From Pseudomonadota bacterium (GTDB taxonomy: Bacteria; Pseudomonadota; Alphaproteobacteria; Acetobacterales; Acetobacteraceae), in contig JAFEFW010000628.1 in NCBI GenBank assembly GCA_018240405.1, forward strand, positions 1 through 64,000: a stretch of 64,000 nucleotides of DNA, given 5' to 3'. The first letter of the stretch is position 1, and the number at the start of each line of letters is the position of its first letter. Made by a program: the position numbers and the translations under genes. This document shows, in pieces, positions 1 to 64,000 of this stretch. Below the pieces are notes generated by a model, which saw only the letters and a program-made list of their open reading frames with translations, did not search any database and was not told where the DNA came from.

Positions 1-247
1 GCGGATACGTCGTGCGCCAATACGCTTCGGCCGGCGCCAGCGCGTCGCCGATCAATGAGCGGTTGGCGTTCAGCACGGTGTAGAGGTCCCGTGCGTCGGC
101 ATTGTCCATGACCGGCTGTCCGGCGTCCCGCAGCGCCTGGGCCAGTGCTCGCAGCGCGGCCTCAGCGTTCGGCCCGAGCAGGCCGGCCGCAAGTGAAGGC
201 GCCTTCGGAAAGATCAGGTAACTGATATCCTGCAGAAACTGGTTCAT
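1..247 (-). CDS. hypothetical protein, 3' end beyond window
   Basis: Read leftward from an ATG at 247, the frame stays open for 82 codons to the window edge, so the C-terminus is missing. A purine-rich GGAAGGGG lies just upstream of the ATG and supports this start. The protein begins MNQFLQDISYLIFPKAPSL and continues as an Ala/Leu-rich, probably helical stretch, with no signal peptide or membrane segment in the visible part. I do not recognise the family. Codon use looks normal for the region, which is why I prefer this frame to a longer overlapping leftward frame (162-641) with atypical composition. Confidence 0.6.
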   Translation of the reverse strand, partial: MNQFLQDISYLIFPKAPSLAAGLLGPNAEAALRALAQALRDAGQPVMDNADARDLYTVLNANRSLIGDALAPAEAYWRTTYP

Positions 248-677
248 GGCCCCTTCCGCATCGTTCCGCGTCGTATAGGAAAACGGCGGGACGGGAGATG
301 TCAACCGGAAGAGGAAGACGGCACGAAAAGGACCACCATGACTTGCGACGGCGGGCCGCAAGAACAAGCACTGTTCGAAGAACACCCAGGATGGTTATTG
401 CACTTACGACAGCCGCCGACGCGGCTGTTGATCGCTCTCGTTTCCGCGCTCGGACGATTATGTTGAAGGCCTGCCGCGCTACCTGAGCGTCCGGCGTGGT
501 GGCCGCATCACCCTGGCTGCGGCTTACGGGGCCGGACGAATCGCAGCCCGGCCAGACCAGAACGGAAAACGGCAGCAGGGCTATCCTGCTGCCGCTCCAA
601 CTGCGCCGGCCTGACAAGAGGCCTGCCGCTCCGGTCACCATCGCGGCCTGAGGCCGGCGGCAACCCGAAAGGCTGGG
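248..677. other. intergenic stretch with hairpin and a doubtful 42-codon ORF
   Basis: No convincing gene is seen in these 430 bases. A 42-codon frame at 338-466 (+) starts with ATG behind AAAGGA and would encode MTCDGGPQEQALFEEHPG plus a short hydrophobic tail; it might be a small protein or chance. A perfect 9-bp inverted repeat with a 5-nt loop lies at 571-593 (GGCAGCAGG / CCTGCTGCC). It has no T-run on either side, so it is not a standard intrinsic terminator. Confidence 0.3.
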
Positions 678-1220
678 TTACCGAGCCGGTGACGTGCCGG
701 TCGCGGCGCCGCCGCTCTGCATGGTGCCTGGGCCGCCTGCGCCAGTCGCCGAACCCGACATGCCCGGCGATGAGCCGTAGGACGACGTTGTCGCCGGCGG
801 TGAGCCATAGGCGCCTGCGCCGCCCGACGACATACCAGCCGAGGAACCGGACATGCCGGACGACCCTGACGTGGACATCGTGCCTGGCGTACCCGCCCCG
901 CTGGTGCCGCCGCCCATGAAGGACTGACCCTGCTGCGCAGCCTGCAGGCTCTGCTCGTTCAGGCGGTCGATCTCAGCGTTCTGCGCATCGCCGCCACGGC
1001 CCATACGCGCCGCGCGGCGGTTTGACATCGTGCCGGGATCGCTACTGTCTGAACCATAGCCGCTCCCCGCGCCGGTGCTCGAACCGTAGCCCGAACCGCG
1101 ATCGTTGGTCATGCCGCTGGACCCCATCGTGCCATCCTGGCTCTGGGTCTGGGCGAAGGCAGGCACAGCCGTCAGTAGCGCAATACTGCAGACGGCCGGC
1201 AAAAGACGCATTCTCAGCAT
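678..1220 (-). CDS. secreted Gly/Ser-rich low-complexity protein
   Basis: This 180-residue protein has an N-terminal signal peptide (about residues 1-23, cleavage after VPAFA) and an extremely Gly/Ser/Thr/Met-rich mature part built from imperfect short units such as GSSGM, GSGYGS and GTMS. One short charged helix (about residues 68-95, RRAARMGRGGDAQNAEIDRL) interrupts the low-complexity sequence. AAGGAGC lies 8 nt before the ATG at 1220 and fixes the start. No catalytic domain is visible. It is probably periplasmic or surface-located and disordered. I cannot assign a function; similar repeats occur in structural or envelope proteins, but that is only an analogy. Confidence 0.7.
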   Translation of the reverse strand: MLRMRLLPAVCSIALLTAVPAFAQTQSQDGTMGSSGMTNDRGSGYGSSTGAGSGYGSDSSDPGTMSNRRAARMGRGGDAQNAEIDRLNEQSLQAAQQGQSFMGGGTSGAGTPGTMSTSGSSGMSGSSAGMSSGGAGAYGSPPATTSSYGSSPGMSGSATGAGGPGTMQSGGAATGTSPAR

Positions 1221-1385
1221 GGTTTCTGCTCCTTCCTATCGACGTGCATGACCTGGGGCCACGCCACAGGCCGAGACGTGCTGGCCGAAACTGAACGCCG
1301 CTGCCCACCTCGGGTTGCGCTGCTGGAGATTTGCCTCGCAGCGCATGGGCTGTTTTCCTCTCCGCCCCTGTCAGTTGGACGCCAG

Positions 1386-2603
1386 ATGAACGACCACGCC
1401 AAAGCCCGGGTGAACCGCATCCTGCACAACGCTGCGTTCCTGAAGGCAGCGGCGACACTCGCGGCGGAGCATGACCGCACAATTGCTGAGATCATTGCCC
1501 TGACCGAGATTCCGGCGCCGCCGTTCAAGGAGTCGGCCCGAGCGGCTCAATGGTTCGCAATGGCACATGCACTCGGCTTGCAGCAGATGGAAATCGACGC
1601 TGAGGGCAATGTCATGGGCATCCGCCCCGGCGCCGGTAACGGGCCCCTGATCTGTGTCGCGGCGCATCTGGACACCGTCTTCCCGGAGGGCACCGACGTC
1701 ACGGTCCGGCGAGACGGCACCAGGCTGATCGCGCCGGGCATCGGCGACGACACGCGCAGCCTGGCGGTGCTACTGGCCTGGCTACGGGCAATGAACGCCG
1801 CGAACGTGCAAACGCGCGCCGATATCCTCTTCGTGGCCGATGTTGGCGAGGAAGGTGCCGGAGACCTGCGCGGCATGCGCTACCTCTTCACCCAGGGGCC
1901 GTACAAGGACCGGATCAGCGCCTTCATCACCGTCGACAGCCCGGAGATGGACAAGATCGTCACCGGTGGCGTCGGGTCGAAGCGCTACCGGGTGACCTTC
2001 CAGGGCCCGGGCGGCCACAGCTTCGGCGCGTTCGGCGTGGTCAATCCGATGTTCGCCATGGCCGACGCGATCACGCGCCTGGGGCGGCTGAAGGTCCCGG
2101 CCTCGCCAAAGACCACTTACAGTGCCAGCATCACAGGCGGCGGCACGTCGATCAATGCCATCCCCAATGCCGTATGGACCGAGTTCGACCTGCGCTCGGA
2201 GTCCGCTGCACACCTGGACAACCTGGAGCAGGCGTTCTTTGCGCTGTTGGCCGAGGCAGTGGCAGCCGAGAACGCCACGCGCTCCACCGCCAGCGGCCCC
2301 ATCGTCCATCGCCTCAAACCCATTGGCGCCCGGCCCGCCGGACGGACGCCGCAGGACCATGAGCTTGTGCAGTTGGCCAAGGCCGCTATCGAGGCCCACG
2401 GCTTCCGCACCCAGTTCGAATTCTCCTCGACAGACGCGAACATTCCCATGAGCCTCGGGATTCCGGCCATCCGCATTGGATCAGGTGGAACCGGCGGGCG
2501 GGCACACTCACTAGAAGAATGGATCGATATTGAACCGAAAGCCAGCATTCGCGGCCTCACGGCTGGGCTGGCGACGGTGCTTGCCGTGGCCGATATGATC
2601 TGA
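1386..2603 (+). CDS. M20 family metallopeptidase (ArgE/DapE/CPG2-like)
   Basis: The 405-residue product carries the dinuclear zinc signature of M20 amidohydrolases: H94-x-D96 in the AAHLDTVFP strand, a bridging Asp at 121-122 (GIGDD), the catalytic GEEG pair at E155/E156, and a late His in GRAHSLEEW. The dimerisation domain occupies roughly residues 190-305, including GGHSFGAFG. Family members remove acyl or amino-acid groups from small peptides or N-acyl amino acids in the cytoplasm; the substrate cannot be read from sequence. The open frame extends upstream to 1248, but those codons look non-coding and the ATG at 1386 gives the normal family N-terminus. No signal peptide. It appears monocistronic. 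Confidence 0.88.
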   Translation: MNDHAKARVNRILHNAAFLKAAATLAAEHDRTIAEIIALTEIPAPPFKESARAAQWFAMAHALGLQQMEIDAEGNVMGIRPGAGNGPLICVAAHLDTVFPEGTDVTVRRDGTRLIAPGIGDDTRSLAVLLAWLRAMNAANVQTRADILFVADVGEEGAGDLRGMRYLFTQGPYKDRISAFITVDSPEMDKIVTGGVGSKRYRVTFQGPGGHSFGAFGVVNPMFAMADAITRLGRLKVPASPKTTYSASITGGGTSINAIPNAVWTEFDLRSESAAHLDNLEQAFFALLAEAVAAENATRSTASGPIVHRLKPIGARPAGRTPQDHELVQLAKAAIEAHGFRTQFEFSSTDANIPMSLGIPAIRIGSGGTGGRAHSLEEWIDIEPKASIRGLTAGLATVLAVADMI

Positions 2604-2752
2604 GCGCAAGGGTCCCATTCGCTGCCGTGCTTGCGGAAAGATGCAGTCGCCGCTAACGAGAATTTATGGTTGAGCATTTGCCCACCTCGCGATTTTGGTA
2701 CCGCTGGTACACACCGGCGGCCTAGGATCGTGCACTGTAGCTGAACATCCCG

Positions 2753-2788
2753 AAGCCGCCCCACTCCGAGGCGGCTTTCGCGTTTTTG
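2753..2788 (+). terminator. possible rho-independent terminator
   Basis: An 8-bp perfect stem (AAGCCGCC at 2753-2760, GGCGGCTT at 2770-2777) with a 9-nt loop is followed by TCGCGTTTTT. It lies about 150 nt after the M20 peptidase stop and before the next small gene, so it could end the peptidase transcript. The T-run is offset by five bases, which weakens the call. Confidence 0.5.
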
Positions 2789-2857
2789 GCTTACCCCTTT
2801 CGTGAAATCCGCTGGTGAGACCAGGGCCTTCGGTGTCGTAACCGCAAGGAGCCTGCC

Positions 2858-2989
2858 ATGTCCCGTAGCAGTTTCGATTTCGACGTCATCAGCGGACCGG
2901 TTGAGCCGCGCCCGACACCGCGTCCGGCCCCCAAGCCCGCGCCGCAGGCCCCGTCCAGCAGCGCACCGCCGCCGCCGGCCGCCAAATGA
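2858..2989 (+). CDS. 43-residue Pro-rich small protein
   Basis: An ATG at 2858 preceded by AAGGAG (7-nt spacing) opens a 43-codon frame. The N-terminus is MSRSSFDFDVISGPVEP; from about residue 18 it is almost only Pro, Ala, Ser, Arg and Lys, ending PPPPAAK. No signal peptide or membrane segment. The strong ribosome site and normal stop make it a plausible real small protein, but a composition this simple can arise by chance in GC-rich DNA. It sits 66 nt before an LLM gene and may be cotranscribed with it. Function unknown. Confidence 0.45.
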   Translation: MSRSSFDFDVISGPVEPRPTPRPAPKPAPQAPSSSAPPPPAAK

Positions 2990-3055
2990 CGGGCTATTTG
3001 CGGCGGCGTCGGGGTTCGGTTAGCGTCCTTGCATACCGAAACGAGGACGCCGCCC

Positions 3056-4303
3056 ATGAAGCTGATGTGGTTCCATCTGATGCCCTACACGGAACTGCCG
3101 GATGACTTCAAACAGAAGCATCCGTCAGTGTGGGTCGATATCCATTCTTCGCTGTTCGACCCGAAGCGCGCGCATCTGATGTACAACGACTTCATGGACG
3201 AATTGGAGTTCGCCGCCGACTGCGGCTACGACGCCATCTGCGTCAATGAGCATCATTCCAACGGCTACGGGCTGATGCCCTCGCCAAATCTGATTGCGTC
3301 GTCGCTGGCTCGGCGCACGACGGATGCCACGATCTGCGTGATGGGCAACTCCATCGCGCTGTACAACCCACCGACCCGCGTGGCCGAGGAGTTCGCCATG
3401 CTGGACGTGATCTCCGGCGGCCGGTTGATTGCCGGCTTCCCGGTGGGCACGCCGATGGACGATTGCTACGCCTACGGCACGAATCCAAGCCAGCTGCGGG
3501 AACGCTATTATGAGGCGCATGACCTGGTGATGAAGGCGTGGCAGGAGAAGGAGACGTTTGCCTTCAACGGCCGCTACAACCAGCAGCGCTACGTGAATAT
3601 CTGGCCGCGCCCGGTGCAGCAGCCGCACCCGCCGATCTGGATTCCCGGGGGCGGGTCGGTGGAGACGTGGCAGTGGTGCGCCGAGATGGACTACGTCTAC
3701 TGCTACCTGTCCTATTACGGCCACAAGGCCGGCAAGGTGACGATGGATGGGTTCTGGGGCGAAATGGACCGTCTTGGCAAGGACCGCAACCCGTACCGGG
3801 CGGGTTTCGCCCAGACCGTGGCGGTTGCTGAAAGCCGTGACGAGGCGATGGAGAAATATACCGAAGCCGCGGAGTATTTCTTCGGCCGCTGTCTGCACGT
3901 CGATCCCCGTTTTGCGGCGCCCCCCGGCTATACGACCGAGGCGACGCTGCGGCAGGGTCTGTCGAGCCAGGTCAGTGCGGCCGCGTTGCGGTCGATCGCG
4001 CGTCCGCAGGCGATGAAGGAACTGGTGGATGCCGGCTACGTGGTGATCGGCACGCCCAAGGACGTAACGGAGCAGTTGATCGAACTGGCCGAGAACCTGA
4101 ATGTCGGCAACCTGATGCTGCTGATGCAGTTCGGCAACATGAACAAGGACCTGACACGCTACAACACCAAGTTGTTTGCGGAAAAAGTCGCGCCGACACT
4201 CAAGAAGTTCTACAGCGAGTGGGAGCACCGCTGGTGGCCGAAGCCGATGGACAATACGCTGCGCGCGGAAGTGCCGGGCTGGCAGCCGCAGGCGGCGGAG
4301 TGA
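3056..4303 (+). CDS. LLM class flavin/F420-dependent oxidoreductase (copy 1)
   Basis: A 415-residue TIM-barrel oxidoreductase of the bacterial luciferase-like family. The NEHH motif at residues 64-67, the DVISGGRLIAGFPVG strand after residue 115 and the late LNVGNLMLLMQFG strand are typical of LLM enzymes that bind FMN or F420. The ATG at 3056 starts the conserved MKLMWFHLMPYTELP; AGGA lies 8 nt upstream, so the TTG at 3029 is rejected. The next gene (4614-5867) is a close paralogue, nearly identical over the first 260 residues and more divergent near 305-345, which indicates tandem duplication. Cofactor and substrate are not determined by sequence; monooxygenation of a small organic molecule is the usual family role. 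Confidence 0.85.
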   Translation: MKLMWFHLMPYTELPDDFKQKHPSVWVDIHSSLFDPKRAHLMYNDFMDELEFAADCGYDAICVNEHHSNGYGLMPSPNLIASSLARRTTDATICVMGNSIALYNPPTRVAEEFAMLDVISGGRLIAGFPVGTPMDDCYAYGTNPSQLRERYYEAHDLVMKAWQEKETFAFNGRYNQQRYVNIWPRPVQQPHPPIWIPGGGSVETWQWCAEMDYVYCYLSYYGHKAGKVTMDGFWGEMDRLGKDRNPYRAGFAQTVAVAESRDEAMEKYTEAAEYFFGRCLHVDPRFAAPPGYTTEATLRQGLSSQVSAAALRSIARPQAMKELVDAGYVVIGTPKDVTEQLIELAENLNVGNLMLLMQFGNMNKDLTRYNTKLFAEKVAPTLKKFYSEWEHRWWPKPMDNTLRAEVPGWQPQAAE

Positions 4304-4353
4304 TCGGCGGCGATTGGCGTTAAAGTATGCCTGTTAATGGCAGCCATAGCTTT

Positions 4354-4393
4354 CTCGTCATGGCGGGCGAAGGCCCGCCACCCACGCCTTTCG
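4354..4393 (+). repeat. intergenic hairpin repeat, copy 1
   Basis: CGTCAT is followed by an 8-bp stem (TGGCGGGC 4361-4368, GCCCGCCA 4373-4380; loop GAAG) and then ACCCACGCCTTTCG-like flank. The unit recurs at 4491-4530 with the same flanks and a different but still perfectly paired stem. This resembles the small palindromic intergenic repeats common in alphaproteobacteria. Confidence 0.7.
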
Positions 4394-4490
4394 GTGGGAA
4401 CATCCAGGGTCCAGACTGCGCCTTTGCGGCAAAGGTGTGGATGCCGGCCGTCGCCGCATGTGCGCTCACTTTGAGGCGGCCACGGCCTAA

Positions 4491-4530
4491 CCCGTCATGG
4501 TCGGCGGAGGCCGACCACCTGCGACTTTCG
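4491..4530 (+). repeat. intergenic hairpin repeat, copy 2
   Basis: CGTCAT, then an 8-bp stem (TGGTCGGC 4498-4505, GCCGACCA 4510-4517; loop GGAG), then ACCTGCGACTTTCG. Relative to copy 1 the stem differs at positions that change on both arms, so pairing is preserved. Both copies lie in the 310-nt gap between the two LLM paralogues. A further small dyad, CCTTTG-CGG-CAAAGG, lies between the copies. Confidence 0.7.
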
Positions 4531-4613
4531 CTCAACGGCACCGTCGGCGGCCGCTTCGGCAGCATTCCTAAGAATGACATCCGTAACGACGTAACCAGGA
4601 AGGAGACACAGCG

Positions 4614-5867
4614 ATGAAACTGATGTGGTTCCACCTCATGCCCTACACGGAGCTGCCGGATAATTTCCGCGGTAAGCATCCGTCGGTCTGGGTCGACATC
4701 CATTCCTCGCTGTTCGATCCGAAGCGCGCCCACCTGATGTACAACGACTTCATGGACGAGCTGGAATATGCCGCCCAGGTCGGCTTCGACGCGGTGTGCG
4801 TGAATGAGCATCACTCCAACGGCTACGGCCTGATGCCATCGCCCAACCTGATCGCATCGTCGCTGGCGCGCCGCACGACCGACACCGCGCTGTGCGTCAT
4901 GGGTAACTCGCTGGCGCTGTACAATCCGCCGACGCGCGTTGCCGAAGAGTTCGCCATGATCGACGTGATCTCGGGCGGACGGCTGATCGCCGGCTTCCCC
5001 GTCGGCTCGCCGATGGACACCTGTTACGCTTATGGCCAGAACCCGTCGATGCTGCGCGAGCGCTACCACGAAGCGCATGACCTGATCGTCCGCGCCTGGA
5101 CCGACAAGGACACCTTCGCTTTCAACGGCCGCTACAACCAGCAGCGCTATGTGAACATCTGGCCGCGTCCGGTGCAGAACCAGCCGCATCCGCCGATCTG
5201 GGTGCCGGGCGGCGGTTCCGTGGAGACCTGGCGGTGGTGCGCCGAAATGGACTACGTCTACTGCTACCTGTCCTACTACGGCTACAAGATCGGCAAGGCG
5301 ACGATGGATGGATTCTGGGGCGAAATGTCCCGGCTCGGCAAGGACCGCAATCCTTATCGCGCCGGGTTCCTGCAGTTCGTTGGCGTCGGCGAATCCCGCC
5401 AGCACGCCATGGACCTGTACGGTGCCGCCGCGGAATATTTCTACGGCAACTGCCTGCATATCGACCCGCGCTTCGCCGCTCCGCCCGGCTACGCCACGGA
5501 AGCAACGCAGCGCAAGGGCATGGAAAGCCAGGTCAGCAAGGCTGCATCCTACTCCAGCAAGTTCAACACGCTTGCCCGCGAGATGGATGCCATTGTGGAG
5601 AATGGCTACGTCATCATTGGCTCCCCCGACGACGTAGCCGAACAACTGCGCGAAGTCGCGACAGAGTTAAACGTCGGCAACCTGATGCTTCTGTTGCAAT
5701 TTGGCAACATGAACAAGGACCTCGCGAAGTACAATACCAAGCTGTTCGCCGAACAGGTGAAGCCGAAGCTTGCCTCGCTGTTCAGCGAATGGGATCACCG
5801 CTGGTGGCCGCGTCCGATGGACGGGTCGCTACGAGCCGAAATCCCGGCGCGATTGGCAGCGGAGTAG
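4614..5867 (+). CDS. LLM class flavin/F420-dependent oxidoreductase (copy 2)
   Basis: A 417-residue paralogue of the 3056-4303 gene with the same N-terminus (MKLMWFHLMPYTELPD), NEHH at 64-67 and the same C-terminal HRWWPRPMDGSLRAE block. AAGGAG lies about 7 nt before the ATG. The copies differ most around residues 305-345, the part that in LLM enzymes often contributes to the mouth of the active site, so they may have different substrates. A Rid-family gene follows after a strong hairpin; LLM plus Rid pairs occur in catabolic operons, which fits a degradative role. FMN versus F420 as cofactor cannot be settled from the sequence. Confidence 0.85.
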   Translation: MKLMWFHLMPYTELPDNFRGKHPSVWVDIHSSLFDPKRAHLMYNDFMDELEYAAQVGFDAVCVNEHHSNGYGLMPSPNLIASSLARRTTDTALCVMGNSLALYNPPTRVAEEFAMIDVISGGRLIAGFPVGSPMDTCYAYGQNPSMLRERYHEAHDLIVRAWTDKDTFAFNGRYNQQRYVNIWPRPVQNQPHPPIWVPGGGSVETWRWCAEMDYVYCYLSYYGYKIGKATMDGFWGEMSRLGKDRNPYRAGFLQFVGVGESRQHAMDLYGAAAEYFYGNCLHIDPRFAAPPGYATEATQRKGMESQVSKAASYSSKFNTLAREMDAIVENGYVIIGSPDDVAEQLREVATELNVGNLMLLLQFGNMNKDLAKYNTKLFAEQVKPKLASLFSEWDHRWWPRPMDGSLRAEIPARLAAE

Positions 5868-5879
5868 CAACAGCATACC

Positions 5880-5910
5880 GCGCGCCGCCGTCCCAGTGGC
5901 GGCGGCGCGC
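5880..5910 (+). other. 11-bp perfect hairpin before the Rid gene
   Basis: GCGCGCCGCCG (5880-5890) and CGGCGGCGCGC (5900-5910) form an all-GC 11-bp stem with a 9-nt loop. It lies 12 nt after the LLM stop and ends 5 nt before the GGGAG ribosome site of the Rid gene. No T-run follows, so a role in mRNA 3'-end stabilisation or in tuning downstream expression is more likely than classical termination. Confidence 0.5.
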
Positions 5911-5928
5911 CTCATGGGAGTTCTTGCC

Positions 5929-6327
5929 ATGCCGCGCCAGCAGATCGTCTCACCCCGCATCGGCAAGCCGAGCGGTCATTTTTCCCAGGCAAATGCAATC
6001 GAGGCGCGCGGACGGATCGTGTTCATCTCCGGCATGACCTCGAAAGCCGCCGACGGCAGTGTTGTTGGCGTCGGCAACATTGAGGCGCAGACGAGACAGA
6101 TGTGCGAGAACGTCAAGGCTGCCGTCGAGGCGGCGGGCGGCAGCATGTCCGATATCTGCCGCGTCGATGTCTACGTAAAGGATATGAAGGAATTCGAGAC
6201 AATCCATCGCGTTCGACGCGAGTACTTTCCCGACCCGCCGCCGGCCTCAACGATGGTGCAGGTCAGCGGCTTCACCCATCCGGACTACCTGATCGAGATG
6301 GCCGCCATTGCCGTGATCCCGGACTGA
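5929..6327 (+). CDS. RidA/YjgF/UK114 family protein, atypical
   Basis: A 132-residue single-domain Rid protein. The fold signature is clear: FISGMTS (33-39), the Q-T-R-Q helix near 54, DICRVDVYVKDM (75-86) and PPASTMVQVSG (104-114). Canonical RidA carries an Arg in the PARS motif that binds the substrate carboxylate and is needed for imine/enamine deaminase activity; here that position is Ser/Thr (PAST). It is therefore probably a different Rid subgroup without the usual deaminase role. GGGAG 8 nt upstream fixes the ATG at 5929. It follows the LLM copy 2 gene by 61 nt and is likely cotranscribed. Confidence 0.82.
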   Translation: MPRQQIVSPRIGKPSGHFSQANAIEARGRIVFISGMTSKAADGSVVGVGNIEAQTRQMCENVKAAVEAAGGSMSDICRVDVYVKDMKEFETIHRVRREYFPDPPPASTMVQVSGFTHPDYLIEMAAIAVIPD

Positions 6328-6388
6328 CGCACCAGCCAGTGCCGGGTCATTGAACCGAGCCGGTTCCGCCATGATATGCTGACGCATT

Positions 6389-7759
6389 ATGGACGCTGTC
6401 GCCGCACCCCGCTTCATCCCGCCCATCCCGCCGCGGCCCATCACGGCGCTGCCGCTGCCGGAGTTCCTGCGCGCGGTGCGGACCAACGCCATCGGGATGT
6501 GGCCCGAGGCGGCGTATGAGCAGGACCATCTGGTCGGCGGCCTGGCCGGTCGCCGCAGCATCCTGCTGAATGCACCGGACGCCATCCACCACGTCCTTGT
6601 CGGCAATCCCGGCAACTTCCGCCGCACTCCGGCGACGGTCCGCATCCTGCGGCCGATCACCGGCAAGGGCCTGCTGTTGTCCGAAGGCGAGGACTGGAAG
6701 CTGCAACGCCGCACCATCGCCCCCGCCTTGGCGCCGCGGGTAATGCCGATGCTGGCCTCCCATATCGCCCGCAGCGCCGAGGCGACGCTCGATGCTCTTC
6801 CCACCGGCGAACCCGTCAACCTCCTCGGCGCGATGCAGGCGCTGGCGCTGGATATCGCCGGCCGCTCGATGTTCTCCATGGACATGGCGGAGCATCGGGA
6901 GATGCTGCGCCGCCTGATGTACGAGTACGGCGAGGGCTACTCGAAGCCGCATATGATGGACATGCTGCTGCCGCCCTCGATCCCGACGCTGCGCGACATC
7001 GGCCGCTGGCGCTTCAAGAAGCGCTGGATGGCCTACATCGATTCGCTGATCGCCACCCGCCTCGCCTCGCCGCCACCGGACCAGCCGCGCGACCTGCTCG
7101 ACCTGCTGCGCGCCGCCCGCGACCCGGAAACCGGCGCCGGCTTCTCGGCGGAGCAGTTGCGGGATCAGGTGGCGACGCTGATCCTCGCCGGGCATGAGAC
7201 GACGGCGGTGACCCTGTTCTGGGCGCTGATCACTCTGGCCTCACTGCCGGACGAGCAGGACCGCATTGCCGCGGAAGCGGCGCCGCTAGACCTGTCGCCG
7301 GCGGCAGCCCACGGTGCGATGGGGCAGCTTGTGCGGACCAAGGCGGTGGTGAATGAGACGCTGCGGCTGTTTCCTGCTGCCTTCACACTGGCGCGGCAGG
7401 TGATCGCGCGGGACAACGCCGCGGGTATTCCGCTGCCGAAGAATGCGCTGTTGCTGATCGCGCCCTGGGTGCTGCAACGGCACCGCAAGCTGTGGGTCGA
7501 TCCGGACGCGTTCGATCCAGACCGGTTCATGCCGGACGCCCCGCCGCCGCCACGCTTTGCCTTCATGCCGTTCGGCGCCGGCCCGCGCGTCTGCGTCGGC
7601 GCGCAGTTTGCCATGGAGGAAGCCGTGCTGGTACTGGCCGCGCTGCTGCGGCGGTTCCGCGTCACGCGGGTCGATGACCGCCCGGTGCTGCCCGTCGGCA
7701 TCGTCACCACCCAGCCGGACCATGCCGCACCCGTTCTACTGAGCCGCCGCGCGCCATAG
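6389..7759 (+). CDS. cytochrome P450
   Basis: A 456-residue cytochrome P450. The I-helix oxygen-activation motif AGHETT is at about 267-272, the K-helix E-x-x-R in NETLRLFPA about 80 residues later, and the heme ligand loop FGAGPRVCVG at about 395-404 with the thiolate Cys near 402. No N-terminal membrane anchor is evident, so it is probably a soluble bacterial P450 needing separate redox partners. The layout resembles CYP102-domain or CYP4-like class proteins rather than the short CYP101 type; the exact CYP family cannot be given. No ferredoxin or ferredoxin reductase gene is adjacent. The gene begins 61 nt after the Rid gene and may belong to the same catabolic unit. Confidence 0.92.
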   Translation: MDAVAAPRFIPPIPPRPITALPLPEFLRAVRTNAIGMWPEAAYEQDHLVGGLAGRRSILLNAPDAIHHVLVGNPGNFRRTPATVRILRPITGKGLLLSEGEDWKLQRRTIAPALAPRVMPMLASHIARSAEATLDALPTGEPVNLLGAMQALALDIAGRSMFSMDMAEHREMLRRLMYEYGEGYSKPHMMDMLLPPSIPTLRDIGRWRFKKRWMAYIDSLIATRLASPPPDQPRDLLDLLRAARDPETGAGFSAEQLRDQVATLILAGHETTAVTLFWALITLASLPDEQDRIAAEAAPLDLSPAAAHGAMGQLVRTKAVVNETLRLFPAAFTLARQVIARDNAAGIPLPKNALLLIAPWVLQRHRKLWVDPDAFDPDRFMPDAPPPPRFAFMPFGAGPRVCVGAQFAMEEAVLVLAALLRRFRVTRVDDRPVLPVGIVTTQPDHAAPVLLSRRAP

Positions 7760-8040
7760 GTTTAGCGTGCCTGCACGTGGCGTCTGCGCGCTACGCATCG
7801 ATGGTGGCTTACCCAGCCTGCTGACAGCATTCCGACGCCGCCATATCGATGTTGGCGCTGCCGGCCTACCGAGACGGGAGCAAGCAGCTTCTGTCCACGA
7901 TGCACGTGTCGGAAATTTTTACACCGCGCCTCCAGTTTGCCACCGGCTATTCGGTTAACTCGCTGATTTGTAAGCCGAAGACAAGTTGGCGCTGGATTTG
8001 CATGCATTCTGCCAACGTGACAAACAGAGGCAACGGGGTC

Positions 8041-8679
8041 ATGCGGTCACTTCAATTCTCGCAAGCGTACGGCGTTATGGCACGCCTCGTCAGCGCCTCG
8101 CTCGGCGCGCTCATTCTGCTTGCAACATCCGCCGTGCCGGCGCGGGCCGTCGACCCCTGCGCGGCCGGCTCTGCCCTTTTGGTGGCCTACTGTCAGGATC
8201 AGGTCATCACCACCAATGGCGTGACGAAATTCAGCTACATATTCTCTTGGGAAGGCAACGGCTCCGCGAACATCTACCTGCCGCTGCTTGATGCCTCGGC
8301 GGTGATCAACGGCACGTTCGGATTTGCGCAGAGCAATCCCGCGCCGCCGCTCAACGCGATTCCGTCGTTGATCACTAATCCCGGTCAGATCGCCGGCATT
8401 TGGACCAACCCGGGAGGGCTGCCCCAGTATGTAAACCCGGCAGCCCTGTATGAGGTCGCAGTCTCGTCAACCGGGACCGGCATTACACGTTTCGCCTTCC
8501 ATTTCGACAGCTTCGCGCCAATCGTCACTGGTTTTCTCCAGATCAACGGCATCACAACCGATGATCCGAGGCTGCCAGGTATTGTGCCGGAACCGAGCAG
8601 CTTGGCGCTTCTGGGCGCTGCCATGGCCGGTCTTGGTGTAAGGCGGCGGCGCCCGGCTCGAAGACAAGAAGCCGGATGA
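8041..8679 (+). CDS. PEP-CTERM sorting domain protein
   Basis: A 212-residue exported protein. An N-terminal signal peptide covers about residues 13-37 (LGALILLATSAVPARA). The C-terminus is a textbook PEP-CTERM tail: VPEPSSLALLGAAMAGLG followed by RRRRPARR, that is, a VPEP motif, a transmembrane helix and an Arg cluster. Such tails are recognised by exosortases (EpsH/XrtA-type) and mark proteins for the outer surface. The mature part carries two Cys near its N-terminus and looks beta-rich. I take the ATG at 8041 as start; ATG 8077 is an alternative that gives a more compact signal peptide. The exosortase itself is not in this window. Confidence 0.82.
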   Translation: MRSLQFSQAYGVMARLVSASLGALILLATSAVPARAVDPCAAGSALLVAYCQDQVITTNGVTKFSYIFSWEGNGSANIYLPLLDASAVINGTFGFAQSNPAPPLNAIPSLITNPGQIAGIWTNPGGLPQYVNPAALYEVAVSSTGTGITRFAFHFDSFAPIVTGFLQINGITTDDPRLPGIVPEPSSLALLGAAMAGLGVRRRRPARRQEAG

Positions 8680-8820
8680 TGGGAAAACTCCGGCACCAGC
8701 CGCTGGCTTGCACGTGATCGACCCATGTCCATCTGCCGCGGGCATGGCGGCTACGGTGGCTCCTTTCCGCCGGTCAGGTGACGCATCGTCGCCAGGCTGC
8801 TGATCGGGGCGGGCGGCGTT

Positions 8821-9450
8821 TTGGCGCCGCTAGGCGTCTACGCCATCCTCTGCACGCCGCTACGGGACGTTGCCAAACGGACGCAGGCGCTCGCCTGTAT
8901 CACAGGGGCCGCCCTGACGGCCGCCGTCCTCTGGCTGATCGGCCCGGTGCTGTTGCGGCTGACGCCGCCACTGCCGTTCGACGCCCCGTGGCGGACAACG
9001 CTTATTCATGCCGCGCTGCCTGAGGAGACGCTGAAGCTTGCCGCGCTGCTGCTGCTCTGGCGCAGCACCGGGGCCCGAAATTTTCGGAACATCCTGGTGC
9101 TGGCCACCGGCATAGCCTGCGGGTTTGCCGCGTTTGAGAACGGTCTTGCCGTCTGGTACGCCCGCCAGCCTGGAATAGTCGTGCTGGAGCGGCTGTTCTT
9201 CAGCATACCAGCCCACATGGCGTACGCGGCGATCACCGCCGGCGTATTGGCGGCAGGCGGCATTCGATTCGATTGGCGTCGGATTTGCCTGGCGTGGACG
9301 GCCGCGACGACCCTGCATTGGGCGTATGACGCCGCGCTGTTCGGCGGGAATGATCCCATGGTCTACGCGCTCCTCGCGGTCTCGATCGCCATCGTCGTAC
9401 TGGCCTGGTGGTGCGCTATCCGCTCGCCCCCGCGTCTCGTTGCTACATAA
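8821..9450 (+). CDS. PrsW-family intramembrane protease homologue
   Basis: About 209 residues with six to seven hydrophobic segments. Hallmarks of the PrsW family are present: PEET (E68/E69), FEN (105-107), a His in AHMAYA (H132) and a His in LHWAYD (H166), matching the glutamate and histidine residues of this putative membrane metalloprotease group. The start is uncertain: no ATG or GTG lies in frame upstream (stop at 8779), so it must begin at TTG 8821 or at an earlier CTG near 8797. The first helix, from GAGGVLAPLGVYAIL, would then include residues upstream of 8821. PrsW cleaves anti-sigma factors in Bacillus; here it follows a PEP-CTERM gene, so envelope surveillance or processing is a guess. 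Confidence 0.72.
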   Translation: MAPLGVYAILCTPLRDVAKRTQALACITGAALTAAVLWLIGPVLLRLTPPLPFDAPWRTTLIHAALPEETLKLAALLLLWRSTGARNFRNILVLATGIACGFAAFENGLAVWYARQPGIVVLERLFFSIPAHMAYAAITAGVLAAGGIRFDWRRICLAWTAATTLHWAYDAALFGGNDPMVYALLAVSIAIVVLAWWCAIRSPPRLVAT

Positions 9451-9483
9451 TGGGGTCGCTCGCCTGCCGGCTTCCGGGCGTCG

Positions 9484-10581
9484 CTACGATAGTGCCGCCT
9501 GTGCATCAGACATAACGCGGTTCCGGCCGCTCTCCTTGGCGCGATACAGCGCGGCATCCGCCCGGCGAATGATCTGACCGATGCGGCTGTCCGTCTCGTG
9601 CTGCATCGCAACGCCGACACTGACCGTCAGCGATATGGTCCGGTCATCATGACGGATGGGCGAAGCCGCAACGGCACTCCGCAGCCGTTCTGCTACCAGG
9701 AGTGCATCCGCGGCCGCGGTATCGCTCAGGACCACGGCAAACTCCTCGCCGCCCAGCCGACCCAGAAGATCGCGCCGGCGCACCACCGCGCGCAACCGGT
9801 CGGCCAACCCCTTGAGGGCCTGATCCCCGGCTTCATGGCCCCAACGGTCGTTGATCTGCTTGAAATGGTCGACATCCACCATCAGGACCGTCAGGCAGGC
9901 CCGCGCCGCCTGGTTCATCGCGAGCCGGCGTTGCGCCCGCGCCATGAAGCCAGCCCGGTTCAGGACACCGGTTAGCGCATCGGTGGTCGCCAGTCGTCGG
10001 AGCTGCTTCTCCAGCAGCCGACGCTCCGCAAGCTCCCGCTCTAGCCGTGTCCTGACCTCATCCAGCCGTTGCGCGTTGAGTTCCGCCGACTCGGCCAACT
10101 CAGCCAGGCGTGCCCCTTGCTCCTCCATCAACTCGGAATGGAAGCGCATTTCGGCGGTGAAATGCTCGATCATCTCCTCTGCATTGGTCTCCAGCGCTAC
10201 CGGCAGCAAGGCATAGGTCAGCAGACGCCCGCCATGCGGACAGGCCGTGCAACGGAGCAGCACATGTCCCTTCAGCCCAACATCAAGCGAACGGGGACTC
10301 GCGGTGCCCGCTCGCACCAGCGCTTCCTGTTCATCCAGAAAGGCCGCCAGGTTTGCGGGTGCCACGGTGCGCCAGGCATGAACGGCCGCATGGTGCAGCA
10401 GAGTGCGGAAGGTGGTCTGTTGCAGCACGGTGGACGCTTCCACGCCGAACAGGTGGAGCAGCGCGCGATTGGCAAAGTGCGGACGTAGATCCGCATCAAG
10501 CATCAGCAACGCCAAGTCCAGCTCGTCGAGCCCGGCCTTAAGACAGCTGAGAATCCGGCTGTTATCAGTGTCGCTGGTCAT
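9484..10581 (-). CDS. diguanylate cyclase with N-terminal sensor-like domain
   Basis: A 365-residue protein from ATG 10581. The GGDEF domain spans about residues 197-360 with an intact active-site GGEEF (277-281) and an RxxD inhibitory site at 268-271, so cyclic-di-GMP synthesis with product feedback is predicted. Residues 1-130 look like a PAS-type sensor (LMLDADLRPHFANRALL) containing an unusual CTACPHGG at 111-118. A coiled coil (about 140-197) joins the two. No membrane segments, so it is cytoplasmic. AGCAGGG upstream of 10581 supports this start; in-frame starts at 10614 and 10650 exist. It is convergent with the PrsW-like gene. Confidence 0.85.
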   Translation of the reverse strand: MTSDTDNSRILSCLKAGLDELDLALLMLDADLRPHFANRALLHLFGVEASTVLQQTTFRTLLHHAAVHAWRTVAPANLAAFLDEQEALVRAGTASPRSLDVGLKGHVLLRCTACPHGGRLLTYALLPVALETNAEEMIEHFTAEMRFHSELMEEQGARLAELAESAELNAQRLDEVRTRLERELAERRLLEKQLRRLATTDALTGVLNRAGFMARAQRRLAMNQAARACLTVLMVDVDHFKQINDRWGHEAGDQALKGLADRLRAVVRRRDLLGRLGGEEFAVVLSDTAAADALLVAERLRSAVAASPIRHDDRTISLTVSVGVAMQHETDSRIGQIIRRADAALYRAKESGRNRVMSDAQAALS

Positions 10582-10815
10582 GCCGCGGCCCTGCTCACCA
10601 GCTCTGGACGCCATAGGGCGATCGTCGCCGATGCTGCCCGGCTTGACCAATCAGGTGGACGCGATGACGCGACGCTCGTCGGCCGATGGACCAGGTCATG
10701 AAGCGGACTAGACCCCCCTGCTTACGCATAGCCGAGAGGATCAATCGTTCAGGTTACAAACCGGTTAACAAGCCGACCGGCAGTCGAGGGCGGCCGCGCC
10801 CGACGGGCACCTGAC

Positions 10816-10852
10816 AAGAAAAAGGCGCAGACGGCCCGAACCGCCTGCGCCT
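10816..10852 (-). terminator. rho-independent terminator of the EF-G gene
   Basis: On the minus strand an 8-bp GC-rich stem (AGGCGCAG / CTGCGCCT at 10823-10830 and 10845-10852), extended by an inner CGG/CCG after one mismatch, is followed directly by TTTTTCTTG. It sits 28 nt downstream of the EF-G stop codon. This is the clearest intrinsic terminator in the window. Confidence 0.85.
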
Positions 10853-10880
10853 CTGGTCGGCGCGCCTAGGCCGAAGGGAA

Positions 10881-12992
10881 TCAGGCGCTCTTCTTCATGA
10901 TCTCGTCCGCGACGTTGCGCGGCACCGGATCGTAGTGGTGGAACTGCATGGTGAACGAGGCACGCCCCTTGGTCATCGACCGCAGGTGAGAGATGTAGCC
11001 GAACATCTCCTTCAGCGGCACGTGCGCCCGCACGATCACCGTCGAGCCGGAGCTCTCCTGGTTCTGTATCATGCCGCGGCGGCGGTTCAGGTCACCGACG
11101 ACGTCGCCGACATGGTCCTGCGGCGTGGTCACTTCCACGTCCATGATCGGCTCCAGGATGATCGGGCCGGCGTTCTTCATGCCCTCCCGGAAGCAGGCCT
11201 TGGCGGCGATTTCGAAGGCCAGCGCTGAGGAGTCGACGTCGTGGTACTTGCCGTCCACCAGGGTGTACTTGAAGTCGACCGTCGGGAAGCCGGCGAGCAC
11301 GCCGGTATCGGCCTGCACCTTGATGCCCTTTTCAACCGCCGGGATGTATTCCTTCGGCACGGCGCCGCCGACGATCTTGTTCTCGAACACGATGCCGCCG
11401 TTCCGCTCCTGCGGCTCGAAGATGATCTTGACTTCGGCGTACTGGCCGGAACCGCCGGACTGCTTCTTGTGCGTGTAAGTTTCGGTATGCGGACGGCTGA
11501 TCGTCTCGCGATACGCCACCTGCGGCGCGCCGATGTTGCAGTCCACGCCGTATTCGCGACGCAGCCGGTCGATGATGATCTCCAGGTGCAGCTCGCCCAT
11601 GCCGGACAGGATGGTCTGGCCGGTTTCCTGATCGGTGCGCAGGCGCAGCGAGGGATCTTCGCCGGCCAGCTTCTGCAGGCCGATCGTCATCTTCTCGATG
11701 GCTTCCTTGGTGCGCGGCTCGACCGAGATGTCGATAACCGGAACCGGGAACGCCATGCGCTCCAGCACCACCGGATCGTCGTTCGAAGCCAGCGTGTCGC
11801 CGGTGCCGGTGTCCTTCAGGCCGACGAAGGCAGCGATATCGCCGGCCTCGACTTCCTTGATCTCCTCGCGCTTGTCCGCGTGCATCTGGAACATCCGCCC
11901 GATGCGCTCGCGGTGGCCCTTGGTGGTGTTCATCACCATGTCGCCCGACTTCAGCGTGCCGGCATAGACGCGCACGAAGGTCAGGGTGCCGTACTTGTCG
12001 TTGATGATCTTGAACGCCAGACCAGCGAACGGTGCCTTCGGGTCCGCCTTGATGCGGCGGCGCTTGGCATGCACGTCCTTGATCTGCTCATCCGACAGAC
12101 CGTCTTCCTCGCCCTCTTCTGCGGCGATGGCAATGCCGGGCACGTCGACCGGCGACGGCAGGTAGTCGATGACAGCGTCGAGCAGCGGCTGCACGCCCTT
12201 GTTCTTGAACGCCGTGCCGCACAGCACGGGGCGGAAGTCGCCGGAAATGGCGCCCTTCTTGATGCAGCGCTTCAGTGTCTCGACCGAAACATCGCCCTTC
12301 TCGAAATACTCCTCCATCGCCTGCTCATCGACCGACAGCGCGGTGTCCAGCAGGTTCTGGCGGTATTCGGCGGCCTTGTCCGCAAGGTCGGCCGGGATCG
12401 GCTCATCGTGGTACTTGGCGCCCAGTTCGCCGCCTTCCCAGATGATCGCCTTCATCTCGACCAGGTCCACCACGCCGAGGAACTGGTCCTCGATGCCGAT
12501 CGGCAGCTGCAGCGGCAGTGCGACGATGTCGAGCTTCTCCTTCAGCGTGTCGAACGCGCGGTAGAAGTCGGCGCCGGTACGGTCCAGCTTGTTGATGAAG
12601 ATGATGCGCGGCACGTTGTAGCGGTCGGCAAGGCGCCAGTTGGTTTCGGACTGCGGCTGCACGCCGGCCACGCCTTCGATGATGAAGATGGCGCCGTCGA
12701 GCACGCGCAGGCTGCGGTTGACCTCAATGTTGAAGTCGATATGGCCGGGCGTATCGATGATGTTGATGCGGTGGTCTTTCCACTCGCAGGTCACCGCGGC
12801 GGAGGTGATGGTGATTCCGCGCTCACGCTCCTGCTCCATGTAGTCGGTCGTGGTGTTGCCGTCGTGCACCTCGCCGATCTTATGCGACACACCCGTGTAG
12901 TACAGAATCCGCTCGGTCGTCGTCGTCTTGCCCGCGTCGATATGTGCGGTAATGCCAATATTCCTGATCGTCTCGAGCGTCTGACTGCCCAC
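10881..12992 (-). CDS. fusA: elongation factor G (probable paralogue)
   Basis: A 703-residue translational GTPase with the full EF-G architecture. G1 is [10 protein letters not shown] (about 16-25), then the switch I region ERERGIT, G3 DTPGH, G4 NKLD, domain II, and domains III-V ending with the [16 protein letters not shown] block. It drives ribosomal translocation. The start is GTG 12992, with AGGAG 8 nt upstream. It is a lone gene with its own terminator, not embedded with rpsL, rpsG and tuf. Its G-domain reads [19 protein letters not shown] where housekeeping EF-G usually has VAVFDSVAGVEPQSETVWR-like sequence, so it may be a second EF-G rather than the only copy. Confidence 0.92.
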
Positions 12993-13356
12993 GGTCTGTC
13001 TCCTGCGTATCCGATTGATGCGGGCATATCAGAAAGGGCGCGTGATCCATCTCTGGATCCCGGAGGTTCCCACCTCCAGCGCGCCCGCCCGCAGCACCAG
13101 GCCGAAACTCCTCGGCCGGTTATGGTGACCCGCATGTGCGACACCGCGCACAGTTTTGCAAGTGCGAAAACCGGAAATCCAAGCCCGCTTCGGCGCATGC
13201 TCGGCATGTCGAAGTGCATATCAGCATCTTGGCGCAGGCCCACTTGGCATCTGAGCGCCGGCCACCGACTGTTACCGCTCCGGCAGATGCCCCTGCAGTG
13301 CACCGCTACCGCGGGCCGGTGGTCGATGCGCAGACTCCGAGCCTATACGGATCGGC
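12993..13356. other. intergenic stretch upstream of the EF-G gene
   Basis: I see no supported gene in these 364 bases. Frames through here lack a credible ribosome site and have atypical composition. The region should hold the EF-G promoter on the minus strand, but I cannot point to clear -35/-10 boxes. Confidence 0.4.
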
Positions 13357-13857
13357 TCAGTGCAAGGTGGGTGACGCGCCTCGTCCGGGCACCGGATCGA
13401 TCGCCGGATGGCCATGGCGGCGAAGCGCGGCTGGCCCTCGGGCAAGTGCATGCCCGGCCTCCCTGAGCACCTGCACGATCGCCAGCGCATGGCCGGAGGC
13501 GTCATGCGCGGCGGTCGCGGTAACGAAGCGCGCCAGCAAGTCGGTGGCGGCTTCATGCCGCTCCTCCTGCATCAGCGCGAACATATCCAGCAGCAACATT
13601 TCATCGCCGCTCAGCATTGGTTCGCAGGTGCAGCAGACCTCGATCATTCGCGTGCAGCCGCCGTTCAGGGCCTGCATGAAATGGTCGAGATGCTCCGCCG
13701 CCGGGAAGGCCCGGAGATTGCCGAACAGGATTTGAAGCGGCCGCTCGGCAGATACGCCGCGCTTGCATCCCAGGACCCAGGTGCGAATGGCGGCGAGGAT
13801 GGTTCCTTCGAGCCAGGTCAGCCCATCGCGGTTCTCGAGTTCCGGGATGCTGGTCAT
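13357..13857 (-). CDS. Cys-containing unknown protein under a Fur-box-like site
   Basis: A 166-residue, mostly helical, soluble protein beginning MTSIPELENRDGLTWLEG. It has five Cys in its first half: C31, C68, C75, C76 and C78, the last three in EVCCTCEP, which could bind metal or an Fe-S cluster. I do not recognise the family. A Fur-box-like palindrome lies at 13870-13890, only 13-33 nt upstream of the ATG, placing the gene under probable iron control. Its neighbours on the other side are iron-transport-like genes, so a role in iron homeostasis is a reasonable inference. The last 30 residues are Pro/Gly/Arg-rich and may be disordered. Confidence 0.68.
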   Translation of the reverse strand: MTSIPELENRDGLTWLEGTILAAIRTWVLGCKRGVSAERPLQILFGNLRAFPAAEHLDHFMQALNGGCTRMIEVCCTCEPMLSGDEMLLLDMFALMQEERHEAATDLLARFVTATAAHDASGHALAIVQVLREAGHALARGPAALRRHGHPAIDPVPGRGASPTLH

Positions 13858-13869
13858 CGGTGCCCTATA

Positions 13870-13890
13870 TGCGAATAGTTCTCATTATCA
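13870..13890. promoter_or_regulatory. Fur-box-like operator
   Basis: TGCGAATAGTTCTCATTATC is close to a 7-1-7 inverted repeat (TGCGAAT-A-GTTCTCA) of the Fur type. It matches a second site at 15246-15266 at 19 of 21 positions. It abuts the start of the minus-strand Cys-rich gene and lies about 220 nt before the rightward binding-protein gene at 14112, so it could act on both. Confidence 0.7.
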
Positions 13891-14111
13891 TGTAAGGCCG
13901 GCCCTTCGAGCACGTCAAGCCGGAATGGCTGGGTATGTCATTGTAAGGGGCGTACGCCTCAGCGCGGGGCTGTTCCCAGGCATCGGCAAGTCGCCGCCGG
14001 GCTCTCCCCAGACATCTGCAAGGCGGCGCAGACCTGCGCCGGATTGTGCCCTCCGGCCGCACCGGGCTACCAAGACCGCTAAGCAAGAACCTGCCGGGAG
14101 GATTCAGACCG

Positions 14112-15113
14112 ATGCGCCTTCTCCTCACACTGGTGGCGGTCATCGCCCTGCTACACGCGGCGGCGGCTCGAGCGGAAGCCGACAAGGTGCGGATCGTCCA
14201 GCCCTACGGCGTGCTCTACCTGCCCAGCTACGTCGTGGCCGACCGGCATCTGATCGAACGCGAAGCCGAGGCCGCGGGCCTGGGCCCGGTGACGGTGACA
14301 CTGACCCGTGTCGCAAGCGGTCCAGTCGGCAGCGATATGGTGCTCGCCGGAGACGCCGATATCGCCATGGGCGGCTTCGGCCCGGCGCTGACGTTGTGGG
14401 ACAAGACCCGCGGCAGCCAGAAGGTGCGCGGCTTCATGCCGCTGTGCAGTTCGCCGGTCATGCTGGTCAGCACCGACCCGCGGATCCGCTCGATCCGCGA
14501 CCTCACCGACCGCGACCGCATCGCCGTCAGCGCCATCAAGGTGACGGACCAGGCCATCACCCTGCAGATGGCAGCCGCGCGCGAATGGGGCTGGGACCAG
14601 CGCTTCCGTCTCGATCCGCTGACCGTGGCGATGTCCAACCCCGACGGCATGGCCGCACTGCTGGGAGGCCTTAGCGAGGTGAAGAACCACGCCACCATCA
14701 TCCCGTTCGCGGTCGCCGAACTGGAATCCGGCAAGGCGCATCTGGTCATGACATCGGATGAGGTCCTGGAGCCCGGTGCAAGCACGGTCGTTGCCTACGC
14801 GCCCGCCCGCTTCCACGACGGCAGCCCCAGGCTCTACGCAGCAACCGCCAGGGCGTTCGAGGACGCCATCGCCTGGATCAACGCCCATCCCCGCGAGGCC
14901 GCCGAAATCTACGTCGCGCGCGAGCCGCAGAAGAACGGCGTCGACTGGATCGAGAGGATGATCCGCGACCCGAAGCTGGTCCGCTACGATTCGACGCCGC
15001 GCGGCCTGAAGGCCCACGCGGACTTCATGCATGAACTCGGCACGCTGAAGAACAAGGCGGAAAGCTGGAAAGACCTGTTCTGGGACAATAACTGGGTCAA
15101 GGACGGCAACTGA
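14112..15113 (+). CDS. periplasmic substrate-binding protein, NMT1/SsuA-like
   Basis: A 333-residue exported protein with a signal peptide of about 21 residues (LLLTLVAVIALLHAAAARA). The mature part follows the NMT1/THI5/SsuA-type periplasmic binding fold: an early VRIVQPYGVLYLPSYVV, MVLAGDADIAMGG for the ligand-dependent domain, and a C-terminal helix set with AAEIYVAREP. GGGAGGA upstream of 14112 sets the start. Relatives bind aliphatic sulfonates, nitrate or pyrimidine precursors; the ligand is unknown here. No permease or ATPase gene is adjacent. It lies between the two Fur-box-like sites, so iron-linked expression is possible. Confidence 0.75.
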   Translation: MRLLLTLVAVIALLHAAAARAEADKVRIVQPYGVLYLPSYVVADRHLIEREAEAAGLGPVTVTLTRVASGPVGSDMVLAGDADIAMGGFGPALTLWDKTRGSQKVRGFMPLCSSPVMLVSTDPRIRSIRDLTDRDRIAVSAIKVTDQAITLQMAAAREWGWDQRFRLDPLTVAMSNPDGMAALLGGLSEVKNHATIIPFAVAELESGKAHLVMTSDEVLEPGASTVVAYAPARFHDGSPRLYAATARAFEDAIAWINAHPREAAEIYVAREPQKNGVDWIERMIRDPKLVRYDSTPRGLKAHADFMHELGTLKNKAESWKDLFWDNNWVKDGN

Positions 15114-15245
15114 GCGGACCCCGGAGGAGACACCGGGCGGCCGGCCTTTGGCACGGGACGGCGCCGGCCGCTGTGGCACGCCCGGCACATGCAGTCCCGG
15201 GCAGGGGCCGGTACGTATTTTCCCTTGGCTTTGGCCTCTTGCAAT

Positions 15246-15266
15246 TGCGAATAATTCTCATTATCC
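15246..15266 (+). promoter_or_regulatory. Fur-box-like operator of the ftr-type operon
   Basis: TGCGAATAATTCTCATTATC contains a near-perfect 7-1-7 inverted repeat (TGCGAAT-A-ATTCTCA, one mismatch; core GAATAATTC is a perfect palindrome). It lies 35-55 nt before the ATG of the P19-like gene, where a Fur repressor would block transcription under iron sufficiency. Confidence 0.8.
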
Positions 15267-15300
15267 AGGGTGCATAATGGCCTGACCGAGTGAAAGTTCC

Positions 15301-15843
15301 ATGCTCAAGCTGTCCGCCCCGTTCGCCGCCCTCACCCTCGCCGGCCTGCTGGCCGCCCTGCCCGCAACCGCCCGCGAGTACCCGATCGGCAAGCCGGTCA
15401 AGCAGAACGGCATGGAGATCGGCACGGTCTACCTGCAGCCGATCGAGATGGACCCGCCGGGCATGATGCGCGCCGCCGCCGAGAGCGACATCCACCTGGA
15501 AGCCGACATCAAGGCGGGCAAAGGCAACAAGAACGGCTTCCCCGAAGGCGAGTGGATCCCGGCCCTGTCGGTCCGCTATGAGTTGCAGAAAGCCGGCAGC
15601 GACGAGAAGATTGCCGGTGAAATGATGCCGATGGTAGCGAATGACGGCCCGCACTACGGCGACAACGTCAAGCTGCCCGGGCCCGGTAAATACCAGTTGA
15701 CCGTATTCGTCGCTCCGCCGGGCGCCAGCCAGCATTTCGGCCGCCACGTCGACAAGGAGACTGGCGTCGCCCCCTGGTTCAAGCCGTTCGAGGTGAAGCA
15801 GGAATTCGTCTTCGCCGGCACCGGCAAGAAGGGCGGGTATTAG
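15301..15843 (+). CDS. ftrA: P19/FtrA-type periplasmic iron-uptake protein
   Basis: A 180-residue protein with a signal peptide ending at about residue 24 (AALPATA). The mature sequence matches the P19/Tp34/FtrA family of periplasmic Cu/Fe-binding proteins: GMEIGTVYLQPIEMDP (37-52), SDIHLEADI with H65, GPHYGDNV with H118, and H145/H149 in QHFGRHVD, which are the expected metal ligands. In Bordetella and Brucella, FtrA works with FtrB, FtrC and FtrD in ferrous-iron uptake. A Fur-box-like site lies just upstream, and the FtrB- and FtrD-like genes follow with 6 and 3 nt gaps, so they form one iron-repressed operon. Confidence 0.87.
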   Translation: MLKLSAPFAALTLAGLLAALPATAREYPIGKPVKQNGMEIGTVYLQPIEMDPPGMMRAAAESDIHLEADIKAGKGNKNGFPEGEWIPALSVRYELQKAGSDEKIAGEMMPMVANDGPHYGDNVKLPGPGKYQLTVFVAPPGASQHFGRHVDKETGVAPWFKPFEVKQEFVFAGTGKKGGY

Positions 15844-15849
15844 GCCGCC

Positions 15850-16179
15850 ATGCTGCGCCGTTGCTTCATTGCTGCTTCCGCCGGGCTGCTGGTCGCGCGC
15901 CATGCCGGCGCCGAGGACATGCCCGAGTTCCGCATCGAAATGAAGGACGGCGCAATAACCCCGACGCGACTGAAAGTTCCAGCCAACAAGCCGTTCCGGC
16001 TGGAGATCCATAACCTGGGAAAGACTCCGGCCGAGTTCGAAAGCCTGGCGCTGCACAAGGAGAAAGTGCTCGCCGCTGAGTCGAGTGCCACGATGGTATT
16101 CCGGAAACTCTCGCCGGGCGAATACGACTTCTTCGACGACTTTCACCCAGAAGCCAAAGCCGTACTGGTGGCGGAATAG
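15850..16179 (+). CDS. ftrB: FtrB-like cupredoxin
   Basis: A 109-residue exported protein with a short signal peptide (about 1-21). The rest is a single cupredoxin-like beta sandwich with PAEFESLALHKEKVL and a closing GEYDFFDDFHPEAKAVL, similar to the EfeO N-terminal and FtrB domains. In FtrABCD systems this periplasmic cupredoxin is thought to oxidise or shuttle iron beside FtrA. It starts 6 nt after the ftrA-like stop; the ribosome site is weak, so translation is probably coupled. There is no Cys, so it does not have a classical type I copper centre, as expected for this subgroup. Confidence 0.75.
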   Translation: MLRRCFIAASAGLLVARHAGAEDMPEFRIEMKDGAITPTRLKVPANKPFRLEIHNLGKTPAEFESLALHKEKVLAAESSATMVFRKLSPGEYDFFDDFHPEAKAVLVAE

Positions 16180-16182
16180 ACC

Positions 16183-17592
16183 ATGCCATTGTCGCTCGCG
16201 CTGTCGTCCGCACACCGCACCCGCTTCCGTCCGGCGGTTGCCGCATTCGGCGACTGGCTGGCAGCGCATCGCGGCGTGATCCAGGCAATCCAGTGGACCG
16301 TCGTGGCGATCTACCTGACGCTGGTCGCCGTGCCGGCCTTCCTGCCGCTGCCGCCGAACACCGCGCATCTCTGGAACAACCTGACACTGGCAGCGCAGTT
16401 TGCCTTCTGGGGCATCTGGTGGCCGTTCGTATTGCTCAGCATGGTGCTGGTCGGGCGCACCTGGTGCGGCGTGTTCTGCCCCGAAGGGGCGCTGTCGGAG
16501 TTCGCCAGCCGTCGCAGCCTGAACAGAGCAGTGCCGCGCTGGCTCACCTGGCGGGGATGGCCGTTCACGGCGTTCGTCTGCACTACCGTCTACGGGCAGA
16601 TGGTCAGCGTCTACCAATACCCGGCGCCGGTGCTGCTGATCCTCGGCGGGTCCACGGCGGCCGCCATCGGTGTAGGCCTCGTGTATGGCCGCAACAAGCG
16701 AGTGTGGTGCCGGTATCTCTGTCCGGTAACGGGCGTGTTCAATCTGCTGGCACGCCTGGCACCGGTGCATTTTCGTGTCGACCAGAACGCCTGGGCCGCC
16801 TCTCAGCACCGCGGCGACCACCCTGCCCCGGTCACCTGCGCCCCGCTGGTGCCGATCCGCACAATGCGCGGCGCGGGCGAATGCCATATGTGCGGCCGCT
16901 GCAGCGGCTTCCGCGGTGCCGTCAGCCTGGAACTGCGGCCGCCCGGCCAGGAGGTCGAGCAGGCGACGCCGGAGCGTGCGAATGCATGGGACACGGCGCT
17001 GATCCTGTTCGGCTTGATGGGAGTCGCCACCGGCGCGTTTCTGTGGTCGTCCAGCCCCTGGTACGTCGAGGCCAAGCAAGCCCTGGCCACGTGGCTGGTC
17101 GAGGCCGGCATTGACTGGCCGTTGACGCAGACGGCGCCATGGTTCGTGCTGACCAACTACCCCGCGCAGAACGACGTGCTGACCCTGCTCGATGGCGCGG
17201 TCATGCTGGGATTCATTGCACTGGTTGCCGTTGTGCTGGGTGGCGTCTTCTCGGTACTTCTTGCCGCCGGCGTCCGCCTGGCAGGCAGCTGGTCCACCAG
17301 CCGGTTCCACCACCTCGCCCAGAGCCTGATCCCGATGGCCGGCGTCGGCGTGTTCCTCGGCCTCAGCGCCAATACCGTGACGCTGCTGAAGGCTGATGGC
17401 ATCATGGTGCCACTGCTGCAGGATCTGCGGGCCGGCCTGATCGCGGGCGGCGCGGCCTGGTCGGTCTGGCTCGCCTGGCGCATCACCGCCAAATGGACCT
17501 CCGGGGCCCGCCAGCTCCCACCCGTGGCAGCCGTTGCGCTATGCACCGTGATTGCGGCGTACGGCTGGGTGACCCTCTTCTGGATATGGTAG
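16183..17592 (+). CDS. ftrD: FtrD-like polyferredoxin membrane protein
   Basis: A 469-residue inner-membrane Fe-S protein. Two CxxxCP motifs (C95/C99 and C176/C180) plus later Cys at 219, 234, 237 and 240 (ECHMCGRC) form NapH-type 4Fe-4S sites. About four membrane helices lie before residue 170 and five or more after residue 255. The C-terminal half (FHHLAQSLIPMAGVGVFLGL) matches FtrD rather than NapH. The role is electron transfer to or from iron during uptake. It starts 3 nt after ftrB. The FTR1-type permease FtrC, which normally completes the system, is absent here and in the rest of the window. Confidence 0.8.
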   Translation: MPLSLALSSAHRTRFRPAVAAFGDWLAAHRGVIQAIQWTVVAIYLTLVAVPAFLPLPPNTAHLWNNLTLAAQFAFWGIWWPFVLLSMVLVGRTWCGVFCPEGALSEFASRRSLNRAVPRWLTWRGWPFTAFVCTTVYGQMVSVYQYPAPVLLILGGSTAAAIGVGLVYGRNKRVWCRYLCPVTGVFNLLARLAPVHFRVDQNAWAASQHRGDHPAPVTCAPLVPIRTMRGAGECHMCGRCSGFRGAVSLELRPPGQEVEQATPERANAWDTALILFGLMGVATGAFLWSSSPWYVEAKQALATWLVEAGIDWPLTQTAPWFVLTNYPAQNDVLTLLDGAVMLGFIALVAVVLGGVFSVLLAAGVRLAGSWSTSRFHHLAQSLIPMAGVGVFLGLSANTVTLLKADGIMVPLLQDLRAGLIAGGAAWSVWLAWRITAKWTSGARQLPPVAAVALCTVIAAYGWVTLFWIW

Positions 17593-17698
17593 CCAACCGC
17601 CGTCCCCGCTCAGCCAGGCGGCGCGTCAGGCGGAACGGAATGAACTGACACCACGGCCCGACATCCCGGCGCCATTACGACTGCCATGGAGAACAACA

Positions 17699-19150
17699 AT
17701 GTCCGCGACAGGAAAGCTCATTCCTGACGGCGCCGGGAGCCTGCGTGTCGCTGCTCTGGCCGTCGCGTTGGCCACATCCGCCGCGCCGCCCGCGATTGCC
17801 GCGGACACCCCGGCCGACCCTGCGGCTCGCCAGCAACAACCCCTCGCGCCGGCGGAGTCCGACGAGGAGGTTGGCTCGCTGCTGCAACGCGATCGGCTCC
17901 TGGGCGATCCCTTCGGCCTGCGCTCCAAGCTGGAAAGCCACGGGATTACCATCACGCTGCAGGAAACCAGCGAGGTGTTCGGCAACGTCACCGGCGGCTT
18001 CAAGACGGGCGCCATTTACGAGGGTGCAACCTTCATGGCGCTGAAGGTCGACACCGAGAAGCTGTTCGGCCTGCCGGGTGGCACGTTCAACGCCAGCGCC
18101 TGGCAGATCCACGGCCGTGGCCTGAGCACCAACAATATCGGCAACCTCAACACCATCAGCAGCATTGAAGCAACACGCGCCACGAGGCTGTTCGAGCTCT
18201 GGTATGAGCAGGCAATTGCCGACGGCGCCTACTCGGTGCGTATCGGCCAGCAGGCGGCGGACCAGGAATTCCAGATCAGCCAGTATGGCGGCCTGTTCAT
18301 CAATGCGTCGTTCGGCTGGCCGACCTTGTCAGCGGTGGACCAGCCCGCCGGCGGCCCCGCCTACCCGCTGGCCAGCCTGGGGGTGCGCCTGAAGGCCCAG
18401 CCGCTCGACGAGCTGACCTTCCTGCTTGGCATCTACAGCGGCAGCCCTGCCCCGCGCGGCGACGGCGATCCGCAATTGCTGAACCATTCCGGCACGTCCT
18501 TCGTGCTGAACCAGGGCGTGTTCGTGATCGGCGAAGCGCAGTATTCGCTGAACGGCAAAGAAGAGGACACCGGCCTGCCGGGGACCTACAAGGTTGGCTT
18601 CTGGTACAACTCCAACCAGTTCCAGGACCAGCGCTACGCCAATGATTTCCTGCTGCTCGCCAATCCAGCCAGTTCCGGGGTTCCGTTAGGACGCACGAAC
18701 AATTGGGCCTGGTATGTCGTCGCCGACCAGCTTGTCTGGCAGTCCGGCGGCAAGGACCGCGGCATCGGCGTGTTCGCCCGGATGACCGGCATCAGTAACG
18801 ACCGCAACCTGGTGAACTTCTTCGTCAATGCCGGCGTGACCTGGAAAGGCGGCCTGGCCGCCCGCCCTGACGATTCCGTCGGGCTGGGCATCGGCTTTGC
18901 GCGCATCGGCGACCGCACGCGACGCTTCGACGGTGACGTGTCGTTCTACAGCGGCAGCCCCTATCCGAGGCGAACCAGCGAGACCGTGTTGGAACTGACC
19001 TATCAGGCCCCGGTCACACCCTGGCTCACGTTGCAGCCGGACTTCCAATACATCTTCAACCCGGCGGGCGGCGTGCCAGACCCCAACAATCCGGCGCGGA
19101 CGATCGGCAGCGCTGCCATATTCGGCTTGCGCGGAGTCGTGGTGTTCTGA
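17699..19150 (+). CDS. carbohydrate-selective porin, OprB family
   Basis: A 483-residue outer-membrane protein. The signal peptide ends near residue 34 (APPAIAADT). The mature part opens with DPFGLRSKLESHGITITL, then ETSEVFGNVTGGFKTGAIYEG, typical of OprB porins, and ends with a beta strand closing in Val-Phe (LRGVVVF), as required for outer-membrane assembly. GGAGA 7 nt upstream supports ATG 17699. OprB proteins pass sugars or other small solutes across the outer membrane. It follows the ftr-like operon by 106 nt in the same direction; it could be the outer-membrane entry for that system or independently expressed. Confidence 0.88.
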   Translation: MSATGKLIPDGAGSLRVAALAVALATSAAPPAIAADTPADPAARQQQPLAPAESDEEVGSLLQRDRLLGDPFGLRSKLESHGITITLQETSEVFGNVTGGFKTGAIYEGATFMALKVDTEKLFGLPGGTFNASAWQIHGRGLSTNNIGNLNTISSIEATRATRLFELWYEQAIADGAYSVRIGQQAADQEFQISQYGGLFINASFGWPTLSAVDQPAGGPAYPLASLGVRLKAQPLDELTFLLGIYSGSPAPRGDGDPQLLNHSGTSFVLNQGVFVIGEAQYSLNGKEEDTGLPGTYKVGFWYNSNQFQDQRYANDFLLLANPASSGVPLGRTNNWAWYVVADQLVWQSGGKDRGIGVFARMTGISNDRNLVNFFVNAGVTWKGGLAARPDDSVGLGIGFARIGDRTRRFDGDVSFYSGSPYPRRTSETVLELTYQAPVTPWLTLQPDFQYIFNPAGGVPDPNNPARTIGSAAIFGLRGVVVF

Positions 19151-19355
19151 CCGCGGTCGCCTTACCGGCGACGACATGTGTCCGGCGGCATGAAACCACC
19201 GATTGGCGCCACGCCATGCCGGCGCCTTTACGGCTCGCTGGCGCGGGATCGGTCGGCCCGGGCGCTGCCGCGCTGGCCTATGGTTTCATGCGATTTCAAA
19301 CCAGGCCCCCGCCAGCCGTAAGCGGCGGTGACACAGGCGACTTCTTTCCGGCGGC

Positions 19356-19970
19356 TCAGGCCGCCGCACTCATGCCATCACGCGACATAGTCTGTCTGGC
19401 GCGGTCGAGGGCCGCCGCCAAGCCGTCGGCCAATGCTTCGATGGGCGGCAAGCCGGCGGCGGCCGGATCCTCCGTCAGGTGCTGCAGGAACGCGTCAATA
19501 CGGGCGTCACGGGCCGGTCTGGCCGGCGCGGCAGGCGGAGGCGGCGTCTCCGTCGGTGCGGCCCGCTGCCGTGGTGGCGCCGGATCGGCGGGTGAAGTGT
19601 CGGCCACCGCGGCCGACGCGGCCTTGTCCGCGGCCAGGCGGGCGCGCCGGAGCGCATCCAGCTTACGCTGCGCCGCGCCTTCGTTGCGCCGGAGCGCACT
19701 GGCCGTCTTCGACAATTGCAGCCCGACAGCCAGCGGAATGTCCGGGTCCTCGGAGTCCCGGATCAGGCCGAGGGCTTTGTAGCGGAAGCCGATAATCTCA
19801 GCGGCAAGGCCGAGTTCCTCATTGGTCTGCGGCGCCTGTTCGATCAGGAGATTCATGACCACGTCCGCCGCTTCCTCCCGTGTGCCAGCGTAACGGAGGA
19901 ACAGCGGCAGCAGGAGGTCGAGGATCGTGTAGAAGACGGCGGGCGAAATGGCCGGCGGAAAGGCTGACAT
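19356..19970 (-). CDS. hypothetical protein, helical with Pro/Ala-rich linker
   Basis: A 204-residue cytoplasmic protein. Residues 1-110 are helical (FYTILDLLLPLFLRYAG, NEELGLAAEIIGFRYKALGLIRD), then a low-complexity Ala/Pro/Thr linker (about 115-150), and a final helical block (ARIDAFLQHLTEDPAAAGLPP). I do not recognise the family; the organisation suggests an adaptor or regulatory protein. No signal peptide or membrane span. A competing rightward frame (19216-19782) is judged a shadow because this strand has the regular helix periodicity and better codon use. The ATG at 19970 is supported by an AT-rich upstream promoter region. Confidence 0.68.
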   Translation of the reverse strand: MSAFPPAISPAVFYTILDLLLPLFLRYAGTREEAADVVMNLLIEQAPQTNEELGLAAEIIGFRYKALGLIRDSEDPDIPLAVGLQLSKTASALRRNEGAAQRKLDALRRARLAADKAASAAVADTSPADPAPPRQRAAPTETPPPPAAPARPARDARIDAFLQHLTEDPAAAGLPPIEALADGLAAALDRARQTMSRDGMSAAA

Positions 19971-20280
19971 CGCGATGAGGCCCCTGGCGGAAGAGCAGTG
20001 GTTCGGTGGTTATATAGGATGAAATGCCTTCATATTGCAATGTGTATTTTCCTAAATCCTCCCCGACGTACCGCATCAGGCGCCGATCGGCAGAAAATTT
20101 GCTCCCCCTGCAGTCAGCGCAGAGACCGCAGGGCGTCTGAGGCGCAGAGACAGGCCCGAGCCCGCCGAGGCGTGCAGCGCCGCCCCGCAACCAGCATCTG
20201 CATTGATCCGCCGCATGGTCGTGCCGGCTGCCTTGTGCAAGCTCGGCACCCGTGATCCGGCTCCGGATCGGAGAGCAGCG
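19971..20280. other. AT-rich divergent promoter region
   Basis: The first 130 bases (TATATAGGATGAAATG and on) are clearly AT-richer than their surroundings and probably hold the promoter of the leftward hypothetical gene; the rightward napE promoter must also lie in this stretch. I found no clear FNR-type TTGAT-N4-ATCAA site and no gene. Confidence 0.45.
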
Positions 20281-20442
20281 ATGCAGCCATCCTTCACCCC
20301 CGCCAGTCCCTGGCGGGAACTGCTGGCCTTCCTTGGCCTCTGCATTGTCGTCTGGCCTGTCGTCGTGACGCTGCTGATCGGAGTCTATGGCGTCGGCTGG
20401 TGGATCCGTCTGCTCACCGCCAGCCCTGCGGGCTCCTCGTAG
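20281..20442 (+). CDS. napE: NapE/TorE-like small membrane protein
   Basis: A 53-residue protein with one long hydrophobic helix (about 14-42). Its PWRELLAFLGLCIVVWPVVV and GVYGVGWWIRLL pattern matches NapE/TorE subunits of periplasmic nitrate or TMAO reductase operons. The ATG at 20281 gives the normal family length. Its stop overlaps the AGGAG ribosome site of the NapC-like gene 12 nt downstream, so the two are cotranslated. The function of NapE is poorly known; it probably assists the membrane quinol branch. Confidence 0.72.
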   Translation: MQPSFTPASPWRELLAFLGLCIVVWPVVVTLLIGVYGVGWWIRLLTASPAGSS

Positions 20443-20453
20443 GAGCGGTGGCG

Positions 20454-21059
20454 ATGTCCGATCAGCCCAGCCCGTCCCGCACCTGGTCCGCCCGCCATCC
20501 CTGGCTGAGGGCCATGCTGCGGCCGTCCGTTTACCTGCCCATGGCGCTGCTGACCTTCGGCGGCTTTATCGCCGGCGCCACGTTCTGGGTGTCATTCGAC
20601 ACGATGCTCTCGGCGACCAGCACCGACGCGTTCTGCACCGGGTGCCACAGCATGCGCAGCACCGTGTTGCCGGAACTCCTGGCGACACGGCACGGCCGCA
20701 ATCCCATGGGCGTGGCGGCCAGTTGCGCCGATTGCCACATCCCGCACGCGTTCAGCGCCAAACTGGTGCGCAAGATCGAAGCGGCGCGCGAGGTATGGGC
20801 TGAACTGACGTTCAAGGTCAGCACGCCGGAGAAGTTCGAGCGGCATCGCTGGGCAATGGCGGAACGGGAATGGGCACGCCTCAAGGCCGACAATGCGGCG
20901 CCCTGCCGCACCTGCCATAATGTTGCATCCATGGACCTGGACACGCAGCCTCCGGCCGCGGCGGCAATGCATCGGATGCGTGCGGCGACCGGCCAGGCAA
21001 CCTGTATCGATTGCCACAAGGGTGTTGCCCACAAGATGCCGACGCCCCCGGGCGGATAG
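20454..21059 (+). CDS. napC: NapC/NirT-type tetraheme cytochrome c
   Basis: A 201-residue membrane-anchored quinol dehydrogenase. One membrane helix (about 26-48) is followed by four CxxCH heme sites: CTGCH 61-65, CADCH 91-95, CRTCH 151-155 and CIDCH 184-188. This is the NapC/NirT/NrfH family, which passes electrons from quinol to periplasmic reductases. AGGAG at 20441-20445 fixes the ATG. The protein ends soon after heme 4, so it lacks the extra C-terminal heme domain of TorC. No napA, napB, napD, nirS, nrfA or torA gene follows; downstream is a decayed transporter gene. Confidence 0.88.
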   Translation: MSDQPSPSRTWSARHPWLRAMLRPSVYLPMALLTFGGFIAGATFWVSFDTMLSATSTDAFCTGCHSMRSTVLPELLATRHGRNPMGVAASCADCHIPHAFSAKLVRKIEAAREVWAELTFKVSTPEKFERHRWAMAEREWARLKADNAAPCRTCHNVASMDLDTQPPAAAAMHRMRAATGQATCIDCHKGVAHKMPTPPGG

Positions 21060-21072
21060 CACGGCGGCGCAA

Positions 21073-21488
21073 CTATTGCGCAGGGCTCAGCGCTCGCTGG
21101 CGGCTGCCGTGGACGGCGAAAACGGCCTTCGCCGCCAGACGGCACGCCCCCCGATGACGAAATGGGCGGGCATGTAAGTCGGCCAAGCGTTGCGGGTCGC
21201 GCCGCTACGCCAAGCCAAGACGGCCCCGCCCATCTGGTCTGCCGCAAAAATCCAGCCGAAACCGATCGGCGCCTTGACCACGCCGAAATGCAGCGCCGTC
21301 CGTCTGACGGTCGGCGGCACCATCCCGACGAGGTCGAGGCCGAAGAACATCGCGAACAGCGACGGGGATACGACGTCGCAGCGGCTGCACGACAGCCAGA
21401 TCACCGATAAACCGCGAAGCGCGTACTACTACGCGAGCAGGACGCAATCGTCGAAGCAGTCCGGGAGCCAGCCGGAACAGATCGGCTA
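21073..21488 (-). pseudogene. decayed 3' end of an MFS transporter gene
   Basis: Read leftward, this stretch gives a recognisable C-terminal third of a major facilitator protein: a GWLPD loop, YALRGLSVIWL, FAMFFGLD, VPPTVR and FGWIFAADQMGG. The frame is broken by TAG codons at 21486-21488 and by two adjacent TAGs at 21426-21431, where intact relatives have about two aromatic residues. A further one-base slip in the run of six C at 21147-21152 moves the natural ending (RLAAKAVFAVHGSRQ, then TAG at 21073-21075) out of frame. The N-terminal two thirds are missing, replaced by the rightward gene at 21554. Confidence 0.8.
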
Positions 21489-21553
21489 GGCGTACTCGCG
21501 GTTGCGACCGCGGTCGTTGCGAGCTCCCGCCGGGTTCGATAGGAGTCCGGATC

Positions 21554-22279
21554 ATGATGGAACTGACCCGGCGAGGCGGGCTGATCAGCGCGACTGTCGC
21601 CGCTCTACTCCACGCTCGCCGCGCCTGTGCGCTCAACGCCGCCGAAACCGCCGCCATGCTGGGAATTGCCGATCCGGCGGACTTTCTGAAGCGGAAGCCG
21701 GAGTTCCTTGCGGTCGCGCCCTGGAGTTCCGGCTCTGAACGCCTGTGGGCTGCCTGTCTCGCCGATGAAGGCAACGGGGTCACCGCCGCCCTCATCCAGG
21801 AAGATGCCGATGGCGAGACCCGACGCATCGTTGCCGGTCCAGTGGAAGCGGACGTGCTGACGATCGATCCGTTCTGGACCCTCAACCTCCTCATCTCGCC
21901 GGTGCACCCGCTTGGCGCTGACTTCCCGGCCTTCGGCGTCACAGTGTCGAACAGCTACCTGTCCACCGGGCGCAGTACCTGGTCGGAATCCATGAGCATA
22001 TTCCTCCGTGAGGGCAGCATGTTGCGGCTCGTCTTTAGCGGCTATGTCGGCGCCGGCTCATCGGACGAGGTGCCGTGCCGGCGGCGGCAAGGCGGCGGCG
22101 AACCCTGCCGCGACCGCTGGGAGCGCAAGTGGATCATCAAGACCGCCGGTCCGGCCGCCGGCGGAAAGCCGCCAGCGCTTGTGGTGGTGGAACGCGGCTC
22201 TAATAAGATCGTCAGCCGCCATACCTGGCGCGGCGATGGCTACCATCCGGCCACGTTCGAGCGCCTGATCCGATCGTAA
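21554..22279 (+). CDS. hypothetical protein, possibly exported
   Basis: A 241-residue protein. The N-terminus (MMELTRRGGLISATVAALLHARRACA) has two Arg before a hydrophobic stretch and could be a weak, Tat-like signal. The rest is mixed alpha/beta with FWTLNLLISPVHPLG, SWSESMSIFLREGS-like strands and a Cys pair in PCRRRQGGGEPC (about 175-187). ATAGGAG 8 nt upstream supports ATG 21554. I do not recognise the family. It lies where the 5' two thirds of a decayed MFS gene would be expected, so it may have arrived by a local rearrangement. Confidence 0.62.
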   Translation: MMELTRRGGLISATVAALLHARRACALNAAETAAMLGIADPADFLKRKPEFLAVAPWSSGSERLWAACLADEGNGVTAALIQEDADGETRRIVAGPVEADVLTIDPFWTLNLLISPVHPLGADFPAFGVTVSNSYLSTGRSTWSESMSIFLREGSMLRLVFSGYVGAGSSDEVPCRRRQGGGEPCRDRWERKWIIKTAGPAAGGKPPALVVVERGSNKIVSRHTWRGDGYHPATFERLIRS

Positions 22280-22357
22280 AGTGCCTCGGCGGCGCGCTTT
22301 CCCTTTTTCGGTCGCCGGCGTGGAGCGGGAGCCGGGGATCGTCTGCCGACGCGCCGG

Positions 22358-23716
22358 TCAACCTCGGCGCGCGGCGAGGTGCCCGGGCTCTGCGTGGCCG
22401 TCCCGGCCGCCCGGCGCGGCACCCAGAAAGTTCTTCGCCAGTGCGTGATAGACGCCTTCGCGGCAGACCAGCCGGGAAACGCCGTAGGCGATCGCGGCGG
22501 CGACCATCAGTGGCAACACCATCGCATGGTCACCGGTCATCTCCGCCACGATGACCACGGCGGTAATCGGCGCCTGCACGACGCCGGTAAAATAGGAGAC
22601 CATACTAAGCAGGATCAGCGCATTCAGCGGCACGTCCGGCGCCAGCGCGGCGATGTTGAACCCCAGTCCAGCACCCACGGCGAGTGACGGCGAAAAGATA
22701 CCGCCTGGAACCCCGCTGATCGAAGCCAGCGTCGTGGCGGCGAATTTCAGCGCTCCAAAGGATTCCGGCGGCGGCGTGCCGTTCTCCATCAGCGCCTTCA
22801 CCTGGGTGTAGCCGGTGCCGTAGATACTGCTGTCGGAGGCGATGCCGCACACCGCCGCAGCCAGTCCGCATACCGCGGCGAAGATCACCGGATGGCGCTT
22901 GATCGCTTGCCCGATGACGCCGGGCAGTCCGGTGCCGAACAGGATCAGGATCCGGCTGAACAACCCGCCGGCCAGGCCGCCGACGACCGCACAGCCGGCC
23001 AGCGCCACCCAGCCCATCAGGCCGTGCAGCGCCACCGTCGTGGTGCCGAAATAGGTGTAGTCGCCAAGAAACGCGACGGAAGTCAGCCCGGCGACGATGA
23101 TGCCGCCGAGCATCAGGCCGCTGGTCTCGGTTTCGAAGGCGCGGCTCATTTCCTCGATGCCGAAGATGATCCCGGCAAGCGGCGTGTTGAAGGCTGCGGC
23201 GATGCCGGCCGACGCGCCGGCGAGGATCAGCCCGCGCTGCCGTCGCGGTGACAGCCGGCCGATGGCGAACATGATGGAGGCGCCGACCTGCACCGTCGGC
23301 CCCTCGCGGCCGATGGACGCGCCGCACAGCAGGCCGAACAGTGTCAGCAGGATCTTGCCGATGGCGATGCGGATCGACACCAGATGCCCCCGCGCGGCCT
23401 GGTCATGCAGGTGCCGCGCCGCGATCGCCTGTGGAATGCCGCTGCCCTGGGAGTTGGGAAACACCCGCCGCGTCAGCCACGCCGAGACCGCCAGGCCAAA
23501 CGGCGTGATGAACAGTGAGGTGTAGGGATAGCGGCCAATCAGGAAGGCGAAGACTTCCTGCGCCTGGTCGGCCAGCAACGCCAGCGCGACCGCCGCACCA
23601 CCAACCACGACACCACCAAGCAGGAAAATCAACCGCCTCTGGGTCCGGTAGGAGTGCAGACGCAGGCGGCGCCGCGCCCGGCGGAAATGGCGCCGTAAGA
23701 GCAAGCGAGCGTACAT
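22358..23716 (-). CDS. ClC-type chloride channel / H+ antiporter
   Basis: A 452-residue polytopic membrane protein with the ClC selectivity motifs: GSGIP (91-95), GREGP (136-140) containing the gating glutamate E138, and GVPGGIFSPSLAVGAG later, plus the YFTGVVQAPITAVVI helix. The gating Glu is present, consistent with Cl-/H+ exchange, though channel behaviour cannot be excluded. About 11-12 hydrophobic segments start after a basic N-terminus (residues 1-28). No C-terminal CBS domains; the last 25 residues are polar. It is transcribed leftward, divergent from the ketopantoate-reductase-like gene. Likely roles are acid resistance or anion balance. Confidence 0.9.
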   Translation of the reverse strand: MYARLLLRRHFRRARRRLRLHSYRTQRRLIFLLGGVVVGGAAVALALLADQAQEVFAFLIGRYPYTSLFITPFGLAVSAWLTRRVFPNSQGSGIPQAIAARHLHDQAARGHLVSIRIAIGKILLTLFGLLCGASIGREGPTVQVGASIMFAIGRLSPRRQRGLILAGASAGIAAAFNTPLAGIIFGIEEMSRAFETETSGLMLGGIIVAGLTSVAFLGDYTYFGTTTVALHGLMGWVALAGCAVVGGLAGGLFSRILILFGTGLPGVIGQAIKRHPVIFAAVCGLAAAVCGIASDSSIYGTGYTQVKALMENGTPPPESFGALKFAATTLASISGVPGGIFSPSLAVGAGLGFNIAALAPDVPLNALILLSMVSYFTGVVQAPITAVVIVAEMTGDHAMVLPLMVAAAIAYGVSRLVCREGVYHALAKNFLGAAPGGRDGHAEPGHLAARRG

Positions 23717-23851
23717 CGCGGTGAAGATCGTCCTTCGGGAGTGCCGGACTCCTAACGGCAGGGTGACACGCTCGATAGCCGCGGACCGTGCCGTTGCGGG
23801 ATTCGTGATCGTGGCGCAGTGTCCGCGGCTTCAGCGAACAGGGGAATTCGC

Positions 23852-24775
23852 ATGCGGATCGCAGTGATCGGCGCCGGCGGGGTCGGCGGCGCCTTTGGGG
23901 CAGCGCTCGCCAAGGCCGGTGCCGATGTGACGTTCGTGGCGCGTGGCCCGCACCTGGAGGCGATGCGGCGCAACGGCCTGCGCATCGAGGGCGGGCGCGG
24001 CGAGACCGTCATCAATCCGGCGCAGGCGACGGACGACCCGGCAACGATCGGGCCGGTCGATTTCGTCATGTTCTGCGTCAAGCTGTGGGACGTGGAGAGC
24101 GCCGGCGAGGCCATCCGCTCCCTGGTCGGGCCGACCACCGCGGTGATCCCGTTCCAGAACGGCATCGACGCGCCGGAGCGCCTGGTGGCGATCCTGGGCA
24201 AGCAGGCCGTGATGGGCGGGGTGGCGCAGATCAGCGCAACGATCGCCGAACCGGGCGTGATCCGGCAGACCGGCACGTTCATGCGGCTGGTGTTCGGCGA
24301 ACTCGACGGCGGCCAGAGCGCGCGCGGCGAGGCATTTCATGCGCTGTGCCAGAAAGCCGGCTTCGACAGCACGCACAGCAAGCGCATTCAGACGGATTTA
24401 TGGCTGAAATTCGTGCTGCTGGCGACCAACAGTGGCTTCACCGCGGCGACGCGGACGGCGATCGGCAAGCTACGCGACGACCCGGATATTGCGCCGCTGA
24501 TGCGCGAGGCGGTGGCCGAAGCGGTTGCTGTCGGCCGGGCCCGTGGCGTGGCGCTGCCCGAGGACGTGGTGGATCGCACGATGGCGGGCACCGCCGCCCT
24601 GCCAGCGCCGATGCTGGCGTCGATGGCGCACGACCTGCTGCGTGGCGGCCGGCTGGAACTGCCGTGGCTGTCCGGGAAGGTCGTGGCGCTGGGCCGGGAC
24701 CTCGGCGTGCCGACGCCGGTCCATGCGATGCTGTATGCGGTGCTGAAGCCGTTTGCGGATGGATCTCGGGCGTAG
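23852..24775 (+). CDS. 2-dehydropantoate 2-reductase family protein
   Basis: A 307-residue NAD(P)-binding reductase of the PanE/ApbA family. The nucleotide motif is GAGGVG (7-12), followed by VDFVMFCVKLWDVE with the conserved Lys, IPFQNGID, and a C-terminal helical domain beginning WLKFVLLATNSGFTAATR. AGGGGA 6 nt before the ATG at 23852 supports this start over the upstream GTG 23819. True PanE makes pantoate for coenzyme A; many paralogues of this family reduce other 2-keto acids, and the isolated context (next to ClC and a methyltransferase) does not prove pantothenate synthesis. Confidence 0.85.
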   Translation: MRIAVIGAGGVGGAFGAALAKAGADVTFVARGPHLEAMRRNGLRIEGGRGETVINPAQATDDPATIGPVDFVMFCVKLWDVESAGEAIRSLVGPTTAVIPFQNGIDAPERLVAILGKQAVMGGVAQISATIAEPGVIRQTGTFMRLVFGELDGGQSARGEAFHALCQKAGFDSTHSKRIQTDLWLKFVLLATNSGFTAATRTAIGKLRDDPDIAPLMREAVAEAVAVGRARGVALPEDVVDRTMAGTAALPAPMLASMAHDLLRGGRLELPWLSGKVVALGRDLGVPTPVHAMLYAVLKPFADGSRA

Positions 24776-24796
24776 CCACGCCGGTATCGACCGCCG

Positions 24797-25765
24797 TCAG
24801 GTTCGGTGCGGAGCCGTGGCGGTGCTGATCGCGTGCCAGCGCACCATGCGCAGCCGCTCCTGCCGCAGCAGCCTGACCCGCAACAGCCAAAGCTCCGCCT
24901 CGGCCACGAGCCGAGCCGCCAGTAGCGGGTCCGGCTTGTGCTGCCGCAGGTGACGCACCGCGACCCGCCAGCCGATCAGAACGTTTTCTATATGGCGCCG
25001 GGAGATATCTTCGGCCACACGCACGTCGAAGCCGACCCGGCGCAGCATCCGCGTAATGGCCGTCGGCGGCAGGATCGTCGGCAGAGGGCGGTGGTCGATA
25101 CGCGACCACCGGGACGTCGCCGCGTCGCCCGCATCCAGCGGCGCATCCGCACAGAGCTCGGCCATCACCAGTTGCCCGCCGACCTTCAGTGCCTGGGCCA
25201 GACTGTCCATCACATGGGCCGGTTCGCCGCCGCAACGTAACGGTTCGATCGCAACACAATGATGGAAGTGCCGCGCCGGAAAGTCGGGGCGCTGCGGGTT
25301 CCAGCGCTCCACTGTGGCCTTCCGGCTCATGGCGGAGGCTTTCAGCAGCGCCCGCGCCTGTTCGATCAGGCCGTCTTCCACCTCATAAGCAGTCACCCAG
25401 GCGCCGAGGTTCTTGGCGATGCAACAGGCGGGTCCGCCGCCGCCGACACCGACCAGCATCAGGCTGGCAGCCGACGACAGGCCCAACGGGTATGCCAGCC
25501 GCATGGTTTCAATCTCGCCGCCGGGCAGGATGAAGCCGTCGCCCCACAGATGGTTGGTCACCGCCAGGCGGTCCGGCGGCCAGGGGTTTGGCGGCCCGGC
25601 GGGGGCCTCGTCGGTGCGGCCGTGCAGCGGCGCCCCGTCCGGCGCGGCAAGCTCGGCCGCTGCGGCGGCAGCCATCAGCGAGCCCGGTCCGGCGTCCTCG
25701 TCCTCATGCAAGGGCCACAGTGACGCGGTTCGCTTCAGCCAGAGTTGCACGGTCGGCGGGAGCAT
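24797..25765 (-). CDS. class I SAM-dependent methyltransferase-like protein
   Basis: A 322-residue protein with a Rossmann methyltransferase core. LMLVGVGGGGPACCIAKNLGA (about 103-121) is the SAM-binding loop, and an acidic residue ends strand 2 (AYEVEDGLIEQARALLKAS). Later FHHCVAIEPL and VGGQLVMAELCADAP fit motifs for the substrate pocket. The N-terminal 70 residues are Ala/Pro-rich. GGGGGAGG upstream of ATG 25765 decides against the longer frame to 25921. The methyl acceptor is unknown. It is divergent from the TRAP transporter operon with a 145-nt shared upstream region. Confidence 0.72.
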   Translation of the reverse strand: MLPPTVQLWLKRTASLWPLHEDEDAGPGSLMAAAAAAELAAPDGAPLHGRTDEAPAGPPNPWPPDRLAVTNHLWGDGFILPGGEIETMRLAYPLGLSSAASLMLVGVGGGGPACCIAKNLGAWVTAYEVEDGLIEQARALLKASAMSRKATVERWNPQRPDFPARHFHHCVAIEPLRCGGEPAHVMDSLAQALKVGGQLVMAELCADAPLDAGDAATSRWSRIDHRPLPTILPPTAITRMLRRVGFDVRVAEDISRRHIENVLIGWRVAVRHLRQHKPDPLLAARLVAEAELWLLRVRLLRQERLRMVRWHAISTATAPHRT

Positions 25766-25910
25766 CAGGAAGCCTCCCCCGGCATTCTGGCAGGCAAAGA
25801 TTACCAAGTTGTTTATGCAGTGCGAGCGCGGCAGCCAATCGCGGGACGGCTTGCTGACCTTGCACGTGCGCCGTATCCGACGCGCCGGTTGAAACCTTGG
25901 GATACGTCCT

Positions 25911-26942
25911 ATGCTGAACATGTCTCGCCGCGCCCTTCTCGCTCAAGGGTCCGCCCTTGGGGCCGCCGGCGCTTCGCTGCCGCTGTTCGCGATCGGCAGT
26001 GGCCCTGCCCGGGCCGCCGACTTCACCCTGAAGCTGGCCAACAACTCACCGGTTACCCACCCGCAATCCGTGCGCGCGCAGGAAGCCGCGGAGCGGATCA
26101 AGAAGGCCACCAATGGCGCGGTCGACATCCAGGTGTTCCCGAACAACCAGTTGGGCACCGATACCGACATGCTGTCGCAGCTTCGCTCCGGCGCCATCGA
26201 CTTCTTCACGCTCTCGGGCCTGATCCTGTCGACGCTGGTGCCTGCCGCCTCGATCAATGGCGTCGGCTTTGCTTTCAAGGATTACGACACGGTCTGGAAG
26301 GCGATGGATGGCGCGCTTGGCGCCTACGTTCGCTCCGAGATCGACAAGCGCGGCCTGACCGCCATGGACAAAATGTGGGACAACGGCTTCCGCCAGATCA
26401 CGTCATCGACCAAGCCGATCAAGACGCCAGCCGATCTGAAGGGCTTCAAGATCCGTGTCCCCGTCTCACCCCTTTGGACCTCGATGTTCACCGCGCTTGG
26501 CGCCTCGCCGATCAGCATCAACTTTGCCGAGGTCTATTCCGCGCTGCAGACCAAGATCGCCGAGGGGCAGGAAAATCCGCTGACGCTGATCCAGATCGCC
26601 AAGCTGTACGAAGTGCAGAAGTATGTCTCGCTGACCAGCCATATGTGGGACGGGTTCTGGATGCTGGCAAATAAGAAGAGCTTCAATGCGCTGCCGCCGG
26701 ACGTGCAGAAGGTGATCGCGCAGGAACTGAACAAGGCGGCGCTGGATGAGCGGGCCGATATCGCCAGCCTGAACGGCACGGTCGCCGAAGACCTGAAAGC
26801 CAAGGGACTGATCTTTGAGGATGTCGACAAGCCGGCCTTCCGGGACGCGCTGAAGCAGGCCGGCTTCTACGCCGAGTGGAAGAAGAAGTACGGCGACGAG
26901 GCGTGGGGCATCCTGGAATCCCAGGTCGGCACTTTGTCGTAA
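25911..26942 (+). CDS. dctP: TRAP transporter substrate-binding protein (DctP type)
   Basis: A 343-residue periplasmic binding protein. The N-terminus has SRRALLAQGSALGAAGASL, a Tat-like signal, with mature protein starting near residue 37 (AADFTLKLA). DctP features follow: an early QEAAERIKKATNGAVDIQVF, the conserved Arg region DLKGFKIRVP that binds the ligand carboxylate, and NFAEVYSALQ. TRAP systems import organic acids using the Na+ or H+ gradient. Its stop codon overlaps the start of the fused permease gene by one base (TAATG), so the transporter is translationally coupled. The substrate is presumably a carboxylate. Confidence 0.9.
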   Translation: MLNMSRRALLAQGSALGAAGASLPLFAIGSGPARAADFTLKLANNSPVTHPQSVRAQEAAERIKKATNGAVDIQVFPNNQLGTDTDMLSQLRSGAIDFFTLSGLILSTLVPAASINGVGFAFKDYDTVWKAMDGALGAYVRSEIDKRGLTAMDKMWDNGFRQITSSTKPIKTPADLKGFKIRVPVSPLWTSMFTALGASPISINFAEVYSALQTKIAEGQENPLTLIQIAKLYEVQKYVSLTSHMWDGFWMLANKKSFNALPPDVQKVIAQELNKAALDERADIASLNGTVAEDLKAKGLIFEDVDKPAFRDALKQAGFYAEWKKKYGDEAWGILESQVGTLS

Positions 26943-28828
26943 TGCCGTTACCTGAGCAGGCGGACGGCGATCGCCTCGCCGCCCGCCAGGTCGTGCCGAG
27001 CGCCAGTCCACGTGCCGCGCAATGGTTGGATACGGCGCTGCGCCACATCGCTGAAGTCCCCGCGGCCCTGCTGGTGGTGGCGGAGATCTGCGTCCTGTTC
27101 ACCGGCGTCGCCGCCCGCTACGCGTTCCACGCGCCGATCGTCTGGACCGACGAACTAGCGTCGATCCTGTTCCTCTGGCTTGCCATGCTGGGCAGCGTAC
27201 TGGCGCTGCAACGCGGCGAGCACATGCGCCTGACGGCGGTGGTCGCTGGTTTTTCGCCGGCCGGAAGGACGCGTTGCGAGGCGCTGGCGATCGTTGCTGT
27301 CGCGGTGTTCCTGGCGATGGTGCTGCCGTCGGCCTACGAATATGCGGCCGATGAATGGTTCATTGAGACACCGGCGCTGGGCATCCACAACACGTTTCGC
27401 GCCATGGCCATTCCGGTCGGCTGCGTGCTGATGGGACTGACCGCGTTGCAACGCCTGCTGCGGCTGTCCTGGCGGGATGCGCTGTTCGGTCTGGCCGTCG
27501 GCGCTATCATGATCGTTGCGCTGCGCTATGGCGCGCCCTGGCTGAAAGGCCTGGGCAACTGGAACCTGGTGCTGTTCTTTGTCGGGCTGCTGGGTGCGGC
27601 GGTGCTACTTTCGGTGCCAATCGGCTTCGCCTTCGGGCTGGCGACGCTGGCCTATCTGGCAACGCTGACACGCACGCCGCTGACCATTGTCGTTTCGCGT
27701 ATGGACGAGGGCATGAGCAGCCTGATCCTGCTCGCAGTGCCGTTGTTCGTCTTCCTGGGCCTGCTGATTGAGATGACCGGCATGGCGCGCGCCATGGTCA
27801 ATTTCCTTGCCGCGCTGCTGGGCCATGTGCGCGGCGGCCTGTCCTATGTGCTGCTGGGCGCGATGTATCTGGTCTCCGGTATTTCCGGATCGAAGGCGGC
27901 CGACATGGCGGCCGTGGCGCCGGTGCTGTTTCCGGAAATGAAGCGGCGCGGCCAGAACGAGGGCGAACTGGTTTCGTTACTCGCAGCCTCGGGCGCCATG
28001 AGTGAAACGATCCCGCCCAGCCTGGTGCTCATTACGATCGGCTCGGTGACGGGCGTGTCGATTGCGGCACTGTTCACTGGCGGCCTGATGCCGGCCCTGG
28101 TGCTGGCGATTGCGCTGGCGGCGATTGCCCGCTGGCGTGGGCGTGATGAGGATCTGGCCGGCGTGGCCCGCGCCTCCTGGGCGGAGATCGGCAAGACCTT
28201 TGTCATCGCCGTGCCCGCGCTGATCCTGCCCGTGGTGATCCGCAGTGCGGTCATTGAGGGAATCGCGACGGCGACGGAGGTCTCCACCATCGGCATTGTT
28301 TACGGCGTGTTGGCCGGCATCCTGATCTATCGGCAATTCCCGATCCGGCGGCTGTATCCGATGCTGATCGAGACAGCGGCGTTGTCCGGCGCCATCCTGC
28401 TGATCATCGGCACAGCGACCGGCATGGCATGGGCGCTGACACAGTCCGGGTTTTCGCGGCAACTCGCCGCTGCCATGGCCACGATGCCCGGCGGCGCCAT
28501 CGGCTTCATGGCCGTGTCGATCGTTGCATTCGTTATTCTCGGCAGTGTGCTGGAAGGCATTCCGGCCATCGTGCTGTTCGGACCGTTGCTGTTCCCGTCC
28601 GCCCGGGCGGCCGGAATTCATGAGGTCCACTATGCGATGGTGGTCATCCTGGCGATGGGTATCGGCCTGTTCGCGCCGCCATTCGGGGTTGGGTACTACG
28701 CCGCGTGTGCCATCGGCCGCGTCTCCCCGGATGCCGCGATGCGACGGATCTGGGCATATATGCTGGCCGTGCTGATCGGCCTTGTCGTGGTGGCCGCGGT
28801 ACCCTGGTTCAGCATCGGCTTCCTGTAG
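26942..28828 (+). CDS. dctQM: TRAP transporter fused permease DctQM
   Basis: A 628-residue fused permease. Residues about 40-175 are the small DctQ-type subunit with four helices (IVWTDELASILFLWLAML is its typical motif). The remaining 440 residues are the DctM-type subunit of about 12 helices, with the SGSKAADMAAVAP and SETIPPSLVLI motifs of the substrate channel. The ATG at 26942 overlaps the dctP stop. Together with DctP it forms a complete tripartite carboxylate importer in the inner membrane. Confidence 0.9.
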   Translation: MPLPEQADGDRLAARQVVPSASPRAAQWLDTALRHIAEVPAALLVVAEICVLFTGVAARYAFHAPIVWTDELASILFLWLAMLGSVLALQRGEHMRLTAVVAGFSPAGRTRCEALAIVAVAVFLAMVLPSAYEYAADEWFIETPALGIHNTFRAMAIPVGCVLMGLTALQRLLRLSWRDALFGLAVGAIMIVALRYGAPWLKGLGNWNLVLFFVGLLGAAVLLSVPIGFAFGLATLAYLATLTRTPLTIVVSRMDEGMSSLILLAVPLFVFLGLLIEMTGMARAMVNFLAALLGHVRGGLSYVLLGAMYLVSGISGSKAADMAAVAPVLFPEMKRRGQNEGELVSLLAASGAMSETIPPSLVLITIGSVTGVSIAALFTGGLMPALVLAIALAAIARWRGRDEDLAGVARASWAEIGKTFVIAVPALILPVVIRSAVIEGIATATEVSTIGIVYGVLAGILIYRQFPIRRLYPMLIETAALSGAILLIIGTATGMAWALTQSGFSRQLAAAMATMPGGAIGFMAVSIVAFVILGSVLEGIPAIVLFGPLLFPSARAAGIHEVHYAMVVILAMGIGLFAPPFGVGYYAACAIGRVSPDAAMRRIWAYMLAVLIGLVVVAAVPWFSIGFL

Positions 28829-29067
28829 ATACGTCTTGTATCGACAGTAAAGTCGATGCGACACGGTTCGCCGCTCCGCGCGCGTAACGGCGTCCGCGAA
28901 AGAGCCAGCCGTGGGTCCAAGTGGCCGCAGCAATAAAGCCGACGAACCGTACAGTGTCGGCGAAAGCGCCGTTCGCAAAAGCCAAGGGCCCGATCCTCGG
29001 CCGGCGCTTCCGCCGACGAGTCTCGAGCCCTGTCTCAATCCAAGCGACTGAGGGACGTCGGCGAGGT

Positions 29068-29505
29068 CTAGCCGCCGCCGCCGCTCAGGCCACCGACAAC
29101 GCGCGGCACGTTCAGGATCACGTCGTCGCAGGGCGTGCCCGTGCCGGAGATCGCGATCTCCAGATACGTGCCACCGGCGCGGCCGGTCACGACGGCCTGA
29201 CGGCCGGTGCCACCAACTTCCTGGGCGTTGACCTTGAACGTGTTGTCCTTGGCGATCGTGCCTTCCAGACGCGCCATGTGCTGCATGCGGTCCCAGCCCA
29301 CGAAGCCGGAAATGGTCCGATCAGGCTCAACCGTCACATGCCAGTCCAGACCAGGGCAACCAGACGCCGGACGGGTCTTGAAGGCATAAAGTTGTGCCTT
29401 AGGCGACGGACGCTTCTGGATCTGGGCGTTCGCCGTGAACGAAAATGATACGACTGCGGAGAGAGCAATAACAGCTATCTTCGCACCCATCATTCTAACT
29501 TTCAT
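29068..29505 (-). CDS. small secreted hypothetical protein
   Basis: A 145-residue exported protein. The signal peptide ends near residue 27 (VVSFSFTANA-Q). The mature part contains two Cys (SGCPGLDW and GTPCDDVI) that could form a disulfide, and beta strands typical of small periplasmic proteins: WHVTVEPDRTISGFVGWD, then ARLEGTIAKDNTFKV. It ends in a Gly-rich tail. GGAGGGA 8 nt upstream fixes the ATG at 29505. I do not recognise the family; the domain resembles short uncharacterised proteins of alphaproteobacteria. Confidence 0.72.
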   Translation of the reverse strand: MKVRMMGAKIAVIALSAVVSFSFTANAQIQKRPSPKAQLYAFKTRPASGCPGLDWHVTVEPDRTISGFVGWDRMQHMARLEGTIAKDNTFKVNAQEVGGTGRQAVVTGRAGGTYLEIAISGTGTPCDDVILNVPRVVGGLSGGGG

Positions 29506-29892
29506 CTGCTATTCCCTCCGTTTAGCCTGCGGGGCGCGGGCTAGACCGTTCTGCCGCCAAATTTAACGGCTACGTAGCCTATGCAGAAACCGTTTCGGGC
29601 CGTCAAGGCGATGAAATGATTAGGTGTGGGATTAAGCACACACTGTGGAACTCCTGCAACACCTAAATCCTGTGCGCCATCGATCGAAGCTGTTCCTGCT
29701 CCGGATGGACCGGCGGAAGCCACCCAGGCGGATTCAGCACGAGCCGGATCAGAATTAGCGCAACTTTCGGTGATTTGTCAGCACCGGCTTGCAGTCGTGC
29801 CACGGCAGCGACGCATGACCCGAGCGCTTGAACCAGATAGATAAGAAGCCAGCTTACGATCAGCACTCCATACGGACTACCGCAGGAATTTC
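29506..29892. other. intergenic stretch with only doubtful small ORFs
   Basis: No gene is supported in these 387 bases. A leftward 67-codon frame (29663-29866, GTG start) encodes a hydrophobic N-terminus LIVSWLLIYLVQALGSCV, but lacks a good ribosome site. The stretch is less GC-rich than its neighbours and probably carries the promoter of the efflux operon beginning at 29893. Confidence 0.35.
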
Positions 29893-30987
29893 ATGTCGCA
29901 AGCTGCATCTGCTTATCAAGGCGATCTGGATCGCCCGATCGCTGGCGCCGGTTCATCGAGTCGGAAACGCCGTCTGCGCTGGGGCCTGATGGCAGCCGGT
30001 GTGCTCGCGGTTCTGGTTGGTGGTCCTGCCTACTGGCTGTCTTCTGGCCGCTGGGTCAGCACCGATGACGCCTATGTGCAAGCCGACAGCCTGACCCTGT
30101 CGACCGACGTATCAGGCATCGTGGCCGGGATCCCGGTGCGCGAAGGGCAGAGTGTGCGTCAGGGCGACGTCCTGTTCAGTCTCGACCCGCAGAAATTCCG
30201 TATCGCCATTGACAACGCGGTCGCCAACCTGGCGCAGGCAAAGCTGGCGGTGGAATCGATGAAGGCCGACTACCAGGCCGCCCTGCGACAGATCGGGGCA
30301 CGCGAACAGCAGGTCAGCGCCGATCAGCTCACCTACGACAGGCTTGCCTATCTGGTGAAGTCGCATGCCGCCACGCAGCAGGCCACCGACGATGCCCGCT
30401 ACAAGCTCGCTGCCGATCAGGAGGCAGTCAGCGCCGCGCAGGCACAGGCCAGAGCCATTCTGGCCAAACTGGCCGGCAACCCGGACATCGCGCCGGATGA
30501 CGCACCTTCGGTGAAGCAGGCGCAGGCCGAGGTGGCCGAGGCCGTGCGGGCCATGAACCATGCAGTCGTTCGTGCGCCCTATGACGGCATCGTCACGCAG
30601 GTCAGCAAACTGCAGCCCGGCATGTTCCTGCCCGCCGGCACCGCGGCGTTCGGCTTCGTCTCTACCGACCGTGTCTGGGTGCAGGCACAGCCCAAGGAAA
30701 CACAACTTACCTATGCCCGGACGGGCGATCCGGTCGAGGTCAGCTTCGACATCTACCCCGGGCGCACCTGGACCGGCGTGGTTGAGGATATCGCTCCGGC
30801 CACGGATCAGAATTTCTCGTTGCTGCCGGCGCAGAACTCCTCCGGCAACTGGGTGAAGGTGGTGCAGCGGATTCCGGTGCGGATTCGCGTTGACCGCAAG
30901 CCCGGCGATCCGCCCTTGCGCGCGGGCATGAGCGCCCAGATTGATATCGATACCGGACACGTCCGTACGCTGCACGACCTGCTGTAG
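29893..30987 (+). CDS. emrA: HlyD/EmrA-type membrane fusion protein
   Basis: A 364-residue periplasmic adaptor. One N-terminal membrane helix (about 31-49) is followed by the biotinyl-lipoyl half motif DAYVQADSLTLSTDVSG, a long coiled-coil hairpin (about 100-200, many Ala/Gln), and the second lipoyl half VVRAPYDGIVTQ. This is the EmrA layout, which bridges an MFS pump to an outer-membrane channel. AGGAA is 4 nt from the ATG. The MFS gene follows after 11 nt, so the two form an EmrAB-type drug efflux pump. No TolC-like gene is next to it. Confidence 0.9.
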   Translation: MSQAASAYQGDLDRPIAGAGSSSRKRRLRWGLMAAGVLAVLVGGPAYWLSSGRWVSTDDAYVQADSLTLSTDVSGIVAGIPVREGQSVRQGDVLFSLDPQKFRIAIDNAVANLAQAKLAVESMKADYQAALRQIGAREQQVSADQLTYDRLAYLVKSHAATQQATDDARYKLAADQEAVSAAQAQARAILAKLAGNPDIAPDDAPSVKQAQAEVAEAVRAMNHAVVRAPYDGIVTQVSKLQPGMFLPAGTAAFGFVSTDRVWVQAQPKETQLTYARTGDPVEVSFDIYPGRTWTGVVEDIAPATDQNFSLLPAQNSSGNWVKVVQRIPVRIRVDRKPGDPPLRAGMSAQIDIDTGHVRTLHDLL

Positions 30988-30998
30988 GACCATTCTCC

Positions 30999-32528
30999 AT
31001 GACTGCAGAAACGCAGGGCGCGGTGCCGTACCGCGCCTTGATCACCGTGTGCGCGATGATGGCGACGCTGATGCAGTCGCTCGATTCCACCATCGCCAAT
31101 GTCGCGCTGCCGTATATGCAGGGCAGCCTGTCGGCAAGCACCGACCAGGTCACATGGGTCCTGACATCCTACATCACCGCCGCGGCCATCATGACTGCGC
31201 CGGTCGGCTGGCTGTCCGCGCGGTTCGGACTGAAGAACCTGTATCTGATCTCCATGATCGGCTTCACCGTAGCCTCCATGCTGTGCGGCATCGCCGGATC
31301 GCTCACCGAAATGGTGGTGTTCCGCCTGTTGCAGGGCGTCTTTGGCGCTGCACTGGTGCCGCTATCGCAATCGACGATGCTGTCGATCTACCCGGCAGAG
31401 CAGCGCGGCTCCGCCATGGCGATCTGGGGCATGGGCGTCATGGTCGGGCCGATCCTGGGCCCGACGCTGGGCGGCTACCTGACAGAACTCTACAACTGGC
31501 GCTGGGTGTTTTTCGTCAACCTGCCGTTCGGCCTGTTGGCGACGGCCGGCATGTGGGCGTTCCTGCCACGGACGGAGCCATCTGTGCGCCCGTTCGACTG
31601 GACCGGCTTTCTCACGCTCGCGCTGGGCATTGGCGGCCTGCAACTGATGCTTGACCGCGGCGAGACGCAGGACTGGTTCGGCTCGACCGAGATCATCATC
31701 GAGACCACGGTTGCGGTGCTGGGGTTCTATCTGTTCGCGGTGCACATGCTGACCGCGGAACGGCCGTTCATTACGCCGCGGATCTTTAGGGATCGCAACC
31801 TGAACGCCGGCCTGCTGGTGATGTTTGCGGTGGGCATGGTGCTGCTGGCGGTCTCCGCGCTGCTGGCGCCGTGGCTACAGACCCTGGCGAACTATCCGGT
31901 GGAGACCGCCGGACTGGCGATGGCGCCACGCGGCGTCGGCACCATGATGGCCATGCTGGTTGCCGGCAGGCTGTCGAACCGGGTGGACCCACGGTTACTG
32001 ATGGGCTTCGGCATCCTGGTGTTGTCCTACAGCCTCTACACCATGACCGGCTGGACGCCGGCCGTGTCGGACTTCGACATCATTACCAATACCGCGTTGC
32101 AAGGCTTTGGCCTGGGTTTCGTCTTCGTCCCGCTGCAAGTAATCGCCTTCGCGACGCTGGAGCCAGCGCTTCGTACTGAGGGCACGGCACTGCTCAGCCT
32201 GGTGCGCAACGTGGGGAGCGCTATTGGCATCTCGGTTACCACTGCGATGGTATCGCAGACGGTGCAGGTCGAGCACTCGGTGCTGTCCAGCTATATCACG
32301 CCGCTGAACCGTGCCTTCCAGGGCGCCGCGGCATCGCTGATGCCAACCACGCCACACAGCGCGCAGGTGCTGGACGGCATCCTCAACCGTCAGGCGCTGA
32401 TCATCGCCTATAACAACGACTGGAAGCTGATGATGCTGACGTCGCTGCCGATGTTGCTGTTGCTGCTGCTGATGCGGCGGCCGAAGCAGGCGGCGCCGGC
32501 CGAACCCGGGCACGCGGTCATGGACTGA
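30999..32528 (+). CDS. emrB: DHA2-family MFS multidrug efflux pump (EmrB type)
   Basis: A 509-residue major facilitator with about 14 membrane helices. LDSTIANVALPYMQGSL (about 28-44) is the DHA2 helix 1 signature, TAAAIMTAPVGWLSARFG the loop 2-3 motif, and GAALVPLSQSTMLSIYP helix 4. The partner membrane fusion protein lies 11 nt upstream. EmrAB pumps export hydrophobic drugs and uncouplers by proton antiport. It ends with a poly-Leu helix LPMLLLLLLMRRP. Confidence 0.92.
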   Translation: MTAETQGAVPYRALITVCAMMATLMQSLDSTIANVALPYMQGSLSASTDQVTWVLTSYITAAAIMTAPVGWLSARFGLKNLYLISMIGFTVASMLCGIAGSLTEMVVFRLLQGVFGAALVPLSQSTMLSIYPAEQRGSAMAIWGMGVMVGPILGPTLGGYLTELYNWRWVFFVNLPFGLLATAGMWAFLPRTEPSVRPFDWTGFLTLALGIGGLQLMLDRGETQDWFGSTEIIIETTVAVLGFYLFAVHMLTAERPFITPRIFRDRNLNAGLLVMFAVGMVLLAVSALLAPWLQTLANYPVETAGLAMAPRGVGTMMAMLVAGRLSNRVDPRLLMGFGILVLSYSLYTMTGWTPAVSDFDIITNTALQGFGLGFVFVPLQVIAFATLEPALRTEGTALLSLVRNVGSAIGISVTTAMVSQTVQVEHSVLSSYITPLNRAFQGAAASLMPTTPHSAQVLDGILNRQALIIAYNNDWKLMMLTSLPMLLLLLLMRRPKQAAPAEPGHAVMD

Positions 32529-32547
32529 GCCACGCTGGACAGATCTC

Positions 32548-32901
32548 TCAGCAGCCGTTGCCCCGCAGGGTGAAACCGGTGACCACGCCATTGGCGATCG
32601 AGAAAGTGGTGTCGCACGACCAGGTCACCACCTGCGGCGGGAAGCCGCCATAGAAGCCAGGCATTGGCCCATACCAATACCACGGCGAGGCTGGCATTAC
32701 CTGGGTTTGCGATTGCTGGTAGGACAGGAACCTCACGCCCCCGGTTTCGAAGGTCCTGGTAGGCACGCCCATCGCCTGGATCACGTCGATCTCCGGCCGG
32801 CCCACCAGTTGGTTCAGCTGGGCCTGGCGCGCCGCGAGCATGTCGGTACAGGCACTCAGCAGGCCGATCAGCAACAGGACAACCAGGCGGCGCATCATCA
32901 T
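32548..32901 (-). CDS. small outer-membrane or periplasmic lipoprotein
   Basis: A 117-residue lipoprotein. The lipobox is LLSAC with C18, and Thr-Asp at +2/+3. The mature part contains a SmpA/OmlA-like opening (QLNQLVGRPEIDVIQAMGVPTRT), an aromatic Trp/Tyr/Gly-rich loop (SPWYWYGPMPGFYGGFP) and a C-terminal Cys pair (SC and NGC). Three ATGs in a row occur at 32901, 32898 and 32895; CAGGG directly before the first makes the third, with 6-nt spacing, the likely start. It is convergent with the EmrB gene and leftward of the EpmA gene. Confidence 0.75.
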   Translation of the reverse strand: MMMRRLVVLLLIGLLSACTDMLAARQAQLNQLVGRPEIDVIQAMGVPTRTFETGGVRFLSYQQSQTQVMPASPWYWYGPMPGFYGGFPPQVVTWSCDTTFSIANGVVTGFTLRGNGC

Positions 32902-32928
32902 CCCTGTGATATTGGCTCCCGTCGCGGA

Positions 32929-33966
32929 CTATACCATCAGGTCTTCCGGAGGCAGCCACAAAACCTGGCCGATCCGATCGGCGCCGGCGGCGATCATTGC
33001 CAACCGGTCGAAGCCAAGGGCGATGCCGGCCGCCGGCGGCATGCCGTGGGCCAGGGCGGCGAGGAAATCCTCGTCCAGCGGCCAGTCCTGACCGCCCAGC
33101 GCCTGCCGTCGTGCTCTGTCCGCCTGAAACCGCGCGCGCTGTTCGGCAGCGTCGGTCAGTTCCACGAAGGCGTTAGCCAGTTCGATGCCGCAGACGAACA
33201 GTTCAAACCGCTCCGCCACACGGGGGTCGGCAGGATCGCGCCGCGCGAGCGCGGCCTGCGCAGCCGGCCAGTGCGTCAGGTAGGTGGGATGGTCACGGCC
33301 CAGATGCGGCTCCACTCGCTCCAGCAGCAGGCGGAAGAACAGGTCCTCCCAGGTTTCGCCATCGCGCAGCCTGGTGCCGGCGGCAACGGCCAGGGCGGGC
33401 GCATCCTCACCGATGCCGAGCAGATCGGCGACGCCGGCGTGGCGGTGGAAAGCCTCCTGCAGTGTCAGACGCTCGACCTGTGACAGGTCGGTGCTGACGC
33501 CGCGGCAGGTCACAACCGGGGGAAGCACCGCCTGGAGCAAGGCCGTTGTCTCGGCGATCAGATCATCCATCCCGGTATCTGGCCGATACCATTCCAGCAT
33601 GGTGAACTCGGGCGCGTGCGTGGCGCTGGCTTCGCCGTTCCGCCAGACGCGGGCGAACTGAAAGATCGGGCCAGCACCGCCCACCAGCAGGCGCTTCATG
33701 GCAAATTCCGGGCTGGTATGAAGCCATAGCGGCTCGGTCCGCCCATCGGGGAATTCACGCAGCGTGGCGAAGGGCCGCAGATGCACCTCCTCGCCTGGCG
33801 CGCGTACGGCATACGGTGTTTCCACCTCGGTGTAGCCGCCGGCCGCAAAGAAAGCTCGTGCGTCCCGCGTCAGCCGGGCGCGACGATCGAGGAAAGGACG
33901 CCGCGCTGCCAGGCTGTCCGGGTGCCAGGGCGGCGTGACGCGGGGCGAAACCGGGGTCGATGCCAT
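32929..33966 (-). CDS. epmA: EF-P lysine ligase EpmA (PoxA/GenX)
   Basis: A 345-residue class II aminoacyl-tRNA synthetase paralogue lacking the anticodon-binding domain. Motif 2 is FQFARVWRNGEASATHAPEF and motif 3 GIALGFDRLAMI. EpmA attaches beta-lysine to a conserved Lys of elongation factor P, improving translation of polyproline stretches. The length and organisation fit EpmA rather than LysS, which has an OB-fold of about 150 residues before the core. EF-P and the mutase EpmB are not in this window. The ATG at 33966 has no strong ribosome site. Confidence 0.88.
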   Translation of the reverse strand: MASTPVSPRVTPPWHPDSLAARRPFLDRRARLTRDARAFFAAGGYTEVETPYAVRAPGEEVHLRPFATLREFPDGRTEPLWLHTSPEFAMKRLLVGGAGPIFQFARVWRNGEASATHAPEFTMLEWYRPDTGMDDLIAETTALLQAVLPPVVTCRGVSTDLSQVERLTLQEAFHRHAGVADLLGIGEDAPALAVAAGTRLRDGETWEDLFFRLLLERVEPHLGRDHPTYLTHWPAAQAALARRDPADPRVAERFELFVCGIELANAFVELTDAAEQRARFQADRARRQALGGQDWPLDEDFLAALAHGMPPAAGIALGFDRLAMIAAGADRIGQVLWLPPEDLMV

Positions 33967-34075
33967 TCCAACAATTTACCGCCCGACATCGTCCGGCGCC
34001 ACGGCGCGCTGCCACCGCGGTGCCCCGGATGCGTTCATTCCTGACCTATAACCGGTTGCGTGGAGGCAGAGCACG

Positions 34076-34255
34076 ATGGGCCTGTTGCTGCTAATTCTGA
34101 TCCTGATCCTGTTGTTCGGCGGCGGCGGGTTCTATGGCTACCGCTCCGGCTACTATGGGCGCAGCCATTATGGCGGCGGCATGATCCTGCTGGTGGTGAT
34201 CATCGTGCTGATCCTGGTGTTTGGCGCCGGCGGCCGGTTCGGCACCATCTGGTAA
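34076..34255 (+). CDS. 59-residue small membrane protein, Gly/Tyr-rich loop
   Basis: Starts at ATG 34076 with GGAGG 9 nt upstream. It has two hydrophobic helices (MGLLLLILILILLFGGGG and MILLVVIIVLILVFGAGG) joined by a Gly/Tyr/Ser-rich loop (FYGYRSGYYGRSHYGGG). The layout resembles small double-helix proteins such as the DUF3309 group in alphaproteobacteria, though the match is only general. It probably sits in the inner membrane; function unknown. Confidence 0.65.
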   Translation: MGLLLLILILILLFGGGGFYGYRSGYYGRSHYGGGMILLVVIIVLILVFGAGGRFGTIW

Positions 34256-34297
34256 CCCGGCTCGGGCGGCGGCAGCGGGCCGCCGCCTGGCGCCTTG

Positions 34298-35011
34298 TTA
34301 CGCGGCTGCGAACTGACCGCGGCCAAACATCTTGTCGAGATTGACCGGCGTTGCCTTGTCAAATTGCGTGGTGCGGGCGCGCACGGCGTCCACCTCGGCA
34401 AGCGCCTTCTTGACTGCCGGCCGCTCATCGATCTGCTTCACCCAGCGAGTGACGTTCGGGAATTTGGCGGCAATGTCGGCGCCGAGCAGAGCTGGAACGT
34501 TTCGCAGCCAGGGATAGGTGGCGACGTCGGCAATCGTATATTCGCCGCCCGCCAGATACTCGTTGGCGTTCAGGCGATGGTCGATGACCTCGGTAACCCG
34601 GATGGCCTGCGTCTGGTAACGGCTCTTGGAATAGTCGTTGCCAGCCGGGGCAAAACGCAAATAGTGCACGAACTGGCCGAACATCGGGCCGACGGTCGAC
34701 ATCTGCGTCATGAGCCACTGAACAGCATCATATTTGGCCGCGGGGTCGGCAGGCAGCAGCTTGCCGGTCTTTTCCGCCAGGTACAGCAGGATCGCGCCGG
34801 ATTCGAAACAGGTGTACGGCTTCCCGCCTGGGCCATCGGGATCGATGATGACCGGGACCTTGGCGTTCGGATTGAGTTTCAGGAAGTCGGCGTCGAACTG
34901 CTGGCCGGTGAAGACGTCGACCGGCTTCACCTCATACGGAAGCGCCAGTTCTTCCAGTGCGATGTAGACCTTAACGACGTTTGGACTGCCCATGCCGTAT
35001 AGCGTGATCAT
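34298..35011 (-). CDS. glutathione S-transferase family protein
   Basis: A 237-residue two-domain GST. The N-terminal thioredoxin-like domain starts MITLYGMGSPNVVKVYIALE, with cis-Pro in NAKVPVI and the ES motif in CFESGAILLYLAE; the C-terminal helical domain starts near residue 90. It resembles YfcG/YghU-type enzymes (WLMTQMSTVGPMFGQ), which act as disulfide reductases or in detoxification. The ATG at 35011 gives the normal N-terminus; the open frame extends to 35326 without coding character. It is divergent from the VOC gene. Confidence 0.88.
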   Translation of the reverse strand: MITLYGMGSPNVVKVYIALEELALPYEVKPVDVFTGQQFDADFLKLNPNAKVPVIIDPDGPGGKPYTCFESGAILLYLAEKTGKLLPADPAAKYDAVQWLMTQMSTVGPMFGQFVHYLRFAPAGNDYSKSRYQTQAIRVTEVIDHRLNANEYLAGGEYTIADVATYPWLRNVPALLGADIAAKFPNVTRWVKQIDERPAVKKALAEVDAVRARTTQFDKATPVNLDKMFGRGQFAAA

Positions 35012-35149
35012 CGCGGATCGTCCCTCTGCCTTTGTCAAGGCACGACTTATCGCACGCCCCGCGCGACGCGGCAAAGCCAGCGGACTTGCAGCCCGAAGCG
35101 GCTTCCGCTGTGATACTGGCCTGGGAGAGCAGAGAGGGAGCGTGGAACG

Positions 35150-35677
35150 ATGACCGAGAAACCGAAGGGCCGTCTGCGCCATGTTGCGCTGAGCGTGACC
35201 GATCCGTGGGAAACCGCGGCGTTTTACCAGGAAGCGCTGGGACTCGAGGAAGTCGCCGAAATAGATGGCGAGCTGGCAGAAGGCGTATTCCTGACCGATG
35301 GTGTCGTGAACCTGGCCATCCTGCACTTCAAGTCCGATGAGGCGTCACAGGGTACCGGCAAGGACTTCGTCGGCCTGCATCACATCGGCTTCTGGGTCGA
35401 TGATGTCGTTGCAACCGGCAAACATGTGCGCCAGACCGGGGCGACCTGGATCATGGGTGATCCGAACAATCCGGATGGATATGAGGTGAAGCATACCGAC
35501 CTGTCCGGCATCATCTTTGATATCGCTGCCCATGGCTGGGCGGGATCACAAAAACGGCCAGGCGAAGCCGAAAACGAAATCCACCCCAACCCTCGCCGCC
35601 GCCTGGCCAAATTCGACTCCCGACGCGAGGCCGCGCGACAGGCGATCGCGGCGAAGCAGGTGGCGGAGACCGTCTGA
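35150..35677 (+). CDS. VOC-superfamily (glyoxalase/dioxygenase-like) protein
   Basis: A 175-residue protein with a vicinal oxygen chelate fold. The first half-site is LRHVALSVTDPWETAAFY, the second GLHHIGFWVDDV, and a late acidic residue lies in DPNNPDGYEVKHTDLSG. Metal ligands are thus present. The C-terminal 40 residues are basic and Ala-rich. Members isomerise, hydrolyse or dioxygenate small molecules; the substrate is unknown. It is divergently oriented from a GST and convergent with an LLM gene, which fits a detoxification or aromatic degradation setting. Confidence 0.82.
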   Translation: MTEKPKGRLRHVALSVTDPWETAAFYQEALGLEEVAEIDGELAEGVFLTDGVVNLAILHFKSDEASQGTGKDFVGLHHIGFWVDDVVATGKHVRQTGATWIMGDPNNPDGYEVKHTDLSGIIFDIAAHGWAGSQKRPGEAENEIHPNPRRRLAKFDSRREAARQAIAAKQVAETV

Positions 35678-35731
35678 TCGAGCTGTCGGCCGCGGACGCA
35701 CCAGGTTCCGCGGCCAACGGTTGTTCAGGCG

Positions 35732-36874
35732 TCAGGCCGGGGCGAAGAGCCGCTCATCGCTGGCGTTTGACTGCTGGACCTCGGGATCGATCTCGCCTTG
35801 GAACGCGGCATCCCGCTGCAGCACCGGAGCGACCTTCTCAGCGAACAGTCGCATGTTCAGTTCCGCAAGATGGTGCGGCATCGAGCCGAACGAAAATTCG
35901 GTGACGAGATGATCCATGCCGGTCAGGCGACGTAGTTCGGCAACCTGCTGGATGCAGTCATCCGGCGTCCCGACCACCTGGATGCTGACGTAAAAATCCG
36001 TTGCCTTCGCGCGAAAACTTTCATCCTTCATCTTGGTATAGGTCTTCGCCAGCTTGCCGTAGGATTCGTAGCCCTTCACGGTGGACAGGTGGCCATCCGA
36101 GAAGTGGTAGTGGTTGTCGATGGAATCCCACTTTTCGCTCAGGTAGCGCGTGGCCCAGTCCCGTGCTTCCTGCCGCGTCGGGGCGCAGGCGACATTGGTC
36201 AGAATGATCGGCGGGCGCGGCGTATGGCCGACGCTGCGCACCATCTCGCGATAACGCAGCACGTCCTCGGCTGCCTTTGGCCATTCGTTCTGCATCACGA
36301 TCATCATGCCGAAGCCGAGCTTGGCCATGACCTCGGCGGATTCCGGGCTGACCGAGGAGGCGTAGAAGCGCTCCTCGGGCCGTGAGATCGGCCGCGGGCG
36401 GATCGAGGTGCGGGGAATCTTGTAGAACTGCCCGTCCCATTCGAAGCTGTCGTTCGCCAGCGCCTTGATGATCAATTGCGCAGACTCGACGAAGCGCGGA
36501 CGCGCCTCCTCCATCGGGATGCGGAACCCCTCATATTCAACGGTGGCGGCGCCACGGCCGAAGCCCATCAGGGTGCGGCCACCGCTGATGATGTCGAGCA
36601 GTGCGATCTGCTCTGCCACGCGGATCGGGTCGTGCCAGGGCAGCACGATGACGCAGGTGCCTAGCGTGATGCGCCTGGTGCGGCCGGCGTAATAGCTGAG
36701 AAGTTGCAGCGGCGCCGGCGACATGGAGTAGCCGGTAAAATGATGCTCCAGCGCAAAGAGCGAGTCGAAGCCCAGGGGCTCTGCGAGATCGCCGAGAGCC
36801 ATGTGCTCGTTGTACAGCGCCACGTCCGGACGGCCCGGTTGGGCCAGAATGCTGAGTGCCGTTCCGACTTTCAT
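35732..36874 (-). CDS. LLM class oxidoreductase at the end of the leftward operon
   Basis: A 380-residue luciferase-like TIM-barrel enzyme. EHH at 43-45 and LDIISGGRTLMGFGRG mark the family. GGGAGGAC before the ATG at 36874 gives a good ribosome site. It is the last gene of the leftward run that begins at 46723 and carries two LLMs, a FadB/J-like fusion and the Dpp transporter. The C-terminus (about 355-380) is polar and not conserved in the family. It is probably FMN- or F420-dependent; the nearby FO synthase favours F420 only by association. Confidence 0.85.
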   Translation of the reverse strand: MKVGTALSILAQPGRPDVALYNEHMALGDLAEPLGFDSLFALEHHFTGYSMSPAPLQLLSYYAGRTRRITLGTCVIVLPWHDPIRVAEQIALLDIISGGRTLMGFGRGAATVEYEGFRIPMEEARPRFVESAQLIIKALANDSFEWDGQFYKIPRTSIRPRPISRPEERFYASSVSPESAEVMAKLGFGMMIVMQNEWPKAAEDVLRYREMVRSVGHTPRPPIILTNVACAPTRQEARDWATRYLSEKWDSIDNHYHFSDGHLSTVKGYESYGKLAKTYTKMKDESFRAKATDFYVSIQVVGTPDDCIQQVAELRRLTGMDHLVTEFSFGSMPHHLAELNMRLFAEKVAPVLQRDAAFQGEIDPEVQQSNASDERLFAPA

Positions 36875-36937
36875 GAATGTCCTCCCTTCCCTGCCGGAAG
36901 GCTAACGGGAAGGGAGGGGCGTGTCACTTGCGCGACG

Positions 36938-37117
36938 TCAAGCCGATCGCGTCGGCTGCGCTGGTCCCGGCGGCTTTTCCACATTCTCGGCGCCAGCGCG
37001 CGTGCCGCCAAACTTGTCGGCGCCACCGGCGTCAGGAGCACCCGGCTTCTTGTGGTTGCCGGTATTCTGCTGATCGTCCGTGTGCTGAACGGTGGATTCC
37101 GTGTGCGGCTGTTTCAT
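36938..37117 (-). CDS. 59-residue hydrophilic small protein
   Basis: An ATG at 37117 directly preceded by AGGAGGA (6-nt spacing, near-ideal) opens a 59-codon frame. The protein is very polar (MKQPHTESTVQHTDDQQNTG at the start; Gly, Asp, Lys and Pro later) and probably unstructured. It begins 33 nt after the last dpp gene and ends 63 nt before the LLM gene, so it is part of that operon. No family recognised. It resembles small stress or stabiliser proteins only in composition. Confidence 0.6.
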   Translation of the reverse strand: MKQPHTESTVQHTDDQQNTGNHKKPGAPDAGGADKFGGTRAGAENVEKPPGPAQPTRSA

Positions 37118-37150
37118 GCCGATCCTCCTGCGGTGAGGAGGGTGAACGGC

Positions 37151-38140
37151 TCAGCCCGGCGTTGGTTCGATCAGATGGCAGGCAACCGCGTGTGCCGCAC
37201 CCCCCGGCCGCATTGCCGGTTCCTGTTGCGAGCAGACCGGCATGACGTGCGGGCAGCGCGTGTGGAAACGGCATCCCGAAGGCGGCGCGATGGCGCTGGG
37301 GATATCGCCGCTGAGCGGCGGCTTGCGCTCCGCCCCGCGCTTACGTTGTGATGGGTGCGTAATGGGCACGGATTTCAGCAGTGCCTGCGTGTAGGGATGC
37401 AGCGGCCGGGCATAGAGGTCGCGCTTTTCGGCGATCTCGACCACCTTGCCGAGATACATCACGGCGACGCGCGTGGAGATGTGCTTCACAACGCCGAGAT
37501 CATGGGCGATGAACAGATACGTCAGCCCAAGCTCCGCCTGCAGGTCCGTCAGCAGGTTGACGATCTGTGCCTGTACCGAAACATCCAACGCCGACACCGG
37601 CTCATCACACACCACGAATTTCGGGTGCAGTACCAGCGCTCGCGCAATGCCGATGCGCTGCCGCTGGCCACCGGAAAACTCGTGTGGAAAACGTTCGGCG
37701 GCCGCACGCGGCAGCCCGACCTTGTCGAGCATCTCGCCGACGGCCGACCGGGCGGCGGCAGCGCGCGTGCCGTGGATGAGCAGCGGCTCCATGATGATGT
37801 CCTCGACGGACATGCGCGGATTGAGCGCGCCAAATGGGTCCTGGAAAACGATCTGCATCGACCGGCGCACTGGCCGCAGCGCCTTGGCACCCAGCGCCGT
37901 GATGTTGCGGCCGTCGAACAGGATATCGCCGGCCGTCGAAGGCATCAGCCGGATCAGCAGCCTTCCCAGCGTGGACTTGCCGCAGCCGGATTCGCCGACG
38001 AGCCCAAGGGTTTCGCCGGCTTCGACTGACAGGTCCACGCCATCCACCGCGCGCAGCACCGTGCCGCCGCGGCTGAGCCACCCGCCAGATTCGACTTCGA
38101 AATGCTTCGTCAGCCCGACTGCCTGGACCAGTGCCGTCAT
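37151..38140 (-). CDS. dppF: peptide-type ABC transporter ATP-binding protein
   Basis: A 329-residue nucleotide-binding subunit: Walker [10 protein letters not shown], signature [10 protein letters not shown], Walker [12 protein letters not shown], and a C-terminal oligopeptide-type extension with Cys motifs ([14 protein letters not shown]) typical of DppF/OppF. Its ATG overlaps the stop of the preceding ATPase gene by 4 nt. It pairs with that ATPase to power import. Confidence 0.93.
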
Positions 38141-39111
38141 CGGCGCAGCTCCAGGGCCCTGATGCAGGCGGCGCGGTGGCCAGCGCCGAAATCGTCCAGT
38201 GGTGGCAGACCGTCGCGGCAGGCGGCGACGGCATGCTCGCAGCGATCGGAGAAACGGCAGCCCGGTGGCCGCCGGGCCGGTTCCGGCAGGTTGCCGGGAA
38301 TGGCCAGCAGACGGTCCTGCTCCTGCTCCAGCGTCGGCACACAGGCCAGCAGGCCGCTGGTGTAGGGATGCAGCGGCTCGTCGAACAGGCGGTTCACCGG
38401 CGCCTGTTCCACCACGCGGCCGGCATAGGTGACGAGTACGCGGTCGGCGGTCTCGGCGATCACGCCCATGTTATGGGTGATGATGATCACCGCCATGCCG
38501 AACTCGTCGCGCAGGTCCAGGATCAGGTCGAGAATCTGTGCCTGGATCGTCACGTCCAGGGCGGTGGTGGGCTCGTCTGCGATCAGCAGGCGCGGCCGGC
38601 AGACCAGGGCGATCGCCAGCATCACACGCTGCCGCTGCCCGCCCGATAACTGATGCGGATAATCGGTCATCCGTGTCGCGGCAGAGGGAATGCCGACCTT
38701 CTCCAGCATCTGGACCGCTCGCGCGAAGGCGTCGCGTTCGGAAATTCGCTCATGCGCCTTGATGGTTTCGATGATCTGGTCGCCGATGGTGAAGACCGGA
38801 TTCAGCGAAGTCATCGGTTCCTGAAAAACCATGGCGATTCCAGGGCCGCGCAGCCGCTGCATGGCCTTGTCGGACAGCGTCAGCAGGTCGGTCCCGTCGA
38901 AACGAATGCTGCCGCCCAGGATGCGCGCCGGCGGCATTGGCAGCAGGCCCATGATCGCCAGCGCGGTGACGCTCTTGCCGCTGCCGGACTCGCCGACGAT
39001 GCCCATGACCTCGCCGCGGTCGAGCGTGAAGGAGATGTCCTCGATCGCGGTGACTTCGCCACGTTCGGTACGGAAGGCGGTGGTAAGGTGTTCGACCGAC
39101 AGCAGGGTCAT
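38137..39111 (-). CDS. dppD: peptide-type ABC transporter ATP-binding protein
   Basis: A 324-residue ATPase: Walker A GESGSGKS, signature LSGGQRQRV, Walker [13 protein letters not shown], and the C-terminal [14 protein letters not shown] block of DppD/OppD. The ATG at 39111 sits in a 4-nt overlap with the permease stop. The frame extends upstream to 39744, but that part is antisense shadow of the permease gene and is excluded. Confidence 0.92.
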
Positions 39112-39959
39112 TGCTGAATCCTCAGCCGTGGGTCCAGCACGTCGCGCAGCCCGTCGCCCAGCAGGTTCAGGCCCAGGACGGTGATCATCAGTGCGGCGCC
39201 CGGAATGGTGATGATCCAGGGCGCGTCGGTCATGTATTGCCGTCCCTCGGCCATGATGTTGCCCCAGGTCGGGGTTGGCGGCACGGCACCAACGCCCAGG
39301 AAGGACAATGTCGCCTCGGTCAGCACGGCATAGGCGAACAGAAAAGACAGTTGCACCAGCAACGGCGCCATGGCGTTGGGCAGGATGTGGCGGCGCAGGA
39401 TGCGCCAGTCCCCTGCCCCGGCGGCGCGCGCCGCCTGCACATATTCCATTTCCCGCAGCACGATGACGGAGGACCGCACGATGCGTGCGGTGCGCGGCGT
39501 ATAGACAATCGCCAGGGCGATGATGACGTCGTTGACGGATGGTCCCAGCACGGCGGTAACGGCAATCGCCAGCAGCACGGCGGGAAACGCCATCAGCGCA
39601 TCGTTGATACGCATCAGCATGTTGTCGAGCGGCCTGAAGTAGCCGGCAATGGCGCCGATGGCGGTGCCAGCGACGGCATTGATCGCCACGACGGCGCCGC
39701 CGATGAACATGGATAGCTGTGCACCCCAGATCACCCGGGACCATAGCGAGCGGCCGAAATTGTCCGTGCCGAACACGTAGTTCATGGATGGCGGCTGGAA
39801 TTTGTTGCGCATCGACAGTTTGTTCGGGTCAACCTGCGCGATGAGCGGGGCCAGCAAAGCCGCCGCCAGGATGATGCCGAACAACGCGGCGCCGAGCAGG
39901 AACAGGCGGTGATGGAGCAGGCGGCGCAGGACACCCAGGCTTCGTCGTGGGCGGCTCAA
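39108..39959 (-). CDS. dppC: peptide-type ABC transporter permease
   Basis: A 283-residue inner-membrane permease with six helices and the EAA loop (VQAARAAGAGDWRILRRHILPN) that contacts the ATPases. The start is TTG 39959, overlapping the preceding stop by 4 nt (TTGA). The N-terminal HHRLFLLGAALFG helix and NYVFGTDNFGRSLWSR loop are typical of DppC. Confidence 0.92.
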   Translation of the reverse strand: MSRPRRSLGVLRRLLHHRLFLLGAALFGIILAAALLAPLIAQVDPNKLSMRNKFQPPSMNYVFGTDNFGRSLWSRVIWGAQLSMFIGGAVVAINAVAGTAIGAIAGYFRPLDNMLMRINDALMAFPAVLLAIAVTAVLGPSVNDVIIALAIVYTPRTARIVRSSVIVLREMEYVQAARAAGAGDWRILRRHILPNAMAPLLVQLSFLFAYAVLTEATLSFLGVGAVPPTPTWGNIMAEGRQYMTDAPWIITIPGAALMITVLGLNLLGDGLRDVLDPRLRIQQ

Positions 39960-40897
39960 TAGCGCACCCGCGGGTCCAACAGGGCGTAGCAGACGTCGAC
40001 GGCGATGTTGATCAGCACCAGCAGTGCCGTGGTGATCAGCAGGCCGCCCTGCACCATCGGATAGTCCCGGTTCAGGACCGCCTGCGTGAGCAACTGTCCA
40101 ATGCCGGGGATGGAAAATAATGTTTCGGTCACGACGGAGCCCGAGATCAGCAGGCTGACGATAATACCGATGACCGTCGTGATCGGAATCAGCGCATTGG
40201 CCAGCGCGTGGCGCAGCACCACGCGGCGCTCCGGGAGGCCCTTGGCACGCGCCGTGCGGATGTAATCCTGACGCAGCACTTCCAGCATGGTAGACCGGGT
40301 AATCCTCGCCAGCAGCCCCGTCAGCAACAGCGCCAGTGAAATCGCCGGCATGGTCGACGTCGCCAGCCAGCCGATTGGGTCGGCGGTGAACGGAATGTAT
40401 CCGCCAGTCGGCAACCAGCCGAGATGAACGGCAAACAGAATGATCATCAGCAGGCCGAGGTAGAAGTTCGGGACCGAGATGCCCAGCATGGCAAAAACCA
40501 TTGCCGCCTGGTCGATCCAGGTATTCTGCCGCAGCGCTGCGACAATGCCGCTGAGCAACCCGAACAGCAGGGTCAGCACCAGGGCGTAGCCGGACAGCGC
40601 CAGCGTGACCGGCAGGCGCTGCATGGTTGCGCTGAGCACGGGTTGTCCCAGCAGCAGCGACCGGCCGAGGTCGCCTTGCATCAGGTTCAGGTACCAGTGA
40701 CCGAGCTGCGTCAGTAATGGCTGATCAAGCCCGAGGTCGCGGCGGATGTTGGCGATCTGCTCGCCGGTTGCCGACAGCCCGGCAATGGCCGCGGCAGGAT
40801 CGCCCGGGATCATGTGGATCATCGCGAAGGTAATCAGGCTGACGATCAGCAGAATCGGGATCGATCCGACAAGCCGGCGTGCGATGACTCCTGCCAT
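39956..40897 (-). CDS. dppB: peptide-type ABC transporter permease
   Basis: A 313-residue inner-membrane permease with about six helices, the DppB N-terminus (RRLVGSIPILLIVSLITFAM) and IHMIPGDPAAA motif, and the EAA loop (YIRTARAKGLPERRVVLRHAL). The ATG at 40897 is 10 nt after the binding-protein stop. It forms the channel with the DppC-like subunit. Confidence 0.93.
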   Translation of the reverse strand: MAGVIARRLVGSIPILLIVSLITFAMIHMIPGDPAAAIAGLSATGEQIANIRRDLGLDQPLLTQLGHWYLNLMQGDLGRSLLLGQPVLSATMQRLPVTLALSGYALVLTLLFGLLSGIVAALRQNTWIDQAAMVFAMLGISVPNFYLGLLMIILFAVHLGWLPTGGYIPFTADPIGWLATSTMPAISLALLLTGLLARITRSTMLEVLRQDYIRTARAKGLPERRVVLRHALANALIPITTVIGIIVSLLISGSVVTETLFSIPGIGQLLTQAVLNRDYPMVQGGLLITTALLVLINIAVDVCYALLDPRVRY

Positions 40898-40907
40898 CAG
40901 ATTCCGG

Positions 40908-42482
40908 TCAAGGCGTCATCCAGACATTGGCCATGCGTGGGATACGAAACGGCGTGAACCCGTTCACGTTGGACCGAACCGCCTGAATCTTGGTGAAGGA
41001 GCCGAACGGCACGGCATAGACCCGGTCGAAAATGAGCTTCTGCATTCGCACAAAGGCCTGCTGACGGCCTTCCGGGGTCGGCAGCGTGTTCATGTCGTTC
41101 CACGCGGCCAGCATGTCGGGATCGTCCTTGCCGCCCTTCGGCTTGTAGGTGGCATTCGGCATGATCAGGAACTGCATAGTGGCCAGGGCGCCGAGCGCCG
41201 GCTGCGTGCCCCAGCCGGTGAAGTGGAAATTCCAGCCCTCGGTCGTGTTCTGCATCATCTGCACCGAGGTCGGCCAGTCGACGACCTTCATCTGGGCATT
41301 GATGCCGACGGCCTGTAGCTGCTGCTGCATGACCAGCGCCGAGTTGTACATCGGCGGATAGTCCTTGTTGGTCAGCAGAATGACCGGCTCGCCCTGGTAA
41401 TTGGCTTCGGCCAGGTATTTCTTCGCCAGCGCCGCATCGTGCAGGTTGTAAACGTCCTTGCCGGCGTCCGTGTAGTCGGGCTGGTTGGGATACTGGAACC
41501 CGACGTTCAACTGGTAATTGCCGTCGGACGCGGCGTCCATGATCTCATCCATGTCCAGCGCCGCCTGGATCGCCTTGCGCACCAGCAGATTGTCGGTGGG
41601 CGGCGCGGACGTGTTCGGATTGGCGATCTGCACCCACCAGTTCTTCAACGGCAGGATGGTGATTTTCTTGTCGTTCTTCAGGTCCGGCACGGATTTCGCC
41701 GGCACGTCCTCCACGCCCTGCAGCTCGCCGGTCCGCAGGCCAGCCACGCGCGCACCAGGCTCCGTAACGATCCGGAAGGTGACGGTGTTCAGGCAGGCCT
41801 GCTTGTAGCCGCCAAAGCCAGTGCGCTGATCGAAAGTGACATTCGGCTTGTAGCCGTCATAGCGCTTCAGCTTGACCGCGCTGCCCGGCACCGCCTCGAC
41901 CAGTTGGAACGGGCCAGTGCCAATCGGGTTGGTCAGCTGCTGTGCCGGGACATCACGGAATTCAGCCGGAATGATCACGATCGGAACACTGAAGGAAGAC
42001 AGCGCCTGGATGAAGGTCGGCTGCACTTTCTTCATCGTGATGACAAAGGTCTGCGGGTCTGGCGCGTCCCACCGTTGGACATTGTCCAACGTGCTGCGCT
42101 GGTTGCCCACCTTGGCATAGCGGTCGAAGGACGCAACGACATCGGCCGAAGTCATCGGCTTGCCGTTGTGGAACTGCACGCCCTGACGCAGCTTGAATGT
42201 ATAGGTCAGGCGATCCGGCGACTCGGTCATCGACTCCGCGAGTTCCAGGATCGGGCGATTGTTCTCATCGCGCGTCATCAGCGATTCGTAGATGTTCATC
42301 GCGATGTTGCGTGTCGAGATCGTCGACGACGTCATCTGGTCAAGCGTATTGATATTGGCTTCCTGCCCGAAGACGAAGTCGCCGCCCACGTTGGGGCACT
42401 TAAATGGATCGGCTGCGGCAGCCATCTGGCCGGCGGACAGTGCAGCGAGCGCCCCAAGGGCGATCGAGAGCCTACGTCGCAT
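40908..42482 (-). CDS. dppA: peptide-type ABC transporter substrate-binding protein
   Basis: A 524-residue binding protein of the DppA/OppA/NikA family (SBP_bac_5), with a 25-residue signal peptide (RLSIALGALAALSAGQMAAA). FVFGQEANINTLDQMTSS and TYTFKLRQGVQFHNGKPM are family motifs. ATG 42482 is preferred over the in-frame TTG 42491 because GGAG lies just upstream and it gives a clean signal peptide. This first gene of the dpp set follows the FadB/J-like gene by 90 nt. Such transporters carry peptides, but also nickel, opines or glutathione; here the catabolic neighbours suggest a non-peptide cargo. Confidence 0.9.
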   Translation of the reverse strand: MRRRLSIALGALAALSAGQMAAAADPFKCPNVGGDFVFGQEANINTLDQMTSSTISTRNIAMNIYESLMTRDENNRPILELAESMTESPDRLTYTFKLRQGVQFHNGKPMTSADVVASFDRYAKVGNQRSTLDNVQRWDAPDPQTFVITMKKVQPTFIQALSSFSVPIVIIPAEFRDVPAQQLTNPIGTGPFQLVEAVPGSAVKLKRYDGYKPNVTFDQRTGFGGYKQACLNTVTFRIVTEPGARVAGLRTGELQGVEDVPAKSVPDLKNDKKITILPLKNWWVQIANPNTSAPPTDNLLVRKAIQAALDMDEIMDAASDGNYQLNVGFQYPNQPDYTDAGKDVYNLHDAALAKKYLAEANYQGEPVILLTNKDYPPMYNSALVMQQQLQAVGINAQMKVVDWPTSVQMMQNTTEGWNFHFTGWGTQPALGALATMQFLIMPNATYKPKGGKDDPDMLAAWNDMNTLPTPEGRQQAFVRMQKLIFDRVYAVPFGSFTKIQAVRSNVNGFTPFRIPRMANVWMTP

Positions 42483-42572
42483 CAACTCCAACCCTTGAAA
42501 CCCGTGGGAGCGTGGCGACGCTGTCGCGGCGCGTCAAGGTGCAATCTCACGCGCCGCGACAGGTCATGCCAT

Positions 42573-44681
42573 TTACGCGAACGGGGCGGGTTTTGCCTGC
42601 CGGAATGGCGTATTCGTCTCCGCCAGTTCGCGTAATAGTTTGGATGGCGCCCAACGCTCCCCGTATTGCTGGTGCCATGCTGCGATCTGGTTGTAGACGT
42701 TCTTCACGCCGATCCCGTCCGCCCAGTACATCAGCCCGCCGCGGTAACGCGGGAAGCCGAAGCCGTGCAGCCACATGACGTCGACGTCACTCGCCCGATA
42801 GGCTTTGCCTTCCTCCAGAATGCGGCAGGCCTCGTTCACCGAGGAGAACAGCAGCCGCTGCAGGATTTCCGTGTCGGTGAAGTCCTTCTGCGGCACGCCC
42901 ATCTCGGCGGCGACCTGCTTGATGATGGCGGCGACCTCGGGATCCGGGTGCGGCGTACGGTCGCCCTTTTCATACCGGTACCAGCCGGCGCCGGTCTTCT
43001 GGCCGTAGCGGCCCATCTCCACCAGTTTGTCGGCGATCGGCAACTTCCGATAGTTCGGATTGGCGGCCGCGCGCCGCTTGCGTCCCTCGGCACCAATGTC
43101 GAGGCCGGCAAGATCGCCGACGGCGAATGGTCCCATCGGGTAGCCGAAATCGACCATCACCTTGTCAACCTGCTCCGGCAGGCAACCTTCCTCCAGCAGA
43201 ATGACCATTTCGCTGTTGAACGGCGCACGCGAGCGATTGGCGACAAAGCCGTCGGTATTGCCCGCCATCGCCGAGATCTTGCCGATCTTCCGTCCCAGCG
43301 CCATTGCCGTCATCAGCGTCTGCGGCGACGCCTCCGCCGGTCGCACCACCTCCAGCAGCTTCATGACGTTGGCGGGCGAGAAGAAGTGGGTGCCGGCGAC
43401 CTTGTCCGCCCGCTTCGTCACTGACGCCAGGTCGTCCATGTCGAGCGCCGAGGTGTTGGAGAACAGGAACGCGTCCGGCCGCATCACCTCATCCAGCTTG
43501 GCGAAGACCGGCTTTTTCACGTCCATGCGTTCGAAGACGGCTTCGACGACGACATCGCAATCCTTGATGTCGTCGTAGCCGGCCACAGGATGGATGCGCG
43601 CCAGGCGCCGTTCCATTTCCTCCTGCGCCAGGCTGCCGCGCTTGACCGATGTGGCATAGTTGGCCTTGATCCGCTCCATGCCGCGGTCGAGCGCTTCCTG
43701 CGTCGCGTCCATGATCTTCACGTCGTAGCCGAAATCGGCGAACGACATGGCGATGCCGCCGCCCATCGTGCCGGCCCCGATCACGGCCGGATCCTTGAAC
43801 TCGTAAGGCGCAACATCCTTTGGCAGATCCGGCAGTTTCGCCACCTCGCGTTCAGCGAAGAAGGCGTAGCGCAGCGCCTTGGCCTCGTCCGCGTTCTCCA
43901 GTTCCAGGAACAATTCGTTCTCGCGCCGGATGCCGGCTTCGAAGTCCATTGTGCAGGCTGCCTCGACCGCCGCGATGCAGTGATACGGTGCTGTCTGATT
44001 CCGAGCACGGCGCGCGATGGATTTCCGCATGGCGTCGAAGATGGCGGGATCGGCGGTCACGGACTTGTCGCGTACGCGCGGCAGCGGCCGAACGTCGGCC
44101 ACTTTGCGCGCATAGGCGACGGCAGCGCTGCGCAGGTCGGTGCCTTCCGGCAGCACCTCATCCAGGATTCCCAGCTTCCTTGCTTCCGGCGCCGGAACGT
44201 GCCGGCCGGAGGTGATCATTTCCAGCGCAGTCTGGGCGCCAACCAGCCGCGGCAGCCGCTGCGTGCCGCCGCCCCCCGGCAGAATGCCGATCAATACCTC
44301 CGGCAAACCCACCTTCGCGCTCGGCACCGCAATGCGGTAGTGACACCCCATCGCGTTTTCCAGCCCGCCGCCCAGTGCGTAGCCATGGATCGCCGCGACG
44401 ATGGGCTTGGGGCTGGCGTCCATCACGTCATAGGTGCGCTGGCCGATTGGCGGACGTTTCCGGTTCGTGCCGAAACCGCGGATGTCGGCGCCGGCAATGA
44501 AGCTGCGGCCGTCGCCCATCAGCACCAGGGATTTCACCGACGGATCGGCGTTGGCCTTGTTCAGGCAGTCGACAATGCCGTCCGCCACGCCCGGGCCCAG
44601 CGCGTTCACGGGCGGGTAGTTGACGATGATCAGCGCGACGTCGCCGTCCTTTTCCAGGCGGACGACCGGTGACTCTGACAT
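42573..44681 (-). CDS. FadB/FadJ-like enoyl-CoA hydratase / 3-hydroxyacyl-CoA dehydrogenase
   Basis: A 702-residue bifunctional beta-oxidation enzyme. Residues 1-190 are a crotonase domain with the oxyanion loop AGADIRGF (63-70) and both catalytic glutamates, E108 (GGGLENA) and E128 (LPEVLIG). From residue 299 a Rossmann domain (GAGTMGGG, 302-309) starts the 3-hydroxyacyl-CoA dehydrogenase, with the catalytic His in GTHFFSPANVM; two C-terminal domains follow. It can hydrate an enoyl-CoA and oxidise the product to 3-ketoacyl-CoA. AGAGGAAAT precedes the ATG. It lies between LLM genes and the dpp transporter in one leftward run; no thiolase gene is nearby. Confidence 0.92.
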   Translation of the reverse strand: MSESPVVRLEKDGDVALIIVNYPPVNALGPGVADGIVDCLNKANADPSVKSLVLMGDGRSFIAGADIRGFGTNRKRPPIGQRTYDVMDASPKPIVAAIHGYALGGGLENAMGCHYRIAVPSAKVGLPEVLIGILPGGGGTQRLPRLVGAQTALEMITSGRHVPAPEARKLGILDEVLPEGTDLRSAAVAYARKVADVRPLPRVRDKSVTADPAIFDAMRKSIARRARNQTAPYHCIAAVEAACTMDFEAGIRRENELFLELENADEAKALRYAFFAEREVAKLPDLPKDVAPYEFKDPAVIGAGTMGGGIAMSFADFGYDVKIMDATQEALDRGMERIKANYATSVKRGSLAQEEMERRLARIHPVAGYDDIKDCDVVVEAVFERMDVKKPVFAKLDEVMRPDAFLFSNTSALDMDDLASVTKRADKVAGTHFFSPANVMKLLEVVRPAEASPQTLMTAMALGRKIGKISAMAGNTDGFVANRSRAPFNSEMVILLEEGCLPEQVDKVMVDFGYPMGPFAVGDLAGLDIGAEGRKRRAAANPNYRKLPIADKLVEMGRYGQKTGAGWYRYEKGDRTPHPDPEVAAIIKQVAAEMGVPQKDFTDTEILQRLLFSSVNEACRILEEGKAYRASDVDVMWLHGFGFPRYRGGLMYWADGIGVKNVYNQIAAWHQQYGERWAPSKLLRELAETNTPFRQAKPAPFA

Positions 44682-44720
44682 GATTCTATTTCCTCTTCGT
44701 TGCGGTAGGGACGCGCCGTG

Positions 44721-45755
44721 CTACAGCACCGCCTCGGCCACCACGCGCATGACATCGGCGTTCGCGCCCTTCAGCACCATCGTGCCCACATGCCCGTCCT
44801 TTTCCATCGCCTTCCATGCCTGCAGACGGTCGCGGATGCGGTCGGCGGAGCCGACCAACGAGATGGAATCGATCAACTTGTCCGGCACCTTGCCCGCGGC
44901 TTCATTCTTCTTGCCGTCCAGATAGAGGTCCTGGATCACCTTGGCCTCGCCTTCAAATCCCATGGCGGAAACCATATCGTTGTAGAAATTCTTCGTCCGC
45001 GCGCCCATGCCGCCGATATACAGGGCGAGCTCCGGCCGGATCGCGTCGCGGCAGGCCTCCAGGTCCGGACCCATCTTTGCCCGCACGAACGGGGCGTTAT
45101 CAAAGCCCTCCATCGTCTTGCCGGATTTCTTGCGGCCCTCCAGCGTCGGGCCCGTCACCACCTGCGGCATGTCGGGGGAGAAGAAGATCGGCAGGTTGCC
45201 GTCGGCGACCTCGCCGGCCGTACGCAGGCCGGCCGGGGTGATCGACGCCATGAAGAACTGCACATCCGGGTTGCCGTGAGCGATGCTGCGCAGCGGCCGG
45301 CCAAGGCCGCTGGCGCCTGGCCCCTTGTAGGGGATGTCGTAGTGCTCGCCATGAAACTCCAGCGGCTTCTCGCGCGCCAGAACCTGCTTGATGATGGCGA
45401 TGTACTCCTTGGTCCGCTGCATCGGCTTGCCGAACGGCACGCCGTGCCAGCCCTCCACGACCTGCGGGCCTGAGGGGCCGATGCCGCAGATGAAGCGGTT
45501 GCCCGACAGCGCCTGAAGCGACAGCACGGTCATCGCCGCGCAGGCCGGCGTGCGGGCAGGCATCTGCATAATGCCTGTACCGGCCTTAATCCTCGTCGTG
45601 CGCGCCAGAATCCACGCGACCGGCGTTACCGCATCGGTGCTGTAGGCTTCGCCGGTCCAGACCTGATGGAACCCCAGCCGTTCCGCCTCCAGGACACGGT
45701 CCATGTCCAGTTTCGGGTGCGGACCGGACATGTCGATGGTCATGCCAAGTTTCAT
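44721..45755 (-). CDS. F420-dependent LLM oxidoreductase, Rv3520c-like
   Basis: A 344-residue LLM enzyme whose N-terminus (EAYSTDAVTPVAWILA, 36-51), SARTP-like loop and SGPQVVEGWHG (95-105) are close to the actinobacterial F420-dependent subfamily represented by Rv3520c. This is the best protein-level sign that F420 is used here. CAGGAG precedes the ATG at 45755. It starts 14 nt after the next LLM gene upstream and ends 39 nt before the FadB/J-like gene, so all three are cotranscribed. Confidence 0.86.
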   Translation of the reverse strand: MKLGMTIDMSGPHPKLDMDRVLEAERLGFHQVWTGEAYSTDAVTPVAWILARTTRIKAGTGIMQMPARTPACAAMTVLSLQALSGNRFICGIGPSGPQVVEGWHGVPFGKPMQRTKEYIAIIKQVLAREKPLEFHGEHYDIPYKGPGASGLGRPLRSIAHGNPDVQFFMASITPAGLRTAGEVADGNLPIFFSPDMPQVVTGPTLEGRKKSGKTMEGFDNAPFVRAKMGPDLEACRDAIRPELALYIGGMGARTKNFYNDMVSAMGFEGEAKVIQDLYLDGKKNEAAGKVPDKLIDSISLVGSADRIRDRLQAWKAMEKDGHVGTMVLKGANADVMRVVAEAVL

Positions 45756-45769
45756 GGTCGTTGCTCCTG

Positions 45770-46723
45770 TCAGCGTACTTTGGCGACGACGTCGTCGCGG
45801 AACCGCTTCATGTTATCCAGTGTGCCCTGCAGCGTCGGCGCGAACAGGCCGAAGTCGAAGGCGGTCACCCCGACCTCCTGCAGCGCCCTGATGTCCCCGG
45901 CGTAGTCGGCCGCGCCGCCGGTGAACAGCTTGCGCTGCCCATCGACGGTCCCTTTTGGTTGCGCCTCCGGATTCGACGACACGCGATAGGCCAGGCCAAC
46001 GGCGGCAGGATCGCGTCCCGCCTTCTCGGTCAGGCCGCGCAGCTTGGCGACGCCAGCCTTGAAACGGTTCAACGTGTCCATGGGGAATTGCGGGTTGGTG
46101 CCGATCGGATACCACGCATCGCCATAGGCGGCAGTACGGCGCATCGCCGGCCCGCTTTCGCCGCCCACCCAGATCGGGATCGGCTGCTGCACCGGCTTTG
46201 GCGGAAACAATACGTCCTTGAACTTGACGTATTTCCCGTCGAATTTCGGCTGGTCCGACATCCACAATTCCTTGCAGACCATCATGAATTCATCGGTGAC
46301 GGCGCCACGCTCCGCAAAGGGTAGCGCGCCGATCGCAATGAATTCCTCCTCGCACCAGCCGGCGCCGATGCCCAGGGTGATCCGGCCCTTCGACAGGAAA
46401 TCCAGTGTCGCCAGAATTTTTGCGGTCAGCACGGCGGGGCGGTGTGGCACGACCATGACCGACGTGACGATTCGCAGCTTCGTCGTCGCCGCGGCGATGA
46501 AGCTGGCGGCGGTCAACTGCTCCAGCCGGTCGGCGGCGGCACCCGAGGGAAATTCCCCCGAATCCGTGTAGGGGTACCGCGACGCGATGCTGGTTGGGAT
46601 CATCACATGATCGCTGACCGTGACGTAGTCGAAGCCCAACGCCTCGGCCTCGGTGGCGATGCGCAGCAGGCTGTCGGGGCCGATCAGTGGGCCGCTTGTC
46701 GGGGCACTGCAGCCGATCTGCAT
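45770..46723 (-). CDS. F420-dependent LLM oxidoreductase, TIGR03619-like
   Basis: A 317-residue LLM enzyme with SDH at 37-39, VVPHRPAVLTAK (91-102) and GIGAGWCEEEF (118-128), the pattern of the LLM class F420-dependent group. GGAGGAAACCC before the ATG at 46723 rejects the longer upstream frame. It is the first gene of the leftward operon and a paralogue of the rightward LLM at 46816, with shared motifs at identical positions, so the divergent pair probably arose by duplication. Confidence 0.87.
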   Translation of the reverse strand: MQIGCSAPTSGPLIGPDSLLRIATEAEALGFDYVTVSDHVMIPTSIASRYPYTDSGEFPSGAAADRLEQLTAASFIAAATTKLRIVTSVMVVPHRPAVLTAKILATLDFLSKGRITLGIGAGWCEEEFIAIGALPFAERGAVTDEFMMVCKELWMSDQPKFDGKYVKFKDVLFPPKPVQQPIPIWVGGESGPAMRRTAAYGDAWYPIGTNPQFPMDTLNRFKAGVAKLRGLTEKAGRDPAAVGLAYRVSSNPEAQPKGTVDGQRKLFTGGAADYAGDIRALQEVGVTAFDFGLFAPTLQGTLDNMKRFRDDVVAKVR

Positions 46724-46815
46724 GGGTTTCCTCCGCTTGGATTGCGTTATCAGGGCCGATAGCACACGATGCAGAGCAATCCGGCAACAGGGGCGTCCCA
46801 GGGGGATCGTAGCTG
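46724..46815. promoter_or_regulatory. divergent promoter region of the F420 locus
   Basis: Only 92 bases separate two divergent LLM genes, so promoters for both operons and any operator must lie here. AGGGGGA about 10 nt before ATG 46816 is the ribosome site of the rightward gene, and GGAGGAAA serves the leftward gene. A short TATC-N6-GATA dyad occurs near 46749-46762, a weak operator candidate. No regulator gene is adjacent. Confidence 0.5.
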
Positions 46816-47763
46816 ATGGACTTCGGTATCCATATCGGCACGCGTGGTTGCATGACCACGCGGGACAACATCATGGCCATGGCTACGGCGGCCGAGGCGC
46901 AAGGCTACGCCATCATCGGTGTGGCCGACCACCTGATCGTACCGGACCACACATCTGTTCGCTATCCGTACACAGCGGACGGTGTTTGGCCGGGTGCGCC
47001 AACCGGTGAATGTTTCGATGCCATCGCCACGCTGAGCTTTCTCGCCGGCTTCACGCAGAAGGTGAAGCTGCTAACCTCTGTACTGGTGGTGCCGCACCGT
47101 CCGGCGGTGCTGACGGCAAAGCTGCTCACCACCGCTGACATTCTGTCGGGCGGACGGGTGATCGCCGGCGTCGGCACGGGCTGGATGAAGGAGGAGTTTG
47201 CTGCACTGCAGACCCCACCGTTTGAGGCGCGCGGCGCCGTCACCGACGAGTACATCGCCGCCTGGAAGGCGCTGTGGACGCAGGACAACCCGTCCGCCGA
47301 CGGCCAGCATGTGCAGTTCAGCAACGTGGTGTACCGGCCGCGCCCGGCGAAGGCGCCGCCAATCTGGGTCGGCGGTGAGAGCGCCCCTGCCCTGCGCCGC
47401 ACCGCCAGGTTCGGCGACGCGTGGTATCCGGTGTCGAACAACGCCCATATCCTGCTGAACACACCAGCCAAGCTGAAGGCGGGGATTGACCGGTTGCACC
47501 AGGCGGCAGAAAAGATCGGCCGTGACCCGGCGTCGATCGACATCGCCTATGTCTGGTTCATGCCGCCGAACTGGACCGCACGCACGAATGAAGACGGCAG
47601 CCGCCGCCTGTTCACCGGCAGTTCGGACGATATGCTGGCCGACGCTGTCGCCTTCCGTGACGTCGGCGTGAAGCACCTGATTGTCTATCTGCAGCAACCG
47701 ACGATCGAAAAGACCCTGGAATTGCAACAGCGATTCGCCGAGGACGTGGTAAGCAAGGCATGA
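46816..47763 (+). CDS. F420-dependent LLM oxidoreductase
   Basis: A 315-residue LLM enzyme. ADH at 37-39, VVPHRPAVLTAK at 91-102 and GVGTGWMKEEF at 118-128 place it in the same F420-dependent group as the divergent paralogue. Its TGA stop overlaps the ATG of the FO synthase gene (ATGA), so enzyme and cofactor synthesis are translationally coupled. This linkage argues that the enzyme uses F420 (or FO), not FMN. Confidence 0.88.
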   Translation: MDFGIHIGTRGCMTTRDNIMAMATAAEAQGYAIIGVADHLIVPDHTSVRYPYTADGVWPGAPTGECFDAIATLSFLAGFTQKVKLLTSVLVVPHRPAVLTAKLLTTADILSGGRVIAGVGTGWMKEEFAALQTPPFEARGAVTDEYIAAWKALWTQDNPSADGQHVQFSNVVYRPRPAKAPPIWVGGESAPALRRTARFGDAWYPVSNNAHILLNTPAKLKAGIDRLHQAAEKIGRDPASIDIAYVWFMPPNWTARTNEDGSRRLFTGSSDDMLADAVAFRDVGVKHLIVYLQQPTIEKTLELQQRFAEDVVSKA

Positions 47764-50093
47764 TTGAAGACGCATCGCTTGAAGACCTGATGGCGCAGGC
47801 CGCTGCGAAGCGGGATGCGCTGTTCGGGCGCAATATCTCCTACTCGCGGAAGGTGTTCATTCCGCTGACGAAGCTGTGTCGTGACGTCTGTCACTACTGC
47901 ACCTTTGCAGAGCGGCCGCGCGCCGGGCATGCGGCGTATCTGTCAGCCGAGGAAGTGCTGGCGATCGCGCGCGCCGGGGAAGCCGCCGGCTGCACTGAGG
48001 CGCTTTTCACGCTCGGCGATAAGCCCGAACTTCGATACCGCGCAGCGCGCGAGGAATTGGATGCGCTGGGCCAGGACAGCACGATCAGCTACCTGCGCGA
48101 TATGTGCGCACTGGTTTTGAAGGAAACCAGCCTGCTGCCGCACGTGAACCCCGGTGTGATGACGCGTGAGGACATCGCCAGCCTTCGACCCGTATCGGCC
48201 AGCGCCGGCGTGATGCTGGAATCCACCAGCGAACGGCTGTGCCACCAGGGCGGCCCGCATTACGGATCACCGGACAAACATCCGGCGGTGCGACTGGACA
48301 CGCTGCGGCTGGCCGGCGAACTGGCGGTCCCCTTCACCACCGGCATCCTGATCGGCATTGGCGAAACGCGTCGCGAGCGCCTGGATGCGCTGGAGGCTAT
48401 CCGCGACCTGCATCTGCAATACGGGCACATCCAGGAAGTCATCGTTCAGAATTTCCGAGCGAAACCGTCCACCAAGATGGCGGACGGCGACGAACCCGAT
48501 CTGGACGACCTGTGCTGGACCATCGCCGCAGCACGCCTGATCCTGCCGGATGACGTGCATGTCCAGGCGCCGCCGAATCTCTCACCGGGCGTCTACCAGA
48601 AGCTGATCAACGCCGGAATCGATGACTGGGGCGGCGTGTCGCCGGTGACGCCGGATCACGTGAATCCGGAAGCGCCGTGGCCGGAACTCGATGCCCTGGC
48701 ACGACGGACGGCCGAAATGGGTAAGATCCTCGTCGCCCGGCTGCCGGTCTACCCGGCATGGATCGCGGCGCCAGATCGATGGCTGGACAAGAAGGTCGCC
48801 CCGCGCGTGCTGCAAAACGCCGACGCTGAAGGCTGGGCGCGTGACGATGCCTGGGCGCCGGGCCTGACCTTCGCGCCGAAGCCGCGTGCAACATTGTTGA
48901 GCGAGGCCGATCCGGCCGTGGAACGCATCATCGGGCGCGCAATGGAGGGGCGGCGGCTGGAGGAGGCGGAGATCGTGCGTCTGTTCGCCGCGCGCGACGC
49001 CGACTACGACCGGATCCTGACAGCGGCCGACGATTTGCGGCGCGCGACGTCAGGCGAGGTCATCCGCTACGTCGTCAACCGCAACATAAACTACACGAAT
49101 ATCTGTTACTACCGCTGCAAGTTCTGCGCCTTCTCCAAGGGCAAGACGCATGAGGCGTTGCGCGGCACGCCATACGACCTGGACATGCAGGAGATTGTGC
49201 GCCGCTCAGAGGAAGCATGGGAACGCGGGGCGACCGAGGTCTGCCTGCAGGGCGGCATCCACCCCGACTATACCGGCGAAACATATATTTCGATCTGCAA
49301 GGCGATCAAAGCCGCGGTTCCGGGGATGCACATTCACGCCTTCTCGCCGCTGGAGGTGTTTCAAGGCGCGGCAACGCTGGGCGTATCGATCGCCGAACTC
49401 CTGTCGCGTCTGAAGGAGGCGGGTCTCGGAACCCTACCCGGCACGGCCGCCGAAATCCTCGACGACGAAATTCGCGCGATCATTTGCCCGGACAAGATCA
49501 ACACGGCGCAGTGGGTCGAGGTCATCGGGACGGCACACAGGCTTGGCCTGCGCACCACGTCAACGATCATGTATGGCCATGTGGAGGGACCGCTGAACTG
49601 GGCGCGCCACCTGCTGGTGTTGCGCGACCTGCAGGCGGAAACCGGCGGCATCACCGAGTTCGTTCCGCTGCCGTTTGTGCACATGGAAGCGCCAATGTAC
49701 CTGCGCGGCCTGGCTCGCAAGGGACCGACATTGCGTGAGGCTATCCTGATGCACGCCGTGGCCAGGCTGGTGCTGCATCCGCTGATCACCAACATCCAGA
49801 CATCCTGGGTGAAGATGGGTCCCGAAGGCGCCGCGATGTGCCTGAACGCGGGGGCCAACGACTTGGGCGGAACGCTGATGAATGAAAGCATCTCCCGCGC
49901 CGCCGGCACACAGCATGGCCAGGAGTTTCCGCCGGAGGAAATGGAAAGACTGATCCATTCGATTGGACGGGTGCCGTCGCTGCGCGACACGACCTATGGC
50001 TCGGTGGGCAACGAACGGCGGATCAAATCGTTCAATGCACCCGAGTTGGCCCCGGTTGTGCAGACACCGCCGAAGCGGGTGGCGGCGGAGTAA
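47760..50093 (+). CDS. fbiC: FO synthase FbiC (fused CofG-CofH)
   Basis: A 777-residue fusion of two radical-SAM enzymes. The N-terminal CofG half has C40-x3-C44-x2-C47 (LCRDVCHYCTF); the C-terminal CofH half has C449-x3-C453-x2-C456 (ICYYRCKFCAF). Together they join tyrosine and a flavin-pathway uracil to give 7,8-didemethyl-8-hydroxy-5-deazariboflavin (FO), the chromophore of coenzyme F420. All six cluster Cys are present. The length is slightly below the actinobacterial fusion (about 850). Its ATG overlaps the LLM stop by 4 nt. The genes finishing F420 (CofC/FbiD, CofD/FbiA, CofE/FbiB) are not in this window. Confidence 0.95.
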   Translation: MIEDASLEDLMAQAAAKRDALFGRNISYSRKVFIPLTKLCRDVCHYCTFAERPRAGHAAYLSAEEVLAIARAGEAAGCTEALFTLGDKPELRYRAAREELDALGQDSTISYLRDMCALVLKETSLLPHVNPGVMTREDIASLRPVSASAGVMLESTSERLCHQGGPHYGSPDKHPAVRLDTLRLAGELAVPFTTGILIGIGETRRERLDALEAIRDLHLQYGHIQEVIVQNFRAKPSTKMADGDEPDLDDLCWTIAAARLILPDDVHVQAPPNLSPGVYQKLINAGIDDWGGVSPVTPDHVNPEAPWPELDALARRTAEMGKILVARLPVYPAWIAAPDRWLDKKVAPRVLQNADAEGWARDDAWAPGLTFAPKPRATLLSEADPAVERIIGRAMEGRRLEEAEIVRLFAARDADYDRILTAADDLRRATSGEVIRYVVNRNINYTNICYYRCKFCAFSKGKTHEALRGTPYDLDMQEIVRRSEEAWERGATEVCLQGGIHPDYTGETYISICKAIKAAVPGMHIHAFSPLEVFQGAATLGVSIAELLSRLKEAGLGTLPGTAAEILDDEIRAIICPDKINTAQWVEVIGTAHRLGLRTTSTIMYGHVEGPLNWARHLLVLRDLQAETGGITEFVPLPFVHMEAPMYLRGLARKGPTLREAILMHAVARLVLHPLITNIQTSWVKMGPEGAAMCLNAGANDLGGTLMNESISRAAGTQHGQEFPPEEMERLIHSIGRVPSLRDTTYGSVGNERRIKSFNAPELAPVVQTPPKRVAAE

Positions 50094-50112
50094 CGCACTC
50101 CGCCGCTCTGCC

Positions 50113-50134
50113 CCGGGCGCTGCTAGGCGCCCGG
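50113..50134. terminator. hairpin between convergent genes
   Basis: CCGGGCGC (50113-50120) and GCGCCCGG (50127-50134) form a perfect 8-bp GC stem with a 6-nt loop. It lies 20 nt after the FbiC stop and covers the stop codon of the convergent binding-protein gene. No T-run follows on either strand, so termination is possible but not certain. Confidence 0.45.
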
Positions 50135-51379
50135 CGGCCGCTTCATCTTGCAGGTCGTGGGCAGCGCCAGATCGGCCGACGGCACGGTCAGTACCGTCTT
50201 CCAGCCGAAGCCGGTCTTTTCAGAGTCATACTTCACGCCCTTGGCAAACTCCGCCACCCAAAGCGGACCGATCAGCTGATGGTCCTCCTTGCGCATTGTC
50301 TCTGTCTGGCTTGCAAGGTCGGTGATCTGCATTCCCTCCAATGCCAAAGCAACCTTCAGCGGATCGACCGATCCTGCCTTGTTGACTGCCATCTGCAGCA
50401 TCTCGAACATCGTGCGGAAGTTCAGCCACGTGTAGTCGAACTCGGGATACTTGTCGCGGAACCCCTTGATCCAGGCATCACCTTCAGCGTTGTTCAATTC
50501 CGCTGGGACGTTGTGGTGGAAGTCGACAACTGCAAAGACGCGACCGACACCGGCCTCACCCATCGCTGTCGGACCGCCGTTCAGGTGTGCAGCCAGGGTG
50601 TAGTACTTGACGTCCAGCGCTGTCTCGACGCCCGACTTGAGCAGGAGGTTGAAGTCGACGCCCCAGTTGGATGTCAGGACAGCCTGCGCGCCCGATGCCT
50701 TGATCTTGGCAATATACGGGGCGAAATCCTTCACCTTCCCTAACGGCACCATGTCATCGCCGATGATCTGCACGTCAGGCCGCAGCTTCGCCAGGTAGGT
50801 CCGCATATCCGCCCTGACCGACTGTCCGTACAGATAGTCCTGGTTCATCAGGTAGACGGTCTTGATGTCTTTCGGCAGGCCCAGGATCAAGGAGTAGACC
50901 CGCTGGCTGACCTCGGCCGCAAACCGGAAATGCCAGAAATCGCATTTCTCATTCGTCAGCTCGTTCGCCAGCGCGGCGCAGTTCAGGTACAGCACTGGCC
51001 GTTCGGGGTTACGCGCATTGTGCTTGGCGACGCCATCGATCATTGCCGCGGCCACATTCGACCCGATACACTGGATCACAAGCTGAATGTTCTGGTCCGT
51101 TGCCGCCTTCAACGCAATCAAGGCCTCGGCAGGCTGGATCTTGTCGTCGAACGTGACCAGTTCGAACTTCTTGCCTAATGCCCCGCCCTTAGCGTTCACC
51201 ACATCCATCGAGAACTGCAATTCCTTCAGGAACGCGTCACCCTGAGGCGCGAACGCGCCGGAAAACGGCCCGATAAAAGCAATCTTGATGGTATCCTGGG
51301 CACGTGCTGTCTGGCCAATAGCCAGCATGGCGCAGACGACAAAAGCCAGGCCTGCAAGGGCCTGCCCCAAACGTTTCAT
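50123..51379 (-). CDS. branched-chain-type ABC substrate-binding protein
   Basis: A 418-residue periplasmic binding protein of the LivK/amide-binding type (Peripla_BP_6). The signal peptide ends near residue 27 (GQTARAQ), then DTIKIAFIGPFSGAFAPQG is the family opening. Four Cys occur in the mature part. GGGAGG supports the ATG at 51379. No livH/M/G/F genes are adjacent. It lies between FbiC and the gene pair at 51549-54286, and a second LivK-type gene stands on the other side of that pair. Confidence 0.86.
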   Translation of the reverse strand: MKRLGQALAGLAFVVCAMLAIGQTARAQDTIKIAFIGPFSGAFAPQGDAFLKELQFSMDVVNAKGGALGKKFELVTFDDKIQPAEALIALKAATDQNIQLVIQCIGSNVAAAMIDGVAKHNARNPERPVLYLNCAALANELTNEKCDFWHFRFAAEVSQRVYSLILGLPKDIKTVYLMNQDYLYGQSVRADMRTYLAKLRPDVQIIGDDMVPLGKVKDFAPYIAKIKASGAQAVLTSNWGVDFNLLLKSGVETALDVKYYTLAAHLNGGPTAMGEAGVGRVFAVVDFHHNVPAELNNAEGDAWIKGFRDKYPEFDYTWLNFRTMFEMLQMAVNKAGSVDPLKVALALEGMQITDLASQTETMRKEDHQLIGPLWVAEFAKGVKYDSEKTGFGWKTVLTVPSADLALPTTCKMKRPPGA

Positions 51380-51548
51380 TTCATTGCCTCCCTGCCGGGC
51401 CTCGTTGCCCGGGTTGTGGTGAACCGATACGTTAGCGCTATCTTCAGGGCCAAACCAGTCACCAGCGGTTGTATCGCCCGGCGCCGGACTTTACCGCCGG
51501 GCCCGGTGCGGCCTAGGCTTTCATCAACAACTCTGGGGAGAGAGCACC

Positions 51549-53099
51549 ATGCTGATGACGCGCCAGGAGATTTCACAGGACGCGGCGGTCGACCGGTTGA
51601 CGACCGCCATCCTCGACCGTGATCAGCCGCGCACCGCGGACCTGTTCTTCCAGCTTGTGAAGAAGGACGGGCGCAGCGTGGGGGATGCGCTCAGCGTGGT
51701 CACCGCGGCCGAGGCGCCCTTCGTCCAGGTGCCCAACCACATCAACATCCGCGACGGGCAGATCACGCTGATCAACAATGACCACACGATCCTGGGCCTG
51801 CGGACGTCGACATCACTCATGCCCTATGTGCCAGACACGTACAAGATGCTGCCCCTGCTGCAAAGCGTCTGGTACGTGCCCGCCGGGCTGGATATCTGGA
51901 ACCAGTTGCTGGCGAAGTATCCCGGCCGCTATGCGACGATGAAGGGACTGAATGTTCCGCCACCGGATTACGGGCCTGTGGTGTGGCAGGAAGACCAGGA
52001 GCCGATCGTCGAGAATGCGCCGGTCGCGGAACGTCTTCATAACTACATGGTTGCAACGATCAGCGGCGATGTGAAACGGTCCTACGGCCTGTTCCTCGGC
52101 CTGGCGGCCGATCCGGCCCTGCGGCCGCAGCTGCGTGATACGCTGCTGTTCCTGGGGCTGATCGATGTGCAGGACACCGTTATCGGCCGCAAGGCGCGCA
52201 ACACCGGCCATAAGGCGCTACGGGCCAGAGCGGTAGTCGACCTTGCCGATTATATCGGCTGGGAAAAGGCACACGGCGTGTTCTACACCGGGGTGCCTGA
52301 CATGGCCACCGGGCCGCTCTACTACTCGGCCTATGATGCCGCCTGTGTCACGATCACCGAAGCCTTTCCCGATGCTGGCAAGAGCCTGAAGCAGACGAAC
52401 AAGACGCCGCTGTCACCCGAGGAAGTGGAAAACTTCATCACACTTCTGATGGTGGGTGAGACCGACTCGGTCTGGACCGCATTGACCGACTATTTGAAGG
52501 CCGGCAAGTCGATCCGCAGCCTGGGTGACACGATCCAGATTGCCGCTGCGGAACTGATTCTGCGGACGACAGTCCCGCGCAAATTCACCGACGCGCAGCA
52601 TCCGTTCGACTACTGCAACACTGGCAACTACTGGCTGCGCGGCACGGACAATCCATACCAAGCCCGCATCCTGTATCTGATGGCAAACTTCGTGAACGAC
52701 GCCGCCCGTTCTGGCCAGCTTTATCAATCCGTGGTCGAACAGGAATGCGCCGGTTTCGATCCTGGCCGCCGGTCAAACGACGATCTGTTGAAGCTGACCG
52801 ACGAGGCGATTCTGGCCTTTGATATCTCGCTCAGCACGGCTGTGGCCAACGCCTATATCCAGGGCGGTGGCGACCAGACCCGCTACATGCAGGACGTTGC
52901 CATCACTGCCTGCAAGTTCCAGGATGATCCGCACAACCAGAAGATCAGCCACTCCACGTTCGAGGAGTTTGAGCACAACACGACCCATTTGCGGCACAAG
53001 CTGCTGCTGGCGAGTGTGCGGCTGCTGGCCGGTTGGCCGAAGATGCCGGGTGAGCGGGACTGTTACGCGCGCTTCATGAAGGAATGGATCCGCCATTGA
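51549..53099 (+). CDS. unrecognised 516-residue protein coupled to a CoA transferase
   Basis: A 516-residue soluble protein with no signal peptide or membrane helix. It looks alpha-helical throughout, with His-rich patches such as HNYMVATISG, GHKALRARAVVDLADYIGW and EHNTTHLRHKLLL that could bind metal or a cofactor. I do not recognise it; a distant questin-oxidase-like or HEAT-like fold is conceivable but unproven. GGGGAGAG precedes the ATG at 51549. Its 3' end overlaps the CaiB-type gene, so it is probably part of the same pathway, perhaps acting on the CoA-activated or free acid. Confidence 0.75.
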   Translation: MLMTRQEISQDAAVDRLTTAILDRDQPRTADLFFQLVKKDGRSVGDALSVVTAAEAPFVQVPNHINIRDGQITLINNDHTILGLRTSTSLMPYVPDTYKMLPLLQSVWYVPAGLDIWNQLLAKYPGRYATMKGLNVPPPDYGPVVWQEDQEPIVENAPVAERLHNYMVATISGDVKRSYGLFLGLAADPALRPQLRDTLLFLGLIDVQDTVIGRKARNTGHKALRARAVVDLADYIGWEKAHGVFYTGVPDMATGPLYYSAYDAACVTITEAFPDAGKSLKQTNKTPLSPEEVENFITLLMVGETDSVWTALTDYLKAGKSIRSLGDTIQIAAAELILRTTVPRKFTDAQHPFDYCNTGNYWLRGTDNPYQARILYLMANFVNDAARSGQLYQSVVEQECAGFDPGRRSNDDLLKLTDEAILAFDISLSTAVANAYIQGGGDQTRYMQDVAITACKFQDDPHNQKISHSTFEEFEHNTTHLRHKLLLASVRLLAGWPKMPGERDCYARFMKEWIRH

Positions 53100-54286
53100 G
53101 CAAGCTGCCGCTCGCCGACGTCACCGTCATCGACTTCGGCCAGATCTTCCAGGGCTCCTATGCCTCCGTCCTGATGGCAAAGGCGGGGGCGCGCGTGATC
53201 AAGGTGGAGCCGCCGCATGGCGAACCGCTCCGGCAACGAATCCCACCGGGGCGGAACAGCACCCTGCCCTTCGCCATGCTGAATGCGAACAAGCTGGGTA
53301 TAACGCTGAACCTGAAGACGCCGCGCGGCAGGGAATTGCTGTTCGAAATGGTCCGCCGTGCCGACGTGCTGCTGGAAAATTTTGCGCCCGGCGCTTTGGA
53401 TGCGCTGGGTGTCGGCTGGTCCGTGCTGCACGAAATCAATCCACGCCTGATCTACGCGACAGGATCCGGTTACGGCATCTCGGGGCCGGACCGCGAAGCG
53501 CTGGCTATGGACCTGACCGTGCAGGCCGCGTCGGGAATCATGAGCATCACTGGCTATCCCGATAAGCCACCGGTCAGAGCCGGCATAACCGTCGCCGATT
53601 TCATGGGCGGCACGCATCTTTACGCCGGCATCATGACGGCGCTTTACGAGCGACAGCACACCGGCGAGGGGCGCCTGGTTGAAATCGCCATGCTGGAGAG
53701 TGTCTATTACACCCTGGCCGCAGCGCTGGAATCCTATAGCCGGCACGGCAAGGTGCCACCGCGCACCGGCAATGACTCAGGCGGCTCTGCGGCGCCTTAC
53801 GGACTGTATCCGCTGAAGGATGGCTGGCTGGCGATACATCCGGGCACGGAACAGCACTGGCGCAACATCCTGAAGGCGGCCGGGCGTGACGACCTGCTGG
53901 ATGATCCACGCTTCCGTACCATGCATGACCGGTCTGCCAACCTGGAGGCGACCAACGAGATAGTCACCACCTGGACCTCGCGGTTAACCAAGGCCGAAGC
54001 CGTTGCCACGGCACGAAAGTTCAAGATCCCCTGCTCCCCCGTACGGGACGTATCGGAAGTGATGCACGACCCGCACATGCACGAGCGGGGGATGCTGGAG
54101 CACGTCGAGCACCCCGATCTCGGTCGCGTGGTGCTGCCGACCACACCGCTGCGCCTGCATGGCGCCGCGATCGCAGCCGCCCAGCCCAGCCCGCGGCTGG
54201 GGCAGCACAATCGGGAAGTCTACGGAGACTGGCTTGGCCTGAGCGATAAAGAGATCGAGGCGTTGCGACAGCAGGGCGTGATCTGA
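53084..54286 (+). CDS. CaiB/BaiF family (class III) CoA transferase
   Basis: A 400-residue class III CoA transferase. VTVIDFGQIFQGSYAS (13-28) is the usual N-terminus, VEPPHGEPLR the CoA-binding region, and D143 in AMDLTVQAASG matches the catalytic Asp of formyl-CoA transferase. It moves CoA between acids, typically from succinyl-CoA, as a first activation step. The start is uncertain: ATG 53084 lies inside the previous gene and has the AAGGA too close; TTG 53096 forms a TTGA overlap like that of the dppC gene and may be the true start. The coupling to the 516-residue gene is clear either way. Confidence 0.87.
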   Translation: MDPPLSKLPLADVTVIDFGQIFQGSYASVLMAKAGARVIKVEPPHGEPLRQRIPPGRNSTLPFAMLNANKLGITLNLKTPRGRELLFEMVRRADVLLENFAPGALDALGVGWSVLHEINPRLIYATGSGYGISGPDREALAMDLTVQAASGIMSITGYPDKPPVRAGITVADFMGGTHLYAGIMTALYERQHTGEGRLVEIAMLESVYYTLAAALESYSRHGKVPPRTGNDSGGSAAPYGLYPLKDGWLAIHPGTEQHWRNILKAAGRDDLLDDPRFRTMHDRSANLEATNEIVTTWTSRLTKAEAVATARKFKIPCSPVRDVSEVMHDPHMHERGMLEHVEHPDLGRVVLPTTPLRLHGAAIAAAQPSPRLGQHNREVYGDWLGLSDKEIEALRQQGVI

Positions 54287-54314
54287 ACACCCCGCTGCCG
54301 CCCTGATGACCTCC

Positions 54315-55532
54315 TCACCCGAGGTCGGCAGCGCCTTCCAGCACCTTGCCAAACAACTCGAAGTTTTCGCCATTCCAGCGGGATAGCTGCATCTGCCGGA
54401 TCGGATGAAAGTTCGTCGGACTGGTGTTCACGCGGATGCCTGGCAGCAGCACGTCGAGCTCCACGTCCTTTAGATTCGCCGCCTGCTTCATAATGTTACC
54501 GCGGGAGAAGTCGGTGCCACACTGCTTCAGCACCTGCCACAGGCACATCGTCACCCCGTAGCCAAACACTGGCCCCGCATCGGTGATGTCGGCATCCGGC
54601 AGATATTTTGCCATAAATGCACGCCACCGGTTCATCCCGGGATCGTCCTTCCAGATCGCGTCCGTCGGGTCCTTCAGGTAACGCGCAGTGATCATGCCGA
54701 CGGCGTTCTGCTTACCCGCCGGGATGATGACAGAGCCGACCGAGATCGAGACGTTCGTCATGAAATGCATCGGCTTCCAGCCGATGTCAGCGATCTTCTT
54801 GATCGTCTGCGCGGCAAATTTCGGCGTCGCCGCAGTGATCAGCACGTCGGCGCCCGATCCCTGCATGGCAACGACCTGCGAATCGATCGTTGCGTCCGTG
54901 ACTTCATATGACACAACCTTGACCACCCGCTTATCAAAATCGGCGCCAAGCGCGTCCTTCACGCCGGCCGGGTAGTCCTTACCAAAATCGTCGTTCTGGT
55001 AGAGAATGGCGATCTTGCAGTCCGGCTTCTGTTCCAGCGCGTACCGTGTATAGATCTGCGCCTCCGTACGGTAACTCGGCTGCCAGCCCATCACCCAGGG
55101 CGCATTCTTCGGGTCGCCCCACTTGTTTGCGCCGCTGCCAAGGAAGATCAGGGGTACGCCCTTGCTGTTGGTATAGCGGGCGATCGCCGTGTTGGTCGGA
55201 GTACCGATGGTGGCAAAGATGAAGGCGACTTCATCCTGCTCGACCAGACGGCGGACCATGTCCACGGTCTTCGGCGGGCTATAGCCATCGTCATAGGAAA
55301 TGTAATTGATCTGGCGGCCACCGACACCACCTTGTTCATTGACCATTTTAAAGACTGCGGCTTCGGTCCGGGCGATGACGCCATAGGCTGAGGCCGGGCC
55401 GCTGTAGGCAGCCGTATTGCCAATGCGCAGTTCCTTATCAGTCACACCGGGTGTGTCCGCGGCCAGGCTGTGATGCGTGCCCAATGGCAACGCGGCGGCA
55501 CCAAGACCGGCCAGGACAGTACGTCTATGCAT
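54315..55532 (-). CDS. branched-chain-type ABC substrate-binding protein
   Basis: A 405-residue LivK-type binding protein with a signal peptide (about 1-25, LGAAALPLGTHHSLAA). LRIGNTAAYSGPASAYGVIA (36-55) is the conserved opening and DDGYSPPKTVDMVRRLVEQ the ligand-region helix. AGGAGGAAA before the ATG at 55532 is a strong ribosome site. It converges on the CoA transferase. No permease or ATPase gene adjoins, so it must use a transporter encoded elsewhere. Confidence 0.87.
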   Translation of the reverse strand: MHRRTVLAGLGAAALPLGTHHSLAADTPGVTDKELRIGNTAAYSGPASAYGVIARTEAAVFKMVNEQGGVGGRQINYISYDDGYSPPKTVDMVRRLVEQDEVAFIFATIGTPTNTAIARYTNSKGVPLIFLGSGANKWGDPKNAPWVMGWQPSYRTEAQIYTRYALEQKPDCKIAILYQNDDFGKDYPAGVKDALGADFDKRVVKVVSYEVTDATIDSQVVAMQGSGADVLITAATPKFAAQTIKKIADIGWKPMHFMTNVSISVGSVIIPAGKQNAVGMITARYLKDPTDAIWKDDPGMNRWRAFMAKYLPDADITDAGPVFGYGVTMCLWQVLKQCGTDFSRGNIMKQAANLKDVELDVLLPGIRVNTSPTNFHPIRQMQLSRWNGENFELFGKVLEGAADLG

Positions 55533-55783
55533 CCAGTTTCCTCCTGTTATCGCTGTCTGGGCACAAGGCTACACGATTTCGGTACGCCGTGAAGCCTCGG
55601 CTCGCGCTCCGCGATGACCCGCAGCGCCACCGGCAGCCACGTTAGAGCGGCCAATCTTGCACACTATCACGGCGGCGTGAATGATGTTAGTAAACTTCTG
55701 TTATGTCGAAAAATAATAGTGTTGACCTCTATTGGCAGAAAATCTAGCGCTTGTTGATCGAGATCAAGAATTGAAAGCACCTA
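55533..55783. promoter_or_regulatory. AT-rich upstream region with an inverted repeat
   Basis: The 3' part (55680-55783) is AT-richer than almost anywhere else in the window (TTATGTCGAAAAATAATAG). A dyad TTGATC-GA-GATCAA lies at 55754-55767, 16 nt before the methyltransferase ATG, and could be an operator. A TTGACC box near 55702 may be a -35 element, but I see no clear -10. The atypical composition suggests foreign DNA. Confidence 0.5.
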
Positions 55784-56821
55784 ATGGACCAGCAGATCGT
55801 GCCCGCACTGGAAGACGTACTATGGACACGGTCAAATCGCTGGCCGGATGCTTTGCCATGCAAGATCTGCGGCGGGACATCACCGTTTTTTGATCTGGTC
55901 GACTTTAACAAGTGCTGCTTGGCGGACGATCCATACACCCTTGGACCCTCGTGCGTCGGCGTTCCCTACTACCGGTGCGACCATTGCCGATTTGCGTTTA
56001 CGACGTTCTTCGACGATTGGGATGACTCACTGTTTCGTCGTTACATCTATAACGACCGCTACATTCAGGTTGATCCTGATTACGCCGAAGCGCGTCCCAC
56101 AGAGACCGCGGCCGCATTGCGCACCATGCTCCGTGGCTTCGAAGGGCTTACCCTGCTGGACTATGGTTCCGGTAGCGGTGTTCTGGCGGCACAGCTGCGT
56201 GACGCTGGGTTCGCAAGTGCCGCGGCTTATGATCCATTTTCGCAGCCCAATCGCCCGAACCAACGATTTGACGTAGTAACGTGTTTTGAAACGATAGAGC
56301 ATGCACCGCACCCCCACAGCTTTATCCGCGACCTGGCTTCACTGCTCACTGCAGACGGGTGCATAATCCTGGGCACCAGTCTGCAGCCTGACGGGTTCGA
56401 CCTTGTGCGCGGATCCTGGTGGTACGTTGCACCGCGAAACGGCCATGTCTCCATCTACTCGACCGAGGCACTGTCGGAACTGGCAGCACAGCAGGGACTT
56501 GTCGTGCACGGGCAAGCCGCGCCATTCGTCCTCACGTCGCGACAGCCGCGGCCAGATATAGCCAGGCTGCTGTGCCAAATCATGCCGCCGCCCCAGGCAC
56601 CAATAGAGCCTGAAGAGGTGGTTGACGCCAGCACAAGCGTCAAGCGTGAACTCCGGGAGACGGTTAAGGCTGCGGGGCGGCTTGCGGTTGCCGCACAGGC
56701 CAGCCTGGTCTGGCGCGTTGGCCGGACATTCCGCCCTGGGCGGACGGCGGGGGCCGGCGGCTACCGGTCACCGTCGGCGGGCCGCAAGGACCCGCACGAC
56801 AAGAAGCGTGCCCAGAATTAG
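55784..56821 (+). CDS. zinc-ribbon SAM-dependent methyltransferase
   Basis: A 345-residue protein. The N-terminus holds two Cys pairs, C26/C29 (CKIC) and C65/C68 (CDHC), a probable zinc ribbon. The methyltransferase core follows: LLDYGSGSGVLAAQL (about 123-137) is the SAM loop, DVVTCFETIEHAPHPHS the class I motif, and a long C-terminal helical tail ends KKRAQN. This architecture is common in methyltransferases of polysaccharide and natural-product clusters. The gene is somewhat AT-richer at its 5' end than its neighbours. Its last 54 bases overlap the convergent permease gene at 56768. Confidence 0.82.
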   Translation: MDQQIVPALEDVLWTRSNRWPDALPCKICGGTSPFFDLVDFNKCCLADDPYTLGPSCVGVPYYRCDHCRFAFTTFFDDWDDSLFRRYIYNDRYIQVDPDYAEARPTETAAALRTMLRGFEGLTLLDYGSGSGVLAAQLRDAGFASAAAYDPFSQPNRPNQRFDVVTCFETIEHAPHPHSFIRDLASLLTADGCIILGTSLQPDGFDLVRGSWWYVAPRNGHVSIYSTEALSELAAQQGLVVHGQAAPFVLTSRQPRPDIARLLCQIMPPPQAPIEPEEVVDASTSVKRELRETVKAAGRLAVAAQASLVWRVGRTFRPGRTAGAGGYRSPSAGRKDPHDKKRAQN

Positions 56822-57571
56822 GAGAAACGAGAATCCGGTCGTCAGCGTGCCAAGCGCGTAGAGCACGGGCGTCGTCACGCTGGTCGTCATACCGAAGATC
56901 TCAAGCGGCAGCGTATTGCTGCTGCCCGCGGTCAGCAATGTTCGTGCAAACTCGTCATAGGACAGAGTGAAGCCGAACAGGGCGATGCCGATCACACTGG
57001 GCGCAATGATCGGCAGCACCACGTGCCAGAATGCCTGCCAGGGCGTCGCGCCCTGATCCCGTGCCGCCTCCTCCCAGGCACGGTTGAAGCGATTGAACAC
57101 CGCAAACATGATCAGCAGCCCGAATGGTAGCGTCCAGGTCAGTTGCGCGCCAAAGGCGGAACTGTACCAGCTCGGATCAAAACTTAACGCGCTGAACAGG
57201 AGACCGACGCCCAGGCTGACCAGGATTGACGGAATGATCAGGCTCGCAACGGTCAACGTGAACACGGCGCCGGCGCCGTAGAATCGGCGGCGAAACGCCA
57301 TGCCGGCCGCAAGGGAAATGATGACCGTCGTGCTCATGACCATGGTCGCAAGGCCAAAGGATCGCCGCAGCGAGCCGCCAAAGTCACCAACCGCCTGCGT
57401 TTCGAATAAGCGGGCAAACCAGTGAAGTGAAACGCCGTTCATCGGAAAGGTCAGGCCGCCATCCGGCCCCTGGAACGACAGCAACGTGATCGTCAGCGTC
57501 GGACCATAGAGGAACAGGATAAACAATCCCAGAAATGCCAGCAGCGTGAACCGGCGCAGCTTCGCCGCCAT
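56768..57571 (-). CDS. potC: polyamine-type ABC permease (PotC-like)
   Basis: A 267-residue inner-membrane permease with six helices; EEAARDQGATPWQAFWHVVLP is the EAA loop. It resembles PotC/YdcV. ATG 57571 lies 2 nt after the stop of the PotB-like gene. The 3' end overlaps the convergent methyltransferase by 54 bases. No ATPase gene is present in the cluster. Confidence 0.85.
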   Translation of the reverse strand: MAAKLRRFTLLAFLGLFILFLYGPTLTITLLSFQGPDGGLTFPMNGVSLHWFARLFETQAVGDFGGSLRRSFGLATMVMSTTVIISLAAGMAFRRRFYGAGAVFTLTVASLIIPSILVSLGVGLLFSALSFDPSWYSSAFGAQLTWTLPFGLLIMFAVFNRFNRAWEEAARDQGATPWQAFWHVVLPIIAPSVIGIALFGFTLSYDEFARTLLTAGSSNTLPLEIFGMTTSVTTPVLYALGTLTTGFSFLLILGTLLVVRVLAARRR

Positions 57572-57573
57572 CG

Positions 57574-58512
57574 TCACAGATCCCGCCTGATGTCGACGAT
57601 ACGCAGGATTGCCGCAATCATCATCAGCACGACCAGCAGCAGGACCACGGCATTGGCGCAGGCAGCCGGATACTGCAGCAGCGAAATCTGGTTGGCGATC
57701 ATCAGCCCCACCGACGCACTCTGCCCGCCACTCATCAGGCGGACCGTGGCAAAGTCGCCCATGACCAGCGTCACCACAAAAATGGAGCCTATGGCGATGC
57801 CGGATTTTGACAGCGGCAGGATCACATGGGTGATGGTACGCCACCACCCGGCGCCGCCATCCAGCGCCGCTTCCAGCAGGCTGCGGTCGATTCGCATCAT
57901 GGTGTTAAATATCGGTGTAACCATAAACAGCGCGTAAAGATGCGCGAACGCCAGTACGACAGCAAAATCGGAAAACAGCAGGAACTCCAGCGGCTGACGG
58001 ATCAGGTGGAGCTTCAGGAGCGTCGTGTTCAGTATACCTTCACGTCCCAGGAACGGTATCCAGGAGATCATGCGGATAATGTTCGAGGTTAGGAACGGCA
58101 CGGTGCAGATCAGGAACAGTACCATCTGCACGGTCCGGCTGCGGATTTCAAAGGCCAGGACATAGGCGACGGTGAAGCCGATGACCGCGGTGACCGCCCA
58201 GACGATGACCGTATAGCGCAAGGTGTTGAGGTAGGTGCGCCAGGTGACGGCGGAACCGAGAACATCGGTGTAGTTGGTAAATACAAAAGCCGGGATGATG
58301 CGGACGCTGTCGTAGTCGAAGAAACTGACCACAACCAACGCGAACATCGGGATCAGCAGAAAAAAGACCAGAATGAGTGTGAGCGGCAGGGCCTGCAGGT
58401 AGGGAGCCAGGCTGAGGCGACGCGCCGGAAGCCTGCGGAACCGCGCCCGCCCTTCTGGCGCCCGGGCAGCCTCCGGATCACCGCGCAGTCGGTTTGGCGT
58501 CGCGTCAAGCAT
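57574..58512 (-). CDS. potB: polyamine-type ABC permease (PotB-like)
   Basis: A 312-residue inner-membrane permease with a polar basic N-terminus (about 1-35), six helices and the EAA loop near 230 (LLEAALDGGAGWWRTITHVI). It pairs with the PotC-like subunit. It starts 192 nt after the binding-protein stop; no gene lies in that gap. Confidence 0.85.
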   Translation of the reverse strand: MLDATPNRLRGDPEAARAPEGRARFRRLPARRLSLAPYLQALPLTLILVFFLLIPMFALVVVSFFDYDSVRIIPAFVFTNYTDVLGSAVTWRTYLNTLRYTVIVWAVTAVIGFTVAYVLAFEIRSRTVQMVLFLICTVPFLTSNIIRMISWIPFLGREGILNTTLLKLHLIRQPLEFLLFSDFAVVLAFAHLYALFMVTPIFNTMMRIDRSLLEAALDGGAGWWRTITHVILPLSKSGIAIGSIFVVTLVMGDFATVRLMSGGQSASVGLMIANQISLLQYPAACANAVVLLLVVLMMIAAILRIVDIRRDL

Positions 58513-58704
58513 CGCAGGATGGCGTCAGCGCATAGAAGCTGTCGTAGCAATGGCGCACTATCACAAGCGACAGGACGTCCCACCATTGGACAGAACGTGC
58601 CGCCCCCGGTGGCCTGGACAAATTGGGCCACGTCGAAAAGCAGTGGGGACGCGTCATGCCACAAAACCCACTCGGTACGTCCCGTTGATCAGCACCGCGG
58701 CGCC

Positions 58705-59982
58705 TCAGGCAGCGATGAATTCATTCCATTTTTGCACCATATAGCGGTCCTCGGTCATCACGGAGTTCCAGCATGCCACACGGCCCATACGCTCGTAGAA
58801 CGAGCCACCGTCTCGCACGGCGCCAGCCTTTTCCATCACCTTGCCTTCGGGGCTCAGAATATCCGCGACCGCCGGTTTGCCCTCCATCCAATAGTCCCAC
58901 TCATTCTGGCTCATGTACTTCTTCGCAGTGTCCAGCACGGCACTGTAATAGCCTTGGCGGTTCAGATAGGCGCCGACCCAGCCGGACAAGTACCAATTGA
59001 TGTATTCATAGGCCGCATCTCGCTCCAGACCGGTCAGATGCTTCGCCAGGCCGAGGCCACCGGCCCAGGCGCGATAGCCCTCGGCCAAAGGCTGGTACTT
59101 GCAGGCAATGCCCTTCGACCGCACCGCCGCAACGGCCGGGGACCACATTGACTGGATGATGACCTCGCCCGAGGCCATCAGGTTCACGCTCTCATCAAAG
59201 CTCTTCCAGAACGCCCGGAACTGTCCCGCCTTTTTCGTTTCAATCAGGAAGGCGATGGTCTTGTCGATCTCGGGCTTCGTCATGTTGCCCTTGTCGCCAT
59301 ACTTGATCGTGCCGAGCGACTCCATGACCATGGCGGCGTCCATGATACCGATGGACGGGATGTTCAGGATCGACGCCTTACCCTTGAACTTCGGGTCGAC
59401 CAAATCCTTCCAGTTGTTGATTGGCCGGCCGACCAGGTCGGGACGGATACCCAGGGTGTCCGCGTTGTAGATGGTGGGGATCAGCGTCATCCATTGGGTT
59501 TCGCCCTTGGCGAAATTCTTGCTGTCAGCTGTCTCGACAAATCCGACCGAGTAAGGCGTGGTGCCCTGCGCGACGGGCGTTGTCGGCGTCAGCTTTCCCT
59601 TGGTGAAGATCGGTACGATCTGCTCGTAGTACTTGATCTTTTTCACATCCATCGGCTGCATTACGCCGGTGGGAAAGACCTTCTTGACTGAGAAATATTC
59701 AATGTCGGCGATATCGTAGGATTTTGGCTGCGTCACCGCCTTCTGCGTTACCGCATCCGTGTCCAGTGCCGTCATCGTCAACGTGAAGCCCAGATCCTGC
59801 TTCACCTTCTCGGCCACCGCATTCAGATTAGACACGCCGGTGCCAAACTGACGCAGCGTCACGTTCTTGATGTTTTGTGCCCAGATCGTCGGAAAGCCGG
59901 TCACTGCCCCGCTACCCGCCGCCGCGCCCGCGGTCGCCAGTACGGCTCTGCGCCCGATCCTCCCCGAGGTGTTTCTTGCCAT
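58705..59982 (-). CDS. potD: polyamine-type ABC substrate-binding protein (PotD-like)
   Basis: A 425-residue periplasmic binding protein of the spermidine/putrescine or iron(III) type. The N-terminus GRIGRRAVLATAGAAAGS is a twin-arginine signal, so it is probably exported folded. Family motifs are GTTPYSVGFVE, NNWKDLVDPKFKGK and YEYINWYLSGWVG. The ATG at 59982 is preferred over an upstream start at 60057. Ligand uncertain: polyamine, thiamine-like or other cation. With the two permeases it makes a transporter that lacks its ATPase here. Confidence 0.82.
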   Translation of the reverse strand: MARNTSGRIGRRAVLATAGAAAGSGAVTGFPTIWAQNIKNVTLRQFGTGVSNLNAVAEKVKQDLGFTLTMTALDTDAVTQKAVTQPKSYDIADIEYFSVKKVFPTGVMQPMDVKKIKYYEQIVPIFTKGKLTPTTPVAQGTTPYSVGFVETADSKNFAKGETQWMTLIPTIYNADTLGIRPDLVGRPINNWKDLVDPKFKGKASILNIPSIGIMDAAMVMESLGTIKYGDKGNMTKPEIDKTIAFLIETKKAGQFRAFWKSFDESVNLMASGEVIIQSMWSPAVAAVRSKGIACKYQPLAEGYRAWAGGLGLAKHLTGLERDAAYEYINWYLSGWVGAYLNRQGYYSAVLDTAKKYMSQNEWDYWMEGKPAVADILSPEGKVMEKAGAVRDGGSFYERMGRVACWNSVMTEDRYMVQKWNEFIAA

Positions 59983-60294
59983 GGTGCTGTGCTCTTCTGC
60001 TGTCCCAAGGACGACCCGTGAGCCGGGTCGCGTTACGCGTTGCATGCTCCGTGCCATCGACGCTGCAGTGCCGGCCCCGCGGTGCCGGCCCGCAACGATG
60101 ATTAATTAGCAGTCAGTCCCAAGACCGCATATACGGCCGCTGCATGGTTCAACGGCAGCCCGAACCGGCCTGTCGCCGCAAGCGGGCGTCCGCCTGGCGA
60201 GCACGGCCGGACGCCCTCTGTCTGGGCAGCGCCGGTGGCAGTCCTGCAGTTCCGGCGCGTCGGCGCCTCATACGCATCAGGCACCCGCGAACCG
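59983..60294. other. intergenic stretch before the PotD-like gene
   Basis: These 312 bases contain no supported gene. The stretch should hold the PotD-like promoter on the minus strand; AT-rich TGATTAATTAGC near 60105 is the best candidate for a promoter-like patch. Confidence 0.35.
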
Positions 60295-61995
60295 TTACTT
60301 TGTTACGCTCGGACCAGGGCCGCGACCGGGACAGGTTACAGGTCGTAACGTTCGGCTCTCCTCCCATAGGTACACGCTTCGCCCCGGCAGTGAGCAGGCC
60401 CGATCGATTGCCGACGGTGAGTCGGCGTGCCCATAGAGAATCTTCCCTTCATATGCTGCGTCGTTGCGGGTGAAATCCTTCGCCTCTGCCAGATATGGCC
60501 TGAACTGCCAGGGGAAAACCGTCAGGTGGCGCGTGGGGATCAGCACCACCGCGGGTAACGAAGCGGGCAGCGGATCATACACCTGGCGCCGTGCATGGGC
60601 GTAAATCAAAAAGGTTGGCGCAATAACAACCGTTGTTGCCAGGAAGCCCGCCGCGCAGATCGACGCGAAACTCGGCCCGTGCAGACGCCAGCCCGCAAGC
60701 GATATCCACCCGGCCTCGTCCGCCTGCAGCGCGGCGACGGTCAGTGCCATGGGGGGAAAGGCAAAATACCAGTACCGCGGCCCGAATTGATGGCCGCCAA
60801 TGTCCAGGAAAAAGAAAAAGAACCCGACCGCGCCGATCGGCAGCAGGTCATAGTAGCGCAAGCTCATGGATCGCAGTTTGCGGGCAATAGCGAAACCATA
60901 CAGGATCGCCAGCGGAACACCGCCAAAGCCGCAGAGTAGGCCGAACCATACCTGCTCATTCCAGAAGGCCGTCCGGAACGGGAATGCATCGGCAGATGCG
61001 CCGATGCCCAAACTCTGGGTGGCACGCACCCAGGAGAACGGTGGGACGATCGGGTTGCCGGTGATGGCGAAATTATAGGCCATGAAAAGCGCGGTCAAAG
61101 GAAGCGCGCCGATGGCGTAGGCCGGCAGATCTGCAAACACATGCCGGCCGCGTACGACGACGCGGTCGAGGCCATAAAACAGGGCGAGGATACCAAATAC
61201 CTCGGTTCGCACCGTCAGCAGCGCAGAGAACGCGAGGCCGATCAACAGCCGATTTGTCGTGCGTGGGGCTTTGTCGTCGCGAATCTGCAGGCAGATGATG
61301 GCAAGAACCAGCATGCCCGCGAGCGTCATGGGAAACAGCGACGCACCATTGAACAGAGTGAACGGCGCCAGAATCGTTAGCGTGAGTAGAAAAGTCGTTC
61401 CCTGTGTCGAAGTCCCGACGCTGCGGAGGGCAGAGGCCAGCAGCAGGCCAGATCCCAGCAGGGCAAGCGGCGCGCCCAAGGTTTCGATGCCCAGTTGCCG
61501 GAACGGGATCAGGACGGCGGACCAGCCGGGAGCATACTGGCTGACCCGCTTGCCGTCCTTCTCAAAAATCCAGAATGTATCGAACAGGTCCGCCACGGGC
61601 GCCGGCGGGTTCCACAGGCGGCCGTGGCGTAGCGTGTCGGCGAGATACGTCACGCCGTATTCGTCGGACGAGTTGGGCCAAGGCGCGATGAATATGCTGG
61701 CAAGGACAGCTGCGATGACGAAGGAGATGGCAATGATCCAGGCGGGCGCCAGCAATCGTGTTCGTTGCCGTCGGGCGAACCAAGCTGCAACACCGACCTG
61801 CACGGCAGCAAGCGCGGTCAGCAGGCCGATCCGTGTCGTCATCGTGTCTGGTTGCGGCAAGAACAGGAAGCCCAGCAGCAGTCCGACCACGGTGCTGGCT
61901 GCATAAGCCCACCAAGTCGTCTTGCAGACGGCGGACAGCCTGCATCGAAGTGAGGCCGCGTAAGACACACGGCCAGATGGGCGTTGAGCGATCAT
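60295..61995 (-). CDS. multi-spanning membrane protein, GT-C glycosyltransferase-like
   Basis: A 566-residue protein with about 10-12 membrane helices and a soluble C-terminal tail from about 470. After helices 1-3 a loop contains SSDEYGVTYLADTLRHG (about 108-124); the acidic DE in the first large periplasmic loop is the mark of GT-C type glycosyltransferases that use polyprenyl-linked sugars. FGPRYWYFAFP near residue 420 adds an aromatic motif often seen in this class. I infer a sugar or lipid-linked transfer role but cannot name donor or acceptor. No partner glycan genes are close, apart from the zinc-ribbon methyltransferase 4 kb away. Confidence 0.65.
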   Translation of the reverse strand: MIAQRPSGRVSYAASLRCRLSAVCKTTWWAYAASTVVGLLLGFLFLPQPDTMTTRIGLLTALAAVQVGVAAWFARRQRTRLLAPAWIIAISFVIAAVLASIFIAPWPNSSDEYGVTYLADTLRHGRLWNPPAPVADLFDTFWIFEKDGKRVSQYAPGWSAVLIPFRQLGIETLGAPLALLGSGLLLASALRSVGTSTQGTTFLLTLTILAPFTLFNGASLFPMTLAGMLVLAIICLQIRDDKAPRTTNRLLIGLAFSALLTVRTEVFGILALFYGLDRVVVRGRHVFADLPAYAIGALPLTALFMAYNFAITGNPIVPPFSWVRATQSLGIGASADAFPFRTAFWNEQVWFGLLCGFGGVPLAILYGFAIARKLRSMSLRYYDLLPIGAVGFFFFFLDIGGHQFGPRYWYFAFPPMALTVAALQADEAGWISLAGWRLHGPSFASICAAGFLATTVVIAPTFLIYAHARRQVYDPLPASLPAVVLIPTRHLTVFPWQFRPYLAEAKDFTRNDAAYEGKILYGHADSPSAIDRACSLPGRSVYLWEESRTLRPVTCPGRGPGPSVTK

Positions 61996-62203
61996 TAAGG
62001 CTCTCGCAGCTCCGCTGCCAAACCGGGTTGCGGCGTACCAGGCGTCATTGACACCATCTTAGCAGGTAACTGTTCCGCATCGCTATCATCGCGATCCGGC
62101 CGCCGGACTTACGCACCCGGGGCCCCCTGCCATCAGCGCGGCAGGCCAACCCCGGGCGGCAGCGCGACCCGATCGAGGGTCCGTTCAATGTTCGATCAAG
62201 CGG

Positions 62204-62659
62204 CTAATCGAACGACAGCGAGATGAACTCTGCCACAACGGCCGGCTTATCGGCCCCTTCCAGTTCGATCGTGCAGTCTGAGATGACGCGCACGCCGCCC
62301 TTGATGTCCTCGACCGCCTTCACCGCCTGGTGCAGCCGCACGCGGGAACCGGCCGGCACGGGCGAAGTGAAACGGACCTTGTTGCTGCCGTAATTGATCC
62401 CACGCGAGGTTTTGCGGACCTTGTAGATGCCGGCCATTAGCCGCGGCAACAGAGACAGCGTCAGGAAGCCGTGCGCGATGGTCTGGCCGTTCGGCATCTC
62501 CTTCTTCGCGCGCTCGATGTCGACGTGAATCCATTGATGGTCGCCGGTCGCGTCCGCAAAGGCGTTGATCATCGCCTGATCGACGGTAACCCATTCGCTC
62601 GTCCCGAGTGTCTTGCCGATATAGGCTTTCAGATCCGCCGGGCGTTCGATCTCGAGCAT
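62204..62659 (-). CDS. MaoC-like (R)-enoyl-CoA hydratase
   Basis: A 151-residue hotdog-fold protein with the hydratase motif FADATGDHQWIHVD (about 35-48: catalytic Asp and His), HGFLTLSLL and GSNKVRFTSPVPAGS. It hydrates an enoyl-CoA; MaoC-type enzymes supply (R)-3-hydroxyacyl-CoA or act in degradation pathways. AGGAGAGGG 6 nt before the ATG at 62659 decides the start. It is divergent from the GMC oxidoreductase gene. Confidence 0.9.
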   Translation of the reverse strand: MLEIERPADLKAYIGKTLGTSEWVTVDQAMINAFADATGDHQWIHVDIERAKKEMPNGQTIAHGFLTLSLLPRLMAGIYKVRKTSRGINYGSNKVRFTSPVPAGSRVRLHQAVKAVEDIKGGVRVISDCTIELEGADKPAVVAEFISLSFD

Positions 62660-62839
62660 GCCAACCCTCTCCTCTTCCAGTGGTTCCACCCCCGTTGTAG
62701 CCTGACCACGAGGGGGAAAACCGATGAACCAGCGCAGCCAACAGGCTTGGCCGGCGGCCGAGCATAAGGACGCTTGCACCAGGGCGACCGGTCGGCTGCG
62801 CGTTGCTCCCTAGACTGTCCCGCCCGCACAAGGAAGACC

Positions 62840-64000
62840 ATGCCAGTGGACCTGCCAACGGATACGTTCGACTTCATCGTCACCGGGGCGGGCTCCGCCG
62901 GCTGCGCCATTGCCGGGCGTCTGGCAGAAACACGGCAGTATCGGGTGTTGCTGCTGGAGGCTGGGCCACCCGACACCAATCCATGGATTCATATCCCCCT
63001 TGGCTACGCCAAGACCTATGTCGACCCGCGCGTGAACTGGAAGTTCGAGACACAGCCGCAACCCCAGATGGCCGGTCGCAAGCTGTACCTGCCGCGCGGC
63101 AAGACGCTGGGAGGGTCGAGTTCGATCAACGGCATGGTCTATATTCGCGGCCATCGCGGCGATTACGACGAGTGGCGGCAGCGCGGCTGCACCGGCTGGG
63201 ATTACGACTCGGTACTACCGTTCTTCAAAAAGGCGCAGAACCAGACGCGTGGCGCCAGCGAGTTCCACGGCACTGGCGGACCGCTGCACGTTTCGGACCA
63301 GGCGAGGCAGGGCGAGCTGTCGCATGCCGTGCTCAAGGCCTGCCAGCAGGCGGGGATACCGGCAAACCCGGACTTCAACGGCGCGGAACAGGAAGGCTGC
63401 GGCTATTATCAAACGACCACAAGCAATAAGCGGCGCTGGAGTGCAGCGAAGGCTTACCTGTCCAACAAGCCGGAGAACCTGACCATTGTTACCGGCGCCC
63501 ATGCGACGCGCGTGGTGATCGAGAATGGCAGAGCCACAGGGGTGGAATACCAGATGCCGGGGGGCCGCGTCGTCAGCAAGGCACGGCGAGAGGTGATCGT
63601 TTCGGGTGGCGCCTATGGATCGCCGCAATTGCTGCTGCTATCGGGCCTGGGCCCGGCGGAGCATCTGCAGGAGATGGGGATTCCTGTCATCCGCGACATG
63701 CCAGCCGTCGGCTCCAACCTGCATGACCATTTCAACACCACGGCGAGCTGGCGCTGCAGCAAGGCCATCACGCTGAACGACCTGCAGAACAGTTCGTTGC
63801 GCAAGCTGGTTGCCGGCCTGCAGTACGTGCTGTTCCGGTCCGGCCCGATGGCGAGCAACGGCGTCACCGCAGGGCTGTTCACCCGCTCCGATCCGCGGCT
63901 GGAACGGCCGGATATACAGGTGAACCTGTTCGAATGGAGCACCCGCGAGCGCACGCGCGAACGTGTCGTGCCGCACGATTTTTCCGGCTTCTCCATGACT
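62840..64000 (+). CDS. GMC-family FAD oxidoreductase, cut by window end
   Basis: The frame from ATG 62840 stays open for 387 codons to the edge, so about 140-160 C-terminal residues (with the catalytic His) are missing. The N-terminus carries the FAD-binding GAGSAG (16-21) and LEAG (39-42). The first GMC signature is GGSSSINGMVYIRGH (91-105), and the second lies near residue 257 (GAYGSPQLLLLSGLGP). Relatives are choline dehydrogenase and alcohol dehydrogenases of the AlkJ type. AAGGA lies upstream of the ATG. The substrate is unknown; the adjacent MaoC gene suggests degradation of an alcohol or sterol-like compound. Confidence 0.92.
   Translation, partial: MPVDLPTDTFDFIVTGAGSAGCAIAGRLAETRQYRVLLLEAGPPDTNPWIHIPLGYAKTYVDPRVNWKFETQPQPQMAGRKLYLPRGKTLGGSSSINGMVYIRGHRGDYDEWRQRGCTGWDYDSVLPFFKKAQNQTRGASEFHGTGGPLHVSDQARQGELSHAVLKACQQAGIPANPDFNGAEQEGCGYYQTTTSNKRRWSAAKAYLSNKPENLTIVTGAHATRVVIENGRATGVEYQMPGGRVVSKARREVIVSGGAYGSPQLLLLSGLGPAEHLQEMGIPVIRDMPAVGSNLHDHFNTTASWRCSKAITLNDLQNSSLRKLVAGLQYVLFRSGPMASNGVTAGLFTRSDPRLERPDIQVNLFEWSTRERTRERVVPHDFSGFSMT

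Follow-up and report, generated by a model that had tools for sequence, protein, structure and literature searches.

The gene cluster between positions 35,732 and 50,093 of the window (the whole 64,000-nucleotide stretch of DNA analysed) is best explained as a lineage-specific fusion of an F420 island with a β-oxidation module acting on a carboxylic acid, a reading to which we assign a probability of roughly 0.5. The first-pass annotation had the locus import a compound through a Dpp transporter and degrade it by F420-dependent and CoA-linked steps. Gene context supports the predicted joining of F420 and CoA-linked catabolism, and the substrate is most likely a carboxylic acid, whereas the case for import by Dpp is weak. 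On sequence comparison with relatives, the locus resolves into three layers, namely a common F420 island, a fadJ clade and dppABCDF as a part that is not fixed.

The gene layout read in the first pass was confirmed (Table 1) as eleven genes and a 59-aa open reading frame (ORF), with four 4-nt overlaps (dppF/dppD, dppD/dppC, dppC/dppB and LLM_A/fbiC), leftward-strand intergenic gaps of 63, 33, 10, 81, 39 and 14 nt, and a 92-nt divergent centre. The size of that centre follows from the LLM_B start at 46723, which agrees with orthologue ORFs that start at window residue 15, and no sigma-70-like site turned up when the centre was scanned for promoters. A 535-aa ORF at 38137-39744 was rejected as a gene, being an over-long dppD frame in which the ABC domain begins only at residue 235; the dppD Met at 39111 opens the protein with MTLLSVEH. 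A neighbouring 516-aa ORF at 51549 has no Pfam or NCBIfam match, and its PDB match is at chance level. The earlier guess of an alphaproteobacterium was right, since FbiC is 84% identical to that of Rhodopila globiformis DSM 161, and by sequence the genome is placed near Rhodopila (Acetobacteraceae).

Table 1 Features of the locus and of its right-hand flank in window coordinates.
Feature	Coordinates	Strand	Family or match
LLM_D, bacterial-luciferase-like monooxygenase	35732-36874	-	best PDB match 8cbb
59-aa small ORF	36938-37117	-	none; no Pfam match
dppF-like ATPase	37151-38140	-	Pfam ABC_tran + oligo_HPY
dppD-like ATPase	38137-39111	-	Pfam ABC_tran + oligo_HPY
dppC-like permease	39108-39959	-	Pfam BPD_transp_1 + OppC_N
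dppB-like permease	39956-40897	-	Pfam BPD_transp_1 + BPD_transp_1_N
dppA-like solute-binding protein, SBP family 5	40908-42491 (start uncertain)	-	Pfam SBP_bac_5
FadB/FadJ-like enoyl-CoA hydratase/3-hydroxyacyl-CoA dehydrogenase	42573-44681	-	Pfam ECH_1, 3HCDH_N, 3HCDH
LLM_C, Mer-like luciferase-like oxidoreductase	44721-45755	-	TIGR03559 (Rv3520c family)
LLM_B, luciferase-like oxidoreductase	45770-46723	-	TIGR03619
Divergent intergenic region, LLM_B / LLM_A	46724-46815	.	from gene coordinates
LLM_A, luciferase-like oxidoreductase	46816-47763	+	TIGR03619
fbiC, bifunctional FO synthase (CofG + CofH halves)	47760-50093	+	NCBIfam PRK09234, TIGR03550, TIGR03551
CoA-transferase family III (outside the span first annotated)	53084-54286	+	Pfam CoA_transf_3, 390.8 bits

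A first question is whether this bacterium makes F420. The FbiC reported in the first pass is genuine, scoring 1160 bits against a PRK09234 cut-off of 1018 and exceeding the cut-offs of TIGR03550 and TIGR03551 for the CofG and CofH halves. Both halves carry a CX3CX2C sequence (CRDVCHYC and CYYRCKFC), which we take to be the radical-SAM motif of FO synthase, and fbiC is present in a single copy, with no other CofH-type gene of this genome exceeding the cut-off. Another contig (C291) encodes CofD (302.7 bits, cut-off 257.45), CofC (112.4 bits, cut-off 105) and CofE (190.1 bits, cut-off 180.65; gene clipped by the contig start), and together with the genuine FbiC these predicted functions make F420 synthesis by this bacterium very likely. 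No FGD or Fno equivalog scored above cut-off in this genome (best 209.9 of 420 and 58.4 of 149.8 bits, respectively), an absence that is uninformative because C291, which is 3635 bases long, starts inside cofE at the place where relatives such as that of locus L156 carry FGD. FO antennae of DNA photolyase occur in other bacteria, and FbiC might make FO solely as such a pigment, unrelated to the LLM genes; the presence of cofC, cofD and cofE in the genome, and their position next to fbiC in many relatives, render that highly improbable. In the excerpted text of PMC8498797, F420 clusters comprise fbiC, cofC/D/E, FGD and luciferase-like hydride transferases, and alphaproteobacterial F420 producers are predicted to encode FGD. 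Our locus resembles the clusters of that text in combining FbiC with nearby predicted F420-dependent luciferase-like hydride transferases, and differs from them in that cofC/D/E lie away from fbiC and that fadJ and dpp are attached.

A second question is which cofactor the luciferase-like proteins would use. LLM_C passes TIGR03559 (352.1 bits, cut-off 335), and the best nine PDB matches of its predicted structure (mean pLDDT 82.7) are all F420 enzymes (Mer/Adf). Mer is the nearest solved structure by sequence, and Mer and Adf come first by fold, yet identity to them is ~17-22% and no methanopterin pathway is indicated here; on its modelled fold, LLM_C looks like an F420 enzyme. The model that it passes is named for Rv3520c, which is listed among mycobacterial cholesterol genes in passages of two papers (PMC6429209, PMC12855090) that describe no assay of the protein; unlike the Rv3520c cholesterol region, the window locus shows no steroid genes. 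LLM_B and LLM_A both exceed the TIGR03619 cut-off of 166.9 bits (234.3 and 230.8 bits, respectively), and the LLM_A-fbiC order recurs in loci L006, L008, L010, L011, L107-L109 and L155. The nearest folds to LLM_B are the FMN monooxygenases SfnG and MsuD and the uncharacterised luciferase-like 3rao, with Mer first appearing at rank 16, and its cofactor class is ambiguous. LLM_D falls below every NCBIfam cut-off (TIGR03619, 116.9 of 166.9 bits), has a bacterial-type luciferase as its best PDB match and looks FMN-type by sequence; a 90% identical orthologue lies downstream of dppA in the same-genus genome G099.

Relatives commonly carry the core of the F420 island, an LLM_C-LLM_B pair divergent from fbiC, and many add cofC-cofD-cofE-FGD; the island is present in Acetobacteraceae, Reyranella and Bradyrhizobium. 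In the fetched flanks of 80 FbiC loci, LLM_B (counted at 50% identity or more) was found 46 times, LLM_C 26, cofD 42 and FGD 27 times; in the first 48 loci LLM_B was found in 45. Co-occurrence was evaluated in 150 Acetobacteraceae genomes, 40 of them with FbiC, by tests at the level of genomes and of genera that handle kinship no further. LLM_C hits occur in 34 genomes, 32 of which have FbiC (p = 8e-23; genera, 2e-15), and LLM_B hits likewise in 34, with FbiC in 33 (p = 4e-25; genera, 9e-17). LLM_D had been intended as an FMN-type negative control and failed as one, for it tracks FbiC too (24/25 genomes), which indicates that co-occurrence partly marks LLM-rich genomes and is by itself no proof of F420 use.

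These results also bear on the hypothesis that the LLM proteins are FMNH2-dependent monooxygenases that feed β-oxidation, with fbiC a bystander. Such logic was put forward for SAR202 in part of the text of PMC5395668, and the fold neighbours of LLM_B and the luciferase-like character of LLM_D agree with it. However, the affinity of LLM_C to Mer/Adf by sequence and fold, the near confinement of LLM_B and LLM_C hits to FbiC genomes (1/110 and 2/110 genomes without FbiC, respectively) and the finding of no flavin reductase among the scanned locus genes argue against it, and we judge it unlikely. From the model score and fold of LLM_C and from the co-occurrence of LLM_C and LLM_B with FbiC, we infer that LLM_C probably, and LLM_B perhaps, uses F420.

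The FadJ-like protein contains both crotonase and 3HCDH domains, as expected of a multifunctional enzyme, and in alignment to PDB 2x58 it retains both glutamates at what we take to be the hydratase positions; it stays below the FadB and FadJ equivalog cut-offs (468.6 against 870 and 467.9 against 869 bits). Its clade (65% identity or more, the next best hit being at 51%) is found in 30 of the 150 genomes, 25 of them with FbiC against 15/120 of the rest (p = 1.6e-13; genera, 2e-9). In seven of the 24 genomes that have both genes (G000, G014, G129, G051, G057, G002 and G007, from six genera), no more than 5 kb separates fadJ from LLM_C, mostly in the order LLM_B-LLM_C-fadJ, and fadJ is also near LLM_C in R. 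globiformis loci L005 and L006. In G051 (locus L109) this core is followed by an acyl-CoA dehydrogenase, Liv-type permeases, ATPases, an AMP-ligase and a binding protein, which lends independent contextual support to CoA-linked catabolism by F420 enzymes. Gene calls in relatives came partly from a rough GC3 script, and some frames are over-long.

Could these genes share a location but no pathway? The F420 island would then act in general reductive or detoxifying metabolism, with fadJ and dpp as separate catabolic genes that came to lie next to it. FadJ and LLM_C do not lie within 5 kb of each other in 17/24 genomes, several of whose assemblies are fragmented, and dpp is a separate unit elsewhere. 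Of 20 fadJ neighbourhoods fetched from relatives, 14 show no LLM_C; FbiC was not found in five of the 30 fadJ-clade genomes; and around the fadJ orthologues of loci L113-L123, some of them in other acyl-CoA operons, neither LLM_B nor LLM_C gave a hit. All of this counts against a joint pathway, but the recurrence of the short-range linkage in six genera, mostly in one gene order, and the tracking of FbiC by fadJ speak against mere neighbourhood, and we hold this alternative to be possible though doubtful.

Importers beside β-oxidation genes have a precedent at pimFABCDE, a β-oxidation operon of Rhodopseudomonas palustris: according to an excerpt of PMC3223731, its neighbour is an ABC transporter whose two binding proteins are for fatty and dicarboxylic acids. 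Dehydrogenases adjacent to fadJ in relatives match PimC/PimD models below cut-off; unlike the pim operon, the window locus has neither PimC nor PimD among the ORFs scanned. We know of no F420 genes at pim. Among 34 window ORFs scanned with Pfam, none is an acyl-CoA dehydrogenase, AMP-ligase or thiolase, and the CoA-transferase to the right of the locus is a possible CoA-activating neighbour.

The importer set in the window is complete, with the five standard subunits of DppABCDF/Opp systems of SBP family 5 (one SBP_5, two permeases and two ATPases). Unlike those systems, the four subunits scanned reach no substrate-specific NCBIfam cut-off, and no Dpp equivalog cut-off is reached (DppA, 56.3 of 1005 bits), so that by sequence "Dpp" is a family label only. 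Both R. globiformis (L005) and G099 carry a 75% identical dppA orthologue next to fadJ, in each case without dppBCDF. The 59-aa ORF has a counterpart in R. globiformis L005 (80% over 50 aa), and L105 gives two shorter matches to it, of 72% over 32 aa and 69% over 26 aa. In other relatives dppABCDF orthologues form a separate operon (dppC 75-88% identical), and in G033 and G119 dpp and fadJ share a contig at a distance of more than 30 kb. Co-occurrence of dppA with FbiC in the 150 genomes is weak (p = 0.04 by genome and 0.16 by genus) for a set of 24 genomes at ~61% identity or more. A 68% fragment from G004, a genome in which FbiC gave no hit, lies outside this set; with it counted, the set rises to 25 genomes and the association weakens. 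For these reasons Dpp was rejected as the constant, defining importer, and its presence beside the F420 and fadJ genes looks like a lineage-specific addition.

Dpp might still be the true supplier, importing a peptide- or amide-like compound whose acyl part is released to FadJ. The window gene order, the adjacency of dppA and fadJ in 3/3 Rhodopila-group genomes with a fadJ flank (the window, L005 and L105), and a DMFA2_C (formamidase-like) gene beside dpp orthologues in 11/15 fetched loci, with AstE near in eight, are in keeping with this idea. Against it, two of the three Rhodopila-group genomes lack dppBCDF beside dppA, dppB was not found in G099, Liv-type importers adjoin the same core in L107, L109 and L112, and no amide hydrolase is seen at this locus; we think it improbable.

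In the preferred reading, the fusion of F420 island and β-oxidation module, fbiC would make FO, CofC/D/E from the other contig would complete F420, and the divergently encoded LLM_B and LLM_C would use it. The second module would have the FadB/J-type hydratase/dehydrogenase as its constant member and an importer that varies by genus (Liv-type, SBP_bac_1/TOBE-type or Dpp-type). A carboxylic acid would be imported and converted to its CoA thioester, by an AMP-ligase in relatives and here perhaps by the CoA-transferase at 53084. LLM_C, perhaps with LLM_B, would then carry out F420/F420H2-dependent hydride transfer on a group that blocks β-oxidation (a C=C bond, an alcohol or a ketone), after which the FadJ-like protein would hydrate and oxidise the CoA substrate. 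The shared pathway of F420 and FadJ, the order of steps and the substrate are all inferred. A more specific hypothesis, which we offer tentatively, is F420-assisted β-oxidation in Acetobacteraceae, in which Mer-like and Rv2161c-like hydride transferases would apply F420/F420H2 to the acyl chain or CoA thioester, would be obligatory for a particular carboxylic acid, and would be encoded in a single transcription unit together with a FadJ-type enzyme, the importer being exchangeable.

No description of fadJ-F420 gene linkage was found in the accessible portions of the open-licence literature, and that literature yielded nothing on F420 in Rhodopila, on F420-dependent oxidoreductases of Acetobacteraceae or on clusters that combine F420, LLM-class and CoA-transferase genes; on F420-dependent luciferase-like enzymes in β-oxidation it yielded the SAR202 paper alone. 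Because the fadJ clade tracks FbiC and lies near F420 enzymes in several genera, CoA-linked degradation of carboxylic acids presents itself as a testable pathway, and the compact form of the locus in a named strain, R. globiformis DSM 161 (dppA-fadJ-LLM_C-LLM_B divergent to fbiC), makes it testable there. The recurring pairing of F420 and β-oxidation genes is a testable hint at the function of F420 in these bacteria, and F420-assisted β-oxidation, if true, would be the first physiological role assigned to F420 in an alphaproteobacterium.

The locus combines an F420 island with a beta-oxidation module. The gene list, strands, overlaps and 92-nt divergent centre of the first-pass annotation were all correct (11 genes and a 59-aa ORF), and the observation itself is real. 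The source assembly, 7.37 Mb in 681 contigs and 97.57% complete, is placed near Rhodopila by sequence likeness; its FO synthase, FbiC, shares 84% identity with the R. globiformis DSM 161 protein, and one same-genus genome (G099) is listed among the 150 Acetobacteraceae genomes drawn for comparison.

Coordinates of individual features in the window and in related or same-genome sequences
Feature	Sequence	Position	Remark
Stand-alone class II lysyl-tRNA-synthetase-like gene	window	32929-33966	near left end of locus; presumably EpmA-like
Over-long frame of dppD	window	38137-39744	dppD start at 39111
dppC	window	39108-39959	
516-aa ORF	window	51549-53099	overlaps CoA-transferase gene
Two-domain NIPSNAP gene	L105 (locus of G099)	13208-13873	between dppA and LLM_D; missing from that place in window
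Luciferase-like protein gene	L133 (own-genome contig C626)	1138-2472	twin-arginine-like signal

FbiC exceeds the curated model cut-offs, has both radical-SAM motifs and is the sole site in its genome above the CofH cut-off. The 3635-base contig C291 encodes CofE (truncated where the contig begins), followed by CofD and then CofC. No F420 reductase above cut-off was found in the genome; however, C291 begins where relatives carry FGD, which in loci so arranged, such as L156, immediately precedes cofE, and therefore absence of a reductase cannot be claimed. The genome contains a large luciferase-like family, in which 54 sites match the FGD model (E ≤0.001), 0 of them above cut-off. The C626 protein is possibly an exported F420 enzyme in a proteobacterium, judging by its signal (Pfam TAT_signal 21.7 bits, cut-off 22.7), its nearest model, F420-dependent hydroxymycolic acid dehydrogenase (313.7 bits, cut-off 470), and a TIGR03557 score above cut-off (233.3 vs 210.4 bits).

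Does the rest of the locus follow FbiC? FbiC and several other proteins of the locus were sought in one common draw of 150 genomes of the family; FbiC was present in 40, at ≥70% identity in 34 of them. LLM_C matches (E 1e-60 or better) occurred in 34 genomes, 32 with FbiC, the other two being G091 (1110 contigs) and G144 (85% complete). LLM_B matched in 34 genomes, 33 with FbiC, the best match being only ~50% identical in some. Both proteins were missing from the six genomes with more distant FbiC (58-66%). FbiC accompanied the fadJ clade in 25/30 genomes, LLM_D in 24/25 (13/14 at ≥64% identity) and the dppA clade in 11/24. Fisher p values for co-occurrence by genome were 8e-23 (LLM_C), 4e-25 (LLM_B), 2e-13 (fadJ), 4e-16 (LLM_D) and 0.04 (dppA); collapse to genus, which corrects only in part for shared ancestry, gave 2e-15, 9e-17, 2e-9, 7e-12 and 0.16, respectively. 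These relatives strengthen the proposal of F420-linked and CoA-linked catabolism. Although it belongs to this locus, dppA shows no clear tendency to follow FbiC and so serves as a built-in contrast. LLM_D failed as an FMN-type contrast since it also follows FbiC; this means either that LLM_D, too, relies on F420 metabolism or that a genome rich in LLM genes simply tends to carry FbiC. G144, of the genus of G077, has LLM_B, LLM_C and LLM_D matches and no FbiC match.

A contig scan with FbiC returned at least 587 stretches encoding a relative, and within the fetched flanks of the best 80 of these LLM_B (≥50% identity) was found in 46, LLM_C in 26, LLM_A (≥60%) in 4, cofD in 42, cofE in 40, cofC in 36, FGD in 27, fadJ (≥60%) in 3, dppA in 1, and dppB and LLM_D in 0, all counts being lower bounds as contig ends cut loci. 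Among the first 48 of them (L005-L052), whose titles name alphaproteobacterial groups or Proteobacteria, LLM_B was found in 45, LLM_C in 24 and FGD in 27. It follows that the F420 core is common and that the full combination first described is rare. Chloroflexota FbiC (L053, L054, L056, L058 and others) is 62-66% identical to that of the window, as close as some alphaproteobacterial FbiC, a likeness that suggests an old gene transfer. The FbiC locus L012 encodes a 33% relative of the 516-aa ORF, which had no match in Pfam or NCBIfam, ~6 kb from its LLM_C.

By sequence LLM_C is nearest Mer, and its predicted model is nearest Mer and Adf by fold, with FMN enzymes ranked behind (loops 97-108 and 150-157 are weak, pLDDT <50). 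LLM_B passes the cut-off of an F420-named subfamily, to which LLM_A also belongs; the fold of the predicted LLM_B model (41-47 similarly weak) is nearest 3rao, SfnG and MsuD, with the first Mer at rank 16. LLM_D is luciferase-like and met no cut-off.

The fadJ-like protein combines crotonase and 3-hydroxyacyl-CoA dehydrogenase domains, and alignments to 6ium and 2x58 retain both hydratase glutamates and the HFFSPA stretch of the dehydrogenase part. Its clade is sharply set apart in the 150-genome draw: the 30 genomes that carry it match at 65-100%, and the best match outside it reaches 51%. It lies ≤5 kb from LLM_C in 7/24 genomes having both (6 genera; gaps 15 to ~3950 nt), and among 20 fetched fadJ neighbourhoods of relatives, 6 contain LLM_C (L107-L110, L112, L124) and 7 an adjoining acyl-CoA dehydrogenase cluster (L106, L108, L109, L111, L112, L113, L116). 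The importers beside fadJ vary between relatives. Downstream in L109 are two Liv-type permeases, two ATPases, an AMP-binding enzyme and Liv-type binding proteins, most of these clusters recurring in L107 and L112; L118, largely matched by L114 and L117, carries two acyl-CoA dehydrogenases, an enoyl-CoA hydratase, a hydroxyacid-dehydrogenase-like gene, a permease, an SBP_bac_1 binding protein and a TOBE-type ATPase; and the Dpp-type genes of L116 and L119 are only 25-57% like those of the window. With the PimD model (cut-off 652.7) the dehydrogenase of L113 reaches 423 bits and that of L116 reaches 414; the latter reaches 519 with PimC (cut-off 623.85), and every one of these scores is below cut-off. 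Next to the R. palustris pim operon lies an ABC transporter whose two binding proteins serve fatty and dicarboxylic acids (PMC3223731), and ABC transporters of beta-proteobacteria have been assigned dicarboxylic acids from C7 upward as substrates (PMC12543098). Given these scores and precedents, some carboxylic acid is the most economical guess for the substrate.

The proposed Dpp import was weakened, both by the weak tie of dppA to FbiC and by relatives that have lost or never had dppBCDF. In R. globiformis (L005) and G099 (L105) the DNA alignment covers fadJ and dppA, then picks up again at the small ORF, and dppBCDF are lacking in between. Either the window lineage retained genes that two relatives lost, or it gained them; under retention or gain alike, an intact Dpp importer is unnecessary for persistence of the locus. 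Orthologues of dppB (70-82%) adjoin the dppA orthologue in every genome where found, and G051, G099 and G139 have the latter with no dppB match at E 1e-90. Apart from the window's genome and G099, the fadJ and dppA clades, where together, lie on separate contigs or >30 kb apart (G033, G119). Regions around dppA (loci L138-L152) were fetched for 15 of the 24 dppA genomes and their representative genes scanned: a DMFA2_C (formamidase-like) cluster adjoins dppA in 11/15, divergently in 8, with AstE-like genes nearby in 8/15 and Ldh_2 genes in 6/15. In L150 (G051) dppA stands next to DMFA2_C with no dppBCDF, which makes it a second orphan binding protein. The dppABCDF orthologues and their DMFA2_C neighbour may together form a unit for amide uptake in Acetobacteraceae. 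The locus points to a role for F420 where none is established and is, for this reason, of moderate interest.
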